The translations under genes were made by a program, and so were the position numbers. A model generated the notes under the pieces. It saw only the letters and a program-made list of their open reading frames with translations, was not told the origin of the DNA and made no database searches. This document shows, in pieces, positions 1 through 64,000 of a stretch of 64,000 nucleotides of DNA. Origin of the DNA: Tenuifilum thalassicum (GTDB lineage Bacteria > Bacteroidota > Bacteroidia > Bacteroidales > Tenuifilaceae); assembly GCF_013265555.1 (NCBI RefSeq), contig NZ_CP041345.1:1038581-1102580 (forward strand), given 5' to 3'. Each line of letters starts with the position of its first letter. The stretch's first letter is position 1.

Positions 1-1
1 G

Positions 2-985
2 GGAACAATACTTCCAACCGAGGTTGGTTTCTTTACCCGCAAGCAGCAAAATGATAAGTGGCGTTTAGGATGTCAGGTGAAAATCCGTGAGGATATAAAA
101 ATTGAAGTACCCGAAGAAGTTCTTGGTATCAAGAAGTGGGAATGCGAGGTCATTTCAAATAAAAATGTGGCTACATTTATTAAGGAGTTTGTGGTTAAGC
201 TACCTGAGGGCGAAAAGTTGAACTTCCGTTCTGGTGGATACATCCAAATTGATGTGCCTAAGTTAGAGGTAGACTTTGCAAAGGATATTTTTGTTGAGCC
301 CGAGTTTCGCGATGAATGGGATAAATGGAAGATGTGGGATTTGAAGATGAAGAATACCGAGGAGACATTTAGGGCCTATTCTATGGCAAACCACCCAGCT
401 GAGGATAACATTATCATGTTGAATGTACGTATTGCTACCCCGCCATGGGATAGAGAAAAAAATGCGTTCATGAATGTTAATCCAGGCGTATGCTCCAGCT
501 ACATCTTCTCTCGCAAGCCAGGTGATAAGGTTATGATTTCGGGCCCTTACGGTGAATTCTTCATCAAGGATACCGATAATGAGATGATGTTTATTGGTGG
601 TGGGGCAGGAATGGCGCCTATGCGCTCACATATATTCGACCAGTTCCTAACAAAAAAGACTACCCGTAAGGCTACTTTCTGGTATGGTGCCCGATCAAAA
701 CGTGAAATTTTCTACGAGGAGCATTTCCGCAAGATTGAGGAGGAGTTCCCTAACTTCAAGTTTACCATAGCTCTTTCCGAGCCTAAACCTGAGGATAACT
801 GGACAGGTTATGTTGGCTTCATTCACCAGGTTATTTACGATAACTATCTATCAAAGCATGAAGCTCCTGAGGATATCGAATACTACCTTTGCGGACCTCC
901 TGCTATGAATGACGCAGTCCAAAAAATGCTTTACGATCTAGGAGTACCTGAAGAGATGATTGCATTTGACGATTTTGGTGGATAA
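2..985 (+). CDS. nqrF: Na+-translocating NADH:quinone reductase subunit F, C-terminal part (5' truncated)
   Basis: NqrF is the NADH-oxidising subunit of the sodium-pumping NADH:quinone reductase in the inner membrane; it passes electrons from NADH through FAD to a [2Fe-2S] cluster. The open frame continues to the window edge, so the real start lies upstream; the GTG at 77 is internal. The first codons encode the end of the plant-type ferredoxin domain, including its last cluster cysteine (WRLGCQV). Next come the FAD motif RAYSMAN, the NAD-binding [12 protein letters not shown], the late [10 protein letters not shown] and the family-typical end DDFGG. The N-terminal membrane helix and the other three cluster cysteines are outside the window. 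The rest of the nqr operon is presumably just upstream. A strong terminator follows the stop. Confidence 0.96.
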
Positions 986-1016
986 CTAAATGTTTAACTT
1001 ATCTTAACTACTCTTT

Positions 1017-1042
1017 AACCCGCATTAGCTAATGCGGGTTTT
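1017..1042 (+). terminator. Rho-independent terminator after nqrF
   Basis: A perfect inverted repeat AACCCGCATT / AATGCGGGTT with an AGCT loop lies about 30 bases after the nqrF stop and is followed by a short T run. It probably ends the nqr operon. Confidence 0.85.
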
Positions 1043-1055
1043 ATCTTTGCAGTGT

Positions 1056-1167
1056 AATCCGAAAGACAAAAAGTTTTCTCATAGGCTTTTGGTTTTAGAG
1101 TTAGGTTTAGGTTTGGTTTTAGGTTAAAGGTAACAAAATGGGGCTGAAAAGCCCCTTTTGTTTTTTT
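1056..1167 (+). ncRNA. Candidate small intergenic RNA
   Basis: A TATCTTTG box at 1042-1049 fits the Bacteroidetes -7 consensus TAnnTTTG and sits right behind the nqrF terminator. A second, very clean terminator ends at about 1167 with no convincing ORF between. The interval contains imperfect GGTTTTAG/GGTTTAG repeats at about 1091-1126. This would give a transcript of roughly 110 nucleotides. No -33 TTG is seen at the right distance and no known RNA family is recognised, so this is inference from promoter-plus-terminator spacing only. Confidence 0.25.
1140..1167 (+). terminator. Rho-independent terminator in the nqrF spacer
   Basis: GGGGC-TGAAAA-GCCCC followed by TTTTGTTTTTTT. The T tract is on the plus strand, so something transcribed in the plus direction ends here although no plus-strand gene lies between this and the nqrF terminator. 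Confidence 0.8.
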
Positions 1168-1172
1168 AGCAA

Positions 1173-1280
1173 TTACTTAAGCTTATGGGTTACCATCTCT
1201 ACAACTATGGATAAAAGATTCATTCCATTTTTTGGGGAAACAAGATTATCTAACTCATCACTAGTAAACAATCTGTTCAT
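1173..1280 (-). CDS. Possible small protein of 35 residues
   Basis: An ATG-to-TAA frame on the minus strand encodes MNRLFTSDELDNLVS followed by a short hydrophobic stretch and a lysine-containing end (HKLK). The composition looks protein-like (acidic N-terminal helix, then MNLLSIVVEMV). A hairpin at 1140-1155 lies just beyond the stop, though its T tract favours the other strand. No homologue is recognised. It could be a small peptide or a chance ORF in an AT-rich spacer. Confidence 0.25.
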   Translation of the reverse strand: MNRLFTSDELDNLVSPKNGMNLLSIVVEMVTHKLK

Positions 1281-1573
1281 ATTGCATTATTTTGAATATA
1301 TAAGGTAGTTTTTTCTTGAGAACTGTCAATTTCGGAATAATTATAATTGAAATATAAAAACCTAATTTCAGAAAATTATTATCCCTTCTTAATTTGTTAA
1401 TGGATATTTAAAAACAGTGTTTTTATCATTTGTAAATTTAAGTAAATTAGCTATAATTGCGAAATGTGTAAAAATATGTTAAACTATGGCTATTTGTTTT
1501 GTAATGATAGTTTTAGCCAATGGAGGTGAATGTTTATTTAATTAAAATATATGTTAATCAAACTTAATCTGCA
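1281..1573. other. AT-rich spacer upstream of the large secreted protein
   Basis: Strongly AT-rich. No ORF with coding character, no RNA gene and no clean TAnnTTTG promoter was found. The promoter of the downstream gene must lie here but could not be placed. Confidence 0.5.
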
Positions 1574-4500
1574 ATGAAAAAAATCTTATCCTTATTGCTA
1601 TTGTTGGCAGTTTTGCCTGTTGCATTAATTGCTCAAGATGGAACTACATGTGAAAATGCTCTCGATGCAGTTGTTGGAACGAATACAGCCGATTGTTCCA
1701 GCGGAGATCAATGGTTTAAGTATACTGCAACCCTTGATGGAGTTATGAAGGTTTCCACATGTGGTTTAACTAATGAAGACACATATGTTAAAGTATTCGA
1801 TGGTTGTGGAGGGCAAGAAATTGGGAGTAATGATGATTACTGCAATAGACAATCAGAGATAACTATTGATGTAATAAGCGGTGTAACATATTATATAGTT
1901 TGGGAGAACTGGTACACATCAGCTGTCTTTGATTGGACGATTGAGGAATATGAACCACAACCTGGTGAAACTTGCAATTCAGCATTAGATGCTTCCTCGG
2001 GCACAAATACAGCTGATTGTTCTAGTGGGAGTCAATGGTTTAAGTATACAGCAACTAGAGATGGAAAAATAGTTTTGAGTAGCTGCGGGCTTACAACAGA
2101 TAGTACTGATGTTTCGGTTTATCAAAGTTGTGGTGGTAGTTCGATGAATTTGAATGATTTATGTAGTGTGGGGCAAAGCGAAATTCAATTTAATGCGGTT
2201 ATGGGTACTACCTATTATATTAACTGGATAGACTACAATAATGGCACATTTAATTGGACTTTAAGCGAGGAGGACTGGGGTCCAGGGGAGACATGCACGA
2301 CGGCCATAGAAGCGGTAGCAGGGACAAATACGGCCGACTGCACAGGCGGTGACAGGTGGTTCAAGTACACGGCCACGCGCGATGGGAAGATAGCCATAAG
2401 CAACTGTGGGCTAACCGGCGATAATACAGGGCTTGAAATCTATACCGATTGTGGATCCTATCCGGTATACGATGGAAATTACTGTGGTAGCGGGCAGCGC
2501 CAGGTACAGCTACAAGGACAGGTTGGTGTAACCTACTACATTAGATGGACTGACGGTAGTTCTGGCACCTTTGATTGGACCCTGAGCGAGGAGGACTGGG
2601 GTCCAGGGGAGACATGCACGACGGCCATAGAAGCGGTAGCAGGGACGAATACGGCCGACTGCACAGGCGGTGACAGGTGGTTCAAGTACACGGCCACGCG
2701 CGATGGGAAGATAGCCATAAGCAACTGTGGGCTAACCGGCGATAATACAGGGCTTGAAATCTATACCGATTGTGGATCCTACCCGGTGTCCTATGGCAAC
2801 AGCTGTGGTAGCGGGCAGAGCCAGGTACAGGTACAAGGACAGGTTGGTGTAACCTACTACATTAGATGGACTGACGGTAGTTCTGGCACCTTTGATTGGA
2901 CCCTGAGCGAGGAGGACTGGGGTCCAGGGGAGACATGCACGACGGCCATAGAAGCGGTAGCAGGGACGAATACGGCCGACTGCACAGGCGGTGACAGGTG
3001 GTTCAAGTACACGGCCACGCGCGATGGGAAGATAGCCATAAGCAACTGTGGGCTAACCGGCGATAATACAGGGCTTGGTATCTACACCGATTGTGGATCC
3101 TACCCGGTGTCCTATGGCAACAGCTGTGGTAGCGGGCAGCGCCAGGTACAGCTACAAGGACAGGTTGGTGTAACCTACTACATTAGATGGACTGACGGTA
3201 GTTCTGGCACCTTTGATTGGACCCTGAGCGAGGAGGACTGGGGTCCAGGGGAGACATGCACGACGGCCATAGAAGCGGTAGCAGGGACGAATACGGCCGA
3301 CTGCACAGGCGGTGACAGGTGGTTCAAGTACACGGCCACGCGCGATGGGAAGATAGCCATAAGCAACTGTGGGCTAACCGGCGATAATACAGGGCTTGAA
3401 ATCTATACCGATTGCGGGTCAAATCCGGTATACTATGAAAATTACTGTGGTAGCGGACAGCGCCTAGTAAAGCTACAAGGACAGGTTGGCATAACCTACT
3501 ACATTAAATGGACTGACGGTAGTTCTGGCACCTTTGATTGGACCCTGAGCGAGGAGGACTGGGGTCCAGGGGAGACATGCACGACGGCCATAGAAGCGGT
3601 AGCAGGGACGAATACGGCCGACTGCACAGGCGGTGACAGGTGGTTCAAGTACACGGCCACGCGCGATGGGAAGATAGCCATAAGCAACTGTGGGCTAACC
3701 GGCGATAATACAGGGCTTGAAATCTATACCGATTGTGGATCCTATCCGGTATACTATGGAATTTACTGTGGTAGCGGACAGCGCCTAGTAAAGCTACAAG
3801 GACAGGTTGGCATAACCTACTACATTAAATGGTCTGACTACAGTTCTGGCACCTTTGATTGGACCCTGAGCGAGGAGGACTGGGGTCCAGGGGAGACATG
3901 CACGACGGCCATAGAAGCGGTAGCAGGGACGAATACGGCCGACTGCACAGGCGGTGACAGGTGGTTCAAGTACACGGCCACGCGCGATGGGAAGATAGCC
4001 ATAAGCAACTGTGGGCTAACCGGCGATGATACAGCGCTTGAAATCTATACCGATTGTGGATCCTACCCGGTGTCCTTTGGCAACAGCTGTGGTAGCGGGC
4101 AGCGCCAGGTACAGCTACAAGGACAGGTTGGTGTAACCTACTACATTAGATGGACTGTCGGTATTTCTGGCACCTTTGATTGGACCCTGAGCGAGGAGGA
4201 CTGGGGCCCAGGGGAGACATGCACGACGGCCATAGAAGCGGTAGCAGGGACGAATACGGCCGACTGCACAGGCGGTGACAGGTGGTTCAAGTACACGGCC
4301 ACGCGCGATGGGAAGATAACCATAAGCAACTGTGGGCTAACCGGCGATAATACAAGGCTTGAAATCTATACCGATTGTGGATCCTATCCGGTATACTATG
4401 GAAATTACTGTGGTAGCGGACAGCGCCTAGTAAAGCTACAAGGACAGGTTGGTGTAACCTACTACATTAGATGGACTGACGGTAGTTCTGGCACCTTTGA

Positions 4501-6628
4501 TTGGACCCTGAGCGAGGAGGACTGGGGTCCAGGGGAGACATGCACGACGGCCATAGAAGCGGTAGCAGGGACGAATACGGCCGACTGCACAGGCGGTGAC
4601 AGGTGGTTCAAGTACACGGCCACGCGCGATGGGAAGATAACCATAAGCAACTGTGGGCTAACCGGCGATGATACAGCGCTTGGTATCTACACCGATTGCG
4701 GGTCCTATCCGGTATACTATGAAAATTACTGTGGTAGAGGACAGCGCCTAGTAAAGCTACAAGGACAGGTTGGCATAACCTACTACATTAGATGGTATGA
4801 CTACAGTTCTGGCACCTTTGATTGGACCCTGAGCGAGGAGGACTGGGTTCCAGGGGAGACATGCACGACGGCCATAGAAGCGGTAGCTGGGACGAATACG
4901 GCCGACTGCACAGGCGGTGACAGGTGGTTCAAGTACACGGCCACGCGCGATGGGAAGATAACCATAAGCAACTGTGGGCTAACCGGCGATAATACAGGGC
5001 TTGAAATCTACACCGATTGCGGGTCCTATCCGGTATACTATGAAAATTACTGTGGTAGCGGACAGCGCCTAGTAAAGCTACAAGGACAGGTTGGCATAAC
5101 CTACTACATTAAATGGACTGACGGTAGTTCTGGCACCTTTGATTGGACCCTGAGCGAGGAGGACTGGGGTCCAGGGGAGTCATGCACGACGGCCATAGAA
5201 GCGGTAGCAGGGACGAATACGGCCGACTGCACAGGCGGTGACAGGTGGTTCAAGTACACGGCCACGCGCGATGGGAAGATAGCCATAAGCAACTGTGGGC
5301 TAACCGGCGATAATACAGGGCTTGATATCTACACCGATTGCAGGTCCTATCCGGTATACTATGGAAATTACTGTGGTAGCGGACAGCGCAAGATTCAGTT
5401 TCCTATTCAGGCCGGCACCACCTACTACATTAGATGGACTGTCGGTAGTTCTGGCACCTTTGATTGGACCCTGAGCGAGGAGGACTGGGGTCCAGGGGAG
5501 ACATGCAAGACGGCCATAGAAGCGGTAGCAGGCACGAATACGGCCGACTGTACAGGTGGTGACCGGTTGTTTAAGTATACAGCAACCATTGACGGAGTTT
5601 TAACAGTTTCGACGTGTGGATTAACTAATGGAGACACCTACGTTAAAGTATACGATGAATGTGGTGGGCTTGAAATCGGTAGAAGTGATGATTATTGTGG
5701 ATATCAGTCCCAACTTAGTATCCCTGTTACTTTGGGAAATATTTATTACATTAAATGGGATGATTCTTGGTATTCTGGACAGTTTGATTGGTCAATTAGC
5801 TTAAAACCAAATACCCCAGCTAACCTGTCAATAAACAACGTTACGCAAACAGGTTTTACACTACAATGGCAGGAGGTACCTGGCGCTGATGGATATATTA
5901 TTGATATAGCAACAGACGAAGAATTTACAAGTTTTGTTAGTGGGTATGCAGGTAAAGAGGTGTTAAATGAAAACTCCGCAGAAATAACTGGTTTAACTCC
6001 AAATACTACATACTACATACGTATTAAAAGTTTCGAGGGCAGTGATGAAAGCGATTACAGCAGTCCCTATGCAGCCACTACGATCAAGGTAGTTCCCCAG
6101 GCTCCAGTTGCTTTTGCGGCGAGCGATGTTACAAGTGCAGGCTTTACTGCCAGCTGGGGTTCAGTAACCGAAGCCGATGGATACAAGATAGACGTATCAT
6201 CAGATGCAGACTTCTCGAGCTTTGTACTCGGGTACAATGGCAGGGATGTTCAGGGAGCCACAAGCCACGATGTGCAAGGCCTTTCGGCAAATACCACCTA
6301 CTACTACCGGGTAAGGGCATACAATAATGGAGGTGATAGTGATTTTAGTAACATTATCACAGTAACCACACTTTCTACAGGTATCAATCCAAACTCTTAC
6401 AATGCAGTAAGTGTATTCCCTAATCCTTCGGATGGAATATTTAACGTTGACCTTGGTGGTTCTCGAAATGCAACAGTTCAAGTTATTGATTTAACTGGAA
6501 GGATAGTTAAACAGTTTGAAGTAAAAAATCAATCAACCTTCAAACTAAATATTGAATCCAAAGGTTTGTACCTGTTAAGAATTAGAGTGGACAAAACAAC
6601 AGCTGAATTTAAAGTTTCAGTTCAGTAA
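1574..6628 (+). CDS. Large secreted T9SS cargo protein with 13 tandem Cys-rich domains, two FN3 domains and a C-terminal sorting domain
   Basis: A Sec signal peptide (residues 1-20, ending LIAQ) is followed by 13 tandem domains of about 107 residues (22-~1413). Each starts PGETC (or a variant) and ends in a (T/S)FDWTLSEEDW-like strand. Five cysteines recur in most units (GETC, TADC, SNC, TDC, NYC/NSC) and an aromatic WFKYTAT core suggests a PPC-like beta-sandwich. Two fibronectin type III domains follow (about 1414-1508 and 1509-1602). The last ~75 residues, with VFPNPSDGIF, a GRIV turn and a GLYLLRI strand, are a type A T9SS sorting domain. The protein is therefore probably exported across the outer membrane by T9SS and anchored or released at the surface, perhaps as an adhesin or binding protein. 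Units 1, 2 and 13 are diverged; units 3-12 are almost identical, also at DNA level. No catalytic domain is visible. Confidence 0.88.
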   Translation: MKKILSLLLLLAVLPVALIAQDGTTCENALDAVVGTNTADCSSGDQWFKYTATLDGVMKVSTCGLTNEDTYVKVFDGCGGQEIGSNDDYCNRQSEITIDVISGVTYYIVWENWYTSAVFDWTIEEYEPQPGETCNSALDASSGTNTADCSSGSQWFKYTATRDGKIVLSSCGLTTDSTDVSVYQSCGGSSMNLNDLCSVGQSEIQFNAVMGTTYYINWIDYNNGTFNWTLSEEDWGPGETCTTAIEAVAGTNTADCTGGDRWFKYTATRDGKIAISNCGLTGDNTGLEIYTDCGSYPVYDGNYCGSGQRQVQLQGQVGVTYYIRWTDGSSGTFDWTLSEEDWGPGETCTTAIEAVAGTNTADCTGGDRWFKYTATRDGKIAISNCGLTGDNTGLEIYTDCGSYPVSYGNSCGSGQSQVQVQGQVGVTYYIRWTDGSSGTFDWTLSEEDWGPGETCTTAIEAVAGTNTADCTGGDRWFKYTATRDGKIAISNCGLTGDNTGLGIYTDCGSYPVSYGNSCGSGQRQVQLQGQVGVTYYIRWTDGSSGTFDWTLSEEDWGPGETCTTAIEAVAGTNTADCTGGDRWFKYTATRDGKIAISNCGLTGDNTGLEIYTDCGSNPVYYENYCGSGQRLVKLQGQVGITYYIKWTDGSSGTFDWTLSEEDWGPGETCTTAIEAVAGTNTADCTGGDRWFKYTATRDGKIAISNCGLTGDNTGLEIYTDCGSYPVYYGIYCGSGQRLVKLQGQVGITYYIKWSDYSSGTFDWTLSEEDWGPGETCTTAIEAVAGTNTADCTGGDRWFKYTATRDGKIAISNCGLTGDDTALEIYTDCGSYPVSFGNSCGSGQRQVQLQGQVGVTYYIRWTVGISGTFDWTLSEEDWGPGETCTTAIEAVAGTNTADCTGGDRWFKYTATRDGKITISNCGLTGDNTRLEIYTDCGSYPVYYGNYCGSGQRLVKLQGQVGVTYYIRWTDGSSGTFDWTLSEEDWGPGETCTTAIEAVAGTNTADCTGGDRWFKYTATRDGKITISNCGLTGDDTALGIYTDCGSYPVYYENYCGRGQRLVKLQGQVGITYYIRWYDYSSGTFDWTLSEEDWVPGETCTTAIEAVAGTNTADCTGGDRWFKYTATRDGKITISNCGLTGDNTGLEIYTDCGSYPVYYENYCGSGQRLVKLQGQVGITYYIKWTDGSSGTFDWTLSEEDWGPGESCTTAIEAVAGTNTADCTGGDRWFKYTATRDGKIAISNCGLTGDNTGLDIYTDCRSYPVYYGNYCGSGQRKIQFPIQAGTTYYIRWTVGSSGTFDWTLSEEDWGPGETCKTAIEAVAGTNTADCTGGDRLFKYTATIDGVLTVSTCGLTNGDTYVKVYDECGGLEIGRSDDYCGYQSQLSIPVTLGNIYYIKWDDSWYSGQFDWSISLKPNTPANLSINNVTQTGFTLQWQEVPGADGYIIDIATDEEFTSFVSGYAGKEVLNENSAEITGLTPNTTYYIRIKSFEGSDESDYSSPYAATTIKVVPQAPVAFAASDVTSAGFTASWGSVTEADGYKIDVSSDADFSSFVLGYNGRDVQGATSHDVQGLSANTTYYYRVRAYNNGGDSDFSNIITVTTLSTGINPNSYNAVSVFPNPSDGIFNVDLGGSRNATVQVIDLTGRIVKQFEVKNQSTFKLNIESKGLYLLRIRVDKTTAEFKVSVQ
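2282..5491 (+). repeat. Ten tandem 321-bp coding repeats
   Basis: Ten units of exactly 321 bp (107 codons) run head to tail without length change. The first ~200 bases of each unit are nearly invariant, including third codon positions. A short segment after the TDCG motif alternates between a few versions (VYYGNYC, VSYGNSC, VYYENYC, each with QVQLQ or LVKLQ and VTYYIR or ITYYIK). The invariant part is visibly more GC-rich (for example ACGGCCACGCGC) than the gene ends. This indicates recent expansion and homogenisation by unequal recombination or gene conversion. Confidence 0.95.
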
Positions 6629-6640
6629 AAAAAATAAAAA

Positions 6641-6668
6641 GGCCGCCGTTTCTAAGGCGGCTTTTTTA
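6641..6668 (+). terminator. Rho-independent terminator
   Basis: GCCGCC-GTTTCTAA-GGCGGC followed by TTTTTT, 13 bases after the stop of the T9SS cargo gene. An A run on the other side may let it also work for the minus-strand gene that ends at 6747. Confidence 0.85.
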
Positions 6669-6746
6669 TTATGCAAAGCTTAAATAAAATCCATTTGTAG
6701 ATTTATTCGATTTTAGTTTTTAGATACCATGTTCTAGTTAGCTAAC

Positions 6747-6983
6747 CTAACCCGATATCTTCTCTTCTATAATCTCTCCTAAAGTCATATTTAGTTCTTC
6801 ACGTTTTTGGGGGTTTTCGATAAATTCTGAAAATTCCTCCATGCTGAGAAGGTTCGTGAGGAAAAAGCTATCAATGCTAAAATTGATAGAAATGAACTCG
6901 TAGAACTTTTTATCGTTACCTTCAAAATTAATTCCTTGGCGATACCGTTCTAAACGTTTTAGTAGTTCTTCCTTTGTTAGCAT
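6747..6983 (-). CDS. Small hypothetical protein, 78 residues
   Basis: Not recognised as a known family. The protein is highly charged and probably helical. It begins MLTKEELLKRLERYRQG, has a central aromatic/hydrophobic part (FYEFISINFSIDSFF) and ends in another acidic helix (GEIIEEKISG). It has no signal peptide or membrane segment. It is isolated between a terminator and the YugP gene, with 193 bases of AT-rich spacer on its 5' side. The coding-like amino-acid composition and lack of a competing frame favour a real gene. It could be a small regulator or antitoxin-like protein, but nothing in the sequence shows this. Confidence 0.55.
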   Translation of the reverse strand: MLTKEELLKRLERYRQGINFEGNDKKFYEFISINFSIDSFFLTNLLSMEEFSEFIENPQKREELNMTLGEIIEEKISG

Positions 6984-7087
6984 ATCGTTAGTGTTTTATA
7001 AATCATAGGAACTAATTTATTAAAATATTTTTATAAAAATAGATGGGCTTGTTTTTATTTTGGTTCGCTTCAAATTGAAAATGCCTG

Positions 7088-7118
7088 TAAAAAAAGCGTT
7101 GGGTTTATTACCAACGCT
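7088..7118 (-). terminator. Rho-independent terminator for the yugP transcript
   Basis: Read on the minus strand: AGCGTTGG-TAATAAAC-CCAACGCT followed by TTTTTTT. It lies about 60 bases beyond the stop of the zinc peptidase gene. Confidence 0.8.
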
Positions 7119-7176
7119 CCAGGTATTAAGAATTAAGGTTAAATCGAAAAAACTTATCCCAACACAATCTCATTTT

Positions 7177-7854
7177 TTAATCATCGTTGCTATTCAGCAA
7201 TCCAATGTAGTAAAGAAGCGTAGCCAATGAGCCAAGTGCAGCCACAACATAGGTAAGTGCAGCCCATTTCAGCGCATCGCGAGCGTATATTGAGCTATCA
7301 CCAAAAGTTAAACCCGATGAGTTTAACCATGCCAATGCCCTGCGTGAGGCATCCATTTCAACCGGAAGAGTGATGAAGCTAAATAACGTAGTAATCCCAA
7401 GCATAGCAACACCAATTAGTAAAATACTTGGCATGGATTGAAGTAGTATAATGCCCGCAAGCAAAACCCATTGTACCCAACGCGATGCAACACTAACAAT
7501 AGGTACTAAGGCCGAACGCATTTGCAGAAAGGCATAGCTCTGGGCATGCTGTATGGCATGGCCACATTCGTGTGCTGCCACTGCGGCGGCGGCAATGCTC
7601 CTTCCGTGGTAAACATCGGGGCTGAGGTTCACCGTTTTATTTACAGGATTGTAATGGTCGGTAAGCTCACCAGGAACAGATGTTACCCTTACGTCATATA
7701 TACCATGGTTATGAAGCATTAGTTCTGCTACCTCTTTGCCGCTTAGCCCGCGAGGCAACATTATTCTTGAATAACGAGCAAATTTTGCTTTAAGCTGCAT
7801 GGAAACCATGAAGCTTAAAACAAAGAAGATTATCATTATCAGGTAGATGCTCAT
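7177..7854 (-). CDS. YugP-family neutral zinc metallopeptidase
   Basis: This is an integral membrane protein of 225 residues belonging to the putative neutral zinc metallopeptidase family typified by Bacillus YugP. It has an N-terminal membrane helix (about residues 3-18), the zinc/catalytic motif HECGH (about residues 95-99, within AAHECGHAIQH), and further hydrophobic segments near 115-165 and at the C-terminus. A GLSGKEVAELML segment precedes the catalytic domain, as is usual in the family. The substrate is unknown; a role in membrane protein turnover or quality control is inferred from the family only. It lies 21 bases behind the SDR gene on the same strand, so the two are probably cotranscribed. 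Confidence 0.88.
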   Translation of the reverse strand: MSIYLIMIIFFVLSFMVSMQLKAKFARYSRIMLPRGLSGKEVAELMLHNHGIYDVRVTSVPGELTDHYNPVNKTVNLSPDVYHGRSIAAAAVAAHECGHAIQHAQSYAFLQMRSALVPIVSVASRWVQWVLLAGIILLQSMPSILLIGVAMLGITTLFSFITLPVEMDASRRALAWLNSSGLTFGDSSIYARDALKWAALTYVVAALGSLATLLYYIGLLNSNDD

Positions 7855-7875
7855 AACTCAGAAATGGTTAACTTG

Positions 7876-8634
7876 CTACAAATTTCTGTTTACATAGTAT
7901 GCATTAGCTTGTGCTACTGGAGTAACCTCTATATCGTTTATGCAAACATGTGCTGGACGGGTTAGCACAAAATGAATGGCCTCTGCTATATCTTCAGCAA
8001 ATAGTGGGGTTAGCCCTTGGTAGGTGCTTTTAGCTTTTTCTACATCGCCTTTAAATCGAACCATTGAAAATTCGGTTTCTAGCAGGCCAGGTCTAATTTC
8101 TGATACCTTAATATTATGCTTTAACATATCTTGCCTCATGCCCTGTGAAAGGGCGTGCATGGCGTGCTTGGTAGCACAATATACATTGCCATTCTCGTAT
8201 ACTTGTGTACCTGCAATTGAGCCGATGTTAACAATATGGCCCTTGCCCTGTTCAATCATCATTGGAGCAACTTTGCGGGTAATGTACAGTACACCTTTAA
8301 TATTGGTGTCAATCATCCTTTCCCAATCATCAATAATGCCATCTTGAATATGGTTTAAGCCAACAGCTAGTCCAGCATTATTAATAAGTACGTCAATTTT
8401 TCTCCAATGTTTAGGAAGTGAATCAATAGCTTTATTTACCTCATCTAGGTTTCGAATATCAAAATTTAGAATAAGTACATCTTTTTTGTACTTTACTTCA
8501 ATTTCTTTTTTCAATTCTTCTAGCCGTTCTAGTCGACGACCTGTAATGATTAGGTTGAATTCATCTTGTGCAAGGCGTAAAGCAGTTGCCTTACCTATAC
8601 CCGATGTTGCTCCAGTTATTAATGCAGTTCTCAT
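7876..8634 (-). CDS. Short-chain dehydrogenase/reductase (YdfG-like)
   Basis: This is a classical SDR that probably oxidises or reduces small hydroxy acids or sugars with NAD(P). The N-terminal Rossmann glycine motif TGATSGIG, the NNAG motif and the catalytic YxxxK (YCATKHA) preceded by a serine (NIGSIAG) are all present. The RRLERLEEL segment after beta-2 carries arginines that favour NADP. About 252 residues is normal for the family. The ATG at 8634 (MRTALITGA) is chosen over the ATG two codons upstream because homologues usually start this way. The family resemblance is to YdfG-type 3-hydroxy acid dehydrogenases; the real substrate cannot be told. It leads a two-gene unit with the zinc peptidase. 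Confidence 0.88.
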   Translation of the reverse strand: MRTALITGATSGIGKATALRLAQDEFNLIITGRRLERLEELKKEIEVKYKKDVLILNFDIRNLDEVNKAIDSLPKHWRKIDVLINNAGLAVGLNHIQDGIIDDWERMIDTNIKGVLYITRKVAPMMIEQGKGHIVNIGSIAGTQVYENGNVYCATKHAMHALSQGMRQDMLKHNIKVSEIRPGLLETEFSMVRFKGDVEKAKSTYQGLTPLFAEDIAEAIHFVLTRPAHVCINDIEVTPVAQANAYYVNRNL

Positions 8635-8667
8635 ATTCAATGTTTTAGTGTTTTTTTAAAGTTTTTT

Positions 8668-8675
8668 CAAAGTTA
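8668..8675 (-). promoter_or_regulatory. Putative -7 box of the SDR-yugP unit
   Basis: On the minus strand this reads TAACTTTG, matching the Bacteroidetes -7 consensus TAnnTTTG about 35 bases before the SDR start. No clear -33 TTG is present at the expected distance. Confidence 0.4.
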
Positions 8676-8827
8676 TTGTATTCTTTTATTAGTTGAATGG
8701 TTCCTTAATGTTTTTTAAAAGACACCCAGTGCTAATGACTTGACGTATTAGTTTTGATGTTTAACAAGGTCAGGAATAATCTTTTTATTTTTTATACATT
8801 TACTTATGTTACTTGAGTTAATGTTCG

Positions 8828-8835
8828 TATTTTTG
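8828..8835 (+). promoter_or_regulatory. Putative -7 box of purL
   Basis: TATTTTTG matches TAnnTTTG and lies 37 bases before the purL ATG. A second match, TAGTTTTG, is at 8749-8756. Neither has an ideal -33 TTG. Confidence 0.4.
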
Positions 8836-8872
8836 GCAAGATTTTTAAAGTGATAAGTAAAAACGTAACGAT

Positions 8873-11101
8873 ATGTCAAACCAAACTGTAACCGTTGAAA
8901 CAGCCAAAGAGTTAGGCCTTTTGCCAGAGGAGTTCGAAATGATAAAAAAATATTTAGGGCGTACTCCTAATTTTACTGAATTAAGTATTTACTCGGTGAT
9001 GTGGTCGGAGCACGCATCGTATAAGAATTCAATAAAATGGTTAAAGACTTTGCCTCGGAAAGGCTCGGCCATACTTGCAGAAGCAGGAACCGAGAATGCT
9101 GGCTTGGTTGATATTGGTAATGGTTTGGCATGTGCGTTTAAAATTGAATCGCACAATCACCCCTGTGCAGTTGAGCCATACCAGGGTGCTGCAACTGGTG
9201 TTGGGGGAATTAATCGCGACATATTTACCATGGGTGCGAGGCCTGTTGCTCAGCTTAATTCCTTACGTTTTGGAAATATTAAACTCGATCGTACTCGTTG
9301 GATTATGAAGGGTGTGGTTAAAGGTATTGGCGACTATGGCAATGCTTTTGGAATACCCGTTCTGGCTGGTGAAGTTTTTTTTGACGATTGTTATAACACT
9401 AACCCCTTAGTAAATGCCATGTCGGTTGGCATTGTCGAAAAGGACAAGGTTGTTTCTGCAGTTTCAAAAGGGAAAGGTAATCCAGTTTATATTGTTGGTT
9501 CTGCAACAGGAAAAGATGGTATACATGGTGCTACATTTGCTTCAGCTAATATTACAGAGGAATCTGCCGAGGATATTCCATCAATACAGGTAGGTGACCC
9601 ATTCCAGGAAAAGATTCTCCTGGAGGCAACTCAAGAGGTTATCAGAACGGGTGCTCTAGTTGGCATGCAGGATATGGGTGCTGCTGGCATTATTTGTTCT
9701 ACCTCTGAGATGTCCGAAAAGGGTAGTCATGGAATGCGAATCGAATTGGATAAGGTGCCCTTGCGACAGAAAAACATGGAAGCATGGGAAATTCTCCTAT
9801 CCGAATCCCAAGAACGAATGTTAATGGTTGTTCAAAAAGGTCGCGAGTCGGAAATTGAGAATGTCCTTGATAAATGGGATATTAGCTATGCGGTTATCGG
9901 AGAGGTTACAGAAGGCGATTTTCTTGAGTTTTATCATCATGGAGAACTTGTAGCCAAAGTACCTGCATCTACTCTTGTTCTAGGTGGAGGAGCTCCTGTT
10001 TACGATAGAGAATATCGTGAACCAAAATATTTCAAGGAGTTTAAGAAGTTTGATATGTCCAAGGTTCCTGAACCTTCTGACTTAATTGATGTTGCACACA
10101 AAATCATTTCTCAACCAAACATTGCTTCGAAGCGTTGGGTATTTGAGCAGTATGATACCATGATTGGAACAGGTAACATGACAACCAACTTTCCTTCCGA
10201 TGCTGGTGTTTATAACCTTAAAGGTACTAATAATGCTCTTGTAATGACTGTGGATTGTAACTCACGTTATGTTAAAGCCGATCCATATGTAGGGGCAATG
10301 ATTGCGGTGGCCGAGGCTGCTAGAAATATTTCGTGTACTGGTGCTAAGCCTCTTGCTATTACCAACTGTTTAAACTTTGGTAATCCATACAATCCTGAGG
10401 TTTACTGGCAATTTGTTCAGGCCATTAAGGGAATGGGTGAGGCTTGTAAAAAATTTGATACACCTGTAACAGGTGGTAACGTAAGTTTTTACAACCAGTC
10501 CTCTATTGGCGATAAGGAGGAGGCTGTATTCCCAACTCCAACTATTGGCATGATTGGATTGCTCGATAATAAGAATCATCATACTACACTTGCATTTAAG
10601 GAGAAGGGCCATATGATTTACCTGGTAGGTAAATCGGTTAATGATTTAGCCTCATCTGAATACTTGTATAGCTATCACGGCATAAAGGAATCGCCTGCCC
10701 CATACTTTGATATTGAGGAGGAGTTTGAGATGCAAAAAACTATTCGTGAACTCATCTCTCATAACCTTGTTCAGTCTGCTCATGATGTGTCCGATGGTGG
10801 ATTGTTTGTAGCTCTACTAGAAAGCGCAATGCCTCGTAACTTAGGTTTTGATATTACTACTGATGCTGAGATTAGGACCGATGCCTTTCTTTTTGGGGAA
10901 GCCCAAGGTAGGGTAGTTGTTTCTGTTTCGCCTTCACGCGAGACCCAGTTTATCGATTATATGGTTTCTAGCAAGATCCCATTTACTGCTTTAGGCCATG
11001 TTACTAAGTCTGAGGTTCGTGTAGATGATATTTCTTTTGGTTTCATCTCTGACCTGAAGAACATCTACGATACTGCTTTAGAGAAACTTATTAATGAATA
11101 A
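8873..11101 (+). CDS. purL: Phosphoribosylformylglycinamidine synthase, small-type PurL subunit
   Basis: PurL converts FGAR to FGAM with ATP in de novo purine synthesis. At 742 residues this is the small-type PurL, which lacks the fused glutaminase and normally works as a complex with PurQ (glutaminase) and PurS. Family landmarks include SVMWSEHASYKNS near the N-terminus, the KIESHNHP motif with ATGVGGINRD, the mid-protein MQDMGAAGI, and the second half with VTGGNVSFYNQS and a late SAHDVSDGG. Neither purQ nor purS is adjacent; ubiE follows 13 bases later. Many Bacteroidetes instead carry a ~1200-residue fused PurL, so the partners should be looked for elsewhere. The ATG start is supported by a -7 box upstream. 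Confidence 0.95.
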   Translation: MSNQTVTVETAKELGLLPEEFEMIKKYLGRTPNFTELSIYSVMWSEHASYKNSIKWLKTLPRKGSAILAEAGTENAGLVDIGNGLACAFKIESHNHPCAVEPYQGAATGVGGINRDIFTMGARPVAQLNSLRFGNIKLDRTRWIMKGVVKGIGDYGNAFGIPVLAGEVFFDDCYNTNPLVNAMSVGIVEKDKVVSAVSKGKGNPVYIVGSATGKDGIHGATFASANITEESAEDIPSIQVGDPFQEKILLEATQEVIRTGALVGMQDMGAAGIICSTSEMSEKGSHGMRIELDKVPLRQKNMEAWEILLSESQERMLMVVQKGRESEIENVLDKWDISYAVIGEVTEGDFLEFYHHGELVAKVPASTLVLGGGAPVYDREYREPKYFKEFKKFDMSKVPEPSDLIDVAHKIISQPNIASKRWVFEQYDTMIGTGNMTTNFPSDAGVYNLKGTNNALVMTVDCNSRYVKADPYVGAMIAVAEAARNISCTGAKPLAITNCLNFGNPYNPEVYWQFVQAIKGMGEACKKFDTPVTGGNVSFYNQSSIGDKEEAVFPTPTIGMIGLLDNKNHHTTLAFKEKGHMIYLVGKSVNDLASSEYLYSYHGIKESPAPYFDIEEEFEMQKTIRELISHNLVQSAHDVSDGGLFVALLESAMPRNLGFDITTDAEIRTDAFLFGEAQGRVVVSVSPSRETQFIDYMVSSKIPFTALGHVTKSEVRVDDISFGFISDLKNIYDTALEKLINE

Positions 11102-11114
11102 AGATTTCTAACTT

Positions 11115-11831
11115 TTGGGAAAGGTTGATAAATCCAGCAGTAAGGTTGCTGCAATGTTCAATAGCATTGCGCCAAAGTACGATTTTCTTAATCACTTTCT
11201 TAGCCTAGGGATTGATAGGATTTGGAGGCGAAAATTGGTTAATCGTATTTTGAAAGATAGTCCAGAAATGGTTCTTGATGTAGCCACTGGTACTGCCGAC
11301 CTTGCCATAGCTCTTGCTAAAAGAAATTCAAGGGTTAGAATTACTGGTATCGATATTTCCGACGCAATGATTGCTATAGGCGAGAATAAGGTTAAAACGG
11401 CAATGTTGCATAATAGAATTGACCTCAAAGTAGCATCTGCTCTGAAAATACCTTTCCCCGACAATCACTTTGATGCCGCAATGGTAGCTTTTGGTGTAAG
11501 AAATTTTGAGAATTTGGCTCAGGGCCTAAAGGAGATTTATAGGGTTTTAATGCCAAACAGCGTGTTTGCGGTTTTAGAGTTCTCAATGCCTAAAACTTGG
11601 CCTTTTAATCTTATCTATCGATTTTATTTTAAAACTTTCTTGCCATGGATAGGTGGGTTGGTTTCAGGCAATAGGCAAGCATATAGTTACTTACCCGATT
11701 CTGTGGTGGAATTTCCTCAAGGCCAAGATTTTGTGGAAATATTAAAATCAATTGGTTTTGATAAGGTCGATATTAAAACGCAAACCTTTGGAGTCGCTAC
11801 AATTTATATTGCCAAAAAATCAACTTTATAA
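11115..11831 (+). CDS. ubiE: Demethylmenaquinone methyltransferase
   Basis: This SAM-dependent methyltransferase performs the last step of menaquinone synthesis, methylating demethylmenaquinone; it fits a menaquinone-using anaerobe with NQR. The N-terminal FNSIAPKYDFLNHFLSLGID block is diagnostic of UbiE/MenG. SAM motif I is VLDVATGTADLA and a later motif is VAFGVRNFEN. The length (238) is normal. The start is TTG at 11115: an in-frame stop sits at 11109 and the next ATG would cut into the conserved N-terminus. It follows purL by 13 bases and precedes the porT-like gene, a neighbourhood known from other Bacteroidetes. Confidence 0.93.
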   Translation: MGKVDKSSSKVAAMFNSIAPKYDFLNHFLSLGIDRIWRRKLVNRILKDSPEMVLDVATGTADLAIALAKRNSRVRITGIDISDAMIAIGENKVKTAMLHNRIDLKVASALKIPFPDNHFDAAMVAFGVRNFENLAQGLKEIYRVLMPNSVFAVLEFSMPKTWPFNLIYRFYFKTFLPWIGGLVSGNRQAYSYLPDSVVEFPQGQDFVEILKSIGFDKVDIKTQTFGVATIYIAKKSTL

Positions 11832-11882
11832 TAAATCAATCAAAATTCCGTTTAAGTGGATAATTAAATTAGGAGATTAGTC

Positions 11883-12617
11883 TTGAAAAGAGTAGTTGTA
11901 GGCATATTATTCACTTTTGTTTTTTGTGGAGTTGCTTGGTCGCAGGTGAGAAGACCTATAGTGTTAAACGACCCTGATTATGATGTTTCTAAACCCCTCA
12001 AGTTTGGATTTTCCATTGGTATTAACTTAATGGATTTTGATGTAGAAAATAGAATAAATCAGTTTAATGTTGATGGTTCATTATATTTTGCCGAGGTAAC
12101 ACATATTTCACCAGGCCTTAATGTTAATGCTATTGGCGATTTACGATTATCAGAGAGCGTACATCTCAGGTTCTTACCGGGCTATTCGTTTGGTCAACGC
12201 GATGTTAATTTCTTCAAGGTTGACACTGCAAGCAATCTTGGAATAGCTACAACCATGCAAATGGAGTCTAATTTTATCGACCTGCCAATTGGTATTAAAT
12301 TTCTTTCTGAACGAAATAGCAATGTTAGACCATACCTATATCTTGGTACCGATTTTAGAATTGACCTTGCTGCATATAAAAGGTTAAAGGTTGAGAAAGG
12401 AGTATTGTTGCGATTACAAAAATTTGATTACTATTACGAAATCGGTTTTGGAATCGATTTTTTCCTTCAATACTTTAAATTTTCAACCGAGATAAAATGG
12501 TCGGCTGGCATGCTAAACATGCTATCGAACGATTATGTTGATGAAGGAAAGGCCTTTCACGAGGCTATTGGTGGGCTTCGGTCTAAATTCCTTATCATCT
12601 CATTTCACTTTGAGTAG
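11883..12617 (+). CDS. porT: PorT-like outer-membrane beta-barrel protein of the type IX secretion system
   Basis: PorT is an outer-membrane protein needed for T9SS function. This 244-residue protein has a signal peptide (residues 1-20, ending AWSQ) and then KPLKFGFSIGIN, a typical opening for PorT/OMP_b-brl_2 barrels. Alternating amphipathic strands run to a C-terminal aromatic end (LIISFHFE). Its position right behind ubiE matches the ubiE-porT order seen in other Bacteroidetes and is the main reason for the specific name. The start is TTG at 11883. It could be another small porin-like barrel, but neighbourhood and the N-terminal motif favour PorT. The T9SS cargo protein at 1574 is a likely client of this system. 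Confidence 0.8.
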   Translation: MKRVVVGILFTFVFCGVAWSQVRRPIVLNDPDYDVSKPLKFGFSIGINLMDFDVENRINQFNVDGSLYFAEVTHISPGLNVNAIGDLRLSESVHLRFLPGYSFGQRDVNFFKVDTASNLGIATTMQMESNFIDLPIGIKFLSERNSNVRPYLYLGTDFRIDLAAYKRLKVEKGVLLRLQKFDYYYEIGFGIDFFLQYFKFSTEIKWSAGMLNMLSNDYVDEGKAFHEAIGGLRSKFLIISFHFE

Positions 12618-12641
12618 ATTTGTTCCAATAAGTGTTTATTG

Positions 12642-14201
12642 ATGCCAAACGAGATTAATTTAATCCTAAACCCTGCTGAGGCTGCAAATGAGTCTGCTTT
12701 CCTACGAGTTGCAGCCCAAAAATTGGGTATCCATACAACTGATATTGCTCATTACGTCATTACCCGAAAATCTATCGATGCCCGAAGGGGGCGAGTCAAA
12801 GTAAACATTGGATTAAAAATATTTTTAGCAGGCGAGGAAATAGCAGATGAGAAGCCTGTTTTCCAATACAAAGATGTTAGAAAAGCAAAACCTGTCATAA
12901 TTGTTGGTGCCGGACCTGCTGGGCTATTTGCTGCATTAAGATTGATAGAGCTGGGAATTAAACCAATTATCTTAGAGCGCGGAAAATCGGTTAGCGAACG
13001 AAAGCGCGATATCGCCTTATTAAATAGAGAGCATAAGTTAGATGCTAATTCCAACTATGCATTTGGTGAGGGTGGGGCAGGTACCTTTTCCGATGGAAAG
13101 CTTTATACTCGTTCAAAGAAAAGGGGTAACTACAAGCGAATCCTTCAGGCATTAATTGATCACGGTGCCGACCCAGCAATAATTTACGAAGCTCATCCAC
13201 ATATTGGCACAAACAGGTTACCCGGAATAATAACTAGAATTAGGGAAACTATTCTGGAACACGGAGGAGAAGTCCTTTTCAATAGTAAAGTGTCAAATAT
13301 CATTCTTGAGTCTGGCAAAGCAAAAGGGGTTGTTTTAGATGATGGGCTAAAACTTTTTGGCGAAGCTGTTATTCTTGCAACTGGTCATTCTGCCCGCGAT
13401 ATCTACCATATGCTATATGAGCAAGACATTGCTCTTGAAGCTAAGCCATTTGCCATGGGGGTTAGGGTAGAGCACCCTCAGGCTTTAATTGATTCCATTC
13501 AGTACCATGGTATTCCTAGGAGCAGCTATCTGCCTGCCGCTTCGTACTCTTTAGTTCAGCAAGTTAGTGGTAGGGGAGTGTACTCTTTCTGCATGTGTCC
13601 AGGAGGTTTTATTGTGCCAGCAGCAACAGGTACCGATGAGGTGGTTGTTAATGGAATGTCGCCATCAAACCGGAATTCTAGGTGGGCCAACTCTGGCATT
13701 GTTGTTGAAATACGATTAGAAGACCTAACCGATTTCGCAAAATATGATGTATTTGCTGGGTTGGAATTTCAGTCTCATTTAGAACGTCTTGCTAAAAAAC
13801 ATGGAGGGTATGGGGTTCAAGCGCCCGCTCAGCGATTGACCGATTTTGTTGAAGGTCGTTTTTCTGCTAACCTTCCTGCATGTTCATATCATCCTGGCCT
13901 AAACTCATCTGACATGAGTGCATGGTTACCTGAAGGTATTGGGGCAAGGCTTCAGCAGGGTTTCAAAGCTTTTGGAAAAAAGATAAAAGGCTTTTTAACT
14001 AATGAGGCTGTCATTCTTGGTGTAGAATCCAGAACTTCGTCACCTATAAGGATTCCACGTAATGCTAAAACACTTCAACATATTCAAATAACGGGACTTT
14101 TCCCTTCGGGCGAAGGGGCTGGTTATGCTGGTGGAATAGTTTCTTCTGCACTTGATGGCTCTTTAGCTGCAGAAGCTGTTCATAGTTTTCTTAGGTTATA
14201 A
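12642..14201 (+). CDS. FAD-dependent oxidoreductase of the COG2509 family
   Basis: This flavoprotein of about 519 residues has an N-terminal domain of ~85 residues, followed by an FAD-binding GAGPAGLFAALRL motif, the family-typical NYAFGEGGAGTFSDGKL block, and a second dinucleotide-type motif near the C-terminus (GLFPSGEGAGYAGGI). Members are annotated only as NAD(P)/FAD-dependent dehydrogenases of unknown substrate, so no pathway is assigned. An ATG at 12642 is preferred over the adjacent TTG at 12639. It is 24 bases behind porT and may be cotranscribed with it. The protein appears soluble. Confidence 0.85.
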   Translation: MPNEINLILNPAEAANESAFLRVAAQKLGIHTTDIAHYVITRKSIDARRGRVKVNIGLKIFLAGEEIADEKPVFQYKDVRKAKPVIIVGAGPAGLFAALRLIELGIKPIILERGKSVSERKRDIALLNREHKLDANSNYAFGEGGAGTFSDGKLYTRSKKRGNYKRILQALIDHGADPAIIYEAHPHIGTNRLPGIITRIRETILEHGGEVLFNSKVSNIILESGKAKGVVLDDGLKLFGEAVILATGHSARDIYHMLYEQDIALEAKPFAMGVRVEHPQALIDSIQYHGIPRSSYLPAASYSLVQQVSGRGVYSFCMCPGGFIVPAATGTDEVVVNGMSPSNRNSRWANSGIVVEIRLEDLTDFAKYDVFAGLEFQSHLERLAKKHGGYGVQAPAQRLTDFVEGRFSANLPACSYHPGLNSSDMSAWLPEGIGARLQQGFKAFGKKIKGFLTNEAVILGVESRTSSPIRIPRNAKTLQHIQITGLFPSGEGAGYAGGIVSSALDGSLAAEAVHSFLRL

Positions 14202-14260
14202 AATATTTGTTGCATAACTATTTTAAATTCTTTAACTTGTATCGGTAAAAATTTAAAAAG

Positions 14261-15244
14261 ATGAAAGCCGATACATTAATTATTTTAGTTACAATTCTAC
14301 TTCCTCTTAGTTTAATTTCAGAACGAATTACTAATCTTATTAAGCTATTCTTTCCTCAAGGATTTTTAGGATTAGGCAATATTCGCTACAAAGAGGAGAA
14401 CCCGATACTTGAAAAAAAACGGGAGCGAAGAATTTTTGCTATAAGCTTAATTTCTGGCGAAATTGTTGCCTTTGCTTTAAAAGCCGATCTTTTTACCATT
14501 CTAACTAAAGGAACATTTGGTTGGAATGTAGAAGGCTCTGGTTATGCCTGGATTATAGGGTGCTTATTCTCTGGCTTCTTTTTAAGTTGGGGGAGTAAGT
14601 TTTGGCACGATTTGTTGGAAATTATACTTGAAATGAAAAACGTTCGTAGGGTGAATGTTAAAGCAAAGGCTATTGAAATTAAAAAGAAAGAGGCTGAACT
14701 CGACGATAATGCAATAGAGCAAAGCACTTTCCTAACTGTTAAGGACAAACCTGCCGTTGCTGAGGATAAAATTTCTGTTGAAAGAATTAAAAAACTTCAC
14801 CCCAAAGTTCGCGATGAGGTTCTTTCAATCTATCATGAGCTAGTTCGCCAAAAAGTGCCAATACGAATTACTGATACTCTCAGAACTTTTGAGGAGCAAG
14901 AAGAGCTGTATTCAAGGGGAAGAACAAAACCAGGTAAGATTGTTACAAAAGCAAAACCCGGACGTTCGTATCATAACTATGGTTTAGCTCTCGATTTTTG
15001 TCTATTGATGAACGATGGCAAAAAGGCAAGTTGGAGCAGAACAGCTGACCTGAATGCCAACCAAAAGGCCGATTGGGAGGAGATAGTCGCTCTATTTAAA
15101 CATTATGGTTGGGAATGGGGAGGCGATTGGGCATCTTTTAAAGACTACCCTCATCTGCAAAAAACATTTGGTTTTTCTACCTCTCAGCTACTTAAAAAGG
15201 TTAATGATGGTGAGGTTGATGAAAATGGTTACGTAAAGATATAA
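14261..15244 (+). CDS. Membrane-anchored M15-family peptidase (VanY/CwlK-like)
   Basis: The N-terminal half has up to three membrane segments (about residues 5-27, 65-88 and 95-120), then a charged linker with KKKEAELDD. The C-terminal domain (about 170-310) is a peptidase M15 fold: RITDTLRTFEEQEELYSRG, then SYHNYGLALDF carrying the zinc-binding His and Asp about seven residues apart (about 237 and 244), and a late WGGDW...PHLQ with the third zinc His (about 296). Enzymes of this type cut D-Ala-D-Ala or L-Ala-D-Glu bonds in peptidoglycan. The soluble domain resembles phage endolysin-type L-Ala-D-Glu peptidases, but membrane anchoring and the host context argue for a cellular cell-wall enzyme. 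It is 9 bases from the following unknown membrane protein. Confidence 0.85.
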   Translation: MKADTLIILVTILLPLSLISERITNLIKLFFPQGFLGLGNIRYKEENPILEKKRERRIFAISLISGEIVAFALKADLFTILTKGTFGWNVEGSGYAWIIGCLFSGFFLSWGSKFWHDLLEIILEMKNVRRVNVKAKAIEIKKKEAELDDNAIEQSTFLTVKDKPAVAEDKISVERIKKLHPKVRDEVLSIYHELVRQKVPIRITDTLRTFEEQEELYSRGRTKPGKIVTKAKPGRSYHNYGLALDFCLLMNDGKKASWSRTADLNANQKADWEEIVALFKHYGWEWGGDWASFKDYPHLQKTFGFSTSQLLKKVNDGEVDENGYVKI

Positions 15245-15253
15245 CTCTTAAAG

Positions 15254-16582
15254 ATGAATAAAAAACTAACATGGGCTGCAGTTATCTTAGCTTTTTTGCT
15301 TGTTGCATTAGTAGTTCGGATAGTAAAAGAGTACGATAGGCATTGCGTTAAAAAAGCGAATCCTGAATTTAAAAGCTATTTAAAGCAGCAACAAGCGCAA
15401 CTTGATAGCATAGTAAATAGGCTGAGTAACGAAGGCTTAATCTCAACTTCGGGAATTGAGTTACAATCTCCAAGTGGATGCTTCACCTCAAACTTTGAAG
15501 GTGCCGAGGTGCTGATTGCAGGATTGCAGCATCACGATAGTATTTACGGCACAAAATCTTTTAAACCCTATTATACTTACGGTTGTAACTATATTCATTT
15601 CGACCCCGATCATCCTTATTATGGGTTAGCCGATTTAGAAGTCAAGGTGGGCCCTGTAAAGTATTTTCAGCCCGAGCTAAAAGGATTGGATAAACTTTCT
15701 GGCTTGGGGTTTAGCACATCTCCAAAACCTTATAAAGTTTACAGAAAACCAGTTTACGATAGCACTGGGAAAAAACTACGCCTATTTGAGATGCAACTTT
15801 GGTTAACGCAGTTTAAAGTAGCCATGACCATAATAAGCGATAGGGAAACCCCTCAAGTAAGACCAAACGATGCCTTCCTAAATTCTAGGATTTACCCAGG
15901 TTTTTGGTATCAGGACTCTCGTAAGTTTATATCTATGAATGATTTAAGGGATAAACGAGAGTTTATGAATCATCGCTATTGCGATATTACTGTAATTCTT
16001 GAGGTAAATCCTAATGCTTCGCCTTGGTATATTAAGGCAAACAACCAGCAAACCCTTAGGCCCGATATTGCTATTGGTGCTGTTGTTTGTAACGAGCTTA
16101 TCAAAAAACCTGAAAAAGAAAATCAAATACATATTAATATTCAGAAAGGAATGTTGGCACCTCTATTTCTAGAACCTTTTGAAAGAGACATTAATTCAAA
16201 CATTGATTCTTCTGGTTATGTGACAGATTTAGCCAATGAACTTCAGGAATATAAAAGGTTAAATATTTGGAATAGGAAATATTACATAAAGTTGCATTCC
16301 AAAAATATAGGTGCTCGGCAAACCGGTATTCTTTGGAATAAGAAATCGTTTGATGAGCAACTTGAGTTCTCCTTCCTTTTGCCACTTCTTGTTGTTGGAA
16401 GTTGGGATGTGCAATTACCATGGGATGTAATTCCTGAAATGGAAGCCCCACAGCCATATTACAGAAGTTTTAGTATAAAAAACTTATTCCCCGATTGGGG
16501 AATAGGTGGTTTGGGTAAAGCTTTTAGCTCATTAATTATTTTAGGAGTTTTTGCCCTTTTGTTTTTGCGATTCTTTTTCTAG
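15254..16582 (+). CDS. Membrane-anchored protein of unknown function, 442 residues
   Basis: No family is recognised. One hydrophobic helix lies at residues about 5-24 and a second at the extreme C-terminus (about 418-442, ending LLFLRFFF), so a ~390-residue loop is held between two membrane anchors. The loop is rich in Tyr, Trp and Pro and contains SPSGCFTSNFEGAEVLIAG and YYTYGCNYIHFDPDHP. It begins 9 bases after the M15 peptidase gene, suggesting cotranscription and a possible cell-envelope role; this is inference from position only. It converges with the trmH-type gene, the stops being 7 bases apart. Confidence 0.75.
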   Translation: MNKKLTWAAVILAFLLVALVVRIVKEYDRHCVKKANPEFKSYLKQQQAQLDSIVNRLSNEGLISTSGIELQSPSGCFTSNFEGAEVLIAGLQHHDSIYGTKSFKPYYTYGCNYIHFDPDHPYYGLADLEVKVGPVKYFQPELKGLDKLSGLGFSTSPKPYKVYRKPVYDSTGKKLRLFEMQLWLTQFKVAMTIISDRETPQVRPNDAFLNSRIYPGFWYQDSRKFISMNDLRDKREFMNHRYCDITVILEVNPNASPWYIKANNQQTLRPDIAIGAVVCNELIKKPEKENQIHINIQKGMLAPLFLEPFERDINSNIDSSGYVTDLANELQEYKRLNIWNRKYYIKLHSKNIGARQTGILWNKKSFDEQLEFSFLLPLLVVGSWDVQLPWDVIPEMEAPQPYYRSFSIKNLFPDWGIGGLGKAFSSLIILGVFALLFLRFFF

Positions 16583-16589
16583 TAGAATT

Positions 16590-17342
16590 TTAGTGACCTT
16601 GAAATTCTGAGAGGAATATTGCGGTAGCCATTGCCACATTTAACGATTCAACATGAGTTCGATTTTTAGCAAAAGAAGGAATGGTTACCTTATGAGTTAA
16701 TAATTTCTCAACTTTTGGACTAATCCCATTACCCTCATTACCCATTACTATAATTCCTTGGTTGCTCTTTTTTAAACTATAGATGTTTTCACCAGCCATG
16801 CAAGCTCCATAAATCGGAACGTCAACTTGTTGCTTAAGCCATTGCTCTAGGTTTGTGTAATGAATCTTAACATGAGCAATTGCTCCCATAGTTGCTTGGA
16901 TTGTTTTAGGCGAAAATGCATCAGCACAACCTTCTGAGCATACTATAGTATCTATCCCAAACCAATCAGCTAGTCGGATAATGGTTCCTAAGTTACCAGG
17001 ATCCTGCACTGTATCAAGAGCTAAAACGAGTTCGGTAGTAATCTTTGGAACTAATGAGTAAGTTGGATAAGCAACTATTGCTAATACATCCGTAGGAGTA
17101 ACTAAATTGCTAATTCGCTTCATTTCCGACATGCTTACAGTGTTGATTCTGCAATCAACATTTGGAATAGGGTAAGCCTCTGTGCGGTATACTTCCTTAA
17201 TTCTAAACTTGCCTGCAATAAGCTCATCAACAAGTTTTACCCCCTCTGCCACAAATAAACCCAGTTCTCTCCTGAATTTCTTTTGACTTAGCGATTTGAT
17301 ATGTTTTATTGCATTCTTGGTTAACATCCTTTTTTTTGACAA
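16590..17342 (-). CDS. SpoU/TrmH-family RNA 2'-O-methyltransferase
   Basis: This is an rRNA or tRNA ribose methyltransferase of the SPOUT class. The N-terminal ~90 residues form a substrate-binding domain (LTKNAIKHIKSLSQKKFR...LFVAEGVKLVDEL). The C-terminal knotted SAM domain shows the motifs ALDTVQDPGNLGTIIRLADWFG, IVMGNEGNGIS and SLNVAMATAIFLSEF. The length (250) is normal for 23S rRNA methyltransferases of the RlmB/TsnR type; the target nucleotide cannot be read from sequence. It is divergent from the TamA-like gene and shares a ~185-bp AT-rich spacer with it. Confidence 0.9.
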   Translation of the reverse strand: MSKKRMLTKNAIKHIKSLSQKKFRRELGLFVAEGVKLVDELIAGKFRIKEVYRTEAYPIPNVDCRINTVSMSEMKRISNLVTPTDVLAIVAYPTYSLVPKITTELVLALDTVQDPGNLGTIIRLADWFGIDTIVCSEGCADAFSPKTIQATMGAIAHVKIHYTNLEQWLKQQVDVPIYGACMAGENIYSLKKSNQGIIVMGNEGNGISPKVEKLLTHKVTIPSFAKNRTHVESLNVAMATAIFLSEFQGH

Positions 17343-17492
17343 AATAAGTAAATTTTACTTTAACCCTGTGTAACTTTTAGCTTCACTATTGTTTATCCAA
17401 AAAAAAATGTACATTGGTCTCACTTTTGTGTTAATTTATCATTATTGTACTTTGTTTTATAAATCATTCTATAATAAAAACTGAGTATTATT

Positions 17493-17500
17493 TACTTTTG
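17493..17500 (+). promoter_or_regulatory. Putative -7 box of the TamA-like gene
   Basis: TACTTTTG fits TAnnTTTG and lies 28 bases before the ATG at 17528. No -33 TTG is seen at the expected distance. Confidence 0.4.
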
Positions 17501-17527
17501 TGTATTGCAAAATTTTTCCCATAAAAC

Positions 17528-19903
17528 ATGCAGTTTCTTTTAAGGGTGTTAGCAGAACATAGGTTATACCGAATACTTTTTACTTTTTTAGTATTCGTAT
17601 TTGTAACCTCCTGTTCGGTTACAAAGCATGTCCCCGATGGGATGTACTTATTAAATAAGGTTGAGGTTAAGTCAAAGTCTAAAGAAGTTAAATCCGACGA
17701 AATTCTATCATATGTAAAACAGAAACCAAACAAACGAATTCTTGGTTTTCGATTTCATCTTAGGTTATACAGTTTGTCAAATCCCCAAAAATCGGGTTGG
17801 TTGAGTAGGGGACTCCGCCAAATTGGTGAGGATCCAGTTCTTTTCGATAGCCTTGTGGTTAAAGAGAGTAGTAGGAATATAAAGCTCTTTCTGCAAAGTA
17901 AGGGGTACTACAATTCGGTAGTTAAGGATTCTATTAGGTATCATGGTAAAAAAGTTGATGTGTTTTACACTGTAGAACCACGTAGCCCATATTATATCCG
18001 AAAAATTGGTTATTACATTGAGGACACAATTATACGTAGCTTGGTATTGCGCGACTCTGTGAATAGAATTTTTAATCGGAACGATCTTTTTGATATTGAC
18101 TTGCTCCAGAATGAGCGTGAAAGAATTGAAATCCTTCTTAAGGAGAAAGGTTTCTATTCGTTTGATAAGAATTATATCACCTTTACTGCCGATACTAATC
18201 TTCAGGGCAATTACGTCGATTTGAATTTAATTATAAAAAATCCAGCTAAACCTAATCCAAAAGGGAAGCCTGTCCCGTTAAAGTTTAAACGGTATAAAAT
18301 TCGAAGAGTATATATTTATCCTAATTACGACCCATTTAAGTTTGACACATTTATTGAAAATTCTCAACTCGATACTATCAGTAATAATAATTGTTATTTT
18401 GTATATCATGATAAACTAGGTATTAAACTTAGTGTTATCCAGTCATTCAATTTGATACGGCCCGATAGCATATTTTCTCTTAGTAGGGTGAATCGAACCC
18501 GTCAGAATTTAAGCCAAATAAGACTTTTTAAATTTGTAAACATCGAATTCAGAGAAGTTGATGTATTTAACAAAAAAGATTCTTCAAAAGTCATCTTTTT
18601 AGATGATAGCATTGAGGTAGAAGAAGATTTTGGATATTTAGATTGTTACATACAGCTTGTACCTCATACGCTGCAAAGTTACCAGGTTGAGCTGGTTGGA
18701 ACTAATACAACGGGATCTTTAGGAGCCGAAGGAACCTTAAATTATCAGCACAAAAACCTTTTAAATGGGGCAGAACTTTTTGATGTCAAGCTACGTGGAT
18801 TAGTTGAAACCGTTCAGCAGAATCTTAATTTGCATAATACTCTTGAGATTGGGGGTTCAATGAGTTTAAAAACACCCAAATTTATTGGTCCATATTCTTC
18901 GAAAGTTAGAGTTGATAAATATGCCCCCAACACCCAATTTACTGCCTCTTATAGTTTTCAACGTCGACCCGAATATACGCGAATGATAACAGGGCTGCAA
19001 TATGGTTATATCTGGAAAAGTTCGCAGTTCTCTACACATACTCTTAACCCTGTTGAGCTAAATGCAATTACCATTAAGGAAATCAGCTCTGATTTTCAGG
19101 AACAAATCGATTCTACTTTTCTTAAGTATAGCTATATCAGCCAAATTGTTACCGTATCGAGTTATAGTTGGGTATATAGTAACCAGAATCCAAAGAAATT
19201 AAGTAACTATAACTATTTACGTTTTAACTTTGAGCTATCGGGTAATATTCTTTCCGCCATTTCAAAACTTACGGGGCGCAGTAAAAATTCTAATGGTTCT
19301 TACGAGTTTTTCAATACCGAATTTTCTCAGTTTGCTAGGACCGAAGTAAACTATACATTTCATCAGATTGTTGATGAGAATAATTCATTTGCATATAGAT
19401 TTTATATTGGGCTTGGGTATCCTTACGGAAATTCGCGAGCCCTTCCTTTTGAAAAAAGATTCTTTAGCGGGGGTGCAAATGGGATTAGGGCTTGGCAGGC
19501 TCGCTCTCTAGGTCCAGGCTCATACTATCAAGATCTTGAGCGTTTCCCTAATAGAACAGCAGATATTAAACTTGAGGCCAATTTTGAATACCGCTATCGA
19601 TTGGTATGGAAGCTAGAAGGTGCCCTTTTTGTTGATGTTGGAAATATCTGGTCGTGGCCTGGCCTCGACGAGCGCGAAGGGGCTACATTTAAATGGGACA
19701 AGTTTTATGAGCAAATTGCCATTGGTAGTGGGTTAGGAATAAGAATGAACTTAGGTTTTTTTATTATTCGTACCGATTTTGGATATAAAATTTTTGACCC
19801 TGCAATTAATCCAAATGAGCCATACAACCCTTGGGTTGGGTTTAATCAACCGCTGAAAATTAACAAGTTCGTTTTTAACTTCGGTATAGGATACCCCTTC
19901 TAG
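17528..19903 (+). CDS. TamA/BamA-like outer-membrane lipoprotein (TamL type)
   Basis: This Omp85-family protein of 791 residues has a lipoprotein signal, with lipobox FVTSC (Cys about residue 29), instead of the ordinary signal peptide of BamA. After the lipid anchor come POTRA-like repeats (about 40-350), starting HVPDGMYLLNKVEVK, and a C-terminal 16-stranded barrel. The barrel carries the family strand motif RFFSGGANGIRAW and ends in GIGYPF. Such lipid-modified TamA relatives are widespread in Bacteroidetes and are thought to help insert outer-membrane proteins, usually with TamB; no tamB gene lies next to it here. The -7 box at 17493 supports the ATG. It is divergent from the SpoU methyltransferase gene, an arrangement common in the phylum. 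Confidence 0.9.
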   Translation: MQFLLRVLAEHRLYRILFTFLVFVFVTSCSVTKHVPDGMYLLNKVEVKSKSKEVKSDEILSYVKQKPNKRILGFRFHLRLYSLSNPQKSGWLSRGLRQIGEDPVLFDSLVVKESSRNIKLFLQSKGYYNSVVKDSIRYHGKKVDVFYTVEPRSPYYIRKIGYYIEDTIIRSLVLRDSVNRIFNRNDLFDIDLLQNERERIEILLKEKGFYSFDKNYITFTADTNLQGNYVDLNLIIKNPAKPNPKGKPVPLKFKRYKIRRVYIYPNYDPFKFDTFIENSQLDTISNNNCYFVYHDKLGIKLSVIQSFNLIRPDSIFSLSRVNRTRQNLSQIRLFKFVNIEFREVDVFNKKDSSKVIFLDDSIEVEEDFGYLDCYIQLVPHTLQSYQVELVGTNTTGSLGAEGTLNYQHKNLLNGAELFDVKLRGLVETVQQNLNLHNTLEIGGSMSLKTPKFIGPYSSKVRVDKYAPNTQFTASYSFQRRPEYTRMITGLQYGYIWKSSQFSTHTLNPVELNAITIKEISSDFQEQIDSTFLKYSYISQIVTVSSYSWVYSNQNPKKLSNYNYLRFNFELSGNILSAISKLTGRSKNSNGSYEFFNTEFSQFARTEVNYTFHQIVDENNSFAYRFYIGLGYPYGNSRALPFEKRFFSGGANGIRAWQARSLGPGSYYQDLERFPNRTADIKLEANFEYRYRLVWKLEGALFVDVGNIWSWPGLDEREGATFKWDKFYEQIAIGSGLGIRMNLGFFIIRTDFGYKIFDPAINPNEPYNPWVGFNQPLKINKFVFNFGIGYPF

Positions 19904-19911
19904 CTTTTTGC

Positions 19912-19942
19912 TTGACTTAAAATCAATTTTATCGTAGGTTTG
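19912..19942 (+). promoter_or_regulatory. Bacteroidetes-type promoter of the class I aldolase gene
   Basis: TTG at 19912-19914, 20 bases of spacer, then TAGGTTTG at 19935-19942. Transcription would start near 19950, which excludes the upstream TTG codon at 19940 and fixes the aldolase start at the ATG at 19967. Confidence 0.7.
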
Positions 19943-19966
19943 TATAAACCCAAAAATTCTGTAACC

Positions 19967-21025
19967 ATGAATTACGATAAAATAGTTGAGCTATTGGGAG
20001 ATAGGGCCTCGCATTTGCTTGATCACAAGTGCACCACTGTTCCAAAAGAGACGTTACACTTGCCAGGCCCCGATTTTATTGAACGAGTGGTTTATAATAG
20101 TAACCGTTCACCTCAGGTAATGCGAAGCTTACATGCTCTGTTTAATCATGGACGGTTGGCAGGAACTGGTTACCTATCAATTTTGCCTGTAGATCAAGGT
20201 ATTGAGCATAGTGCTGGTGCGTCGTTTGCGCCTAATCCCATTTATTTCGATCCGGAGAACATCGTAAAATTGGCCATTGAAGGTGGAGCTAACGCAGTGG
20301 CATCTACTTTTGGAGTTTTAGCCTCTGTAGCTCGAAAGTATGCCCATCGTATTCCCTTCATTGTGAAGATCAATCATAACGAATTGCTTACCTATCCTAA
20401 TAAGTACGATCAAATTATGTTTGGGTCGGTTGAGGAGGCTTGGAATCTGGGTGCAGTTGCGGTTGGTGCTACAATATACTTTGGTTCACCAGAAAGTAAC
20501 AGGCAAATAATTGAAGTTGCCCAAGCTTTTGAGCGTGCTCATGAATTGGGTATGGCTACTGTACTCTGGTGTTACCTGCGCAATAGCGCATTCAAAAAAG
20601 ATGGTGTAGATTATCATGTTGCTGCCGACCTTACTAGTCAGGCAAATCATTTGGGGGTTACAATCCAGGCTGATATTATTAAACAAAAGGCACCAGTAAA
20701 TAACGGGGGCTTTAAAGCTATTAATTTTGGAAAAACTCACGATAAGGTTTACTCTCAGCTAACTACTGAGCATCCAATTGATCTTACCCGTTACCAGGTG
20801 GTTGGTTGCTATAATGGTCGTGCTGGGCTCATTAACTCAGGTGGAGCCTCTTCTGGAGCAAGCGACCTAGCTGAAGCCGTTTTTACAGCTGTGGTAAATA
20901 AGCGCGCTGGCGGCATGGGGCTAATCAGCGGTAGGAAGGCATTCCAACGGCCAATGAAGGAAGGAATAGAACTTTTAAATGCTATACAAGATGTTTACCT
21001 CGAAAATAAAATTGACATAGCTTAA
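19967..21025 (+). CDS. fbaB: Class I fructose-bisphosphate aldolase (FbaB/DhnA type)
   Basis: This enzyme splits fructose 1,6-bisphosphate into glyceraldehyde 3-phosphate and dihydroxyacetone phosphate using a Schiff-base lysine. The archaeal-type class I family is recognised from [16 protein letters not shown], the beta strand [11 protein letters not shown] that carries a lysine, and [12 protein letters not shown], with a late [16 protein letters not shown]. The starting ATG at 19967 is chosen because a promoter box overlaps the alternative TTG at 19940; this gives 352 residues, normal for the family. It is monocistronic, ending in a perfect hairpin. In Bacteroidetes this form can serve glycolysis or gluconeogenesis in addition to any class II enzyme. 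Confidence 0.93.
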
Positions 21026-21070
21026 TACATTGCTTTTAAGGTGTCCTGATAATTCCAATTAATTTTACTA

Positions 21071-21100
21071 GAGCAATATAATGAACGAATTATATTGCTC
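21071..21100 (+). terminator. Perfect hairpin after fbaB
   Basis: GAGCAATATAAT-GAACGA-ATTATATTGCTC is a perfect 12-bp inverted repeat 45 bases after the fbaB stop. The tail after it (TAACTTTACG) is only weakly T-rich. It overlaps the likely promoter of the next gene, so it may act as terminator, operator or both. Confidence 0.55.
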
Positions 21101-21124
21101 TAACTTTACGTATCGGTATCTTTC
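21095..21124 (+). promoter_or_regulatory. Putative promoter of the Na+-dependent transporter pair
   Basis: TTG at 21095-21097, 19 bases of spacer, then TATCTTTC at 21117-21124, one mismatch from TAnnTTTG. It lies about 110 bases before the ATG at 21233. Confidence 0.45.
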
Positions 21125-21232
21125 GCTTTAATTTATTGTATAATTTTTATTGTATTGTTGTTTAAATCTCTATTTTTTTTAAAATTGGGGCACCAAAACC
21201 TAAATTAAACTAAAAACCTAAAGTTATAAATT

Positions 21233-22594
21233 ATGTCTGTTCCAACTAATCGTGATAGCTTCGGAAGCAAGTTTGGTATTATTGCTGCTGCTGCTGGTTC
21301 TGCAGTGGGGTTAGGGAATATTTGGAAGTTTCCATATATTACAGGTCAGAACGGTGGAGGAGCATTTCTACTCATTTACCTATTTTTTGTTCTATTGCTT
21401 GGTGTTCCCGTTATGATTTCTGAGTTTACCATTGGTCGTAGAGGTGGACGCAATGTATTCGGCTCTTTTAAAGCATTAGCACCAGGCTCTCCATGGTATT
21501 TTGTTGGAATTATGGGGGTTGTTGCTGCATTTGTTATTTTATCGTTTTATAGCGCTGTGGCAGGATGGACCTTAGAATATATCATAAAAGCTGTTACGGT
21601 TGGGTTTAGCAATCAAAGCACCAGCGAACTTGGAGATGCTTTCACGAACTTTTTGGCAAATCCAATTAGGCCAATAGTATGGCAGCTCGTTTTTATGGTT
21701 CTTACGGCCTTTATTGTTGCTGGTGGAATAAAGAATGGGATTGAAAAGTATAATAAGTTTTTGATGCCTATTCTGGTACTTTTCTTAATTATTCTTTGTA
21801 TTCGTTCGGTTACACTTCCAAATGCAAGTAAAGGACTGGCTTTCCTCTTTAAGCCCGATTTTTCAAAGGTTTCCATTAAAACCATTCTCTTTGCTATGGG
21901 CCAAGCCTTTTTCTCATTAAGCTTGGGAATGGGCGCGCTTATTACCTATGCTTCTTACTTTCGTAAATCCGACGATTTGGGAAGAACTGCTGTAAACGTA
22001 TCTCTTGCCGATACTTTTATTGCCATACTTGCAGGAACAGTTATTTTTCCAGCTGTTTTCTCTTTCAACATTGAACCAACGGCAGGCCCTAGCCTTGTGT
22101 TTATTACTCTTCCTGAAATATTTAGTCACATTCCACTAGGTAATATTTTTGGTATAATATTCTTCGTTTTACTCGCTGTTGCTGCACTTACCTCTACTGT
22201 TTCGGTTTTAGAAGTGGTGGTAGCATATTTTGCCGAAGAACTTAAGATTTCACGTAAGAAAGCTACGGTTTTGGCATCTGTGTCTATCTTCATCCTTGGT
22301 ATATTTGCCTCATTATCATTTGGTCCCTTAGATAGGTTTACTATTTTGGGAAAGTCGATTTTTGATGCTTTAGATTTTCTAGCTTCAAATATTCTACTAC
22401 CAGGAGGTGGGTTGCTAATCGTAATATTTGTTGGGTGGTACCTTAAAAAATCTGATTTATACGATGAAATATCTAATTCTGGTAGCTTAAAAGCACGCTA
22501 CTTCCCTGTTTATCGATTCATTGTTAGATTTATTGCTCCATTAGCAATAGCTGCAATCTTCATTTATTCTGTATTCTTTGGATCGTTAGGGTAA
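21233..22594 (+). CDS. Sodium-dependent neurotransmitter:sodium symporter family transporter
   Basis: This is an inner-membrane NSS (SNF) family transporter that imports an amino acid or similar solute with Na+. The first helix shows the family signature GSAVGLGNIWKFPYITGQNGGGAF, which includes the unwound TM1 substrate/Na+ site. About 11 membrane segments fit in 453 residues, as in bacterial members such as LeuT and MhsT. A TM6 equivalent FFSLSLGMGALITYASY and a TM8-like SVLEVVVAYF segment are visible. The substrate cannot be deduced. It is followed 10 bases later by an AGCS-type alanine/Na+ symporter, giving an operon of two Na+-coupled transporters that could use the sodium gradient built by NQR. 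Confidence 0.93.
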   Translation: MSVPTNRDSFGSKFGIIAAAAGSAVGLGNIWKFPYITGQNGGGAFLLIYLFFVLLLGVPVMISEFTIGRRGGRNVFGSFKALAPGSPWYFVGIMGVVAAFVILSFYSAVAGWTLEYIIKAVTVGFSNQSTSELGDAFTNFLANPIRPIVWQLVFMVLTAFIVAGGIKNGIEKYNKFLMPILVLFLIILCIRSVTLPNASKGLAFLFKPDFSKVSIKTILFAMGQAFFSLSLGMGALITYASYFRKSDDLGRTAVNVSLADTFIAILAGTVIFPAVFSFNIEPTAGPSLVFITLPEIFSHIPLGNIFGIIFFVLLAVAALTSTVSVLEVVVAYFAEELKISRKKATVLASVSIFILGIFASLSFGPLDRFTILGKSIFDALDFLASNILLPGGGLLIVIFVGWYLKKSDLYDEISNSGSLKARYFPVYRFIVRFIAPLAIAAIFIYSVFFGSLG

Positions 22595-22604
22595 ACTAAC
22601 TGCC

Positions 22605-24071
22605 ATGGATGAGGTAGTAAATTCCTTATTTGAGCCACTGGTAAAGCTGCTTTCTGGGTTTCTCTTTTGGGATCCATTTAAAGCATTTGGCGTTGATATA
22701 GGATTCCGATTCCCTTTAGTTGTAATGTGGTTAATGATTTGGGGAGTTTACTTTACCTTTAGGATGGGGTTTATAAACATTCGTGGGTTTAAACTATCAC
22801 TATTAATCACAAGTGGCAAACTCGATCGTAATAGCAACAAAGGTGAAGTGTCTCATTTTCAGGCATTATCAACTGCGCTTTCGGCAACCGTAGGATTGGG
22901 AAATATTGCCGGTGTTGCTATTGCAATAAGTTTAGGAGGTCCTGGTGCCACATTTTGGATGATAATGGCTGGGTTGCTTGGCATGTCTTTAAAGTTCACA
23001 GAATGTACCTTAGGTCAGAAATATAGGGTAATAGATTCCAATGGTAGAGTTTCAGGTGGTCCGATGTATTACCTAAGCCAAGGGTTAGCAAAAAGGAACA
23101 TGAAAATTTTTGGAAAAATACTTGCAGTTATTTTCTCTGTTCTGGTTATAGGTGCTTCTTTTGGTGGAGGCAATATGTTTCAATCTAATCAGGCTTTTTC
23201 TCAAATGTCATATATTATTCCTTGGCTTAATGGAAAAGGATTCTATTTTGGTATCGTTCTCGCAATCTTAGTAGGATTAGTTGTGCTTGGTGGTATTAAA
23301 AGTATAGCTAGGGTTGCCTCGCGGATTGTCCCATTTATGGTTGTTCTCTATATCTCTACCTCATTAATTATCATTTTTATGAATTTAGATAGGGTAGGTG
23401 AGGTTTTTAGAATGATAGTTGAACAAGCATTTGGTTTGAAACCAATTGCAGGAGGTTTCTTTGGTGCTTTTATTATTGGTTTTCAGCGTGGCGCCTTCTC
23501 CAATGAAGCTGGAATTGGTTCAGCTTCAATTGCTCATTCAGCTGCACGCACCGATGAGCCTGTTAGCGAAGGTATTGTCGCTCTTCTTGAACCTTTTATT
23601 GATACCGTTGTGGTTTGTACGATGACGGCTTTGGTAATTAACTTTTCGGGTCTTGCTAATCAGCAAACAAACTTGCAAGGTGCCCAGCTAACCTCAGCTG
23701 CATTTGCAACCGTATTGCCTTGGTTCCCATATCTTCTTGCCGTTGCAATATTGTTATTTGCCTTTTCAACTATGATTAGCTGGTCGTATTATGGGCTGAA
23801 AGGGTTCAATTACCTTTTTGAAAAACCATTATCAAAACTTTTTCCTATTCCTAATCTTTCAACTAAGGTGTTTTATGTATTTTTCCTTTTATTTATTGTG
23901 ATAGGTAGTGCATCGAACCTCTGGGCAGTAATGGACTTTTCTGATATGATGATATTGGGTATGGCATTCCCTAATATATTAGGAATGATATTTTTAGCAT
24001 CGGAGGTTAGGGCTGACTTAGATAATTTCTGGAACCGATGGAAAAGAAATAATAACCCTGACAATGCTTAG
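22605..24071 (+). CDS. Alanine or glycine:cation symporter (AGCS family)
   Basis: This Na+-coupled amino-acid carrier of the AGCS (DagA/AlsT) family has 488 residues and about 11 membrane helices. Family landmarks are SHFQALSTALSATVGLGNIAGVAIAI near the N-terminus, GGPGATFWMI, GGPMYYLSQGL, and the GFQRGAFSNEAGIGSASIAHSAA block in the middle. Substrates in the family are alanine, glycine or sometimes glutamine. It is 10 bases downstream of the NSS transporter and overlaps the following HhH gene by 8 bases, so all three are likely translated from one mRNA. Confidence 0.93.
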   Translation: MDEVVNSLFEPLVKLLSGFLFWDPFKAFGVDIGFRFPLVVMWLMIWGVYFTFRMGFINIRGFKLSLLITSGKLDRNSNKGEVSHFQALSTALSATVGLGNIAGVAIAISLGGPGATFWMIMAGLLGMSLKFTECTLGQKYRVIDSNGRVSGGPMYYLSQGLAKRNMKIFGKILAVIFSVLVIGASFGGGNMFQSNQAFSQMSYIIPWLNGKGFYFGIVLAILVGLVVLGGIKSIARVASRIVPFMVVLYISTSLIIIFMNLDRVGEVFRMIVEQAFGLKPIAGGFFGAFIIGFQRGAFSNEAGIGSASIAHSAARTDEPVSEGIVALLEPFIDTVVVCTMTALVINFSGLANQQTNLQGAQLTSAAFATVLPWFPYLLAVAILLFAFSTMISWSYYGLKGFNYLFEKPLSKLFPIPNLSTKVFYVFFLLFIVIGSASNLWAVMDFSDMMILGMAFPNILGMIFLASEVRADLDNFWNRWKRNNNPDNA

Positions 24072-24966
24072 GTTATTAAACTTTTTAAAAAGATTATTAG
24101 ATTTTACAAAAAGTGAACAAAGGGGAGTTTTGACCCTTGTTATAATGCTGTCGGTTATAACTTATGCCTCAAGCGTTTTAGTTAAGAAAAGATACTCTAA
24201 ACCAGACCCCTTGCTAGTTGAAAAAGCCGATAGTTTTTTTGCATCGTTGAAGTATATGCCAAAAAATAAAGGAAAAGTTGATTATGAATCGAAAAACAAG
24301 GCAACTAAACGTAAACTAAGAAAATTTAAATCTTTTGAATTTGATCCGAATACAATTTCGCTCGATAGCTTAGTAGAACTAGGGTTGTCACCTCGTCAGG
24401 CAGAAGTAGTTGTTAAATATAGATTGAATGGTGGCCAATTTAAAACACCAAACGATTTTAGCAAGTTATACGTAATTGATTCTGCAACATGCGCTAGGCT
24501 TATTCCATTAATCAAGATTAAAGAAAAATTTGGCTCATCAATTCCCAAGGAAAAACCTTCAACCAACACATTGAAAATTGAGTTAAACGTGGCCGACACT
24601 TTGTCTCTAGTCAAACTTAAAGGCATAGGTAGCAGCTTTGCTAAACGGATTGTTAAGTACCGAAATCTTTTAGGGGGATTCTACAGTGTAAATCAGCTCC
24701 TTGAGGTTTATGGATTTACCCCCAAAAACTTAGAGCAGGTAAGGAGTAATATTTACGTTGACTCTACTCTAGTGAGAAAAATAAGCATCAATCATGCAAC
24801 GTATGAGCAGCTGAAAGCTCATCCGTATATTACAAGATACGAAGCAAAATCGATTGTTTATTATCGCACTAAGAAAGGTGCCATTAGATCACTAAGTGAA
24901 CTCTGGGTAAATAAAATAGTGCCTAAAGAAAAATTAGAGAAGCTAAAACATTACCTAGAGTTGTAA
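24064..24966 (+). CDS. Membrane-anchored helix-hairpin-helix protein (ComEA-like)
   Basis: A single N-terminal membrane segment (about residues 20-40) is followed by a basic linker rich in KKR. Then come three helix-hairpin-helix repeats, around residues 100-150 (VELGLSPRQAEVVVKYR), 180-230 (VKLKGIGSSFAKRIVKYR) and 240-290 (KAHPYITRYEAKSIVYYR). ComEA-type HhH proteins bind DNA without sequence specificity during competence, and similar proteins are widespread in Bacteroidetes. DNA binding is therefore likely but uptake is not shown, as no other competence gene is near. The 8-bp overlap with the transporter gene suggests translational coupling. Confidence 0.8.
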   Translation: MLRLLNFLKRLLDFTKSEQRGVLTLVIMLSVITYASSVLVKKRYSKPDPLLVEKADSFFASLKYMPKNKGKVDYESKNKATKRKLRKFKSFEFDPNTISLDSLVELGLSPRQAEVVVKYRLNGGQFKTPNDFSKLYVIDSATCARLIPLIKIKEKFGSSIPKEKPSTNTLKIELNVADTLSLVKLKGIGSSFAKRIVKYRNLLGGFYSVNQLLEVYGFTPKNLEQVRSNIYVDSTLVRKISINHATYEQLKAHPYITRYEAKSIVYYRTKKGAIRSLSELWVNKIVPKEKLEKLKHYLEL

Positions 24967-25025
24967 TAGAATGAGTTTTCAATAGTTAACCGTATCAGAA
25001 TTAAGAAAAAAAATGCAAAAATATT

Positions 25026-25055
25026 TTGGTTTAATATCAAAACGTTATATTTTTG
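25026..25055 (+). promoter_or_regulatory. Promoter of rpsU
   Basis: TTG at 25026-25028, exactly 19 bases of spacer, then TATTTTTG at 25048-25055: a full match to the Bacteroidetes sigma-ABfr promoter pattern, 23 bases before the rpsU ATG. Confidence 0.8.
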
Positions 25056-25078
25056 CAGCTCAATAAAAAAAAGAAGAC

Positions 25079-25270
25079 ATGATTATAGTACCAGTTAAAG
25101 AAGGCGAAAATATTGAAAGAGCTCTCAAGAAATTCAAACGCAAATTTGAGAAAACCGGTATTATGAGGGAATTACGTGCCCGTCAAGCATACGTAAAACC
25201 TTCGGTTGCTCGTAGGGAGCAAATCAAAAAAGCCATTTACATTCAGAAGTTACAGCAGCAAGAAGACTAG
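25079..25270 (+). CDS. rpsU: 30S ribosomal protein S21
   Basis: The bS21 protein of the small ribosomal subunit, here 63 residues. It opens MIIVPVKEGENIERALKKFKR and has the basic central helix (KFEKTGIMRELRARQAYVKPS) usual in the family. In Bacteroidetes bS21 belongs to the complex that holds the 16S anti-Shine-Dalgarno end. The gene has its own strong promoter and a terminator directly behind it, and it opens the conserved rpsU-xerC-hpf-tRNA-tuf block. Confidence 0.96.
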   Translation: MIIVPVKEGENIERALKKFKRKFEKTGIMRELRARQAYVKPSVARREQIKKAIYIQKLQQQED

Positions 25271-25297
25271 TATTTGCTGACATTCAGTTGAATGCAT

Positions 25298-25327
25298 AAT
25301 CAGGCTATTTTGCCTGATTTTTTTTTG
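25298..25327 (+). terminator. Rho-independent terminator after rpsU
   Basis: AATCAGGC-TATTTT-GCCTGATT followed by a run of T. It covers the ATG at 25292, which argues against that codon as the xerC start. Confidence 0.85.
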
Positions 25328-25360
25328 TTTTTGACAAGCAAAAATCTTATATTGCATTCA

Positions 25361-26245
25361 ATGGATATGCTGGCTTTATTCCTTAAATACCTTGATATAG
25401 AGAAGGGTTACTCGTCGAATACCATACGAGCGTATGGCGACGACATTAAATCATTTTTTGAGTTTTCAGGTATCGACTTTAACGATAATGATGCTGTTGC
25501 GCATATTGGGCATAGAGCAATTAGAGCATGGGTGTCCGATTTGATTTCGCAGGGCATTTCAACACGTTCCGTCAATAGAAAGCTATCGTCTCTTAGAACC
25601 TTTTTTAAATACCTTCAACGGCAGGGTGTTTTGTCAACTAATCCTATGAATAGGATTGTTTCTCCCAAAACATCTAAGCGTCTGCCTGAGTTTGTTCCTG
25701 AAGCCGATATGAGCAAGGTTGATAATCCCGATTTATTCTCCGATGATTTTGAAGGGTTGCGAAATCGACTTATTATATCAATGTTCTACTATACCGGAAT
25801 GAGACTTTCCGAATTGGTTGGTTTAAGCACTCAATCGGTTGACATAAATTCTATGTCTATAAAAGTTCTTGGGAAAGGGGCAAAAGAACGAATTATTCCA
25901 ATACATCCAGATCTTAAAGACCTAATTGTTGAATACCTTCGGGAAAAGGGGGAAAAGTTTCCCAACTCTACAAGTTTTTTTGTTACGTCGAAAGGAAAAC
26001 CCATTTATCAAAAACTCGTATACAGGATAGTAAACTATTACCTAACACAAATTACAACTTTGCAAAAGCGAAGTCCTCATGTACTTAGGCACAGCTTTGC
26101 CACTCATTTACTTAATAATGGTGCCGATTTAAACGCCATAAAAGAGTTGCTAGGGCATTCGAGCCTACTTGCAACCCAGGTTTATACTCACAGCTCATTT
26201 GAAAAGCTTAAAAAAAATTATAACCAGGCTCACCCCAGAGCCTAA
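25361..26245 (+). CDS. xerC: Tyrosine recombinase XerC-like
   Basis: This site-specific recombinase probably resolves chromosome dimers at dif. The N-terminal SAM-like core-binding domain (about residues 1-85) contains GYSSNTIRAYGDDI. The catalytic domain has the full set of active residues: Arg in TGMRLSELVGL, Lys in GKGAKERIIP, His and Arg in HVLRHSFATHLL, His in LLGHSS and Tyr in QVYTHSS. The ATG at 25361 is preferred over 25292 because the rpsU terminator lies between them; the result is 294 residues, standard for Xer proteins. XerC versus XerD cannot be decided with certainty from the sequence. It sits in the conserved position between rpsU and hpf and lacks any sign of a mobile element. 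Confidence 0.92.
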   Translation: MDMLALFLKYLDIEKGYSSNTIRAYGDDIKSFFEFSGIDFNDNDAVAHIGHRAIRAWVSDLISQGISTRSVNRKLSSLRTFFKYLQRQGVLSTNPMNRIVSPKTSKRLPEFVPEADMSKVDNPDLFSDDFEGLRNRLIISMFYYTGMRLSELVGLSTQSVDINSMSIKVLGKGAKERIIPIHPDLKDLIVEYLREKGEKFPNSTSFFVTSKGKPIYQKLVYRIVNYYLTQITTLQKRSPHVLRHSFATHLLNNGADLNAIKELLGHSSLLATQVYTHSSFEKLKKNYNQAHPRA

Positions 26246-26265
26246 AATATAAAGGAGGATTTATT

Positions 26266-26565
26266 ATGAATATTAAAATTCAATCCATCAAGTTTGATGC
26301 CGATAAGAAGTTGCTCGATTTTATCGAGAAGAAAGCTTCAAAACTTGATCGCTTTTTTGATGGCATTATTGATGCCGAAGTGTTTTTGAGGTTGGAGAAT
26401 AGCCAGGATATGGAAAATAAGATTGTGGAGTTTCGAATAAAAGTCCCTGGCGGAGACCTATTTGCTGAACGAAAAGCAAGGACATTTGAGGAAGCTACAG
26501 ATTTATGCCTTGATGCTCTAAAGACTCAGGTGAAGAAGTATAAGGAAAAACTTAGAGGGGTATAA
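26266..26565 (+). CDS. hpf: Ribosome hibernation-promoting factor, short form
   Basis: This small HPF/RaiA (YfiA) protein binds the 30S decoding site and helps form inactive ribosomes in stationary phase. At 99 residues it is the short form without the dimerising C-terminal domain. It opens with MNIKIQSIKFDADKKLLDFIEKK and carries the conserved FRIKVPGGDLFAE-like strand and a lysine-rich end. A strong Shine-Dalgarno AAAGGAGG lies at 26251-26258, unusual for this phylum. It follows xerC by 20 bases and ends at a clear terminator. Confidence 0.93.
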   Translation: MNIKIQSIKFDADKKLLDFIEKKASKLDRFFDGIIDAEVFLRLENSQDMENKIVEFRIKVPGGDLFAERKARTFEEATDLCLDALKTQVKKYKEKLRGV

Positions 26566-26584
26566 TGCCCAAAGTAATAATCCA

Positions 26585-26607
26585 AAGGCCCTGAAGGGCC
26601 TTTTTTA
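26585..26607 (+). terminator. Rho-independent terminator after hpf
   Basis: AAGGCCC-TGAA-GGGCCTT followed by TTTT, 19 bases after the hpf stop. Confidence 0.9.
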
Positions 26608-26681
26608 TTATTTGGAAATATCTCATTTTGAGCGATTTTTAAAATAATGCAAAAAAAGGTTACATAAAATGGGATTTTTTT

Positions 26682-26711
26682 TTGCAGAAAATCAAAAATG
26701 TTATACATTTG
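26682..26711 (+). promoter_or_regulatory. Promoter of the tRNA-tuf operon
   Basis: TTG at 26682-26684, exactly 19 bases, then TACATTTG at 26704-26711: a full match to the Bacteroidetes promoter consensus, 54 bases before the first tRNA. Confidence 0.8.
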
Positions 26712-26765
26712 CAATCCGATTTCAGGAGGTAAACGTTCCTTGTAATTAATGAAAACACTTTGAAA

Positions 26766-26839
26766 GCCGATGTAGCTCAGTTGGTCAGAGCAGCTGATTT
26801 GTAATCAGCTGGTCGGGGGTTCGAATCCCTCCATCGGCT
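26766..26839 (+). tRNA. tRNA-Thr (anticodon TGT)
   Basis: A 74-nt cloverleaf. The acceptor stem is GCCGATG/CATCGGC with discriminator T, the D arm starts TAGCTCAG, the anticodon loop is TTTGTAA between GCTGA and TCAGC, and the T arm contains GGTTCGAATCC. CCA is not encoded. First of four tRNAs before tuf. Confidence 0.97.
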
Positions 26840-26851
26840 CAAAGTTAAGTT

Positions 26852-26934
26852 GGGGAGATACCAAAGTGGCCAACTGGGGCAGACTGTAAATCTGCTGGCG
26901 TATGCCTTCGTAGGTTCGAATCCTGCTCTCCCCA
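26852..26934 (+). tRNA. tRNA-Tyr (anticodon GTA)
   Basis: An 83-nt class II tRNA with a long variable arm. The acceptor stem is GGGGAGA/TCTCCCC with discriminator A, the anticodon loop is CTGTAAA between GCAGA and TCTGC, and the T arm contains GGTTCGAATCC. CCA is not encoded. Confidence 0.97.
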
Positions 26935-26969
26935 CAAAACAGGGTTGAACACCAAAATCTTGGTGATAT

Positions 26970-27042
26970 GCGGGAGTAGCTCAGTCGGTAGAGCATCAGC
27001 CTTCCAAGCTGAGGGTCGCGGGTTCGAGTCTCGTCTCCCGCT
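26970..27042 (+). tRNA. tRNA-Gly (anticodon TCC)
   Basis: A 73-nt tRNA. The acceptor stem is GCGGGAG/CTCCCGC with discriminator T, the anticodon loop is CTTCCAA between TCAGC and GCTGA, and the T arm contains GGTTCGAGTC. Confidence 0.97.
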
Positions 27043-27052
27043 CTACCTGTAA

Positions 27053-27124
27053 GCCGATGTAGCTCAGAGGTAGAGCACTTCCTTGGTAAGGAAGGGGTCA
27101 CGAGTTCAATTCTCGTCATCGGCT
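27053..27124 (+). tRNA. tRNA-Thr (anticodon GGT)
   Basis: A 72-nt tRNA with the same acceptor stem as the first Thr tRNA (GCCGATG/CATCGGC). The anticodon loop is TTGGTAA between CTTCC and GGAAG, and the T arm contains AGTTCAATTCT. It lies 67 bases before tuf. Confidence 0.97.
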
Positions 27125-27191
27125 CGAGTTTTTTGTGTTTTATGCTGACAATCAAGTTTTTAATACTAATTTAAATTAATACCAGAAAATT

Positions 27192-28385
27192 ATGGCTAAA
27201 GAAAAATTTGATAGGTCGAAACCGCACGTGAACATTGGTACCATTGGTCACGTTGACCATGGAAAAACTACCCTTACTGCTGCTATTACCAAGGTTTTAG
27301 CGGAGCAAGGGCTTTCTGAATTCCATTCATTCGACTCTATCGACAACGCTCCTGAGGAAAAAGAGAGGGGTATTACTATCAACACCGCTCACGTTGAGTA
27401 TCAAACTGTTAATCGTCACTACGCTCACGTTGACTGTCCTGGTCACGCCGACTATGTAAAGAACATGGTTACTGGTGCTGCTCAAATGGACGGTGCTATT
27501 CTTGTAGTAGCTGCTACTGATGGTCCTATGCCTCAAACTCGTGAGCACATCCTTCTTGCTCGTCAGGTAAACGTTCCCCGTATCGTTGTTTTCCTTAACA
27601 AATGCGATATGGTTGATGATCCTGAAATGCTTGACCTCGTTGAAATGGAAGTTCGTGAGCTGTTAAGTTTCTACCAATTCGATGGCGATAACGCTCCTGT
27701 TATCCGTGGTTCTGCTCTTGGTGCGCTTAATGGTGAGCCCCAATGGGTTGAGAAAGTTATGGAGTTAATGGCTGCAGTTGACGAGTATATTCCTATTCCT
27801 CCACGTGATAACGAAAAGCCATTCCTAATGCCTGTTGAGGATGTATTCTCTATTACAGGTCGTGGTACCGTTGCTACTGGTAGAATTGAAACTGGTGTTA
27901 TCCACACTGGCGACGAGGTTGAAATCGTTGGTCTAACCAAGGATAACAAACCAATGAAGTCTGTTGTTACTGGTGTTGAGATGTTCCGTAAGATTCTTGA
28001 TCAAGGTGAAGCTGGTGACAACGTAGGTCTTCTACTTCGTGGTATCGATAAGAAAGAAATTAAGCGTGGTATGGTTATTGCCAAACCTGGCTCAATTACT
28101 CCTCACACCAAGTTTAAAGCTGAGGTTTACGTTTTGAAGAAAGAAGAGGGTGGTCGTCACACTCCTTTCCACAATCACTATCGTCCTCAGTTCTACCTAC
28201 GTACCCTTGACGTAACTGGTGAAATCAAGTTACCAGAAGGTGTTGAGATGGTAATGCCTGGTGATAACGTAACTATCACTGTAGAACTAATCTACCCTGT
28301 AGCTATCAACAAGGGTCTACGTTTCGCAATCCGCGAAGGCGGTAGAACAGTTGGTGCTGGTCAGGTAATTGATATTATTGAGTAA
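27192..28385 (+). CDS. tuf: Elongation factor Tu
   Basis: EF-Tu brings aminoacyl-tRNA to the ribosome. The 397-residue protein has all GTPase motifs: P-loop [10 protein letters not shown], effector [10 protein letters not shown]3 [12 protein letters not shown] and G4 NKCDMVDD. The beta-barrel domains II and III end in [11 protein letters not shown]. Codon use is strongly biased, as expected for a highly expressed gene. It is cotranscribed with the four upstream tRNAs, which are probably cut out of the mRNA leader; a hairpin follows the stop before trnW. Confidence 0.98.
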
Positions 28386-28396
28386 TTTGAAATATT

Positions 28397-28430
28397 AAGT
28401 TGGATTGGTTGATGTCCAATCCAACTTTTT
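28397..28430 (+). terminator. Hairpin terminator between tuf and trnW
   Basis: AAGTTGGATTGG-TTGATGT-CCAATCCAACTT followed by TTT. A perfect 12-bp stem 11 bases after the tuf stop; it probably reduces read-through from tuf into the secE-rpoBC block. Confidence 0.75.
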
Positions 28431-28433
28431 CAC

Positions 28434-28506
28434 ACGGGTGTAGCTCAATTGGTAGAGTAGTGGTCTCCAAAACCATTGGCTGGGAGTTCGAGTCTCTCCA
28501 CCCGTG
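28434..28506 (+). tRNA. tRNA-Trp (anticodon CCA)
   Basis: A 73-nt tRNA. The acceptor stem is ACGGGTG/CACCCGT with discriminator G, the anticodon loop is CTCCAAA between GTGGT and ACCAT, and the T arm contains GAGTTCGAGTC. It lies 19 bases before secE, its usual position. Confidence 0.96.
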
Positions 28507-28525
28507 CTAAATTTAAATTGTTGAC

Positions 28526-28717
28526 ATGAAAATCACCCAATACTTGCACGACGTTTACACCGAAATGGTGCATAAGGTATCGTGGCCAACATGGAAAGAA
28601 CTTCAATCCAGTGCATTAATTGTTATGATTGCTTCCCTTTTAATCGCACTGGTTATCTTCGTAATGGACTTTTCATTCGAGAGAGTGATGGAAGTCGTTT
28701 ACCGTGCACTTTCTTAA
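28526..28717 (+). CDS. secE: Preprotein translocase subunit SecE
   Basis: SecE is the essential small clamp subunit of SecYEG. At 63 residues it is the short single-helix form. It has the amphipathic helix with KVSWPTWKELQSSALIV followed by one transmembrane helix (about residues 32-54). Its position between trnW and nusG is the conserved bacterial arrangement. Confidence 0.95.
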   Translation: MKITQYLHDVYTEMVHKVSWPTWKELQSSALIVMIASLLIALVIFVMDFSFERVMEVVYRALS

Positions 28718-28746
28718 TCAAAATTTGCCTTTAGAAGGAATCTGTA

Positions 28747-29295
28747 ATGGAAGACAATGTAAAAAAATGGTATGTTCTACGTGCCATTGGGGGTAAAGAG
28801 AAAAAAGTTAAAGAACTAGTTGAAAACGAAATTAAACGTTTACAACTAGAAGACTTTGTTTCTCAGGTTCTTATACCTACTGAAAAGGTTTACCAAATCA
28901 GAAATGGTAAAAAAATCAGTAAGGAAAGAATTTACTACCCAGGCTATGTTTTGATTGAGGCTGCTCTGGTAGGCGAAATTCCTCACATCCTTCGAAACAT
29001 TCCTAATGTCCTAGGTTTTTTAGGTGACCCAAAAACCGGAGAACCAATTCCACTTCGTCAGTCCGAGGTAAATCGTATCCTTGGTAAAGTTGATGAATTG
29101 GTGGACAGTGAGGAAGAATTGAATGTCCCCTTCTACGTAGGTGAAACGGTGAAAGTAATTGACGGACCCTTCAATTCCTTTTCCGGAGTAATCGAAGAAG
29201 TGAACGAAGAGAAGAAGAAGCTGAAGGTTATGGTGAAAATCTTCGGCAGAAAAACTCCTCTGGAGTTAAGTTTTATGCAAGTTGAAAAGGAGTAA
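28747..29295 (+). CDS. nusG: Transcription termination/antitermination protein NusG
   Basis: NusG binds the RNA polymerase clamp helices and couples transcription with Rho and the ribosome. The protein (182 residues) has an N-terminal NGN domain (KKWYVLRAIGGKEKKV..., YYPGYVLIE, IPNVLGFLG) and a C-terminal KOW domain (VGETVKVIDGPFNSFSGVIEEV). The length is normal with no insertion, so this is housekeeping NusG rather than a specialised UpxY-type paralogue. It lies 30 bases after secE and 21 before rplK. Confidence 0.96.
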   Translation: MEDNVKKWYVLRAIGGKEKKVKELVENEIKRLQLEDFVSQVLIPTEKVYQIRNGKKISKERIYYPGYVLIEAALVGEIPHILRNIPNVLGFLGDPKTGEPIPLRQSEVNRILGKVDELVDSEEELNVPFYVGETVKVIDGPFNSFSGVIEEVNEEKKKLKVMVKIFGRKTPLELSFMQVEKE

Positions 29296-29316
29296 AAACT
29301 AAAGAGCAAAAGCACT

Positions 29317-29757
29317 ATGGCTAAAGAAGTAGCTGGATTTATAAAACTCCAGATTAAAGGTGGTGCTGCAAATCCTTCGCCACCAATAGGTCCTGCTCTT
29401 GGTTCCAAAGGGGTTAACATTATGGAGTTCTGTAAGCAGTTTAATGCCAGAACTCAATCACAGGCAGGCAAAGTTCTACCTGTGGTTATTACTGTTTATT
29501 CCGACAAGTCGTTTGACTTTGTTGTGAAAACCCCGCCCGTTGCTGTTCAGCTGCTCGAAGCAGCAAAATTGCAAAAGGGATCGGCAGAACCAAACAGGAA
29601 AAAGGTTGCCTCAGTAACCTGGGAACAAGTTAAACAAATTGCCCAGGATAAAATGCCGGACTTAAACTGCTTTACTGTTGAATCAGCAATGAAAATGGTA
29701 GCAGGTACAGCCCGTAGCATGGGTATCACTGTAACCGGAGAATTCCCGGGTAATTAA
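29317..29757 (+). CDS. rplK: 50S ribosomal protein L11
   Basis: The uL11 protein forms the GTPase-associated centre with 23S rRNA. It has 146 residues with the N-terminal [20 protein letters not shown]-type motif rich in prolines and the C-terminal RNA-binding domain ([15 protein letters not shown]). It is the first of four ribosomal genes in the rplKAJL group. Confidence 0.97.
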
Positions 29758-29777
29758 CATTAAACCTTTTTTGCGCA

Positions 29778-30479
29778 ATGACTAAACTGACAAAAAACAG
29801 GAAGCTTGCTCTGTCGAAAATCGAGCCTGAAAAGTTGTACAAGTTACACGAAGCAGCTGAACTGTTGAAAGAGATAACATACACCAAATTCGATGCATCT
29901 GTCGATATTGATATTCGCTTAGGGGTTGACCCTCGTAAAGCTAATCAAATGGTGCGTGGTGTTGTTACTCTTCCTCATGGAACTGGTAAAAACGTTCGTG
30001 TTCTTGCTTTAGTTGCTCCTGAAAAGGAGGAAGCAGCTCGTCAGGCTGGTGCCGATTATGTAGGTTTAGATGAATACATTGAAAAGATTAAAGCAGGTTG
30101 GACCGATGTTGATGTAATCATTACTATGCCTACTGTAATGCCTAAACTAGGACCATTAGGACGTATCCTTGGACCTCGTGGCTTAATGCCCAACCCCAAA
30201 AGTGGTACCGTTACTATGGATGTTGAAAAGGCTATTAAAGAGGTTAAGCAGGGTAAGATTGACTTTAAGGTTGATAAGTTTGGTATAGTTCACTCATCAA
30301 TCGGTAAAATTTCATTCGAGCCTAATAAAATTGTTGATAACGCACTTGAGTTTATCAATACCATCATAAAGCTCAAACCAACTGCGGCAAAAGGTACTTA
30401 CATCAAAAGTATTTACCTTTCTACCACTATGAGCCCTGGTATTGCAATTGATCCCAAGTCGCTTTCGGCTTCGAATTAA
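29778..30479 (+). CDS. rplA: 50S ribosomal protein L1
   Basis: The uL1 protein builds the mobile L1 stalk and commonly represses its own operon by binding the mRNA leader. It has 233 residues with the RNA-binding motif [20 protein letters not shown] and the signature [21 protein letters not shown] cut across domain II. It lies 20 bases after rplK. Confidence 0.97.
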
Positions 30480-30505
30480 TAACGTTTACACAGACCCAAT
30501 TAACT

Positions 30506-31030
30506 ATGAGAAGGGAAGAAAAAAACGCACTGATTGATAGGTTAGCCGAACAGATTAACGAGTATCCACATTTTTACCTTACTGATACTTCTGAACTAAA
30601 TGCAGAAGTTACTCATCAGTTAAGAAAAACTTGCTTTGAGAAGCAGGTAAAACTTGTGGTAGTTAAAAATACATTACTAAAGAAAGCTCTTGAGAAAAGT
30701 GGTAAATTTGATTTTTCTCCACTATTTGAAACACTAAAGGGCTCTACATCTGTAATGTTTACCGAAACTGGAAACGTTCCGGCTAAACTTATCAAAGAGT
30801 TTCGAAAGGCTCATCCAAAGCCTATATTAAAAGCTGCCTTTGTTGAGGAGTCGATATATGTTGGAGAAAATCAGTTAGATGTACTTGCTGCACTTAAGAG
30901 CAAGAACGAACTTATCGCTGATATTGTTGCATTACTACAATCTCCAGCCAAGAATGTTATTTCGTCACTTCAATCAGGCGGACAAAAATTATCTGGTGTT
31001 ATTAAAGCACTTTCAGAGAAAGAACAGTAA
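30506..31030 (+). CDS. rplJ: 50S ribosomal protein L10
   Basis: The uL10 protein anchors L7/L12 dimers to the ribosome. At 174 residues it is of normal length: an N-terminal RNA-binding domain (ending KNTLLKKALEK) and a C-terminal helix that binds L12 (ALLQSPAKNVISSLQSGGQ). It precedes rplL by 35 bases; in many bacteria the L10-L12 complex autoregulates here. Confidence 0.96.
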   Translation: MRREEKNALIDRLAEQINEYPHFYLTDTSELNAEVTHQLRKTCFEKQVKLVVVKNTLLKKALEKSGKFDFSPLFETLKGSTSVMFTETGNVPAKLIKEFRKAHPKPILKAAFVEESIYVGENQLDVLAALKSKNELIADIVALLQSPAKNVISSLQSGGQKLSGVIKALSEKEQ

Positions 31031-31065
31031 AAATTATTTTGAGGACAAATTAAACACTTACTAAA

Positions 31066-31440
31066 ATGGCAGATCTTAGAAAATTTGCAGAAGATTTAGT
31101 TAACCTTACTGTAAAAGAAGTTAACGAGTTGGCTCAAATACTCAAAGATGAGTATGGTATTGAACCTGCTGCTGCAGCTGTAGCTGTTGCTGCACCTGCT
31201 GCTGGTGAAGGTAACGCCGCTGCTGAAAAAACTCAATTCGATGTTATCTTAAAATCACCAGGTGGTGCTAAGCTTCAAGTTGTTAAACTTGTAAAAGAGC
31301 TTACTGGACTTGGTCTTAAAGAAGCTAAAGAATTAGTTGACGCAGCTCCTAAAGCTATCAAAGAAGGCGTTTCTAAAGAAGAAGCAGAATCTTTAAAATC
31401 TCAACTTGAAGAGGCAGGAGCAGAAGTTGAACTTAAATAA
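31066..31440 (+). CDS. rplL: 50S ribosomal protein L7/L12
   Basis: bL12 recruits translation factors as multiple copies on the stalk. It has 124 residues, with an N-terminal dimerisation domain, an Ala-rich flexible hinge ([15 protein letters not shown]) and a C-terminal factor-binding domain with [21 protein letters not shown] strong hairpin follows before rpoB. Confidence 0.97.
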
Positions 31441-31461
31441 GTTTACCCAATAGTGGTTTTT

Positions 31462-31500
31462 AAGGTTTAGAATCTATGATTTTAGATTCTAAGCCTTTTT
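31462..31500 (+). terminator. Intrinsic terminator/attenuator between rplL and rpoB
   Basis: A 15-bp stem AAGGTTTAGAATCTA / TAGATTCTAAGCCTT with one G-T pair and a 6-base loop, followed by TTTTT. It lies just upstream of rpoB, at the place where Escherichia coli has its rplL-rpoB attenuator, so partial read-through is expected. Confidence 0.85.
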
Positions 31501-31536
31501 ATTGTTATGTTTAATAGTTCAACCAATTCGTTTGCA

Positions 31537-34500
31537 ATGTCTCAAAATAATACTAACGCGCGAATAAATTTCTCCAAGACTCAAAGCCATTTCGATTACC
31601 CCGACTTTCTGGAGGTACAGCTTAAGTCGTTCATGGAGTTTTTTAAACTTGGCTCAACACCTGAAGAGCGCAAGAATGAAGGCTTATATAAAGTTTTCCA
31701 AGAAAATTTTCCTATTACTGACACTAGAAACAATTTTGTACTTGAGTTTCTAGACTACTATGTCGATCCTCCAAGATATACCATTGAGGAGTGCATAGAT
31801 AGAGGTCTAACTTATAGTGTCCCATTAAAGGCAAAACTAAAACTTTATTGTACCGATCCTGAGCATGAGGATTTTGATACCGTGGTTCAGGAGGTTTATC
31901 TTGGTACAATCCCATACATGACACCTAAGGGAAGCTTTATAATCAATGGGGCAGAGCGTGTTGTAGTTTCTCAGCTACATCGTTCCCCGGGGGTTTTCTT
32001 TGGGCAAAGTTTACATCCGAACGGTACAAAACTCTATTCCGCTAGAATTATTCCTTTTAAAGGATCCTGGATTGAGTTTGCTACCGACATCAATAATGTG
32101 ATGTATGCTTACATCGATAGAAAAAAGAAATTACCAGTAACTACTCTTTTACGTGCAATCGGGTTTGAAACCGATAAAGATATTCTACAAATATTTGACT
32201 TAGCCGAGGAGGTAAAAGTTTCCAAGGTTAGCTTGAACAAAGTTGTTGGCCAACGCTTGGCTGCGCGTGTTCTAAAGAGCTGGATAGAAGATTTTGTTGA
32301 TGAGGATACCGGAGAAGTTGTATCTATTGAACGTAACGAGGTAGTACTTGATCGTGAAACAGTTATTGAAAAGGAACATATCGATCTTATAATTGACTCT
32401 GGTGTCAAGTCAATTCTTGTTCATAAGGAATCGCAGAGCATTTCTGATTATGCCATAATTTATAATACGCTGCAAAAAGACCCAAGTAACTCTGAAAAAG
32501 AGGCTGTGGTTCATATTTACAGGCAGCTACGTAACTCCGAACCACCCGATGAAGCAACTGCTCGTGATGTTATCGATAAGTTATTCTTTTCCGATAAACG
32601 TTACGACCTGGGCGATGTAGGACGTTACCGTATAAACAAAAAATTAAATCTAAATATTCCCCCTGATGTTAAGGTATTAACTAGGGAGGATATGATCGAA
32701 ATCATCAAGTACCTCATTGAGCTTATTAACTCAAAGGCAGAGGTTGATGATATCGACCATCTAAGTAATCGTAGGGTTAGAACTGTTGGCGAGCAAATGG
32801 CTGCCCAATTTGGGGTAGGTTTGGCTCGTATGGCACGTACTATTCGCGAACGCATGAATGTCCGCGATAACGAGGTTTTCACCCCAATTGACCTTATCAA
32901 TTCAAAAACTTTATCTTCTGTAATAAACTCGTTCTTTGGAACTAATCAGCTATCCCAGTTTATGGATCAAACCAATCCATTAGCTGAGATGACTCACAAA
33001 CGCCGCTTATCGGCACTAGGACCTGGGGGTCTTACCCGTGAGCGTGCTGGTTTCGAAGTTCGAGATGTTCACTATACACACTATGGACGCCTCTGTCCTA
33101 TTGAAACACCAGAAGGCCCAAATATTGGTCTTATTTCTTCGCTTTGTGTGTTTGCAAGGGTAAATGATCTTGGTTTTATAGAGACACCTTATCGTAAAGT
33201 TGAAAACGGGAAGGTTGGTCTATCCGATGACGATATCGTTTACCTTAGTGCCGAAGAGGAAGAAGCTAAAATAATAGCCCAAGCCAATGCACCTCTCGAA
33301 GAGGATGGGCGTTTCCAAAATCCTCGCGTTAAAGCTAGATACGAGGGCGACTTCCCATTGGCTGAAAGTGAAACCATTGATTTAATGGACGTTGCGCCAA
33401 ACCAGATCGCATCAATTGCTGCATCGTTAATTCCATTCCTTGAGCATGATGATGCTAACCGTGCTTTGATGGGATCGAACATGATGCGCCAGGCTGTGCC
33501 ATTGCTCCAACCTGAAAGCCCTATTGTTGGTACAGGTTTAGAGGGTCAAGTGGTTAAAGATAGCCGTACTCAAGTAGTAGCAGAAGAGGACGGTGTTGTT
33601 GAGTATGTAGATGCCGATGAGATAGTTGTAAGATATAATAAAACCGAAGAAGAGCTATTTGTTAGCTTCGATCCCGAGGTTAAACGATATAAATTACCTA
33701 AGTTCAAGAAAACCAACCAAAGTACTTCAGTTACACTTAAACCTATAGTTACTAAGGGACAGAAGGTTACTAAGGGACAAATATTAACTGAGGGGTATGC
33801 AACCCGAGGCGGTGAGCTAGCTTTAGGTCGTAACTTGAAGGTTGCCTTTATGCCCTGGAAGGGTTACAACTTTGAGGATGCTATTGTAATAAGTGAACGT
33901 TTACTTAGAGATGATGTTTTCACTTCTATACATATTGATGAGTACATCCTTGAAGTGCGTGATACAAAACGAGGGATGGAAGAGCTAACCGCTGACATTC
34001 CAAACGTGTCCGAAGAAGCAACTAAAGATTTGGATGAGAATGGAATGATCAGGATTGGAGCAAACGTCAAGCCTGGTGACATCCTAATTGGTAAGATTAC
34101 TCCTAAGGGGGAATCTGATCCTACTCCCGAAGAAAAACTTCTTAGGGCAATTTTTGGCGACAAGGCAGGTGACGTTAAGGATGCATCGCTTAAAGCTTCG
34201 CCTTCACTTTATGGCGTTGTTATAGATAAAATGCTGTTCTCTCGTTCCATCAAGGATGGCAAGGAATCGAGAAAAGGTAAATCGGGCGATAAAGCTATAC
34301 TTGAAAAACTCGATAATGAGTTTAACAAGCATGTAGCCGACCTGAAAAACAGATTGGTTGATAAACTTTTCTCGCTGATAAATGGTAAAACAAGCCAAGG
34401 TGTTTACGATGCCTACGATCAAGAAGTTGTACCACGCGGGGTGAAGTTTACACAAAAGATCTTATCCGAGATCGATTACATGAACGTAAACCCTAATAAG

Positions 34501-35361
34501 TGGACAACCGATAAGGCTAAAAACGAGCTTATAAAAGCAGTAATACAGAACTACATCCTTAAATGGAAGGAGTATGATGCTGAGTATAAGCGCAAGAAAT
34601 TTAATGCTACAATAGGTGATGAGCTTCCAGCAGGTATTATGCAGCTAGCAAAGGTTTATATTGCTAAGAAGCGCAAAATCACTGTTGGAGATAAGATGGC
34701 TGGACGACACGGGAACAAAGGTATTGTAGCTAAAATTGTACGCGACGAGGATATGCCTTTCCTTGAGGACGGAACACCAGTTGACATAGTTCTAAATCCT
34801 CTGGGGGTGCCTTCGCGTATGAACCTTGGACAGATTTATGAAACTGTTTTGGGTTGGGCTGGTCAAAAACTTGGTATCAAATTTAGCACTCCAATTTTTG
34901 ATGGTGCTACTTTGGAAGATATTACCAAGTATACCGATCAAGCAGGCTTACCACGATTTGGTAAAACTTATCTATACGATGGAGGTACAGGCGAGCGCTT
35001 CGACCAACCAGCAACCGTAGGGGTAATATACATGCTAAAACTCGGTCATATGGTTGATGACAAGATGCATGCTCGTTCAATTGGACCATACTCACTTATA
35101 ACCCAACAACCTTTAGGTGGTAAAGCCCAATTTGGTGGACAGCGTTTTGGTGAGATGGAGGTATGGGCTCTTGAGGCATTTGGTGCATCGCATATCCTTC
35201 AAGAAATACTCACCATTAAGTCCGACGATGTTGTTGGTAGGGCTAAGGCATATGAGTCGATTGTTAAGGGTGAACCAATGCCTGAACCTGGTATCCCAGA
35301 ATCGCTTAATGTTCTTTTACATGAACTTCGCGGTTTAGGTTTAAGTGTGAAAATGGATTAA
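31537..35361 (+). CDS. rpoB: DNA-directed RNA polymerase subunit beta
   Basis: RpoB is the beta subunit of the core polymerase. About 1274 residues with the expected landmarks: [13 protein letters not shown]-like N-terminus (here [14 protein letters not shown]), the rifampicin region with [24 protein letters not shown], the [11 protein letters not shown] block, and the C-terminal [21 protein letters not shown]. The ATG at 31537 ([12 protein letters not shown]) is preferred over the in-frame ATG at 31507, which is only 6 bases after the attenuator T run and would add ten non-conserved residues. RAESI-type resistance changes were not seen in the rifampicin region. Confidence 0.97.
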
Positions 35362-35430
35362 TAAATACCCGTTGAGGAGGGAGTCAATCCCTTCTCCTTT
35401 TGGGGTATATTAACTTATAACATAAAGATT

Positions 35431-38400
35431 ATGTCGTTCAGAAGGGAAAATAAGGTTAAAAGCAACTTCTCAAAAATCACTATTAGCTTGGCATCGCCCG
35501 AGGAAATTCTTGAGCGTTCAAGCGGTGAAGTGCTAAAGCCTGAAACCATTAACTATAGAACATACAAACCCGAGCGCGATGGTCTTTTCTGCGAGCGCAT
35601 ATTTGGCCCTGTAAAGGATTACGAGTGCCATTGTGGTAAGTATAAGAGAATTAGATACAAAGGGATTGTCTGCGACAGATGTGGTGTTGAGGTTACCGAA
35701 AAGAAGGTACGTAGGGAGCGCATGGGGCATATCAGCCTAGTTGTTCCCGTTGCACACATTTGGTATTTTCGTTCTCAACCCAATAAAATAGGTTACCTAT
35801 TAGGTTTACCAGCAAAGAAACTGGATTCTATTATCTATTACGAGCGTTACGTAGTAGTTAATCCGGGTATTAAAGCTGCCGATGGCCTTAATAAACTTGA
35901 TTTCTTAACAGAGGAAGAGTATCTTGATATTCTTGAAACACTTCCTAAAGAGAATCAGTACCTTGATGATGATGATCCCAATAAGTTCATTGCAGCTATG
36001 GGGGCTGAGGCTCTTTATAAGCTCCTGCAGCGTATTGATTTAGATGAACTTTCGTATGAGTTGAGGCATAAGGCAAATACTGAAACTTCACAACAGCGTA
36101 AAAGCGAGGCGTTAAAACGTCTTCAGGTTGTAGAGGCATTCCGTGAATCAAAAAATATCAATAAGCCAGAATGGATGATTCTTAAGGTTATTCCTGTAAT
36201 ACCACCTGAACTTCGTCCATTGGTTCCTCTTGATGGTGGCCGTTTTGCTACCTCCGACTTAAACGATTTGTATCGTAGGGTTATTATTAGAAACAACCGT
36301 TTAAAGAGGCTTATCGAAATAAAAGCTCCTGAAGTAATTTTACGTAACGAAAAACGTATGCTCCAGGAGGCTGTTGATTCATTGTTCGATAACTCTCGTA
36401 AGTCTAACGCAGTTAAAACCGATGCAAATCGTCCGTTAAAATCGTTAAGCGATAGTTTAAAAGGTAAGCAAGGACGATTCCGTCAGAACTTGTTAGGTAA
36501 ACGTGTCGACTATTCTGCTCGTTCTGTAATTGTAGTTGGGCCTGAATTGAACATGCACGAGTGCGGTTTGCCTAAAGATATGGCTGCCGAGCTTTATAAG
36601 CCATTTATTATTCGTAAGCTGATTGAACGTGGCATTGTAAAAACAGTTAAATCGGCTAAAAAGATTGTTGATAGGAGAGACCCAGTAGTTTGGGATATCC
36701 TTGAAAACGTGATGAAAGGTCATCCCGTTCTGTTGAACCGTGCTCCCACACTTCACCGTCTTGGTATTCAAGCATTCCAACCTCGCCTTATTGAAGGTAA
36801 GGCTATCCAGCTTCACCCTCTATCTTGTACTGCGTTTAACGCAGACTTCGATGGCGACCAGATGGCCGTTCACCTTCCTCTTGGAAATGAGGCAATTTTG
36901 GAAGCCCAAATCCTTATGCTAGGTTCTCATAACATTCTTAACCCCGCTAATGGTGCTCCAATTACCGTTCCTTCTCAGGATATGGTTCTTGGCTTGTACT
37001 ACATCACTAAACCTAGAAAGGGGGCTAAGGGTGAAGGAACCGTTTTCTATTCTCCTGAGGAAGTAATTATTGCTCATAATGAGAAAGCAGTTGATCTACA
37101 TGCTATTGTAAAAGTACGTATTAATACAATTGACGAAAATGATCAACCTGTTGTTAAAATAATTGAAACCACTGTTGGTCGTGTAATTTTCAACCAGTAT
37201 GTACCCCAGCAAATGGGATACATTAATGAGCTGCTTACTAAGAAATCGCTCCGCGATATCATTGGTAAGGTTCTTAAAAAGACCAACGTTTCAACTACTG
37301 CCAAGTTCTTAGATGATATTAAGAATCTTGGTTACTACATGGCCTTTAAAGGAGGATTGTCGTTTAACCTCGACGATGTTATTATACCTGAAGAGAAAGT
37401 TGAGCTCGTGGAAGAAGGGTATGCTCAGGTTGACGAGGTTATGGCAAACTACAACATGGGGCTTATTACAAACAACGAGCGTTACAACCAGATTATTGAT
37501 ATTTGGACACACACCAATGCTAAGCTGACCTTAACCCTAATGAAGAAGCTTTCTGAGGATAAGCAAGGGTTTAACTCAATTTACATGATGCTTGACTCAG
37601 GGGCTCGTGGTTCTAAAGAACAGATTCGTCAGCTTTGCGGTATGCGTGGTCTTATGGCTAAGCCACAAAAATCTGGAGCTACTACTAATGAAATTATCGA
37701 GAACCCTATTCTTTCAAACTTTAAGGAAGGACTTTCGGTTCTTGAGTACTTTATTTCAACCCACGGTGCTCGTAAGGGTCTTGCCGATACCGCTCTTAAA
37801 ACTGCCGACGCTGGTTATCTAACCCGCCGTTTGGTTGATGTATCGCAGGATGTTATTATAACCGAAAATGACTGTGGTACACTACGTGGACTTGTAGCAA
37901 CTGCAATCAAAAAGAACGAGGACGTTGTTGAGACCCTATATGAAAGAATTTTGGGTAGAACAACTGTTCATGATGTATACCATCCGCTAACCGGTGAACT
38001 TATTGTTGCTGCTGGGGAAGAGATAACAGAGGAAATAGCTCAAGTAATTGAAGAGTCACCCATTGAGCAGGTTGAGATCCGTTCCGTACTTACATGTGAG
38101 TCTCGTAAAGGAGTTTGTGCTAAATGTTACGGACGTAACCTTGCAACGGGCCGAATGGTTCAAAAGGGCGAAGCAGTTGGCGTTATTGCAGCACAAAGTA
38201 TCGGTGAGCCTGGTACGCAGCTTACACTTCGTACATTCCACGTTGGTGGTACTGCAGGAAGTATTATCTCCGATTCAAAATTGGTGTCGCGTTATGATGG
38301 CCGTGCAGAAATTGAAGAGTTAAAAACTGTACAACGTGAAGATGAAAATGGTAAGTATCATGTAGTTATTGGTCGTTTAGCTGAAATACGTATTGTTGAC

Positions 38401-39699
38401 CTGAATACTGGAATTACTTTATCTACCAATAATATCCCCTATGGTTCCAAACTCTATATCAACAATGGCGATACTGTTAAGAAGGATCAATTAATTTGTG
38501 AATGGGATCCATGGAATGCCGTAATTATATCTGAAGCATCAGGTAAGGTCTCGTATGATGCTCTAATTAAAGAAGTTACTTACCGTGAAGAGAGCGACGA
38601 ACAAACTGGGTATCGTGAAAAGGTAATAATTGAAACACGTGATAAGAGTAAGAACCCTGCTATTAAGATAATGTCTGATGGCGATGAGGTTATTAAACTC
38701 TACAACCTACCAGTAGGTGCTCACCTTACTGTTGAAGAGGGTGCTACAGTAGAGGCTGGTGATATACTAGCTAAAATTCCTCGTGCTGTGGGTAAGGCTG
38801 GCGATATCACTGGTGGTCTACCTCGCGTAGTGGAACTTTTTGAAGCTCGAAACCCATCGAATCCAGCAGTTGTTTCTGAAATTGATGGTGAGGTAGCGTT
38901 TGGGAAAGTAAAACGTGGTAACCGGGAGATAATCGTTACCTCAAAGACTGGTGAGGTTAAGAAGTACCTTGTACCTCTTTCAAAGCAAATTCTTGTTCAA
39001 GAAAACGACTATGTAAGAGCGGGCACACCTCTTTCCGACGGTGCTATCACACCTAGAGATATTCTAGCCATCAAAGGACCTACAAAGGTACAAGAGTACA
39101 TTGTAAATGAGGTTCAGGAAGTTTATCGTATGCAGGGTGTGAAAATTAATGACAAGCACTTTGAGGTAATTGTGCGCCAAATGATGCGTAAAGTTGAAAT
39201 CATCGATCCAGGCGATACTCGCTTCCTCGAGGGTCAACTTGTTGACAAATGGGAGTTCATTGAAGAAAATGATAACATCTTTGATAAGAAGGTTATTGTT
39301 GAGCCTGGTGATGCTACCCATTTACGTCCAGGTATGATTATTACAGCCCGACAGCTACGCGATGAGAATTCAAAACTTAAACGGCGCGATTTGAAGCTTA
39401 TCGAAGCACGCGATGCTGTTCCTGCTACATCGAACCAGGTGCTACAGGGTATTACTCGTGCTGCGCTTCAAACAAGTAGCTTCATGTCTGCAGCATCGTT
39501 CCAGGAAACTACTAAAGTGCTTAACGAAGCCGCAATCCATGGCAAGATTGACACGCTTGAGGGCCTCAAAGAAAACGTTATTTGTGGTCACCTCATACCT
39601 GCTGGAACCGGACTTCGTGAATTTGACAATATAGTAGTATATTCTAAAGAGGAGCATGAAATCCTTGAGAAGTCTAAAAGTGCTATATCTACAAAATAA
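35431..39699 (+). CDS. rpoC: DNA-directed RNA polymerase subunit beta'
   Basis: RpoC is the beta' subunit that carries the catalytic Mg2+. The 1422-residue protein has the N-terminal zinc ribbon ([20 protein letters not shown]), the bridge to the active site with [16 protein letters not shown], the catalytic NADFDGDQM, the trigger-loop region [16 protein letters not shown] and the second zinc site ([13 protein letters not shown]). It follows rpoB by 69 bases and ends at a strong terminator. Confidence 0.98.
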
Positions 39700-39720
39700 A
39701 CTTGTTTAATGTAGTAGAGA

Positions 39721-39750
39721 AAAGAGCTGGTAATTCCAGCTCTTTTTTTT
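39721..39750 (+). terminator. Rho-independent terminator after rpoC
   Basis: AAAGAGCTGG-TAATT-CCAGCTCTTT in a run of T, 21 bases after the rpoC stop. It closes the rpl-rpo block. Confidence 0.92.
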
Positions 39751-39814
39751 GCATTTATAACATGCATAACAACATTTTTAATAATTTAGCAAGGAAATAT
39801 TAAACACAAAAGCC

Positions 39815-40132
39815 ATGTCGGAAAAACAAAACCCAATTAATATTGAGCTTAACGATGAGGTTGCACAAGGCACATACAGCAATCTAGCGGTTATAACACA
39901 TTCATCTTCAGAGTTTATAATCGATTTTGTAAGGATTATGCCAGGTATGCCCAAAGCACAGGTTAAGTCGAGAATTATAATGACACCAGACCACGCAAAA
40001 CGTCTACTTTTTGCGCTGCAAGATAATCTTGCAAAATATGAGGCAAATATGGGACCCATCAAATTACCAGAAGGGAATGAAGGTATGCCTCCTTTCCCCA
40101 TGAATTTCGGTACTAAAGGAGGCGAGGCATAG
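39815..40132 (+). CDS. DUF3467 family protein
   Basis: A small soluble protein of 105 residues from the DUF3467 family, which has no known function. It contains INIELNDEVAQGTYSNLAVI, then EFIIDFVRIMPG and SRIIMTPDHAKRLLFALQDNL, a pattern typical of the family. A proline-rich tail (EGMPPFPMNFG) follows. It stands alone behind rpoC with its own terminator; this position behind rpoC is frequent in Bacteroidetes. Confidence 0.88.
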   Translation: MSEKQNPINIELNDEVAQGTYSNLAVITHSSSEFIIDFVRIMPGMPKAQVKSRIIMTPDHAKRLLFALQDNLAKYEANMGPIKLPEGNEGMPPFPMNFGTKGGEA

Positions 40133-40154
40133 TTTCTTTTACATTTTTTCTTCT

Positions 40155-40186
40155 GAGGGGATCGCTGAAGCAGAGTCCCCTTTTTT
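40155..40186 (+). terminator. Rho-independent terminator after the DUF3467 gene
   Basis: AGGGGA-(14 nt)-TCCCCT followed by TTTTT, 23 bases after the stop. Confidence 0.75.
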
Positions 40187-40222
40187 ATTTGCATATTTTT
40201 TAGCTACCTACAGTGCTAATGA

Positions 40223-40240
40223 TTGTTAATTAAATAACAA
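40223..40240 (+). promoter_or_regulatory. Putative Rex operator upstream of the sigma-54 activator gene
   Basis: The 18-mer TTGTTAATTAAATAACAA differs by one base from the Rex consensus TTGTTAANNNNTTAACAA; the flanking A and T extend the outer arms to ATTGTTA / TAACAAT. It lies 50 bases before the ATG at 40291, inside the promoter region. Rex represses fermentation genes and leaves DNA when NADH is high. A Rex-like gene lies 6 kb downstream in the module this activator probably controls, although that protein's recognition helix is unusual. Confidence 0.55.
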
Positions 40241-40290
40241 TTAATTCTTTTTATCGTATCTTGCAGCATGATACCTAATGTGTTTGGCAA

Positions 40291-42186
40291 ATGAAAGGAA
40301 TTATTGCAAAATCGCATTATCGAAGTGCAAAATATGGAATTGAGCAGGATCTACTGTTTCCTAAAAAAATATTAAGCAATAATGAGTTAGAAGCGATATT
40401 GGCTGCTAATAGGCAATTTATTGATGTAGCAAAGCCTATAATTCAAAACCTTTACAGTATAGTAAAAGGATCTGGATTTGTTATAATATTAACAGATGGT
40501 GAGGGGTGCATTTTAGATTTAATGGGTGATAGCGAAACCGTTAAAGACGCCGCAGCTCTTAATATGATAGTCGGTGCCTATATGGCAGAAGAAAGTGTTG
40601 GTACAAATGCAATGGGGTTGGCTATTAGCGAAAATAAACCCGTACAGGTTACGGCTCAGGAGCATTTCATAAATGCCTATCACAGGTGGACTTGCTCATC
40701 GGCTCCTATCCATGACCAGGAAGGAAAGATAATAGGTGTTCTTAATTTAACCGGCAAATATAACCTGGTTCACCCTCATACACTTGGTCTTGTTGTGGCT
40801 GCTGTTAAGTCGATTGAAAATGATTTGCGCAATACAATACTTAATAGGGAACTCCAAGAAACTTCCACAAAGCTGGATGCAATAATTAATAGCTTGTCCT
40901 ATGCAATTATTACTGTTGATATCGATGGGGTAATTGAACGTGTAAATAATACGGTTTATAGTATTTTTGGTGTTGAACCCAAAGAATTGATAGGAAGCCA
41001 CATAAGCAAGTATCTTGATAAATGGAATAATACCTGGCGGATAATTAGCAGCCAGAAGCAGGTGGTCGATGAGGAGGTTACCATCTCGAACGTTACATCT
41101 CCGGGAAGTTTTGTCATGAACGCCATGCCCATTATTCTTGACGACTTTGATGTGCATGGAGCTGTTTTAACTTTCAGGGAAATGAAACGCGTTTACAAAA
41201 TAGTAAATAAGTATTCTGGAATGAATGCGCACTATACCTTTGACGACATAATAGGTACGAGCAAGGCTATCAGAGAGGTGATTGATTTTGCAAAGATTGT
41301 TGCAGCTAGCCCTTCTACAATCTTAATTACCGGAGAAAGTGGTACGGGAAAGGAAGTCTTTGCTCAGGCTATACATAACGAAAGCTCAAGAAGGGACTCT
41401 AGTTTTGTGGCGGTCAACTGTGGCGCTATCCCTGAATCGTTAATTGAAAGTGAGCTGTTTGGTTTTGAAGATGGTGCTTTTACCGGCGCCAAAAAAGGTG
41501 GACGTCCCGGTAAGTTTGAACTGGCTAATGGCGGAACCCTTTTTCTCGATGAAATTGGTGAAATGCCCCTTGATATGCAAGTTAAGCTCTTGAGAGCTCT
41601 TCAGGAAGGCGAAATTACCAGAGTAGGGAGTACTAAAACCATCCCCTTAGATGTTAGGGTTATCGCTGCTACCAATAGGGATCTAAAGCAGCTTATTAAC
41701 GAAAACAAATTCCGCCTCGATTTATATTATAGGTTGAATGTTATTCCTCTTAAGATTCCTCCTTTGAGAGAAAGGAGAGAGGATATCCCTCTTTTAATTA
41801 ATTATTTCTTAAACACTAAGGCGCTAAAACTCAATAAAGAGGTCCCAAGCATTGATAAACAAACTTACGAATTGCTCCTTCAATATGAATGGCCGGGAAA
41901 TATCAGAGAACTTGAAAATTTCATTGAAAAGACGGTTAACCTGAATGGAAAGATTGTTTTTGATGTTCCCGACGAAAACGAATTTAAAGCTAAATACTAT
42001 CAGCCAAACATTCAGCAGGATAGTAATTATAATTGTGTTTTGAGATCGCTTGCCGAGATTGAAAAACAAGCAATATCTGATACCATTGAGCAATGCAACT
42101 CTAATGTGTCTAAAGCTGCTAAAGTGCTTGGAATTAGTAGAAATACATTATACCTGAAGTGTAAAAAATATTCTATATCACTTTAG
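40291..42186 (+). CDS. Sigma-54-dependent transcriptional activator (GAF-PAS-AAA+-Fis)
   Basis: This is an enhancer-binding protein of 631 residues that would open sigma-54 RNA polymerase promoters using ATP. The N-terminal part (about 45-190) is an AcoR-like GAF sensor with ESVGTNAMGLAI and a YHRWTCSSAPIHD segment. A PAS domain follows (about 200-310; VDIDGVIERVNNTVYSIFG). The AAA+ domain has Walker A GESGTGKE (about 348-355), the sigma-54 contact loop GAFTGA (about 395) and Walker B TLFLDEIGEMP. The C-terminal Fis-type helix-turn-helix (about 590-631) contains NVSKAAKVLGISRNTLYLK. There is no receiver domain, so activity is probably set by a ligand or redox state rather than phosphorylation. 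Targets likely include the module starting at 42945, which has a -24/-12 promoter. Confidence 0.92.
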   Translation: MKGIIAKSHYRSAKYGIEQDLLFPKKILSNNELEAILAANRQFIDVAKPIIQNLYSIVKGSGFVIILTDGEGCILDLMGDSETVKDAAALNMIVGAYMAEESVGTNAMGLAISENKPVQVTAQEHFINAYHRWTCSSAPIHDQEGKIIGVLNLTGKYNLVHPHTLGLVVAAVKSIENDLRNTILNRELQETSTKLDAIINSLSYAIITVDIDGVIERVNNTVYSIFGVEPKELIGSHISKYLDKWNNTWRIISSQKQVVDEEVTISNVTSPGSFVMNAMPIILDDFDVHGAVLTFREMKRVYKIVNKYSGMNAHYTFDDIIGTSKAIREVIDFAKIVAASPSTILITGESGTGKEVFAQAIHNESSRRDSSFVAVNCGAIPESLIESELFGFEDGAFTGAKKGGRPGKFELANGGTLFLDEIGEMPLDMQVKLLRALQEGEITRVGSTKTIPLDVRVIAATNRDLKQLINENKFRLDLYYRLNVIPLKIPPLRERREDIPLLINYFLNTKALKLNKEVPSIDKQTYELLLQYEWPGNIRELENFIEKTVNLNGKIVFDVPDENEFKAKYYQPNIQQDSNYNCVLRSLAEIEKQAISDTIEQCNSNVSKAAKVLGISRNTLYLKCKKYSISL

Positions 42187-42230
42187 TTTACTTCAAACTT
42201 TCACATTATACTTATTTCTGAAGCGACTAG

Positions 42231-42267
42231 AAAGTTCCATTTCTAGCCGCTTTCTTTTTAATATTAT
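42231..42267 (+). terminator. Rho-independent terminator after the sigma-54 activator gene
   Basis: AAGCGACTAGAAA / TTTCTAGCCGCTT with one mismatch and a 6-base loop, followed by TTCTTTTT, 45 bases after the stop. Confidence 0.75.
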
Positions 42268-42508
42268 TAAATAGATTTAACCCTGACTAGACGTGCTCGG
42301 GCTCAGCTATGAAATCAATATTTTTTACAACGCAAAAATATTACCATTTACTTTACTGAATATTTGCCACACGGTATTTGGCCTATAACCTACAAATGTT
42401 TATTAAGTCTAGCTTACTTTTCCCATCGACCACAGTTGTACATTGCATGAAATACCTGTGTAATTGCTTACATAAAGTACGTTTTTTTCAACAAGTGTTT
42501 TCCTTAGC

Positions 42509-42792
42509 TGTCAAATTATAATCCGACACTGAATTAGATGTTGATTTTGTTGAGAATCATACTTTTATAAATCATCTGTACAAGGGCAGTTCGTGTTTGT
42601 TAGAAGTTTTACTAATCTTGCAACTCCACTATAACATATTTTAAGGTAAATATAACTCTCAGTAAACCATCTTGATTTTTCTACAGTGTCACTTTCCGGC
42701 ACATCCTGTTGTTATCTTTCAATCAATACGGCTTTTAAATGTCATAAAATAGTACAGTGTCATAAGGTAGTACACGTGTCCTGCTATTAGCT
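42509..42792 (+). promoter_or_regulatory. Candidate enhancer region with repeated GTGTC/CTGTC elements
   Basis: The 758-bp spacer 42187-42944 has no gene. It contains related elements: GCTGTC at 42507-42512 with inverted GACAC at 42525-42529, TACAGTGTCAC at 42682-42692 with GGCAC at 42698-42702, GTACAGTGTCAT from about 42752, GTACACGTGTC from about 42770, and AGCTGTCC from about 42789. They lie roughly 80-370 bases upstream of the sigma-54 promoter, where activator binding sites would be. Nothing else was seen in the spacer beyond a terminator at its start. Confidence 0.4.
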
Positions 42793-42871
42793 GTCCTAAA
42801 GTTGAACATATTGAATTTGTTGTTGTCTCGAGTAAGTTGTAAAGTGCAGATAAATAGCATTATAAGGCTTT

Positions 42872-42887
42872 TGGCACGGCTATTGGT
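42872..42887 (+). promoter_or_regulatory. Sigma-54 (-24/-12) promoter
   Basis: TGGCACG-GCTA-TTGGT fits the sigma-54 consensus TGGCACG-N4-TTGCW except for one base at -12 (GG instead of GC). The predicted start is about 12 bases further, some 45 bases before the alcohol dehydrogenase ATG. A sigma-54 activator gene is directly upstream. Confidence 0.75.
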
Positions 42888-42944
42888 AAAACTTTATCGA
42901 AGTGTTAAGAAGATAACAGAGTACTAACAAAAAAAATTACAACT

Positions 42945-44111
42945 ATGAAACGATTCACATTACCAAGAGACATCTATTTTGGAGATAATTCTTTAGAAGT
43001 TTTAAAAACCATTAAGGGAAAGAGGGCTGTAGTAGTCGTAGGTGGCGGCTCGATGAAACGTTTTGGCTTTTTGGACAAGGTGTTTGCTTACCTAAAAGAG
43101 GCAGGGCTTGAAGTTAAGCTATTTGAAGGCGTAGAGCCTGATCCTTCGGTAGAAACAGTGATGAAGGGTGCAGCCATGATGCGTGAGTTTAATCCGGATT
43201 GGATTGTTTCAATAGGAGGCGGTTCGCCTATTGATGCAGCTAAGGCAATGTGGATATTTTATGAGCATCCTGATGCAAAGTTCGAAGAGGTTGCTAAACC
43301 TTTTAATATACCGCCTTTAAGAAACAAGGCAAGGTTTATTGCTATCCCTTCAACAAGTGGCACTGCTACTGAAGTTACCGCTTTCTCTGTTATTACTGAT
43401 TACTCAAAGGGAATTAAGTATCCCTTAGCTGACTACGAGATAACACCAGATATTGCCATTTTGGATGCCTCAATTGCTGAGACCATGCCCAAACAGCTCA
43501 CTGCGCACACCGGAATGGATGCCATTACCCATGCAACTGAAGCTTACGTGGCTTCTGCCAGGAGCGACTTTTCCGATCCGTTGGCTCTAAAGGCGATTAA
43601 AATGATAAAGGATAACATTTTAGATTCATTTAACGGAAACAAAGCGGCTAGAGAGAATATGCATATTGCTCAGTGCCTGGCAGGTATGGCTTTTACAAAT
43701 GCTTTATTGGGGATTGTGCATAGCCTTGCACATAAAACTGGAGCAATATTTCATATCCCTCACGGTTGCGCAAATGCCATTTACCTTCCATATGTTGTTA
43801 GATTTAACCAAAAAGTTTGCGCCGAACGTTATGCCGAAATTGCAAGATATATCGGTTTAACAGGTAATTCAACTGAGGAACTTGTAGATGCTTTCGTGAA
43901 TTTCTTGATCGATTTGAACCACAAACTTGAAATCCCTTGTACTCTAAAAGAGTTTGGTGTAAGCGAAAGTGAGTTTAAGAGCAACATCGACAGAATTGCT
44001 ATGAACGCAGCTGAGGATGCGTGTACCGGAAGCAACCCCAGAGAAACAACTGTTGAGGATTTTAAAAAGCTGCTCAATGCAATATACTACGGCGAAGCTG
44101 TTAATTTTTAA
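42945..44111 (+). CDS. Iron-containing alcohol dehydrogenase
   Basis: This group III (Fe-dependent) alcohol dehydrogenase probably reduces acetaldehyde or a related aldehyde to the alcohol with NAD(P)H. The coenzyme motif VVVGGGS (about 25-31) and GGGSPIDAAKAM are present. So are the metal-binding residues: HTGMDAITHATEAYV supplies Asp and an early His, and GIVHSLAHKTGAIFHIPHGCAN supplies the later histidines. The length (388) is normal for the family. It resembles the ADH domain of AdhE and clostridial butanol/ethanol dehydrogenases. It is the first gene behind a sigma-54 promoter and is followed by nfnA, so alcohol formation seems coupled to the NAD(P)H/ferredoxin balance. No aldehyde dehydrogenase is adjacent. 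Confidence 0.92.
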   Translation: MKRFTLPRDIYFGDNSLEVLKTIKGKRAVVVVGGGSMKRFGFLDKVFAYLKEAGLEVKLFEGVEPDPSVETVMKGAAMMREFNPDWIVSIGGGSPIDAAKAMWIFYEHPDAKFEEVAKPFNIPPLRNKARFIAIPSTSGTATEVTAFSVITDYSKGIKYPLADYEITPDIAILDASIAETMPKQLTAHTGMDAITHATEAYVASARSDFSDPLALKAIKMIKDNILDSFNGNKAARENMHIAQCLAGMAFTNALLGIVHSLAHKTGAIFHIPHGCANAIYLPYVVRFNQKVCAERYAEIARYIGLTGNSTEELVDAFVNFLIDLNHKLEIPCTLKEFGVSESEFKSNIDRIAMNAAEDACTGSNPRETTVEDFKKLLNAIYYGEAVNF

Positions 44112-44121
44112 TCATTGCGAC

Positions 44122-44147
44122 ATGGGGGCGGAAATATTCGCCCCCAT
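44122..44147 (+). other. GC-rich hairpin between the alcohol dehydrogenase gene and nfnA
   Basis: A perfect 9-bp stem ATGGGGGCG-GAAATATT-CGCCCCCAT begins 11 bases after the adh stop. No T run follows, so it is more likely an mRNA-stabilising or processing hairpin than a full terminator. It could raise adh output relative to the downstream genes. Confidence 0.65.
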
Positions 44148-44162
44148 ATAACTGTGTTGGTT

Positions 44163-45038
44163 ATGTTTAAGATTTTAAGAAAAAGAGAATTAGCCCCGGA
44201 TATTTATCTGTTTGAAGTTGAAGCACCGCGTGTGGCTAAAACTGCTAATCCTGGTCAGTTTGTTATTGTTCGTGCATACGATAAGGGGGAGAGAATCCCA
44301 TTAACCATAGCCGATTATGACAAAAGAACAGGGTCGGTAACTATTGTAATTCAGGCGCTTGGGGCAAGCACCCGAGTTATTTGCTCTTTTGAGGAGGGTG
44401 ACTCTTTTGTTGATTTTGCCGGACCTCTTGGCCAACCTTCAGATTTTATTCATTTTGACCCCGACAAAATAAATGGGAAACGTTTTTTGTTTGTTGCTGG
44501 TGGAGTAGGTGCCGCTCCCATTTATCCTCAGCTAAAGTATCTAAAGGAACGTGGTGCAGTCCTTGATGTAATTATTGGGGCCAGAAGCAAAGAATTGCTT
44601 ATCCTTCTTGACGAGATACGTGAAAAGGTAGATAATCTTTATGTTGCAACTAACGACGGGTCGTTTGGATATAAAGGATTTGTTACCTGTGTGCTTGAGG
44701 AGTTAATATCGAAGGGTAACCAATATGATCAGGTTATCGCTATAGGGCCAATGGTGATGATGAAATCGGTTGCCGAGTCTACTAAAAAGTATTCGATTCC
44801 AACAATTGTAAGCTTAAATACCTTAATGATCGACGGTACTGGAATGTGTGGGGCATGCAGGGTTACTGTAAACGGAAAAATCAGGTTCACTTGCGTTGAC
44901 GGACCGGAGTTTAATGCTCATGAGGTGGATTTTGATGAGGCTATGCTTAGGTTGAATATGTATAGATCTGAGGAGCAAAAGCGTTTGGTTGACATAGAGC
45001 GCAAACACCATAAATGCAAAATAGGGAGGACAATGTAA
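44163..45038 (+). CDS. nfnA: NADH-dependent ferredoxin:NADP+ oxidoreductase, subunit A
   Basis: NfnA is the FAD/[2Fe-2S] subunit of the NfnAB (SudBA) complex, which couples NADP+ reduction by NADH and by reduced ferredoxin. The ~291-residue protein has an N-terminal FAD-binding barrel (RELAPDIYLFEVEAP, NPGQFVIVRA), an NAD-binding segment FVAGGVGAAPIYPQ, and a C-terminal [2Fe-2S] site with GTGMCGACRVTVNGKIRFTC. The ATG at 44163 is chosen because the longer frame from a TTG at 44115 reads through the hairpin at 44122-44147. It overlaps nfnB by one base (TAATG). The similar PyrK protein is excluded by the nfnB neighbour. Confidence 0.9.
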   Translation: MFKILRKRELAPDIYLFEVEAPRVAKTANPGQFVIVRAYDKGERIPLTIADYDKRTGSVTIVIQALGASTRVICSFEEGDSFVDFAGPLGQPSDFIHFDPDKINGKRFLFVAGGVGAAPIYPQLKYLKERGAVLDVIIGARSKELLILLDEIREKVDNLYVATNDGSFGYKGFVTCVLEELISKGNQYDQVIAIGPMVMMKSVAESTKKYSIPTIVSLNTLMIDGTGMCGACRVTVNGKIRFTCVDGPEFNAHEVDFDEAMLRLNMYRSEEQKRLVDIERKHHKCKIGRTM

Positions 45039-46456
45039 TGGGAACTTTAAAAAGCAGAGTGGCTATAGCGGAGCAATCACCCAAAGAGAGAAGAAGTAAC
45101 TTTAACGAAGTATGCTTAGGTTATAATATTGACGAGGCTAGACTCGAAGCTACTAGATGTTTAGAATGTAAAAAACCCAAGTGTGTTGAGGCTTGTCCCG
45201 TTTCCATTAATATCCCCTTGTTTATAAAACATATCAAATCGGGTGATATAGCAGAAGCCGCTAAAGTAATTGATTTAGATTCAAGCCTGCCCGCTGTATG
45301 CGGAAGAGTATGCCCCCAGGAGATTCAATGTGAAGGTTCATGTGTAATGGGGAAGAAGGGTGAACCTGTTTCCATTGGAAAACTAGAACGTTTTGTTGCC
45401 GATTGGACGATAAAAAATCACCTGGAGCTTACTACTAAATCATCAAAAAGGAATAGTAGGGTTGCCGTTATTGGTTCTGGTCCTGCTGGATTGTCGTGTG
45501 CTTCCGATTTGGCAAAAATGGGTTATGAGGTAACGGTGTTCGAAGCATTACATATGCCTGGGGGAGTTCTTGTATATGGAATCCCTGAATTTAGGCTCCC
45601 AAAATCAATTGTAGAAGAACAGATAAACCAGCTAAAAAGGATTGGTGTTAGGTTTGAACTTGATGTAATTGTTGGTAAAACCATTACTGTAGATAGCCTT
45701 ATGGAGGAAGAGGGGTATGGTGCTGTTTTTATTTCTACTGGTGCTGGTTTACCTCGATTTATGGGTATTCCTGGTGAAAACCTAAATGGAGTAGTTTCGG
45801 CAAATGAGTTCCTGACCCGAATAAACCTTATGAAAGCATATCAGGGCGATTACGACACACCGGTTTATATCGGAAAGAATGTTGTTGTAGTGGGTGGGGG
45901 AAATGTCGCAATGGATGCGGCACGAAGTGCCATTCGATTGGGCTCAAATGTGAAAATTGTATATCGACGCTCAGAAAAAGAGCTCCCTGCTAGGGCTGAG
46001 GAGGTTCATCATGCCATCGAGGAAGGGGTCGAATTCTGTTTTCTGACTAATCCCGTTGAAATTTTATCCGATGAAAAGGGGTGGGTTAATGAATTGAGGT
46101 GTGTGAAGATGAGACTGGGAGAACCCGACTCCAATGGTAGGAGAGTACCTGAACCAATCCCTAATTCAGCATTCTCCATTTCTTGCGATATGGTTATTAT
46201 GGCATTAGGGACTTCTCCTAATCCTTTAATTATTAACACTACGAAAGGACTTAAAAGTGAACGGTGGGGCGGAATACATGTGGTAAATGAATTTGGAAAA
46301 ACTACTCGACCAGGTGTTTTTGCCGGAGGCGATGCAGTTACAGGCGCTGCTACTGTTATTCTTGCCATGCAGGCGGGTCGTAAGGCTGCAGCTGCAATTG
46401 ATGAATTTCTTCGCGAACGGGATTCTAAGCATTTTAACTTCTCAAGTGCTAACTAA
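45038..46456 (+). CDS. nfnB: NADH-dependent ferredoxin:NADP+ oxidoreductase, subunit B (glutamate synthase small-subunit-like)
   Basis: NfnB holds the bifurcating FAD and two [4Fe-4S] clusters. The ~472-residue protein has N-terminal cysteine motifs CLECKKPKCVEACP and CGRVCPQEIQCEGSC, the FAD motif VAVIGSGPAGLSCA and the NAD(P) motif VVVVGGGNVAMDAARSA. A C-terminal FAD motif GVFAGGDAVTGAATVILAM follows. The ATG at 45038 is preferred over 45014: it overlaps the nfnA stop and has a strong Shine-Dalgarno AGGGAGGA 7 bases ahead. Without a GltB partner, and next to nfnA, this is Nfn rather than GltD. In this organism it probably links NADPH, NADH and ferredoxin pools to the neighbouring dehydrogenase and hydrogenases. 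Confidence 0.9.
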   Translation: MGTLKSRVAIAEQSPKERRSNFNEVCLGYNIDEARLEATRCLECKKPKCVEACPVSINIPLFIKHIKSGDIAEAAKVIDLDSSLPAVCGRVCPQEIQCEGSCVMGKKGEPVSIGKLERFVADWTIKNHLELTTKSSKRNSRVAVIGSGPAGLSCASDLAKMGYEVTVFEALHMPGGVLVYGIPEFRLPKSIVEEQINQLKRIGVRFELDVIVGKTITVDSLMEEEGYGAVFISTGAGLPRFMGIPGENLNGVVSANEFLTRINLMKAYQGDYDTPVYIGKNVVVVGGGNVAMDAARSAIRLGSNVKIVYRRSEKELPARAEEVHHAIEEGVEFCFLTNPVEILSDEKGWVNELRCVKMRLGEPDSNGRRVPEPIPNSAFSISCDMVIMALGTSPNPLIINTTKGLKSERWGGIHVVNEFGKTTRPGVFAGGDAVTGAATVILAMQAGRKAAAAIDEFLRERDSKHFNFSSAN

Positions 46457-46471
46457 TTCTCTATACCCACT

Positions 46472-47128
46472 ATGGTACCCAATACGCCCCAATCATTAGA
46501 TTACGAATTGTTTAAACGATTAAAGAAGTACATAAAAGGGTTAAAGATACAAGCCATTAAGGGAAGGAATGAAACCTCATTGTACTCTTTATCGGAAATT
46601 ATCAATATTGATCATGACTTGATAATGAGCGACTTAACGCTTATAGGGGTGTCCGATGGTATTAAAGAAGTATTTTGTGTTGGCTCTTTGATTCAGCAGC
46701 TATCTAATCTTATTGGTTACAATAGAATAGAGGAGGCCTGTTTGATTGGTGCTGGGCCAATTGCTGAGAGTATAGTTAGTTCTGTTGAGTTCGAGAAGTG
46801 TAATTTGAGAATTGTTGCAGCTTTTGACAGTAATCCTGCTGAACATAGTGAGATTGCCGGACTAAGAGTTTTGGGTATGGACCGTATAGGAGAAATAGTT
46901 CAGCGTATGCATGTTGTTCTAGCCATTATGGCTGCTCCTAGAATCGATTCGGCTGTTGCTGCCAAAATAATTCTGAACTCTTCAATAAAAATGATTTGGA
47001 ACTTCACCGAATTGGCTTTGAGCGAGGTTGGTGAGGTGGTTGTGGTTAATAGCAATTTGCAAGGTGATATTATTGCTGATTATAAGTTGCTTCTTCAGCG
47101 ATACTATAATCGTTTTGGCCTTAAGTAA
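46472..47128 (+). CDS. Rex-like redox-sensing protein with divergent DNA-binding helix
   Basis: Rex proteins sense the NADH/NAD+ ratio and repress fermentation genes. This 218-residue protein has a winged-helix N-terminus (about 1-75) followed by a Rossmann domain with LIGAGPIAESIV (normal GxGxxG/A), IVAAFDSNP and the family motif IWNFTELAL. The recognition helix reads DHDLIMSDLTLIG where typical Rex has basic residues (compare VRKDLSYFG of the family). This may change or abolish binding to the usual operator. It lies 15 bases after nfnB in the same operon. Whether it acts as a DNA-binding repressor, a partner-binding sensor, or both is open. Confidence 0.75.
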   Translation: MVPNTPQSLDYELFKRLKKYIKGLKIQAIKGRNETSLYSLSEIINIDHDLIMSDLTLIGVSDGIKEVFCVGSLIQQLSNLIGYNRIEEACLIGAGPIAESIVSSVEFEKCNLRIVAAFDSNPAEHSEIAGLRVLGMDRIGEIVQRMHVVLAIMAAPRIDSAVAAKIILNSSIKMIWNFTELALSEVGEVVVVNSNLQGDIIADYKLLLQRYYNRFGLK

Positions 47129-47162
47129 TTATTCAACTGTTTCAAACTAAAGGTGTATAGCC

Positions 47163-47420
47163 ATGGGAACTGAAAAAATACCTATTGTGATCTGCCTGGG
47201 TAGTTCATGTTTTTCAAGAGGTAATAGGGAAACTCTCGAAGTGATTAAGAGCTACCTTAAAACTAAAAAAATTGAGGACAAGGTTGTTTTTAAAGGGCAG
47301 CTCTGTACTGAGTCATGTAATAAGGGTCCGGTAATTTGGATAAACAACCAGAAATTCGAGGCCGTTACTCAAAATAATGTTGTTTCTATACTTAACCAGG
47401 CACTTAAGTCCATATTATGA
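47163..47420 (+). CDS. Thioredoxin-like [2Fe-2S] ferredoxin, first copy
   Basis: This 85-residue protein belongs to the thioredoxin-like [2Fe-2S] ferredoxins, the fold of NuoE and HydC C-terminal parts. The cysteine pattern CLGSSC ... LCTESC provides the four cluster ligands. A weak Shine-Dalgarno (AAAGGTG) lies ahead. It overlaps the sensory hydrogenase gene by 4 bases, suggesting translational coupling and that it delivers or takes electrons from that protein. A second copy precedes the catalytic hydrogenase. Its position first in the hydrogenase half of the operon mirrors hfs-type clusters. Confidence 0.85.
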   Translation: MGTEKIPIVICLGSSCFSRGNRETLEVIKSYLKTKKIEDKVVFKGQLCTESCNKGPVIWINNQKFEAVTQNNVVSILNQALKSIL

Positions 47421-49153
47421 ACTTAGATCAACCCATTTATACTGAGAAAAATAACTGTCAGGATTGTTACAAGTGTGTCCGAAACTGTCCTGTAAAAGCT
47501 ATAAAAATAGCCGATAACTGTGCTTCGGTTATTGATGAGCTGTGCATTAGTTGCGCAAAATGCGTTCAGGTTTGTCCTGTGGGGGCAAAACAAGTGAGAG
47601 CCGACATTGATATTGTTAAGTTATTGATTCGAAGCGAAAAAAAGGTGATCCTCTCAATTGCTCCATCCTGGATAAGTTCATTTCGGAATGTCGACTCCCG
47701 GTCGCTAATATCTGCTTTAAAAAAATTAGGCTTCTTCGCAATTTCCGAAACTGCATTGGGGGCCGAACTGGTTAACCGGTTTACCCGGGATTACATCATG
47801 AATAGTCACCAAAAGCTGTTTTTATCATCTGCTTGCCCAGTTGTTGTGGAGTGGGTAAACAAATATTATAGTGAGCTCTCAGACAAGTTGCTGCCTGTTT
47901 TATCTCCCCTTTTATCACATGCTAAGTACTTAAAAGAATATTATGGACCGGATGCACATGTGGTATTTGCTGGGCCATGTATTGCAAAAAAGAGAGAAGC
48001 CGACCGAAATCCAGACCTGGTAGATGCATGTATCACATTTCGTGAATTACAGGATTGGATGGATGAGGAATCCATCTCCTTTCAACCTGCCGAAAGTGAA
48101 AGTCTCTTTTTTGAACCTGTCGAAGCGGTTTCCGGAGCAAGTTATCCAATTGATGGGGGGATGATTTCTGGAATCGTCCAGAATCGGGATTTTGATGGCA
48201 TTCAGTTCTTTGCCTTTTCCGGTATAGATGCTGTAAAGCAGGTACTAACTGATATGGAGCTGTTGAACTCCGACTCAAAAATTTTTATTGAATTAATGTC
48301 TTGCACTGGTGGGTGTATAAATGGTCCAGGTGCAATACTGAATGGTTCAATTGCTCAAAAGCATAGTGTTGTTGTAAACCAAACGAACAGTAAACATTTA
48401 AGAATCGGGGGGTGGAAAGAACTCGCTGTGGATAATGTTGATATATCTGCTCGCTATAAACCCGTTGATATTCCTTATGCTTTTCAATATTCAGAAAATG
48501 AAATAGTTGAGTCGCTTAGGTCTGTAGGGAAACAATCAAGTAAGGATGAATTGAATTGTGGGGGATGTGGGTATGAGAGTTGTAGAGATTTTGCAGTAGC
48601 CATGCTCGATGGGAAAGCGGAACGGAATATGTGCATCTCTTATATGCGTAGGGTAGCACAGGATAAAGCTACTGCTTTGCTCCAGCGAATGCCCAGCGGT
48701 GTTATTATAGTTGATGATAACCTAAGAGTTATAGAATGCAATCGGAATGCTGCTAAAATGCTCGGAGATGAGGTAGCTAATATTTTTGATGAAAATCCGG
48801 GACTTGCCAGAGCAAACGCGGCAAAGCTCCTTCCTTTCCATAAGTTGTTCTCTTTGGTGCTTTCTAACGGCCACGATATACTTGATAAAGACGTAACCGT
48901 AAATGGTAAAAAAATAAAGGTTTCAATTTTTACAATACAAGCACACAAAATTGTTTGCGCAATTATGCGTGACCTTAGTAATCCTGATGTTCGTAGCGAC
49001 GAGATAATTGCCCGAACACGCTATGTTATTAAGGAGAATCTTGAAACGGTTCAACAGATAGCCTACCTCTTAGGAGAGAATGCCTCCAGAACTGAGACTA
49101 TGCTTAATTCAATAATGGAGCTTTACGTTCAAGATCATGACAATTACCACTGA
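47417..49153 (+). CDS. Sensory-type [FeFe] hydrogenase with PAS domain (HfsB/HydS-like)
   Basis: A 578-residue protein with two N-terminal [4Fe-4S] clusters (about 14-60; CQDCYKCVRNCP and CISCAKCVQVCP) and an H-cluster domain (about 75-330). The H-cluster cysteines are visible: L1 SSACP (Cys140), L2 GPCIAKKRE (Cys188), L3 MSCTGGCINGPG (Cys296 and Cys300). The proton-relay cysteine of catalytic enzymes is replaced by Ala139. A Fe-S-type cysteine cluster follows (CGGCGYESC, about 381-410), then a PAS domain (about 428-540; GVIIVDDNLRVIECNRNA). PAS plus Cys-to-Ala is the mark of the group C putative sensory hydrogenases (Thermotoga HydS, Thermoanaerobacterium HfsB). It overlaps the ferredoxin and phosphatase genes, so the three probably form one signalling unit. 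Confidence 0.9.
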   Translation: MNLDQPIYTEKNNCQDCYKCVRNCPVKAIKIADNCASVIDELCISCAKCVQVCPVGAKQVRADIDIVKLLIRSEKKVILSIAPSWISSFRNVDSRSLISALKKLGFFAISETALGAELVNRFTRDYIMNSHQKLFLSSACPVVVEWVNKYYSELSDKLLPVLSPLLSHAKYLKEYYGPDAHVVFAGPCIAKKREADRNPDLVDACITFRELQDWMDEESISFQPAESESLFFEPVEAVSGASYPIDGGMISGIVQNRDFDGIQFFAFSGIDAVKQVLTDMELLNSDSKIFIELMSCTGGCINGPGAILNGSIAQKHSVVVNQTNSKHLRIGGWKELAVDNVDISARYKPVDIPYAFQYSENEIVESLRSVGKQSSKDELNCGGCGYESCRDFAVAMLDGKAERNMCISYMRRVAQDKATALLQRMPSGVIIVDDNLRVIECNRNAAKMLGDEVANIFDENPGLARANAAKLLPFHKLFSLVLSNGHDILDKDVTVNGKKIKVSIFTIQAHKIVCAIMRDLSNPDVRSDEIIARTRYVIKENLETVQQIAYLLGENASRTETMLNSIMELYVQDHDNYH

Positions 49154-50330
49154 TTCATATCATGTTGATGTTGGATGTGTCCAGCTATCAAAGTTCGGTG
49201 CCCAGGTTTGCGGCGATGTTTTTCTTTCGCGTAAGATAAAGGAGGAAGAGAGGACTATCGTTGCTGTCTCCGATGGATTAGGAAGTGGCGTAAAAGCCAA
49301 TGTCTTGGCAACTTTAACCGCATCAATGGCTGTGAATTTCACATTAGCCAAACAGCCTGTTGAACGCACCGCACGAATTATTATGCAAACCCTTCCTGTT
49401 GATCAGAAGCGTCAGATTAGCTATGCTACATTTACTATTGCTGATGTTGAGGGTAGTGGAGAAACCAGAATAATTGAGTTCGATAATCCTGGCTGGATTT
49501 TAGTGCGGAACACGAAGATTGTGGAAATCGACAAGCAGGAACTTTTTATTGATTTGAACGATGGTCGAAAGCGAAAAATGTTGCTTTCCCAGTTTAAACT
49601 CCAAAGGGATGATAGAATAGTTTTAGTTTCCGACGGGGTTACACAATCGGGTATTGGTACAGCACGAATGCCTTTTGGGTACGGAGAGGATGCGCTAAAA
49701 CGCTATGTGTGCAAATTGGTAAAAGAGAATAGCGGAATCTCAGCTTATGAACTGGCTCGAGATATTATAAGCAAATCAAATGCAAATGACATTTACAAGC
49801 CGCAAGATGATATTACTTGTGCTGTTATCCACTTCCGAAACCCTCGAAAACTGTTAATCTGCTCTGGCCCTCCGTTTAATGAATCGAGAGATAAACAGTT
49901 AGCTGAGCAAATAATGTCGTTTGATGGACGGAAAATTATTTGCGGAGGAACCACCTCGTTAATAGTATCTAGGGAACTTGGAATTCCCATTCGTGTCGGT
50001 TTAAGCATCGACTCTTCCGGTTTACCACCAATCTCTCACATGGAAGGTGTCGATTTGGTTACGGAAGGGATTCTTACAATTGGGAAAGTGGCAGAAATTT
50101 TAGAAACCCTTCAAGATACTGAAGTTTATGATACTGGCCCGGCTGCTGAGATTGTAAAGCAGATGTTCCAATCCGATATCATTTATCTTCTGGTTGGGAC
50201 CAAAATTAACGTTGCCCATCAGGACCCATCTCTACCTGTAGAGTTGGAAATAAGACGTAACGTAATGAGAAAGATTGCTCGTTTGTTAGAAGATAAATTC
50301 TTAAAGAAAGTTGAAATTCAATTCATATAA
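49137..50330 (+). CDS. SpoIIE/PP2C-type protein phosphatase
   Basis: This 397-residue soluble protein has an N-terminal SpoIIE/PP2C phosphatase domain (about 1-230) with the metal-binding aspartate motifs VSDGLGSG, VLVSDGVTQ and QDDITCAVI. The C-terminal region (about 230-397; RKLLICSGPPFNES, IICGGTTSLIVS) is an extra domain found with these hydrogenase-linked phosphatases; its role is unknown. It overlaps the sensory hydrogenase gene by 17 bases. PP2C phosphatases act on anti-sigma antagonists or other phosphoproteins; no kinase, STAS protein or anti-sigma factor lies in this window, so the substrate must be elsewhere or be one of the operon proteins. It resembles the phosphatase of the hfs cluster. 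Confidence 0.87.
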   Translation: MTITTDSYHVDVGCVQLSKFGAQVCGDVFLSRKIKEEERTIVAVSDGLGSGVKANVLATLTASMAVNFTLAKQPVERTARIIMQTLPVDQKRQISYATFTIADVEGSGETRIIEFDNPGWILVRNTKIVEIDKQELFIDLNDGRKRKMLLSQFKLQRDDRIVLVSDGVTQSGIGTARMPFGYGEDALKRYVCKLVKENSGISAYELARDIISKSNANDIYKPQDDITCAVIHFRNPRKLLICSGPPFNESRDKQLAEQIMSFDGRKIICGGTTSLIVSRELGIPIRVGLSIDSSGLPPISHMEGVDLVTEGILTIGKVAEILETLQDTEVYDTGPAAEIVKQMFQSDIIYLLVGTKINVAHQDPSLPVELEIRRNVMRKIARLLEDKFLKKVEIQFI

Positions 50331-50337
50331 TCTGTTT

Positions 50338-50595
50338 ATGGACATGAAAGTTGAAGTTATCATTTGCTCGGGAACTCTATGTTACTTAATGGGTGGTGCA
50401 GAATTGCAATTGCTTAGTGAGCATTTACCTCCAGCGTTGAAAGATAAAGTTATTGTAAAAGGCTCTCCTTGTGTTGGGTTTTGTGACAAACCCGAAAGCG
50501 GGAAACCACCTTTCGCCCTTATTAACGGCCGAAAAATCCAACAAGCTTCTGTTGATAAGCTGATTAGTGAAATTAAACAAGAGTTAGGTATATAG
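50338..50595 (+). CDS. Thioredoxin-like [2Fe-2S] ferredoxin, second copy
   Basis: The ferredoxin fold is the same as in the copy at 47163, with cluster cysteines CSGTLC ... PCVGFC. The protein is about 85 residues when started at the ATG at 50338, 7 bases after the phosphatase stop; the longer frame from 50311 would run inside that gene. It precedes the catalytic hydrogenase by 17 bases and could be its electron partner. Pairing one such ferredoxin with each hydrogenase is notable. No NuoF-like subunit is present, so this is not a HydABC set. Confidence 0.83.
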   Translation: MDMKVEVIICSGTLCYLMGGAELQLLSEHLPPALKDKVIVKGSPCVGFCDKPESGKPPFALINGRKIQQASVDKLISEIKQELGI

Positions 50596-50612
50596 GTAAG
50601 GAGGTTACAACT

Positions 50613-52055
50613 ATGGCTGTTGATAATAATGCAATGCTAATTCGAAGAGAGCTTATTACACATGTTGCTCGTTTGTTGATCGAGGATCAACTCGCCGAAA
50701 AGATTGATAGAGTTCCCCTGATTATGCGACCACGCAATAACTCGTCGGTTCGTTGCTGTATCCATAAGGATAGGGCTGTGCTTAAGTATAAATTGATGGG
50801 GATGCTAGGTTTTAACATTCAGGATGAGGTGGATGAGCTCACCCCGCTATCGGACTATGCAAGACAGGCTATGAACCGGGATGAAACTACAGATATTGTT
50901 TTAACTGTTGTTGATGAGGCCTGCTCCACTTGTCAAAAATCCAGCTATGCGGTTACAAACTTTTGTAGGGGGTGTGTGGCCAGACCATGTATGGTTAACT
51001 GTCCTAAAAATGCAATCACATTTTACAACGGAAAGGCCAGTATCGATTATGACCTTTGTGTAAATTGTGGCAAATGCATGAAGGTTTGCCCTTTTAATGC
51101 CGTTGTTTACATGCCTGTGCCATGCGAGGAGGCTTGCCCTGTTGGTGCCATTAGTAAGAATGAAAATGGTGTTGAGCAAATTGATTTCTCTAAATGTATC
51201 TATTGCGGTAAATGTTTATCGAATTGCCCATTTGGTGCCATCGTGGAGAAATCAAGCTTAGTTGATATTTTTATTAACAAACGCAGAGGTAAAGAGCTGA
51301 TAGCTTTAGTCGCTCCTGCTATTGCAGGTCAGTTTGGTGTCGACTTCCCAAAAATAGTTAAAGGTTTCGAACTAATTGGTTTTGATTATGTGTATGAGGT
51401 TGCTCATGGTGCTGAAACTACTACAAATTTTGAGGCACAGGAACTTAAAGAGCGGCTCGAACAAGGCGATAAGTTTATGACTACAAGTTGCTGCCCGGCA
51501 TACACATCCCTTGTTGATAAGCATGTTAACGAGCTTAAGCCCTTCGTCTCTCATACTAAAACTCCAATGTACTACTCGGCTGAGGATGTTCGCAAAAAAC
51601 ATCCAGATGCTTGTATAATTTTTGTTAGCCCTTGTCCCGCAAAACGTTGGGAAGTATTTCACAATCCGTTTGTCGATTTTGCGTTGAGCTTTGAAGAGTA
51701 TGGAGCATGGTTGGTGGCTGCTAAAATCGATCTTAATGCTGTTGAACCTGCAATTATCTCTAACGTGCCTACTGCAGAAGCCAGAGGCTTTGCAGCTTCT
51801 GGTGGGGTTACAAATGCTTTAAAATCTGTTGCAAATGGATTGGATATCAATGAGATGATAGTTAATGGTATTGACAAAAGTGTTGTTCGACAGCTTAAAA
51901 GTTTCGTCAAATCGCCAACCGCTAATTTTGTTGAGGTTATGACGTGCGAAGGTGGATGTATTGGTGGATGCAACGTGGTAAGTAATCCTAGGGTTGCTTT
52001 GAAACAGCTCAATAAGTCGATTGGCGCTTCTTGCATGGCAAGTAATAAACGTTAA
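50613..52055 (+). CDS. Catalytic-type [FeFe] hydrogenase (HfsD-like)
   Basis: This 480-residue hydrogenase probably makes H2 from ferredoxin or a thioredoxin-like ferredoxin. Its N-terminal half holds three or four [4Fe-4S] motifs: CRGCVARPCMVNCP, CVNCGKCMKVCP, a short CEEACPVGAIS and CIYCGKCLSNCP. The C-terminal H-cluster domain shows L1 TSCCPAY (proton-relay Cys293, ligand Cys294), L2 SPCPAKRWE (Cys341) and L3 MTCEGGCIGGC (Cys445 and Cys449). All ligands are intact, and the relay cysteine, lost in the sensory protein upstream, is kept. The L2 methionine before PC is serine here. A strong Shine-Dalgarno TAAGGAGG lies 8 bases ahead. Maturases HydE, HydF and HydG are not in the window. It ends the operon before a strong terminator. 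Confidence 0.92.
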   Translation: MAVDNNAMLIRRELITHVARLLIEDQLAEKIDRVPLIMRPRNNSSVRCCIHKDRAVLKYKLMGMLGFNIQDEVDELTPLSDYARQAMNRDETTDIVLTVVDEACSTCQKSSYAVTNFCRGCVARPCMVNCPKNAITFYNGKASIDYDLCVNCGKCMKVCPFNAVVYMPVPCEEACPVGAISKNENGVEQIDFSKCIYCGKCLSNCPFGAIVEKSSLVDIFINKRRGKELIALVAPAIAGQFGVDFPKIVKGFELIGFDYVYEVAHGAETTTNFEAQELKERLEQGDKFMTTSCCPAYTSLVDKHVNELKPFVSHTKTPMYYSAEDVRKKHPDACIIFVSPCPAKRWEVFHNPFVDFALSFEEYGAWLVAAKIDLNAVEPAIISNVPTAEARGFAASGGVTNALKSVANGLDINEMIVNGIDKSVVRQLKSFVKSPTANFVEVMTCEGGCIGGCNVVSNPRVALKQLNKSIGASCMASNKR

Positions 52056-52079
52056 TACTTGTGTGTTTTTTTGGTTGGA

Positions 52080-52118
52080 GTGTTTCCTGGTATTGCAATT
52101 GGCCAGGAAACACTTTTT
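52080..52118 (+). terminator. Rho-independent terminator after the hydrogenase operon
   Basis: A perfect 11-bp stem GTGTTTCCTGG / CCAGGAAACAC with a 12-base loop, followed by TTTTT, 24 bases after the hydrogenase stop. Confidence 0.92.
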
Positions 52119-52177
52119 ATATGTATTTTTGAGATGTTGTAAAAATAAATGTTTCAATAGATAAAATCTACTTAACG

Positions 52178-54247
52178 ATGAGATTAAAACTAATAAGGAG
52201 CGCCATTGTGAGCTTGGCATTCGTATTTACATCATGCCAAAGTAACGAGTATGCTGTTGTCTCACCTTCAGGCACGATTAAATTGACTTTCACCTTATCT
52301 GATGGCAATAGGCCAACTTATTCGATTAAATTCGATGGAAGCAAAGTGATTAAACCATCTACACTCGGCTTTGAATTCAAAAACATGCCCGCTTTGGGTT
52401 CAGATTTAAAAATCGATAGCGTTAGAACATCCTCTTTTTCCGAGGTATGGGAAATGCCCTGGGGCGACCAGCACTGGGTTGACAACACCTATAACGAGTT
52501 GAAGGTTTACCTGTCCGAGATAAAATCTCCTAACAGAAAGTTTGCTTTAAATTTCAGGGTTTTCAACGACGGGGTGGGGTTTCGGTATGAGTTTCCGGAA
52601 CAGCCCTCCATGGATTCCGTTATTATACTTGCCGAAAATACAAAGTTTAATCTTAATGGCGATCACACCTGTTGGTGGCAACCAGGTGATTGGGATATAT
52701 ATGAGCATCTCTACCGCACAACTAAGCTGAGCCAGATTGATGCGGTGAATAGTAAAAGCAAAAACTTCCTTGCACAAACCTATATACCTGAGAATGCCGT
52801 GAATACACCCGTAACCATGAAAACATCGGATGGTATTTATCTCTGTTTTCATGAGGCTGATGTTTGCAACTATTCTGGCGCAACTTTGAGGGTTGATACG
52901 GTTAATCTTTCCCTGGAAACGGCTCTGGTTGGTAACGATTCTGGCGTAAAGGTGAAAACAAAGGCACCTTTCAGTACTCCTTGGCGAACAATTATTATCA
53001 CCAGAAAGCCTGGCGATATCGTTACCTCTAAGCTGGTTCTAAACCTGAATGAGCCTAATAAAATAGGTGATATTTCATGGTTTAAGCCAATGAAGTATGT
53101 TGGGGTTTGGTGGGAAATGCATCTTGGTAAATCATCTTGGGATATGGCTAGCGGTAAGCATGGTGCCACAACTGCTAATGCAAAACGTTATATCGATTTT
53201 GCTGCCAAAAATGGTATAAAAGGATTGCTTGTTGAGGGATGGAATACAGGATGGGAGCATTGGATTGGGTTTGAAGACCGTGAGGGAATTTTTGATTTTG
53301 TAACCCCTTATCCCGATTATAATCTGAACGAAGTGGTACATTATGCAAAAAGCAAGGGGGTTAACCTTATTATGCACCACGAAACATCTGCTGCTCCACG
53401 AACCTATGAGCAGCAGCTGGATACAGCATTCCGCTTAATGCAGAGCCTTGGTATTCATTCCGTGAAAACCGGGTATGTTGGTAAAATCATACCCAAGGGT
53501 GAATACCACCAAGGCCAGTGGATGGTAAACCATTACAGGAAAGTAGTTGAAACAGCTGCAAAGTATCAGATTGCTGTTGATGCCCATGAACCCTTCAAGG
53601 GCACAGGCGAATGGCGAACGTATCCAAATGTTATTGCACGCGAGAACTTTAGGGGGCAGGAGTTTAATGCTTGGTCTACTGATGGAGGAAATCCACCTGA
53701 GCACCTAACAATCCTTCCGTTTACCGCTCAACTTGCCGGACCAATGGATTACACACCAGGCATTTTCAACATCAAGCTAAAACCTTATAAAGATGAAAAC
53801 CAGGTAAACTCAACACTTGCCTATCAGCTTGCTCTCTATGTAGTGATATATAGCCCCATTCAGATGGTGCCCGATTTACCCGAAAACTATGAAGGACATC
53901 CTGCGTTTCAGTTTATTCGCGATGTGGGTGTTGATTGGGAGCAGTCGCTTGTGCTTGATGCCGAAATAGGCGATTACATTGCAATCGCCCGTGAAGAAAG
54001 AAATACGGGCCGTTGGTTTGTAGGTGCAATAACCGATGAGAACCCTAGAGATCTTACAATTAAATTTGATTTTCTAAAACCAAATGTGAAATACAGGGCA
54101 ACATTCTACCTCGATGGCCCAGATGCGCACTGGGATAAAAATCCAACATCATATAAGATTGAGAACTATGAGATAGATAGCACTTCGGAGGTTGATTTAA
54201 AGTTAGCACCAGGAGGTGGTGCTGCTATTTCTATATTTCCTTTGTAG
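52178..54247 (+). CDS. Glycoside hydrolase family 97 lipoprotein
   Basis: This GH97 enzyme (689 residues), related to SusB, hydrolyses alpha-glucosides or alpha-galactosides. It carries a lipoprotein signal with lipobox FTSC (Cys about 20), so it sits in the outer or inner membrane facing the periplasm. The N-terminal beta-sandwich has WEMPWGDQHW and CWWQPGDWDIYEHL. The (beta/alpha)8 domain contains GVWWEMHLGKSSWDM, KGLLVEGWNTGW, VNLIMHHE, HSVKTGYVG and VDAHEPFKGTGEWRTYPN. A C-terminal beta domain ends with PGGGAAISIFPL. Inverting or retaining type was not decided. No SusC/SusD pair is adjacent, so it is not an obvious polysaccharide utilisation locus. Confidence 0.93.
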   Translation: MRLKLIRSAIVSLAFVFTSCQSNEYAVVSPSGTIKLTFTLSDGNRPTYSIKFDGSKVIKPSTLGFEFKNMPALGSDLKIDSVRTSSFSEVWEMPWGDQHWVDNTYNELKVYLSEIKSPNRKFALNFRVFNDGVGFRYEFPEQPSMDSVIILAENTKFNLNGDHTCWWQPGDWDIYEHLYRTTKLSQIDAVNSKSKNFLAQTYIPENAVNTPVTMKTSDGIYLCFHEADVCNYSGATLRVDTVNLSLETALVGNDSGVKVKTKAPFSTPWRTIIITRKPGDIVTSKLVLNLNEPNKIGDISWFKPMKYVGVWWEMHLGKSSWDMASGKHGATTANAKRYIDFAAKNGIKGLLVEGWNTGWEHWIGFEDREGIFDFVTPYPDYNLNEVVHYAKSKGVNLIMHHETSAAPRTYEQQLDTAFRLMQSLGIHSVKTGYVGKIIPKGEYHQGQWMVNHYRKVVETAAKYQIAVDAHEPFKGTGEWRTYPNVIARENFRGQEFNAWSTDGGNPPEHLTILPFTAQLAGPMDYTPGIFNIKLKPYKDENQVNSTLAYQLALYVVIYSPIQMVPDLPENYEGHPAFQFIRDVGVDWEQSLVLDAEIGDYIAIAREERNTGRWFVGAITDENPRDLTIKFDFLKPNVKYRATFYLDGPDAHWDKNPTSYKIENYEIDSTSEVDLKLAPGGGAAISIFPL

Positions 54248-54248
54248 A

Positions 54249-54287
54249 AAAAATAGAGGCTACCTAAAAAAGGCAGCCTCTATTTTT
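54249..54287. terminator. Bidirectional terminator between GH97 and cstA
   Basis: AAAAATAGAGGCT / AGCCTCTATTTTT form a perfect 13-bp stem with A runs on one side and T runs on the other. It serves the plus-strand GH97 gene and the convergent minus-strand cstA gene. Confidence 0.9.
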
Positions 54288-55704
54288 ATCGCTTTAGATA
54301 TCTTGCAAAAACAGCAAGACAGGCTATGGGGATTGCTATTCCGAACACTAATCCAACCCAGTGGGCAAGTTGGAAGCCTTCGGGTGCAATGAGGATATAA
54401 TTTGTTACAACAGCCGTCATGAAAAGTGCTGGTATTAAGGTTATGATGTATAGTTTCTTTTGTTGAGCCAGGTAAACGGTTATAGCCCAAAGAACAACTG
54501 TGGCCAGAACCTGATTACTCCAGAACATATATCGCCAAATAATGTCAAACTTAACTTGAGTTAAGGTAAACCCTATGACAAAAAGCGGAAGGCTTACCAT
54601 AACCCTATTCCATAGTTTTTTTTGAGGGAATCTTAAAAAGTCTGCAACTATTAGTCTAGCGCTTCTGAATGCTGTGTCTCCAGTAGTTATTGGAGCTGCA
54701 ACTACACCCAGAATTGCCAAAATTCCACCTATTGTGCCTAAGGTTGTGTTTGATATTTCTCGAATTATAATTGTAGCCTCGCCATTGTAGCCAGCTATTG
54801 CTGAGTTAAGCTGATTAACACCTCCGTAAAAACTCATCCCAATTGCTGCCCAAATTAAAGCTACAATACCTTCGGTAACCATTGCACCATAAAAAACCTT
54901 TCGACCCTCTTTTTCATTTTTTAGGCAACGTGCCATCATGGGACTTTGGGTTGAGTGAAATCCACTTATCGCACCACATGAGATTGTAACAAAAAGCATG
55001 GGGAAAAGAGGATATTTATCGGCATTGGCTTTCATATTATGAAAGTTATTCCATACCTCTGGTATGTCGTGTATGTAACCACCAGTAAATATTACAATAG
55101 TTATTCCTACTGCCATTACAATTAAAGCAAGCCCAAAAATGGGATAAAACCTCCCAATAATCTTATCAATAGGTAGAAGGGTTGCAATAATATAGTAAAA
55201 AAGGATAATAACAACCCAAACTCCTTTAGTCAGATGCGAAGGAGTTAATGATGAAAGAAGCGCTGCAGGTCCTGATATAAATGCAGCACCAACAAGAATC
55301 ATTAGAATGAGAGTAAATCCACGCATGAATTGCTTAACGCTTAAACCCAGGTACTTACCAATGATTTCGGGAATGCTCATTCCCCCCATTCGTATTGATA
55401 TCATACCTGAGAAATAGTCGTGAACAGCCCCACCCAAAATGTTGCCGAGCACAATCCAAACAAAGGCAACCGGACCGTATGCTGCACCAAGTACTGCTCC
55501 CACAATTGGCCCCAGGCCTGCGATATTTAGAAACTGAATTAGAAAGGCCCTCCACCATGGCATGGGAATGTAATCTACTCCATCCTGCATGGTGTATGCA
55601 GGTGTTTGATTTTCCGGGTTGATGCTGAAAATGCGTTCAACAAACCTTCCGTAAACGAAGTAACCCAATACTAAACCTATTACTGCAAAGATGAACGTAT
55701 ACAT
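54286..55704 (-). CDS. cstA: Carbon starvation protein CstA family transporter
   Basis: This is an inner-membrane transporter of the CstA family (pyruvate or peptide uptake) with about 12 membrane segments. The first part shows YVPMPW-like DYIPMPWWRAFLIQFLNIAGLGPI, the GPVAFVWIVLGNILGGAVHDYFSGM block and RMGGMSIPEIIGKYLG. The length (472) is the short form common in Bacteroidetes; the E. coli protein has ~700 residues and a longer C-terminus. It is divergent from the cobalamin-riboswitch nrdDG operon and ends in a bidirectional terminator. The substrate is inferred from family knowledge only. Confidence 0.92.
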   Translation of the reverse strand: MYTFIFAVIGLVLGYFVYGRFVERIFSINPENQTPAYTMQDGVDYIPMPWWRAFLIQFLNIAGLGPIVGAVLGAAYGPVAFVWIVLGNILGGAVHDYFSGMISIRMGGMSIPEIIGKYLGLSVKQFMRGFTLILMILVGAAFISGPAALLSSLTPSHLTKGVWVVIILFYYIIATLLPIDKIIGRFYPIFGLALIVMAVGITIVIFTGGYIHDIPEVWNNFHNMKANADKYPLFPMLFVTISCGAISGFHSTQSPMMARCLKNEKEGRKVFYGAMVTEGIVALIWAAIGMSFYGGVNQLNSAIAGYNGEATIIIREISNTTLGTIGGILAILGVVAAPITTGDTAFRSARLIVADFLRFPQKKLWNRVMVSLPLFVIGFTLTQVKFDIIWRYMFWSNQVLATVVLWAITVYLAQQKKLYIITLIPALFMTAVVTNYILIAPEGFQLAHWVGLVFGIAIPIACLAVFARYLKR

Positions 55705-55847
55705 AATCCTCTACTTTTGGCGCTAAAGTTATCATTTTCATGATTTCGGTGTAAATCAAAGCGAGTTTTTTTAGCTTCTGTTGAAAAACTATTAAGTCAT
55801 GTTGAAAAGTTATTCTGCTAACTAAAACATGACTCGTATTAAGGATA

Positions 55848-55855
55848 TACATTTG
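55848..55855 (+). promoter_or_regulatory. Putative -7 box of the nrdDG operon
   Basis: TACATTTG matches TAnnTTTG and lies 8 bases before the start of the riboswitch, which fits a leader transcript beginning near 55860. No clear -33 TTG. Confidence 0.5.
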
Positions 55856-55863
55856 TATTGTCA

Positions 55864-56016
55864 AGTAGGTCCCTTTTGGGTTAATAGGGAACCCGGTGAA
55901 AATCCGGGGCTATCCCCGTAGCTGTAAGCTCTTTGTTATCTTTTGCATGGATACCACTGTCCTGGAGTACCCGGATGGGAAGGTGGCAAAAGTCTGAGCA
56001 AGCCAGAAGACCTGCC
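55864..56016 (+). promoter_or_regulatory. Cobalamin (B12) riboswitch
   Basis: The full aptamer can be read: the P1 strands GTAGGTC (55865-55871) and GACCTGC (56009-56015); AATAGGGAACCCGGTGAAAA; the CCGGGGCTATCCCCG hairpin with GCTGTAA; CCACTGTC with GGGAAGGTGG; and the B12 box AAGCCAGAAGACCTGCC. Beyond it, GTAGCC (from 56034) and GGCTAC (to 56104) can pair as the expression platform. It should turn off the downstream nrdDG genes when adenosylcobalamin or a related form is abundant. Confidence 0.93.
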
Positions 56017-56132
56017 TGCTTGGTTGTTTTCTTGTAGCCTTCGGGTGAAAGGCGAGGAGAGAAGGGGAAACCCTAAATTCTTCGGTTTTTCTATTCGGGG
56101 CTACCATTTGTCAAACCTTAAAATTATTAAAA

Positions 56133-58259
56133 ATGAATGGTAGTCAACTTCCAAGCGAAATCGTGAAGCGTAATGGGGCTGTTGTTCCATTTGAGCCTTC
56201 AAAAATTACATTTGCCATTTACAGAGCCTTAAAGGCTGTGGGCAAAGGCTCATGGTCCTATGCCGAGGAGCTAACCACCGAGGTGATTGGTGAAATCAAC
56301 AAGCTTACTGTTCGCCCAAATGTTGAACAGGTGCAAGATATTGTGGAGCAAATCCTGATGAAGATTCACCTGCACGATGTGGCTAAAGCCTACATACTTT
56401 ACCGCAAGCAGCACGAACAGCTTAGGAATAGCAACGAGCTCCTGGGCAACCACAAGATTATTGATGATTATATCGATATTAACGATTGGCGCGTTAAAGA
56501 GAGTGCCAACTCTTCTTATTCGCTGCAAGGGTTAAACCAGCATATTGCCACTACAATTTGCTCACAGTACTGGCTCGATAGAATTTACCCACCTGAGGTA
56601 ACAAAGGCCTACAGGAATGGCGATATCCACATTCACGATTTAGGATTTTTAAGCGTATATTGTGTTGGTTGGGATTTACAGGATTTATTATTGTCGGGTT
56701 TTAAAGGGGTTTCGGGAAAGATAGAAAGCACCCCTGCTAAACATTTAAGAACGGCCCTGGGGCAAGTTACCAACTTCTTCTACACCCTTCAGGGAGAAGC
56801 AGCGGGGGCACAGGCTTTTGCGAATTTCGACACCTATCTTGCTCCATTTATCTATTACGATAAGCTTACCTATAAGGATGTTAAACAGGCAATTCAAGAG
56901 TTTCTGTTTAATTTGAATGTTCCCACCCGTGTAGGTTTTCAGACACCATTCACTAATATAACGCTTGACCTTAAGGTGCCTGAGTTTATGCGTAATCAAC
57001 CGGTCATTTACGCTGGCGAATATCAAAACAAGCTATACGGCGAGTTCCAGACCGAAATGGATATGTTTAATCGAGCCTTTGCAGAGGTAATGCTTGAAGG
57101 GGATGCCGCCGGTCGACTTTTCTCTTTTCCCATTCCAACTTACAATATTACATCCGATTTCGATTGGGATAACCCTTTATATAAGGGTATTTGGGAGATG
57201 ACAGCAAAATATGGCGTACCTTATTTTAGCAACTTTATAAATTCCGACCTTCACCCCGATGATATTCGAAGCATGTGCTGCCGGTTACGAATCGACAAAC
57301 GCGAACTATCGCGCCGTGGTGGTGGACTTTTTGCATCAAACCCATTAACTGGAAGTGTTGGGGTAGTTACTCTTAACCTCCCCCGTATCGGATACATTTC
57401 AGAAACCGAAGACGAGTTCTTCTCAAAACTATCGCAACTAATCGAAACTGCATCAACAAGTTTGGAAATTAAACGCAAGGTGATTGAAAACCTTACCGAA
57501 AAGGGATTATATCCTTATTCAAAGTTTTATCTCCGTGATATTAAAAAGCGTTTTGGAAAATACTGGGCAAACCACTTTTCAACTATTGGCATTGTTGGTA
57601 TGAACGAATGCTGTATAAACTTTTTGGGCGAGGATATTACCACATCCAAAGGTTATGAGTTTAGCCTTAAGGTGATGGATTTTATGCGTGAGAAACTTGC
57701 GTTAATACAGGAGGAAACAGGCAACATATACAACCTTGAAGCAACCCCTGCCGAAAGCACATCGTATCGCCTCGCAAGAATCGATAGGCAAATATTCCCC
57801 GATATAGCAGTAGCCAACAGCAAAAACGTTTTAAAAGGTGCCAAACCGTACTATACAAACTCAACACAACTCCCAGTAGCCTATACAAACGATTTGTTTA
57901 AAGCTCTGAAACATCAAGAAAAATTACAGGAGAAATATACGGGGGGCACGGTGTTCCATATCTTTTTAGGTGAAAAACAACCAGACCCTGAATTGGTGAA
58001 ACAAATGATTCGTAAGGTATTAAGTACCTATAGGTTACCATACATTACCCTTTCACCAACCTTTAGCATCTGCCCATCGCATGGTTATCTGTTTGGAGAG
58101 CACAGAACTTGCCCCAAATGTAAATCTGCTGGTGAAGAGGTTGCATGTGAAGTTTTTTCTAGAATTGTAGGTTACATTCGACCAGTAGAGCAATGGAATG
58201 AGGGTAAACAATCGGAGTTTGTTGACCGTAAACTTTTTGATACGGCCTTGAATAGGTAA
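56133..58259 (+). CDS. nrdD: Anaerobic (class III) ribonucleoside-triphosphate reductase
   Basis: NrdD makes deoxyribonucleotides from NTPs without oxygen by a glycyl radical. The 708-residue protein has an N-terminal ATP-cone (about 8-95; VKRNGAVVPFEPSKITFAIYRAL), a glycyl-radical barrel with YCVGWDLQDLLLSGF and GRLFSFPIPTYNIT, a zinc site CPSHGY...CPKC (about 646-666), and the radical motif RIVGYIRPVEQWNEGK with Gly680. It overlaps none of the upstream ORFs inside the leader. nrdG follows 2 bases later. A cobalamin riboswitch in the leader suggests that a B12-dependent reductase exists elsewhere and takes over when B12 is present. Confidence 0.96.
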   Translation: MNGSQLPSEIVKRNGAVVPFEPSKITFAIYRALKAVGKGSWSYAEELTTEVIGEINKLTVRPNVEQVQDIVEQILMKIHLHDVAKAYILYRKQHEQLRNSNELLGNHKIIDDYIDINDWRVKESANSSYSLQGLNQHIATTICSQYWLDRIYPPEVTKAYRNGDIHIHDLGFLSVYCVGWDLQDLLLSGFKGVSGKIESTPAKHLRTALGQVTNFFYTLQGEAAGAQAFANFDTYLAPFIYYDKLTYKDVKQAIQEFLFNLNVPTRVGFQTPFTNITLDLKVPEFMRNQPVIYAGEYQNKLYGEFQTEMDMFNRAFAEVMLEGDAAGRLFSFPIPTYNITSDFDWDNPLYKGIWEMTAKYGVPYFSNFINSDLHPDDIRSMCCRLRIDKRELSRRGGGLFASNPLTGSVGVVTLNLPRIGYISETEDEFFSKLSQLIETASTSLEIKRKVIENLTEKGLYPYSKFYLRDIKKRFGKYWANHFSTIGIVGMNECCINFLGEDITTSKGYEFSLKVMDFMREKLALIQEETGNIYNLEATPAESTSYRLARIDRQIFPDIAVANSKNVLKGAKPYYTNSTQLPVAYTNDLFKALKHQEKLQEKYTGGTVFHIFLGEKQPDPELVKQMIRKVLSTYRLPYITLSPTFSICPSHGYLFGEHRTCPKCKSAGEEVACEVFSRIVGYIRPVEQWNEGKQSEFVDRKLFDTALNR

Positions 58260-58261
58260 AC

Positions 58262-58882
58262 ATGAAAATTGCAGCCATTCAACAACATTCGTTGATTGAT
58301 TACCCCGGTTTGATATCCTGTGTGATTTTCACCTACGGATGCAATTTCCGATGCTGGTATTGTCATAATCATTGGCTGGTTCTACCATCGGCCGGGTGTA
58401 AGCAGATTGATACCGATAGCGTTTTTAATTTCTTAGCAGAACGGGTCGGTTGGCTCGATGGTGTGGTCATTTCGGGTGGCGAACCCACACTCCATCCCGA
58501 TTTACCAACGTTTATTAAGCAAATCAAACAGTTTGGTTTTCGGGTTAAACTCGATACTAATGGCACTAATCCCAAAATGGTAGAGCATCTCATCGATGCA
58601 AGTTTAGTTGACTATGTTGCCATGGATATAAAGGCTTTACCTACTGCGGGTAACTATAGTAAAGTAATTGGGGTTGCCGATTCTGACATTATTGAACTGG
58701 TTAAGAAATCTATTGCAGTTTTACAAAAATCACAAATCGAGTATCAGTTTAGAATTACCTGGCCATCGGATAAGCCAAAATCGGAAATTGATGAGATAGA
58801 ACAGGTTTTGAATGGCTGTAAGTTGCATGTAAATGAGTTAACTTTGGAGAATGGAATATTAGCTGATTATTTAACTTTTTAA
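58262..58882 (+). CDS. nrdG: Anaerobic ribonucleotide reductase-activating protein (radical SAM)
   Basis: NrdG generates the glycyl radical on NrdD with SAM and a [4Fe-4S] cluster. The 206-residue protein shows the radical SAM motif CNFRCWYCHN near the N-terminus and the GGEPT motif (VVISGGEPTLHPDL) for SAM binding. The start is 2 bases after the nrdD stop, so the two are cotranslated from the riboswitch-controlled mRNA. The protein is slightly longer than minimal NrdG enzymes and resembles the group often annotated as NrdG2/PflA-like activases. Confidence 0.93.
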   Translation: MKIAAIQQHSLIDYPGLISCVIFTYGCNFRCWYCHNHWLVLPSAGCKQIDTDSVFNFLAERVGWLDGVVISGGEPTLHPDLPTFIKQIKQFGFRVKLDTNGTNPKMVEHLIDASLVDYVAMDIKALPTAGNYSKVIGVADSDIIELVKKSIAVLQKSQIEYQFRITWPSDKPKSEIDEIEQVLNGCKLHVNELTLENGILADYLTF

Positions 58883-58885
58883 GTG

Positions 58886-60538
58886 ATGATTGATTTTTTT
58901 AATAACTTACTGTGCGGCAGTGGTGTGATAAGCACGCTGATTGTTCTTGGCTTATCTGCAGTTTTAGGTTTATTACTTGGTAAAGTTGAAATCAAAGGTA
59001 TAAGCCTAGGTAGTTCCGGAACGTTGTTCGCAGGGTTGTTTCTTGCTCACTTTGGGCTGAAGGGTAATCCGGAGATGCTTCACTTTGTTAAGGAGTTCGG
59101 ACTCATTCTTTTTGTTTATGCCCTTGGAATTGACATTGGACCACGCTTTTTAGGGACACTAAAAAGTAGTGGGCTTAAATTGAATATGATTGCCGTTTCG
59201 GTTGTTTTCTTAGGCTTTATAATTGCTTTACTGGTCAAATATTCTGCTGGCATCACTCCTGCTCAGGCTGTAGGATTGATGAGCGGTGCTGTCACAAATA
59301 CTCCCGGACTTGGAGCGGCTCAACAGATTTTAACTGAACTTGGAGTTCAAAATGGTCCTAGTGAAGCTGGAATGGCATACGCCTTAGCCTATCCTTTTGG
59401 TATTATTGGTGTTATAACTGGCATGATAATTATTAGATTGCTTTTCAGGATTAATTTTAAAGCTGAAAATGAAAAGTATGTGGCTAAATTTAATGAGGGT
59501 GCTAAAAGAATTGAGAGCATTAGTGTTCAAGTAACCAACGAAAATATTTTGGGGAAGAGCATTGGTTTTATTAAAAAGAAACTCCAGGGTGAGATGGTTA
59601 TTTCTCGTGTAGGTCGTGGAAATGAAATGTTGGTTGCATCCGATGCTCTGACCATTGAGCATGGTGATATAATTTACGGTGCAGCATCCGAGGTCCATTT
59701 CTCCGATATCGAGCTCAAGGTAGGGAAGGTGTCGCTGCAGGAGAAAAGAAGCTTGCCAGGCAATTTGGCCATGTTTCACGTGCTTTTTACCAATAAAAAG
59801 TTAGCGGGTAAAACCATTGAGCAAATTGGTATCTATCGCCGATATGAAGCCAATATTACCCGTATTATTCGCTCCGGAATTGAAATTCTTCCCACTTCGG
59901 AAACCGTAGTCGAAATGGGCGACCTGCTTAGGATTGTGGGTAAACGCGATTTGCTTGAGGATATCAAAAATGAGCTGGGTAATTCCGTAAAGGAGCTCAC
60001 TGCTCCTAATACCATACCAATTTTTCTTGGGATAGTTTTTGGGGTTATAGTAGGAAGCATACCAATCTTTATTCCCGGATTATCAGCACCTGCCAAGTTG
60101 GGATTAGCCGGAGGGCCTCTTCTTATTGCCATTTTCTTCGGGCACAAAGGCCGAATCTGGCGTTTAAGCACTTATATTAGCCCTGGCGCTAATATGTTCC
60201 TTAGGGAATTTGGAATCCTATTATTCCTTGCTTGTGTTGGAATAGGCTCCGGCGAGGGATTTGTTGATGCTCTTTTAAATGGTGGCCTGAGGCTTATGGG
60301 TTATGGGGTTCTAATAACCGTTGTACCGGTTATTGTTGTTGGCACTGTTGCCCGAATGCTTAAATTCAACTACCTGGAGATTGTTGGAGCCCTTGCAGGC
60401 TCAATGACCGATCCCCCCGCACTTGAATTTGCCAATTCATTATATCAATCTAATGCACAATCGGCAGCCTACGCCACTGTTTACCCTCTTACTATGATTC
60501 TTAGAATCATGCTGGCTCAGATTCTGATATTTGTCTAG
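58886..60538 (+). CDS. AspT/YidE/YbjL-family transporter
   Basis: This inner-membrane transporter has the duplicated AspT/YidE/YbjL architecture: an N-terminal set of membrane helices (about 1-185), two cytoplasmic TrkA-C (RCK_C) domains (about 200-285 and 290-370) and a second set of helices to residue 550. Each half carries the family repeat: GAVTNTPGLGAAQQ in the first and GSMTDPPALEFAN in the second. Substrates in the family include aspartate/alanine and dicarboxylates; none can be named here. The ATG at 58886 is chosen over a GTG one codon earlier. It begins 3 bases after nrdG, so it may be read from the same riboswitch mRNA, although a functional link is unclear. A terminator follows. 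Confidence 0.9.
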   Translation: MIDFFNNLLCGSGVISTLIVLGLSAVLGLLLGKVEIKGISLGSSGTLFAGLFLAHFGLKGNPEMLHFVKEFGLILFVYALGIDIGPRFLGTLKSSGLKLNMIAVSVVFLGFIIALLVKYSAGITPAQAVGLMSGAVTNTPGLGAAQQILTELGVQNGPSEAGMAYALAYPFGIIGVITGMIIIRLLFRINFKAENEKYVAKFNEGAKRIESISVQVTNENILGKSIGFIKKKLQGEMVISRVGRGNEMLVASDALTIEHGDIIYGAASEVHFSDIELKVGKVSLQEKRSLPGNLAMFHVLFTNKKLAGKTIEQIGIYRRYEANITRIIRSGIEILPTSETVVEMGDLLRIVGKRDLLEDIKNELGNSVKELTAPNTIPIFLGIVFGVIVGSIPIFIPGLSAPAKLGLAGGPLLIAIFFGHKGRIWRLSTYISPGANMFLREFGILLFLACVGIGSGEGFVDALLNGGLRLMGYGVLITVVPVIVVGTVARMLKFNYLEIVGALAGSMTDPPALEFANSLYQSNAQSAAYATVYPLTMILRIMLAQILIFV

Positions 60539-60553
60539 GGTTGTTGAAATTAG

Positions 60554-60583
60554 TAAAGGGTGGCTCAAATGAGCCACCCTTTA
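60554..60583. terminator. Bidirectional terminator between the transporter and M3 peptidase genes
   Basis: TAAAGGGTGGCTCA-AA-TGAGCCACCCTTTA is a perfect 14-bp palindrome between the two convergent genes, followed by T-rich sequence on the plus side. Confidence 0.85.
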
Positions 60584-60600
60584 ACTTTTTCTTTAAAAGC

Positions 60601-62721
60601 TTAGTTTAACCCTCTATTCTTTAGTAATGGTTCAATGCTGGGCTCTTTCCCGCGGAAATCCGTGTAAAGTTCCATTGCCTCCTTTGAACCGCCTTTCTCA
60701 AGAACACAAGTGCGGAATTTGCTGGCTACCTCTTTGTTGAGGATATCGCCGCTTTCAACAAATGCTTCAAAGGCATCGGCATCTAGCACCTCTGCCCAGA
60801 TGTATGAGTAGTAACCGCTTGAGTAACCAAGCACGTCGCTGAAAATATGAGCAAAATATGTGCTACGATAGCGGGGTAATATCTCGGGGATTAGTCCAAG
60901 CTTATCCATTGAAGCCTTTTCAAAGGCAAGGATATCGTCAAGCTTTGCTTTCTCAGCTGTTAATGTGTGATAGTCCATGTCAAGAATTGAAGCAGCCAGA
61001 TATTCAGTGGTTGCAAATCCTTGGTTAAAGTGCCCGCTTGCTTCTATTTTATTGATTAGCTCATCGGGCATAGGCTCTCCTGTTTGGTAATGGCGAGCAT
61101 ATTCCTTTAGATATTCTTTGTGTCCTGCCCAATGCTCCATAATCTGGCTTGGTAGCTCAACAAAGTCGCGAGGAACATCTCTTAAACCGGCATACTTTAC
61201 TTTGCTAAATAGAGCGTGAAGAGCATGACCAAACTCATGGAAGAATGTTTCTGCCTCGTCGTAGCTTAGCAGCGCTGGTTTATCGCCTGTTGGTTTTGAG
61301 AAGTTACATACAATTGAAACCACTGGGGTTACAAATGTGCCATCGGGTCTAACTCTTTGGCTACGATATGTTGTACACCATGCACCAACTGTTTTGCTCT
61401 CGCGAGGGAAAAAGTCTAGGTAAAGAATTCCGAGATGCTTGTCATCCGATTCTTTAACTTCGTAAACCTCGCAATCGGGATGGTAAACTGGAAGGTCGTT
61501 GCGCTTTTCATATTTCAAACCGTATAGCTTTTCGGTTAATTTGAAAACACCTGAACGAACCGCATCGAGCGATAGGTATGGACGAAGCATCTCCTCATCC
61601 AAATCAAACTTGGCTTTGCGAACCTTTTCGGCATAGTACCACCAATCTGCCGGCCCTATCTTAATGTTAGCACCTTCGGCATCTGCTAACTTTTGCATCT
61701 CATTACGTTCCTCTTTTGCCCTTTTAATGGCAGGTTCCCAGATTTTGTTCAATAAATCGTAAACATTTTCAGGCACTTTAGCCATATTCTCATCTAAAAC
61801 AAAGTGAGCATGAGTAGGATAACCTAAAAGTTCAGCCTTTTGCTGGCGAAGGTCTACTATCTTCTTAATTACCTCCTTGTTGTCGTGCTCATTATTGTTG
61901 TTCCCACGCATGTAGTAGCCATAATATAGCTTCTCGCGCAACTCATGGTTTTGCGAGTAGGTTAGGAAGGGCAGCATGCTAGGCTTATAAATTGTATACA
62001 CCCATTTGCCTTCCATCCCTTTTGCTTTTGCCTCTTCCGCACCCATGGCCTTAACCGATTCCGGTAGCCCAGCTAAATCTTTCTCATCGTCTATAACAAT
62101 GTAGTAATCATTGTTCTCTGCAAGTAGGTTCTCGCTAAACTTTAATGCTAGCATAGAGAGCTCCTGGTTAATTTCACGTAGTTTTGCTTGTTTTTCTGCA
62201 TCAAGGTTTGCTCCGCCACGAACAAACGACTTGTAGGTTTTCTCAATCAGCAGCTTTTGCTCGGGTGTATATTCCTTTTGGCCTATGGTTTCATATACAG
62301 CCTTAACCCGCTCAAAAAGTTTAGGATTCATGCTGATATCGTCGCGGTGCTTGGCAAGCATTGGTGAAACCTTTTTTAGAACTTCCTGTAGGGAGTCGCT
62401 GGTATTTGCAGAGTTCAGGTTTTCCAATGTTAGAACAATGTTTTCCAATAGCTCACCGCTATTGTCCAGCGCATAAATGGTATTTTCAAAGGTGGGAGCC
62501 TCTGTACTCGTTACAATGGCATCAATTTCATCCATTTGTTGCTTAATTGCTTCTGCAATGGCAGGCTCAAAATGTTCGGGTTTAATCTTATCAAAGGGTG
62601 GCACACCAAAAGGAGTGTCATACTCCTTGAGCAATGGATTGTTGGAACTATTGTTCCCGGTACATGCAATCATTAATCCCATGATTCCAAGGGTTAAAAT
62701 GATTAAACTTTTTCTTTTCAT
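60601..62721 (-). CDS. M3-family metallopeptidase lipoprotein (peptidyl-dipeptidase Dcp-like)
   Basis: This zinc peptidase of 706 residues from family M3 (Dcp/oligopeptidase A type) has the catalytic motif HEFGH (about 495-499) with a downstream Glu. It carries a lipoprotein signal, lipobox MIAC, with Cys near residue 20, so it is periplasmic and lipid-anchored, unlike the cytoplasmic Dcp of E. coli. The N-terminal helical domain holds PPFDKIKPEHFEPAIAEAI, a sequence typical of Dcp. It probably trims dipeptides from peptides released by extracellular proteolysis. The gene is convergent with the AspT-like transporter and is preceded by 17-bp direct repeats. Confidence 0.93.
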   Translation of the reverse strand: MKRKSLIILTLGIMGLMIACTGNNSSNNPLLKEYDTPFGVPPFDKIKPEHFEPAIAEAIKQQMDEIDAIVTSTEAPTFENTIYALDNSGELLENIVLTLENLNSANTSDSLQEVLKKVSPMLAKHRDDISMNPKLFERVKAVYETIGQKEYTPEQKLLIEKTYKSFVRGGANLDAEKQAKLREINQELSMLALKFSENLLAENNDYYIVIDDEKDLAGLPESVKAMGAEEAKAKGMEGKWVYTIYKPSMLPFLTYSQNHELREKLYYGYYMRGNNNNEHDNKEVIKKIVDLRQQKAELLGYPTHAHFVLDENMAKVPENVYDLLNKIWEPAIKRAKEERNEMQKLADAEGANIKIGPADWWYYAEKVRKAKFDLDEEMLRPYLSLDAVRSGVFKLTEKLYGLKYEKRNDLPVYHPDCEVYEVKESDDKHLGILYLDFFPRESKTVGAWCTTYRSQRVRPDGTFVTPVVSIVCNFSKPTGDKPALLSYDEAETFFHEFGHALHALFSKVKYAGLRDVPRDFVELPSQIMEHWAGHKEYLKEYARHYQTGEPMPDELINKIEASGHFNQGFATTEYLAASILDMDYHTLTAEKAKLDDILAFEKASMDKLGLIPEILPRYRSTYFAHIFSDVLGYSSGYYSYIWAEVLDADAFEAFVESGDILNKEVASKFRTCVLEKGGSKEAMELYTDFRGKEPSIEPLLKNRGLN

Positions 62722-62729
62722 CTTTACAT

Positions 62730-62766
62730 GTTTTATGAGTTGATTTTCAGTTTTATGAGTTGATTT
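62730..62766. repeat. Pair of 17-bp direct repeats in the M3 peptidase leader
   Basis: GTTTTATGAGTTGATTT occurs twice, at 62730-62746 and 62750-62766, with a 3-base spacer. On the minus strand this lies within 50 bases upstream of the M3 peptidase start. It could be a regulator site or a recent small duplication. Confidence 0.75.
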
Positions 62767-62923
62767 AACATTCCGAAAGTTAGCAATATTGCTTTAATTT
62801 TTTACTTTCAGTTTTACTTTTTGCTTTATAGCACATATTTCTCCTTTAAGATTTTTTAAGTGAATTAGAAACAATGCGCTTAATCATTCAACTGGGAATT
62901 GAGAAAAGTTTAGAATATTGTTT

Positions 62924-62931
62924 TACTTTTG
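62924..62931 (+). promoter_or_regulatory. Putative -7 box of the phosphohexomutase gene
   Basis: TACTTTTG matches TAnnTTTG and lies 42 bases before the ATG. A TTG lies 22 bases further upstream, slightly longer than the usual 19-20. Confidence 0.5.
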
Positions 62932-62973
62932 TGGTTAATTCATGGATGTTTAACAGGTAAAAAAAGAGTTATT

Positions 62974-64000
62974 ATGGGAGCATTTCACGCCTATGATATT
63001 AGGGGAATTTATAACAAGGATTTCAATAAGGATGATGCCTATAAAATAGGATTCTTCCTTGTAGGTTTGCTTGAAACCGATAAAGTGCTAGTTGGACGCG
63101 ATGCTCGTGAATCGTCCGACGAGATTTACGAATACCTAACCCGGGGAATAACTGATGCCGGTGCCGATGTATATAACCTTGGTTTGGCTACCACTCCTAT
63201 GGTTTACTATGCAACAGCAAAGGGAAATTTTAAGGCGTCGGTTCAAATTACCGCCTCGCACAACCCAAGGGAGTATAATGGTATGAAGGTGTCGCGCGAG
63301 AATGCCGAACCTGTTGGCTATGATACTGGTCTTAAGGTGATTGAGGAAAAGATTAAAAATAATAAGCCAATTGTACCTGCGCCAAATAAGGGTAGAATAA
63401 TCGAACATGACATTAGATCTGAATATATTGATTTCTTGAATGGATTCAAGCGCGATTATTCCAACCTAAAAATCGGAATCGATTGCTCAAATGGTATGGC
63501 GGCTCTAATTATTAAGGATATACTGGGAGAGTCACCCGTTTACCTTTACGACGAGCTCGATGGAACATTTCCAAACCATGAGGCAAATCCGCTAATCCCG
63601 GAAAATGTAGTTGATTTACAGAATCTGGTTAAAAAGAATGGCTGCGATGTGGGAATCATTTTCGATGGCGATGCCGACCGTGTGATGTTTGTTGATGAGA
63701 ATGGCCGTTTTATTTCCCCTGACCTCATGATTGGTGTTCTTGGCCATTACTTCCTTGAGGAGAAAGGCTTAAAGGGTAATGTTTTACAGGATATCCGTAC
63801 TTCAAAGGCCGTTGGGGAGTACTTAACACCTATGGGTGCTACAATGCACACCTGGCGTGTTGGTCGTGCTTTTGCAGCTAAAAAACTACGCGAAATTGAT
63901 GGAATATACGGGGGCGAACTTGCTGGGCATTACTACTTCCGCGATTTCTACTACTCCGACTCCGGGATGCTGGCTTGCATTCTTATTTTGAACGTGGTTA
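62974..64000 (+). CDS. Phosphomannomutase/phosphoglucomutase (3' truncated by the window)
   Basis: This alpha-D-phosphohexomutase interconverts hexose 1- and 6-phosphates for sugar nucleotides or glycogen. The ATG at 62974 begins MGAFHAYDIRGIY, a family start. The catalytic phosphoserine motif TASHNP is at about residue 95, the Mg2+ loop DGDADR at about 231, and the sugar-binding GGELAGHYYF at the end of the visible part. The reading frame is open at base 64000 after about 342 codons, so the last ~120 residues are missing. Whether mannose or glucose is preferred (ManB or Pgm) cannot be decided. Confidence 0.93.
   Translation, partial: MGAFHAYDIRGIYNKDFNKDDAYKIGFFLVGLLETDKVLVGRDARESSDEIYEYLTRGITDAGADVYNLGLATTPMVYYATAKGNFKASVQITASHNPREYNGMKVSRENAEPVGYDTGLKVIEEKIKNNKPIVPAPNKGRIIEHDIRSEYIDFLNGFKRDYSNLKIGIDCSNGMAALIIKDILGESPVYLYDELDGTFPNHEANPLIPENVVDLQNLVKKNGCDVGIIFDGDADRVMFVDENGRFISPDLMIGVLGHYFLEEKGLKGNVLQDIRTSKAVGEYLTPMGATMHTWRVGRAFAAKKLREIDGIYGGELAGHYYFRDFYYSDSGMLACILILNVV

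Follow-up and report, generated by a model that had tools for sequence, protein, structure and literature searches.

The window analysed here is a stretch of 64,000 nt from the complete genome of the Bacteroidales bacterium Tenuifilum thalassicum, and all coordinates refer to it. It contains a ten-gene block (40291-52055, + strand) in which an activator gene is followed by nine closely spaced genes. The first gene (40291-42186) encodes a sigma-54 activator with GAF, PAS, AAA and Fis-type helix-turn-helix domains, an AdhR-like architecture recognized from the ORF list, Pfam and NCBIfam, in agreement with the GAF-PAS activator proposed in the first-pass annotation. In the listed open reading frames, the gaps between the nine following genes (42945-52055) never exceed 34 nt, and some neighbours overlap. 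These genes encode, in order, an iron-dependent alcohol dehydrogenase (Fe-ADH, 42945-44111), an NfnA-type FAD/NAD subunit (44163-45038; PRK06222, 398 bits against a cut-off of 220), an NfnB/GltA-type NADPH subunit (45014-46456; TIGR01316, 594 bits against 472), a Rex-like protein with a Rex fold and an eroded DNA-reading helix (46472-47128; NCBIfam Rex, 115.6, below the cut-off of 130), a thioredoxin-like [2Fe-2S] ferredoxin (Fd1, 47163-47420), HydS, which joins a sensory-type [FeFe] hydrogenase domain to FeS and PAS domains (47417-49153), a SpoIIE/PP2C-type phosphatase (49137-50330), a second small ferredoxin-like protein (Fd2, 50311-50595) and a catalytic group B [FeFe] hydrogenase (HydB, 50613-52055; TIGR04105, 493 bits against 450). 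Fe-ADH, Fd1, HydS and the phosphatase were assigned by Pfam/NCBIfam; Fd2 matched no family above cut-off, and its name reflects our reading of its cysteine pattern. The ORF list and the family matches bear out the nine closely packed genes described earlier. The listed NfnA frame starts at TTG 44115 and its family match starts at residue 17, an ATG; if this ATG (44163) is the start, the gap to Fe-ADH is 51 nt. Rfam gave no match in the module at the gathering threshold. Scans for sigma-70 promoters (33 against 35.2 in shuffles) and terminators (12 against 10.4) were set aside because their counts were no better than those of shuffled sequence.

The hydrogenase half follows the order known for hfs/HydS modules, namely ferredoxin-like protein, PAS sensory hydrogenase, SpoIIE phosphatase and catalytic hydrogenase, so its earlier likening to hfs clusters holds for both gene families and order. 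HydS keeps the H-cluster cysteines, with Ala at the position of C299, Gly at that of M353 and Met kept at that of M497; two of the three sensory changes are therefore present, and it was counted as sensory. Across a 57-row HydS set the first motif is variable, with SSCCP also frequent. The catalytic hydrogenase annotated previously is indeed a catalytic [FeFe] enzyme, now read as group B. Two further [FeFe] hydrogenase loci are present in the genome. Both Nfn subunits exceed their family cut-offs and their genes are adjacent; this putative NfnAB might carry out flavin-based electron bifurcation. The ethanol output proposed earlier is putative: nothing in the genome scored above cut-off for AdhE, whose aldehyde half reached no more than 40 bits. 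Aldehyde might be supplied by an aldehyde ferredoxin oxidoreductase, the gene for which has a Rex box. A reading of the alcohol dehydrogenase as the C-terminal half of a broken AdhE was rejected, because most orthologues in relatives are separate 388-residue genes too.

Ahead of the nine genes lies a predicted sigma-54 promoter (TGGCACG-N4-TTGGT, 42872-42887, + strand) with one mismatch to consensus, and rpoN was found in the genome. Such a match was not accepted as evidence when taken alone: the pattern with up to two mismatches occurs five times in the window against 7.4 expected, and with up to one mismatch 20 times in the whole genome against 10 for a control pattern. What makes the site convincing, and upholds the promoter placed here by the first-pass annotation, is its conservation in relatives, where TTGGCAC..TTG is kept; at -12, the window genome and three relatives have TTGG where the consensus has TTGC. 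Upstream on the same strand are four copies of TGT-N11-ACA. Copies 2 (42740-42756), 3 (42758-42774, 18 nt from copy 2) and 4 (42792-42808) are activator sites predicted by motif scan and alignment with relatives, and copy 1 (42687-42703) is a candidate that resembles the others least and is not matched by their consensus. Four copies in 758 nt compare with 0.46 expected, a count reached by three of 2000 shuffles, and all four start with TGTC, which none of 2000 shuffles reached. The N11 spacer was picked after the sites had been seen, and a test with the spacer free at 10-12 was run alongside, in which a cluster of three in 100 nt was reached by 3 of 2000 shuffles. The consensus from three copies has three exact matches in the genome, all at this locus, and 16 with up to two mismatches against eight for the control.

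Two Rex operators are predicted. Operator 1 (TTGTTAATTAAATAACAA, 40223-40240) has one mismatch and lies 50 nt before the activator gene, where a Rex-like operator had been claimed; it is kept in all four aligned rows, the window included, although one row has a substitution in its right half. Operator 2 (TGTTAAGAAGATAACA, 42903-42918) lies 15 nt after the sigma-54 element. A third exact core box (40479-40494), within the activator coding sequence, may be due to chance. Genome-wide, the operator pattern with up to one mismatch occurs at 10 places against two for the control, and the core box at 13 against six; since the control would account for six of the 13, a single box counts for little as evidence. 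Seven of the 13 fall within the three [FeFe] hydrogenase loci, which together with their margins cover 1.2% of the genome, and the two other hydrogenase loci carry the same core boxes. In the wider set of relatives, an exact core precedes only three of 16 activator genes, all three from one genus, and six of 56 operon regions. As a separate observation, the activator sites (42687-42808) and the second Rex box are additions to the first-pass annotation.

Two genomes from one other genus of the family (G399 and G407) have all ten genes in the same order and at the same site, and a third genome (G397) has a shorter version with activator, Rex-like protein, Fd1, HydS, phosphatase, Fd2 and HydB. 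The activator proteins of these three are 65-76% identical to that of the window, and the alcohol dehydrogenase is 84% identical in G399. Alignment of the window genome with relatives shows a promoter footprint of activator sites, TTGGCAC-N5-TTG and Rex box, whose order and spacing are kept across genera while the flanks diverge. Among 56 intergenic regions of operon type, 13 have an activator site together with a sigma-54 site ahead of them, compared with two of 882 others, and one of the latter two (L145) is the alcohol dehydrogenase of the same operon type.

Linkage was surveyed at 56 HydS loci. All 47 gene-by-locus counts for activator, alcohol dehydrogenase, NfnA, NfnB and Rex-like genes fell within six ORFs of HydS, and none of these genes was found only farther away in loci reaching about 10 kb on each side; the random association that would have spoken against the module is not borne out. 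Activator genes also occur beside HydS loci at which no alcohol dehydrogenase or Nfn gene was found (e.g. L064, L065, L078 and L142). The 56 loci leave out L155 and L156, from the window's own genome, and L130, whose HydS was missed by the greedy ORF caller; the same caller gave L120 a false N-terminal extension. At least two locus pairs (L054/L135 and L056/L137), each with contigs of equal length, look like the same contigs, and NfnA matches below 40% identity (L129, L131) were not counted. The survey had suggested that the ten-gene set is unique to the window genome, a view rejected because G399 and G407 carry it in full; the combination called unusual is unusual, but not unique. Full-length HydS was not found in two genomes of the same genus and three of the same family (best E-values 1e-59 to 5e-70), and among the matches listed for G138 and G376 only residues 5-416 are spanned. 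Six same-genus genomes gave no activator match stronger than about 1e-79.

A canonical Rex is encoded elsewhere in the genome, and the Rex-like gene named in the first-pass annotation proved to encode a protein that retains the Rex fold but has lost the residues for DNA reading. Winged helix and Rossmann domain were both recognized, and the top 39 PDB matches are Rex-family proteins; the TM-score of about 0.47 and rmsd of 11-14 over the whole chain are, in our reading, due to a different domain orientation. The recognition-helix Arg-Lys pair and Gly-Tyr wing looked for were not both present. In T. maritima Rex, the Arg-Lys pair reads the operator (PMC8836258). It is not kept as a pair in any of 15 members of the Rex-like clade, whereas 25 of 26 canonical rows keep it. 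PF06971, the Rex N-terminal family, matches canonical Rex and L154, but not the window protein at E 0.001 or L125 and L129 at 0.01, and L121 only below cut-off. The Rossmann glycine motif is altered in the window protein (GAGPIAES), L119, L120 and L122 and nearly intact in L121, L125, L129 and L131. The inner branching of the Rex trees is unsure because of long branches for the window protein, L132, L232 and L279.

If the operon Rex-like protein were nevertheless the repressor on both operators, control would be simple autoregulation and canonical Rex uninvolved. Its place in the operon and its fold would suit this role, as would four operon-linked relatives outside the clade (L093, L097, L153 and L154) that keep the pair, the single residue left in some clade members (Arg in the nearest orthologues, G399 and G407, and in L132; Lys in L119) and three genomes with an operon copy in which a second Rex was not found (G257, G148 and G301). 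The clade-wide loss of the pair, the PF06971 results and the Rex core boxes at the two other hydrogenase loci speak against it, and we regard this arrangement as improbable. The operon protein is probably not the operator-binding repressor, and canonical Rex is the likelier binder.

By our own scoring, 10 of 11 clade loci show a neighbouring activator gene, activator sites or a sigma-54 site (in L120 no more than one site; L132 is the locus without any), against none of four operon Rex genes with an intact helix; counted by lineage, this is five of six against none of four (p 0.024). On its short contig, L279 has an activator, an alcohol dehydrogenase and a Rex-like gene but no hydrogenase. 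Supported by these observations and by the clade-wide loss of the Arg-Lys pair, and by analogy with NifL, which serves NifA, the Rex paralogue of this Bacteroidales lineage may have given up DNA reading to become an NAD(H)-sensing partner of the sigma-54 activator, a suggestion offered tentatively and with considerable doubt. If it were true, three inputs would meet at one promoter: NADH through canonical Rex and DNA, NADH through the Rex paralogue and the activator, and H2 through HydS and the phosphatase.

Gene content and order, the adjacent activator gene, the predicted activator sites and sigma-54 promoter, and two predicted Rex operators at fixed places can be read from the DNA itself. 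On this basis, the block is likely to be a Bacteroidales version of the hfs/HydS hydrogenase module, organized as one sigma-54 transcription unit, and the best model for its control is a double gate in which Rex would block both the activator gene and the operon. At high NAD+, canonical Rex would bind both operators, keeping the activator level low and blocking the sigma-54 start itself. As NADH rises, Rex would leave, the activator would be made and bind its tandem sites, and a signal received by its GAF/PAS domains would open the promoter. Through the group B hydrogenase, alcohol dehydrogenase and NfnAB, electrons of reduced ferredoxin and NAD(P)H would then leave the cell as H2 and alcohol. 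HydS would sense H2, its PAS domain and the SpoIIE phosphatase tuning a phosphoprotein, possibly the activator; we infer this feedback by analogy with R. albus and hfs. The operon Rex-like protein, probably no longer a reader of Rex boxes, may act as an NAD(H) sensor at the protein level. The circuit put forward earlier, from Rex through the activator to the sigma-54 operon, has conserved sites at each step, but Rex probably also acts directly on the operon at operator 2. Points against the model are the TTGG at -12, the few exact Rex cores in the wider set, the low value of single boxes, and the lack of full-length HydS matches in the same-genus and same-family genomes searched and of activator matches stronger than about 1e-79 in the six same-genus genomes.

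The enzymes of the module are reversible in principle. The module might be mainly oxidative, consuming H2 and alcohol to reduce ferredoxin and NAD(P)+, or might cycle H2 as proposed for HfsD and HydA in Thermoanaerobacterium (PMC12288451), and the two further hydrogenase loci would be compatible with this. Rex-repressed genes of fermenters are, however, normally electron sinks released at high NADH (PMC5886521), and a published account credits group B enzymes with driving H2 production in the gut (PMC12578642), so that a mainly oxidative role seems unlikely. It is very improbable that the genes are mere neighbours driven separately by several sigma-70 type promoters, with the sigma-54, activator and Rex motifs as background. 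In favour of that view, the sigma-54 match by itself hardly differs from chance in the window and is no more than twice as frequent as the control genome-wide, and sigma-70-like sites are present, though no more than in shuffles. The small gaps and overlaps, the motif order and spacing held across genera and the activators recurring beside HydS loci at which no alcohol dehydrogenase or Nfn gene was found all argue against it.

H2 in the human gut has been reported to come mainly from group B hydrogenases of Bacteroides and others (PMC12578642), and control of such genes in Bacteroidales seems little described in the literature searched. Through its conserved sites, this compact locus yields a prediction of how one promoter could combine redox state with H2, and it supplies named bases and genes together with a family of Rex paralogues whose job seems to have changed.

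Close precedents exist in Firmicutes, in AdhR, hfs, Ruminococcus albus, Rex and hydrogenase-domain sigma-54 activators. Among the hfs genes, hfsA encodes a ferredoxin-like protein, hfsC a phosphatase and hfsD the catalytic enzyme. In Thermoanaerobacterium saccharolyticum, HfsB is a PAS sensory hydrogenase homologous to HydS, a predicted Rex site (TTGTTAATAAATTAACTA, -78) lies upstream of hfsABCD, and deletion of hfsB raises ethanol (PMC5707799, PMC5886521). Like the block in the window, hfsABCD gathers genes for a sensory hydrogenase, another iron hydrogenase and a sporulation-type protein into a single operon; unlike it, hfsABCD as described there has no alcohol dehydrogenase, NfnAB, Rex-like protein or sigma-54 activator. 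In Ruminococcus albus 7, an eight-gene H2-responsive cluster, down 111-fold in co-culture with an H2 consumer, likewise combines a ferredoxin hydrogenase, alcohol dehydrogenase, sensory group C hydrogenase and phosphatase, with co-transcription proposed; its catalytic enzyme is of group A1 and its alcohol dehydrogenase bifunctional, and the available text of the account mentions neither a sigma-54 activator nor Rex (PMC6776011).

In Clostridium beijerinckii, AdhR and SigL control adhA, and cooperation of AdhR with Rex has been suggested (PMC7017808, PMC6615313). AdhR shares the GAF-PAS-AAA-HTH architecture, a sigma-54 promoter, an alcohol dehydrogenase target and three upstream sites of the TGT-N10-12-ACA class with the window system. 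The window activator qualifies as AdhR-type by this architecture and by its sites upstream of a -24/-12 promoter; in NCBIfam it comes closest to PrdR and DhaR, neither of which reaches the cut-off. AdhR targets are alcohol dehydrogenase genes whereas the window target is a hydrogenase operon, and the AdhR account, as available, mentions a Rex box neither at the activator gene nor across the promoter (PMC7017808, PMC6615313). Some Clostridiales sigma-54 activators carry fused Fer4, Fe_hyd_lg_C and FeS domains and, like the window, link a hydrogenase sensor type to sigma-54 control, but HydS and the activator of the window are separate genes, joined at most via the phosphatase (PMC6615313). The study of gut Bacteroidetes concerns the same catalytic group in Bacteroidales fermenters; its available text contains neither "operon" nor "phosphatase" and treats sensory hydrogenases in general terms only (PMC12578642). 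A module combining sigma-54, Rex and [FeFe] hydrogenase in Bacteroidales was not found in the open-access literature searched, as far as its text was available. Taken link by link, the predicted wiring resembles systems described in other bacteria, and it is conserved in some relatives.

The genome of Tenuifilum thalassicum is a single contig of 3.20 Mb, with the window at positions 1038581-1102580. In the window, an activator gene (40291-42186) is followed by 758 nt and then by nine genes on one strand, which overlap or, by the listed ORFs, lie no more than 34 nt apart. Profile searches assigned these genes to Fe-type alcohol dehydrogenase (ADH), NfnA, NfnB, a Rex-like protein, a thioredoxin-like ferredoxin, a sensory-type [FeFe] hydrogenase with a PAS domain (HydS), a SpoIIE phosphatase, a second small ferredoxin-like protein and a group B [FeFe] hydrogenase (HydB), the last scoring above the curated cut-off of its family. 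The genes named in the first-pass annotation were all found, as were its sigma-54 site and Rex-like operator. The window also holds a cobalamin riboswitch (55850-56033; 113 bits) upstream of an ORF at 56133-58259.

HydS keeps the four H-cluster cysteines and has Ala at the C299 position, Gly at M353 and Met at M497. Changes at these three positions have been described for sensory hydrogenases (PMC10055695), and HydS has two of the three. The phosphatase keeps its motifs DGLGSG, SDG and DD. For Clostridiales, sigma-54 activators have been drawn in which a hydrogenase domain is fused to the protein (PMC6615313); linking H2 sensing with sigma-54 is therefore not new in itself.

The association of these gene families recurs in relatives. 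Of 393 genomes of the order, 30 (counting the window's own) had near-full-length HydS matches at an E-value of 5e-139 or better, and a further eight had near-full-length matches with 33-36% identity. Linkage of activator, ADH, NfnA, NfnB and Rex-like genes within six ORFs of HydS was scored in 56 loci: at least one of the five was present in 27, at least two in 15 and at least three in four. None of the 56 loci had partners counted solely beyond six ORFs, and none had all five together. The full ten-gene order is found in two genomes of one other genus of the same family (G399 and G407), with 48-84% identity per gene and at the identical site, between genes that we take to be rpoC and DUF3467-like and a homologue of the gene after HydB. 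A third family member, G397, carries a version without ADH and NfnAB. These three were the only ones of 23 family relatives (own genome excluded) with an activator orthologue at 65% identity or more. Distribution is patchy, since a HydS search of two same-genus and three same-family genomes gave no match better than 5e-70. Other arrangements were also observed. The neighbourhood at locus L126 (genome G089) contains two HydS-phosphatase pairs: one follows activator-ADH-NfnAB, and the other has its own ferredoxins and hydrogenase. In L125 a sodium/proton antiporter gene (3234-5450) lies between activator and NfnA, at the place of ADH in the window.

Four candidate activator sites, TGT-N11-ACA, lie between the activator gene and ADH (42687, 42740, 42758 and 42792) against 0.46 expected; four were reached in 3 of 2000 shuffles, and four all starting TGTC in none of 2000. 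Sites of this class, in which TGT and ACA repeats are spaced by 10-12 nt, have been reported for AdhR and others in Clostridiales (PMC6615313), and AdhR uses three of them (PMC7017808). A genome search whose consensus was built on three of these four copies, and which is hence partly circular, still found no other exact copy; the next-best matches had two mismatches (16 matches in all versus 8 for a control). In an alignment with relatives, the sigma-54 site at 42872 reads TTGGCAC-N5-TTG, and four of the five rows have TTGG. Among retrieved loci, TGGCAY-N5-TTG is located upstream of 12 of 369 operon-type genes versus 11 of 1491 others, and activator and sigma-54 sites occur together in 13 of 56 operon-type intergenic regions versus 2 of 882 others, one of which precedes an ADH of the same operon type. 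The activator-ADH gap (42187-42944) measures 758 nt versus about 277 nt in G407 and a similar length in G399, and its extra upstream part holds no listed ORF of 80 residues or more.

Of the Rex core TGTTA-N6-TAACA, which agrees with the Thermoanaerobacter motif quoted in PMC5886521, the genome has 13 copies, versus 6 of a control pattern. Seven of the 13 fall in three [FeFe] hydrogenase loci which, with margins of 400 nt added, cover 1.2% of the genome (binomial 6e-11; 2e-4 with boxes pooled by locus). Three belong to the module: one before the activator gene, one within its coding sequence and one (42903-42918) 15 nt past the sigma-54 element. The first is present in all four aligned rows, once with a base change, amid diverged flanks; for the last, the window, G407 and G399 have exact copies and G397 an altered one. 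Another relative, G006, has an exact core overlapping its sigma-54 site. In the wider set, an exact core was found ahead of the activator gene in 3 of 16 cases, all from one genus, and in 6 of 56 operon regions, so such Rex control is not universal among relatives.

The second hydrogenase locus (genome 1963078-1975096) combines the canonical Rex gene with response regulator and kinase genes and with genes for trimeric HydABC and for a hydrogenase fused to a histidine kinase. Divergent to these lies a second ferredoxin-HydS-phosphatase set, with a Rex core box between. The third (2307878-2320139) encodes a NuoF-like subunit and a 458-residue FeS/hydrogenase-domain protein and has three core boxes, two in tandem. 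Elsewhere, an exact box at 824808 (1501-1516 of locus L191) is followed after 51 nt by an aldehyde ferredoxin oxidoreductase gene. A further box lies 180 nt before nqrA, yet inside the 5' end of a divergent ORF.

Canonical Rex itself is encoded at 1963168-1963689, near the trimeric hydrogenase and the hydrogenase-histidine kinase. The operon protein has a Rex-like predicted fold (pLDDT 88, pTM 0.65), and its best 39 PDB matches are Rex-family. In the operon protein, Met and Ser take the place of the Arg-Lys pair with which Thermotoga maritima Rex reads its operator (PMC8836258). In a tree of 45 Rex rows (44 distinct), whose long branches leave the exact branching unsure, 15 operon-linked proteins cluster together (98/94). 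The Arg-Arg/Lys-Asp motif is kept in none of these 15, although Arg persists at loci L132, L275 and L276 and Lys at L119, versus 25 of 26 canonical rows and all four operon-linked proteins outside the group. When 12 genomes carrying an operon copy were searched with canonical Rex, nine yielded an additional Rex that was the closer match; G257, G148 and G301 yielded the operon copy alone.

Rex-family proteins bind DNA with NAD+ and are released by NADH (PMC8836258), a similar cluster in Ruminococcus albus is expressed H2-dependently (PMC6776011), and hfs, nfn and rex mutations are reported to alter ethanol yield in Thermoanaerobacterium saccharolyticum. By analogy, we infer that the block would act as an electron sink that opens when NADH is high and is adjusted by H2. 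Ethanol is only a possible product: the genome gave no AdhE match above the cut-off, and two aldehyde ferredoxin oxidoreductase genes are candidates for the aldehyde source. Every single link of this circuit has precedent in Firmicutes. As far as our searches reach, what is new is the union of these links in one Bacteroidales locus, together with predicted Rex sites at the activator gene as well as the promoter, and an eroded Rex paralogue.
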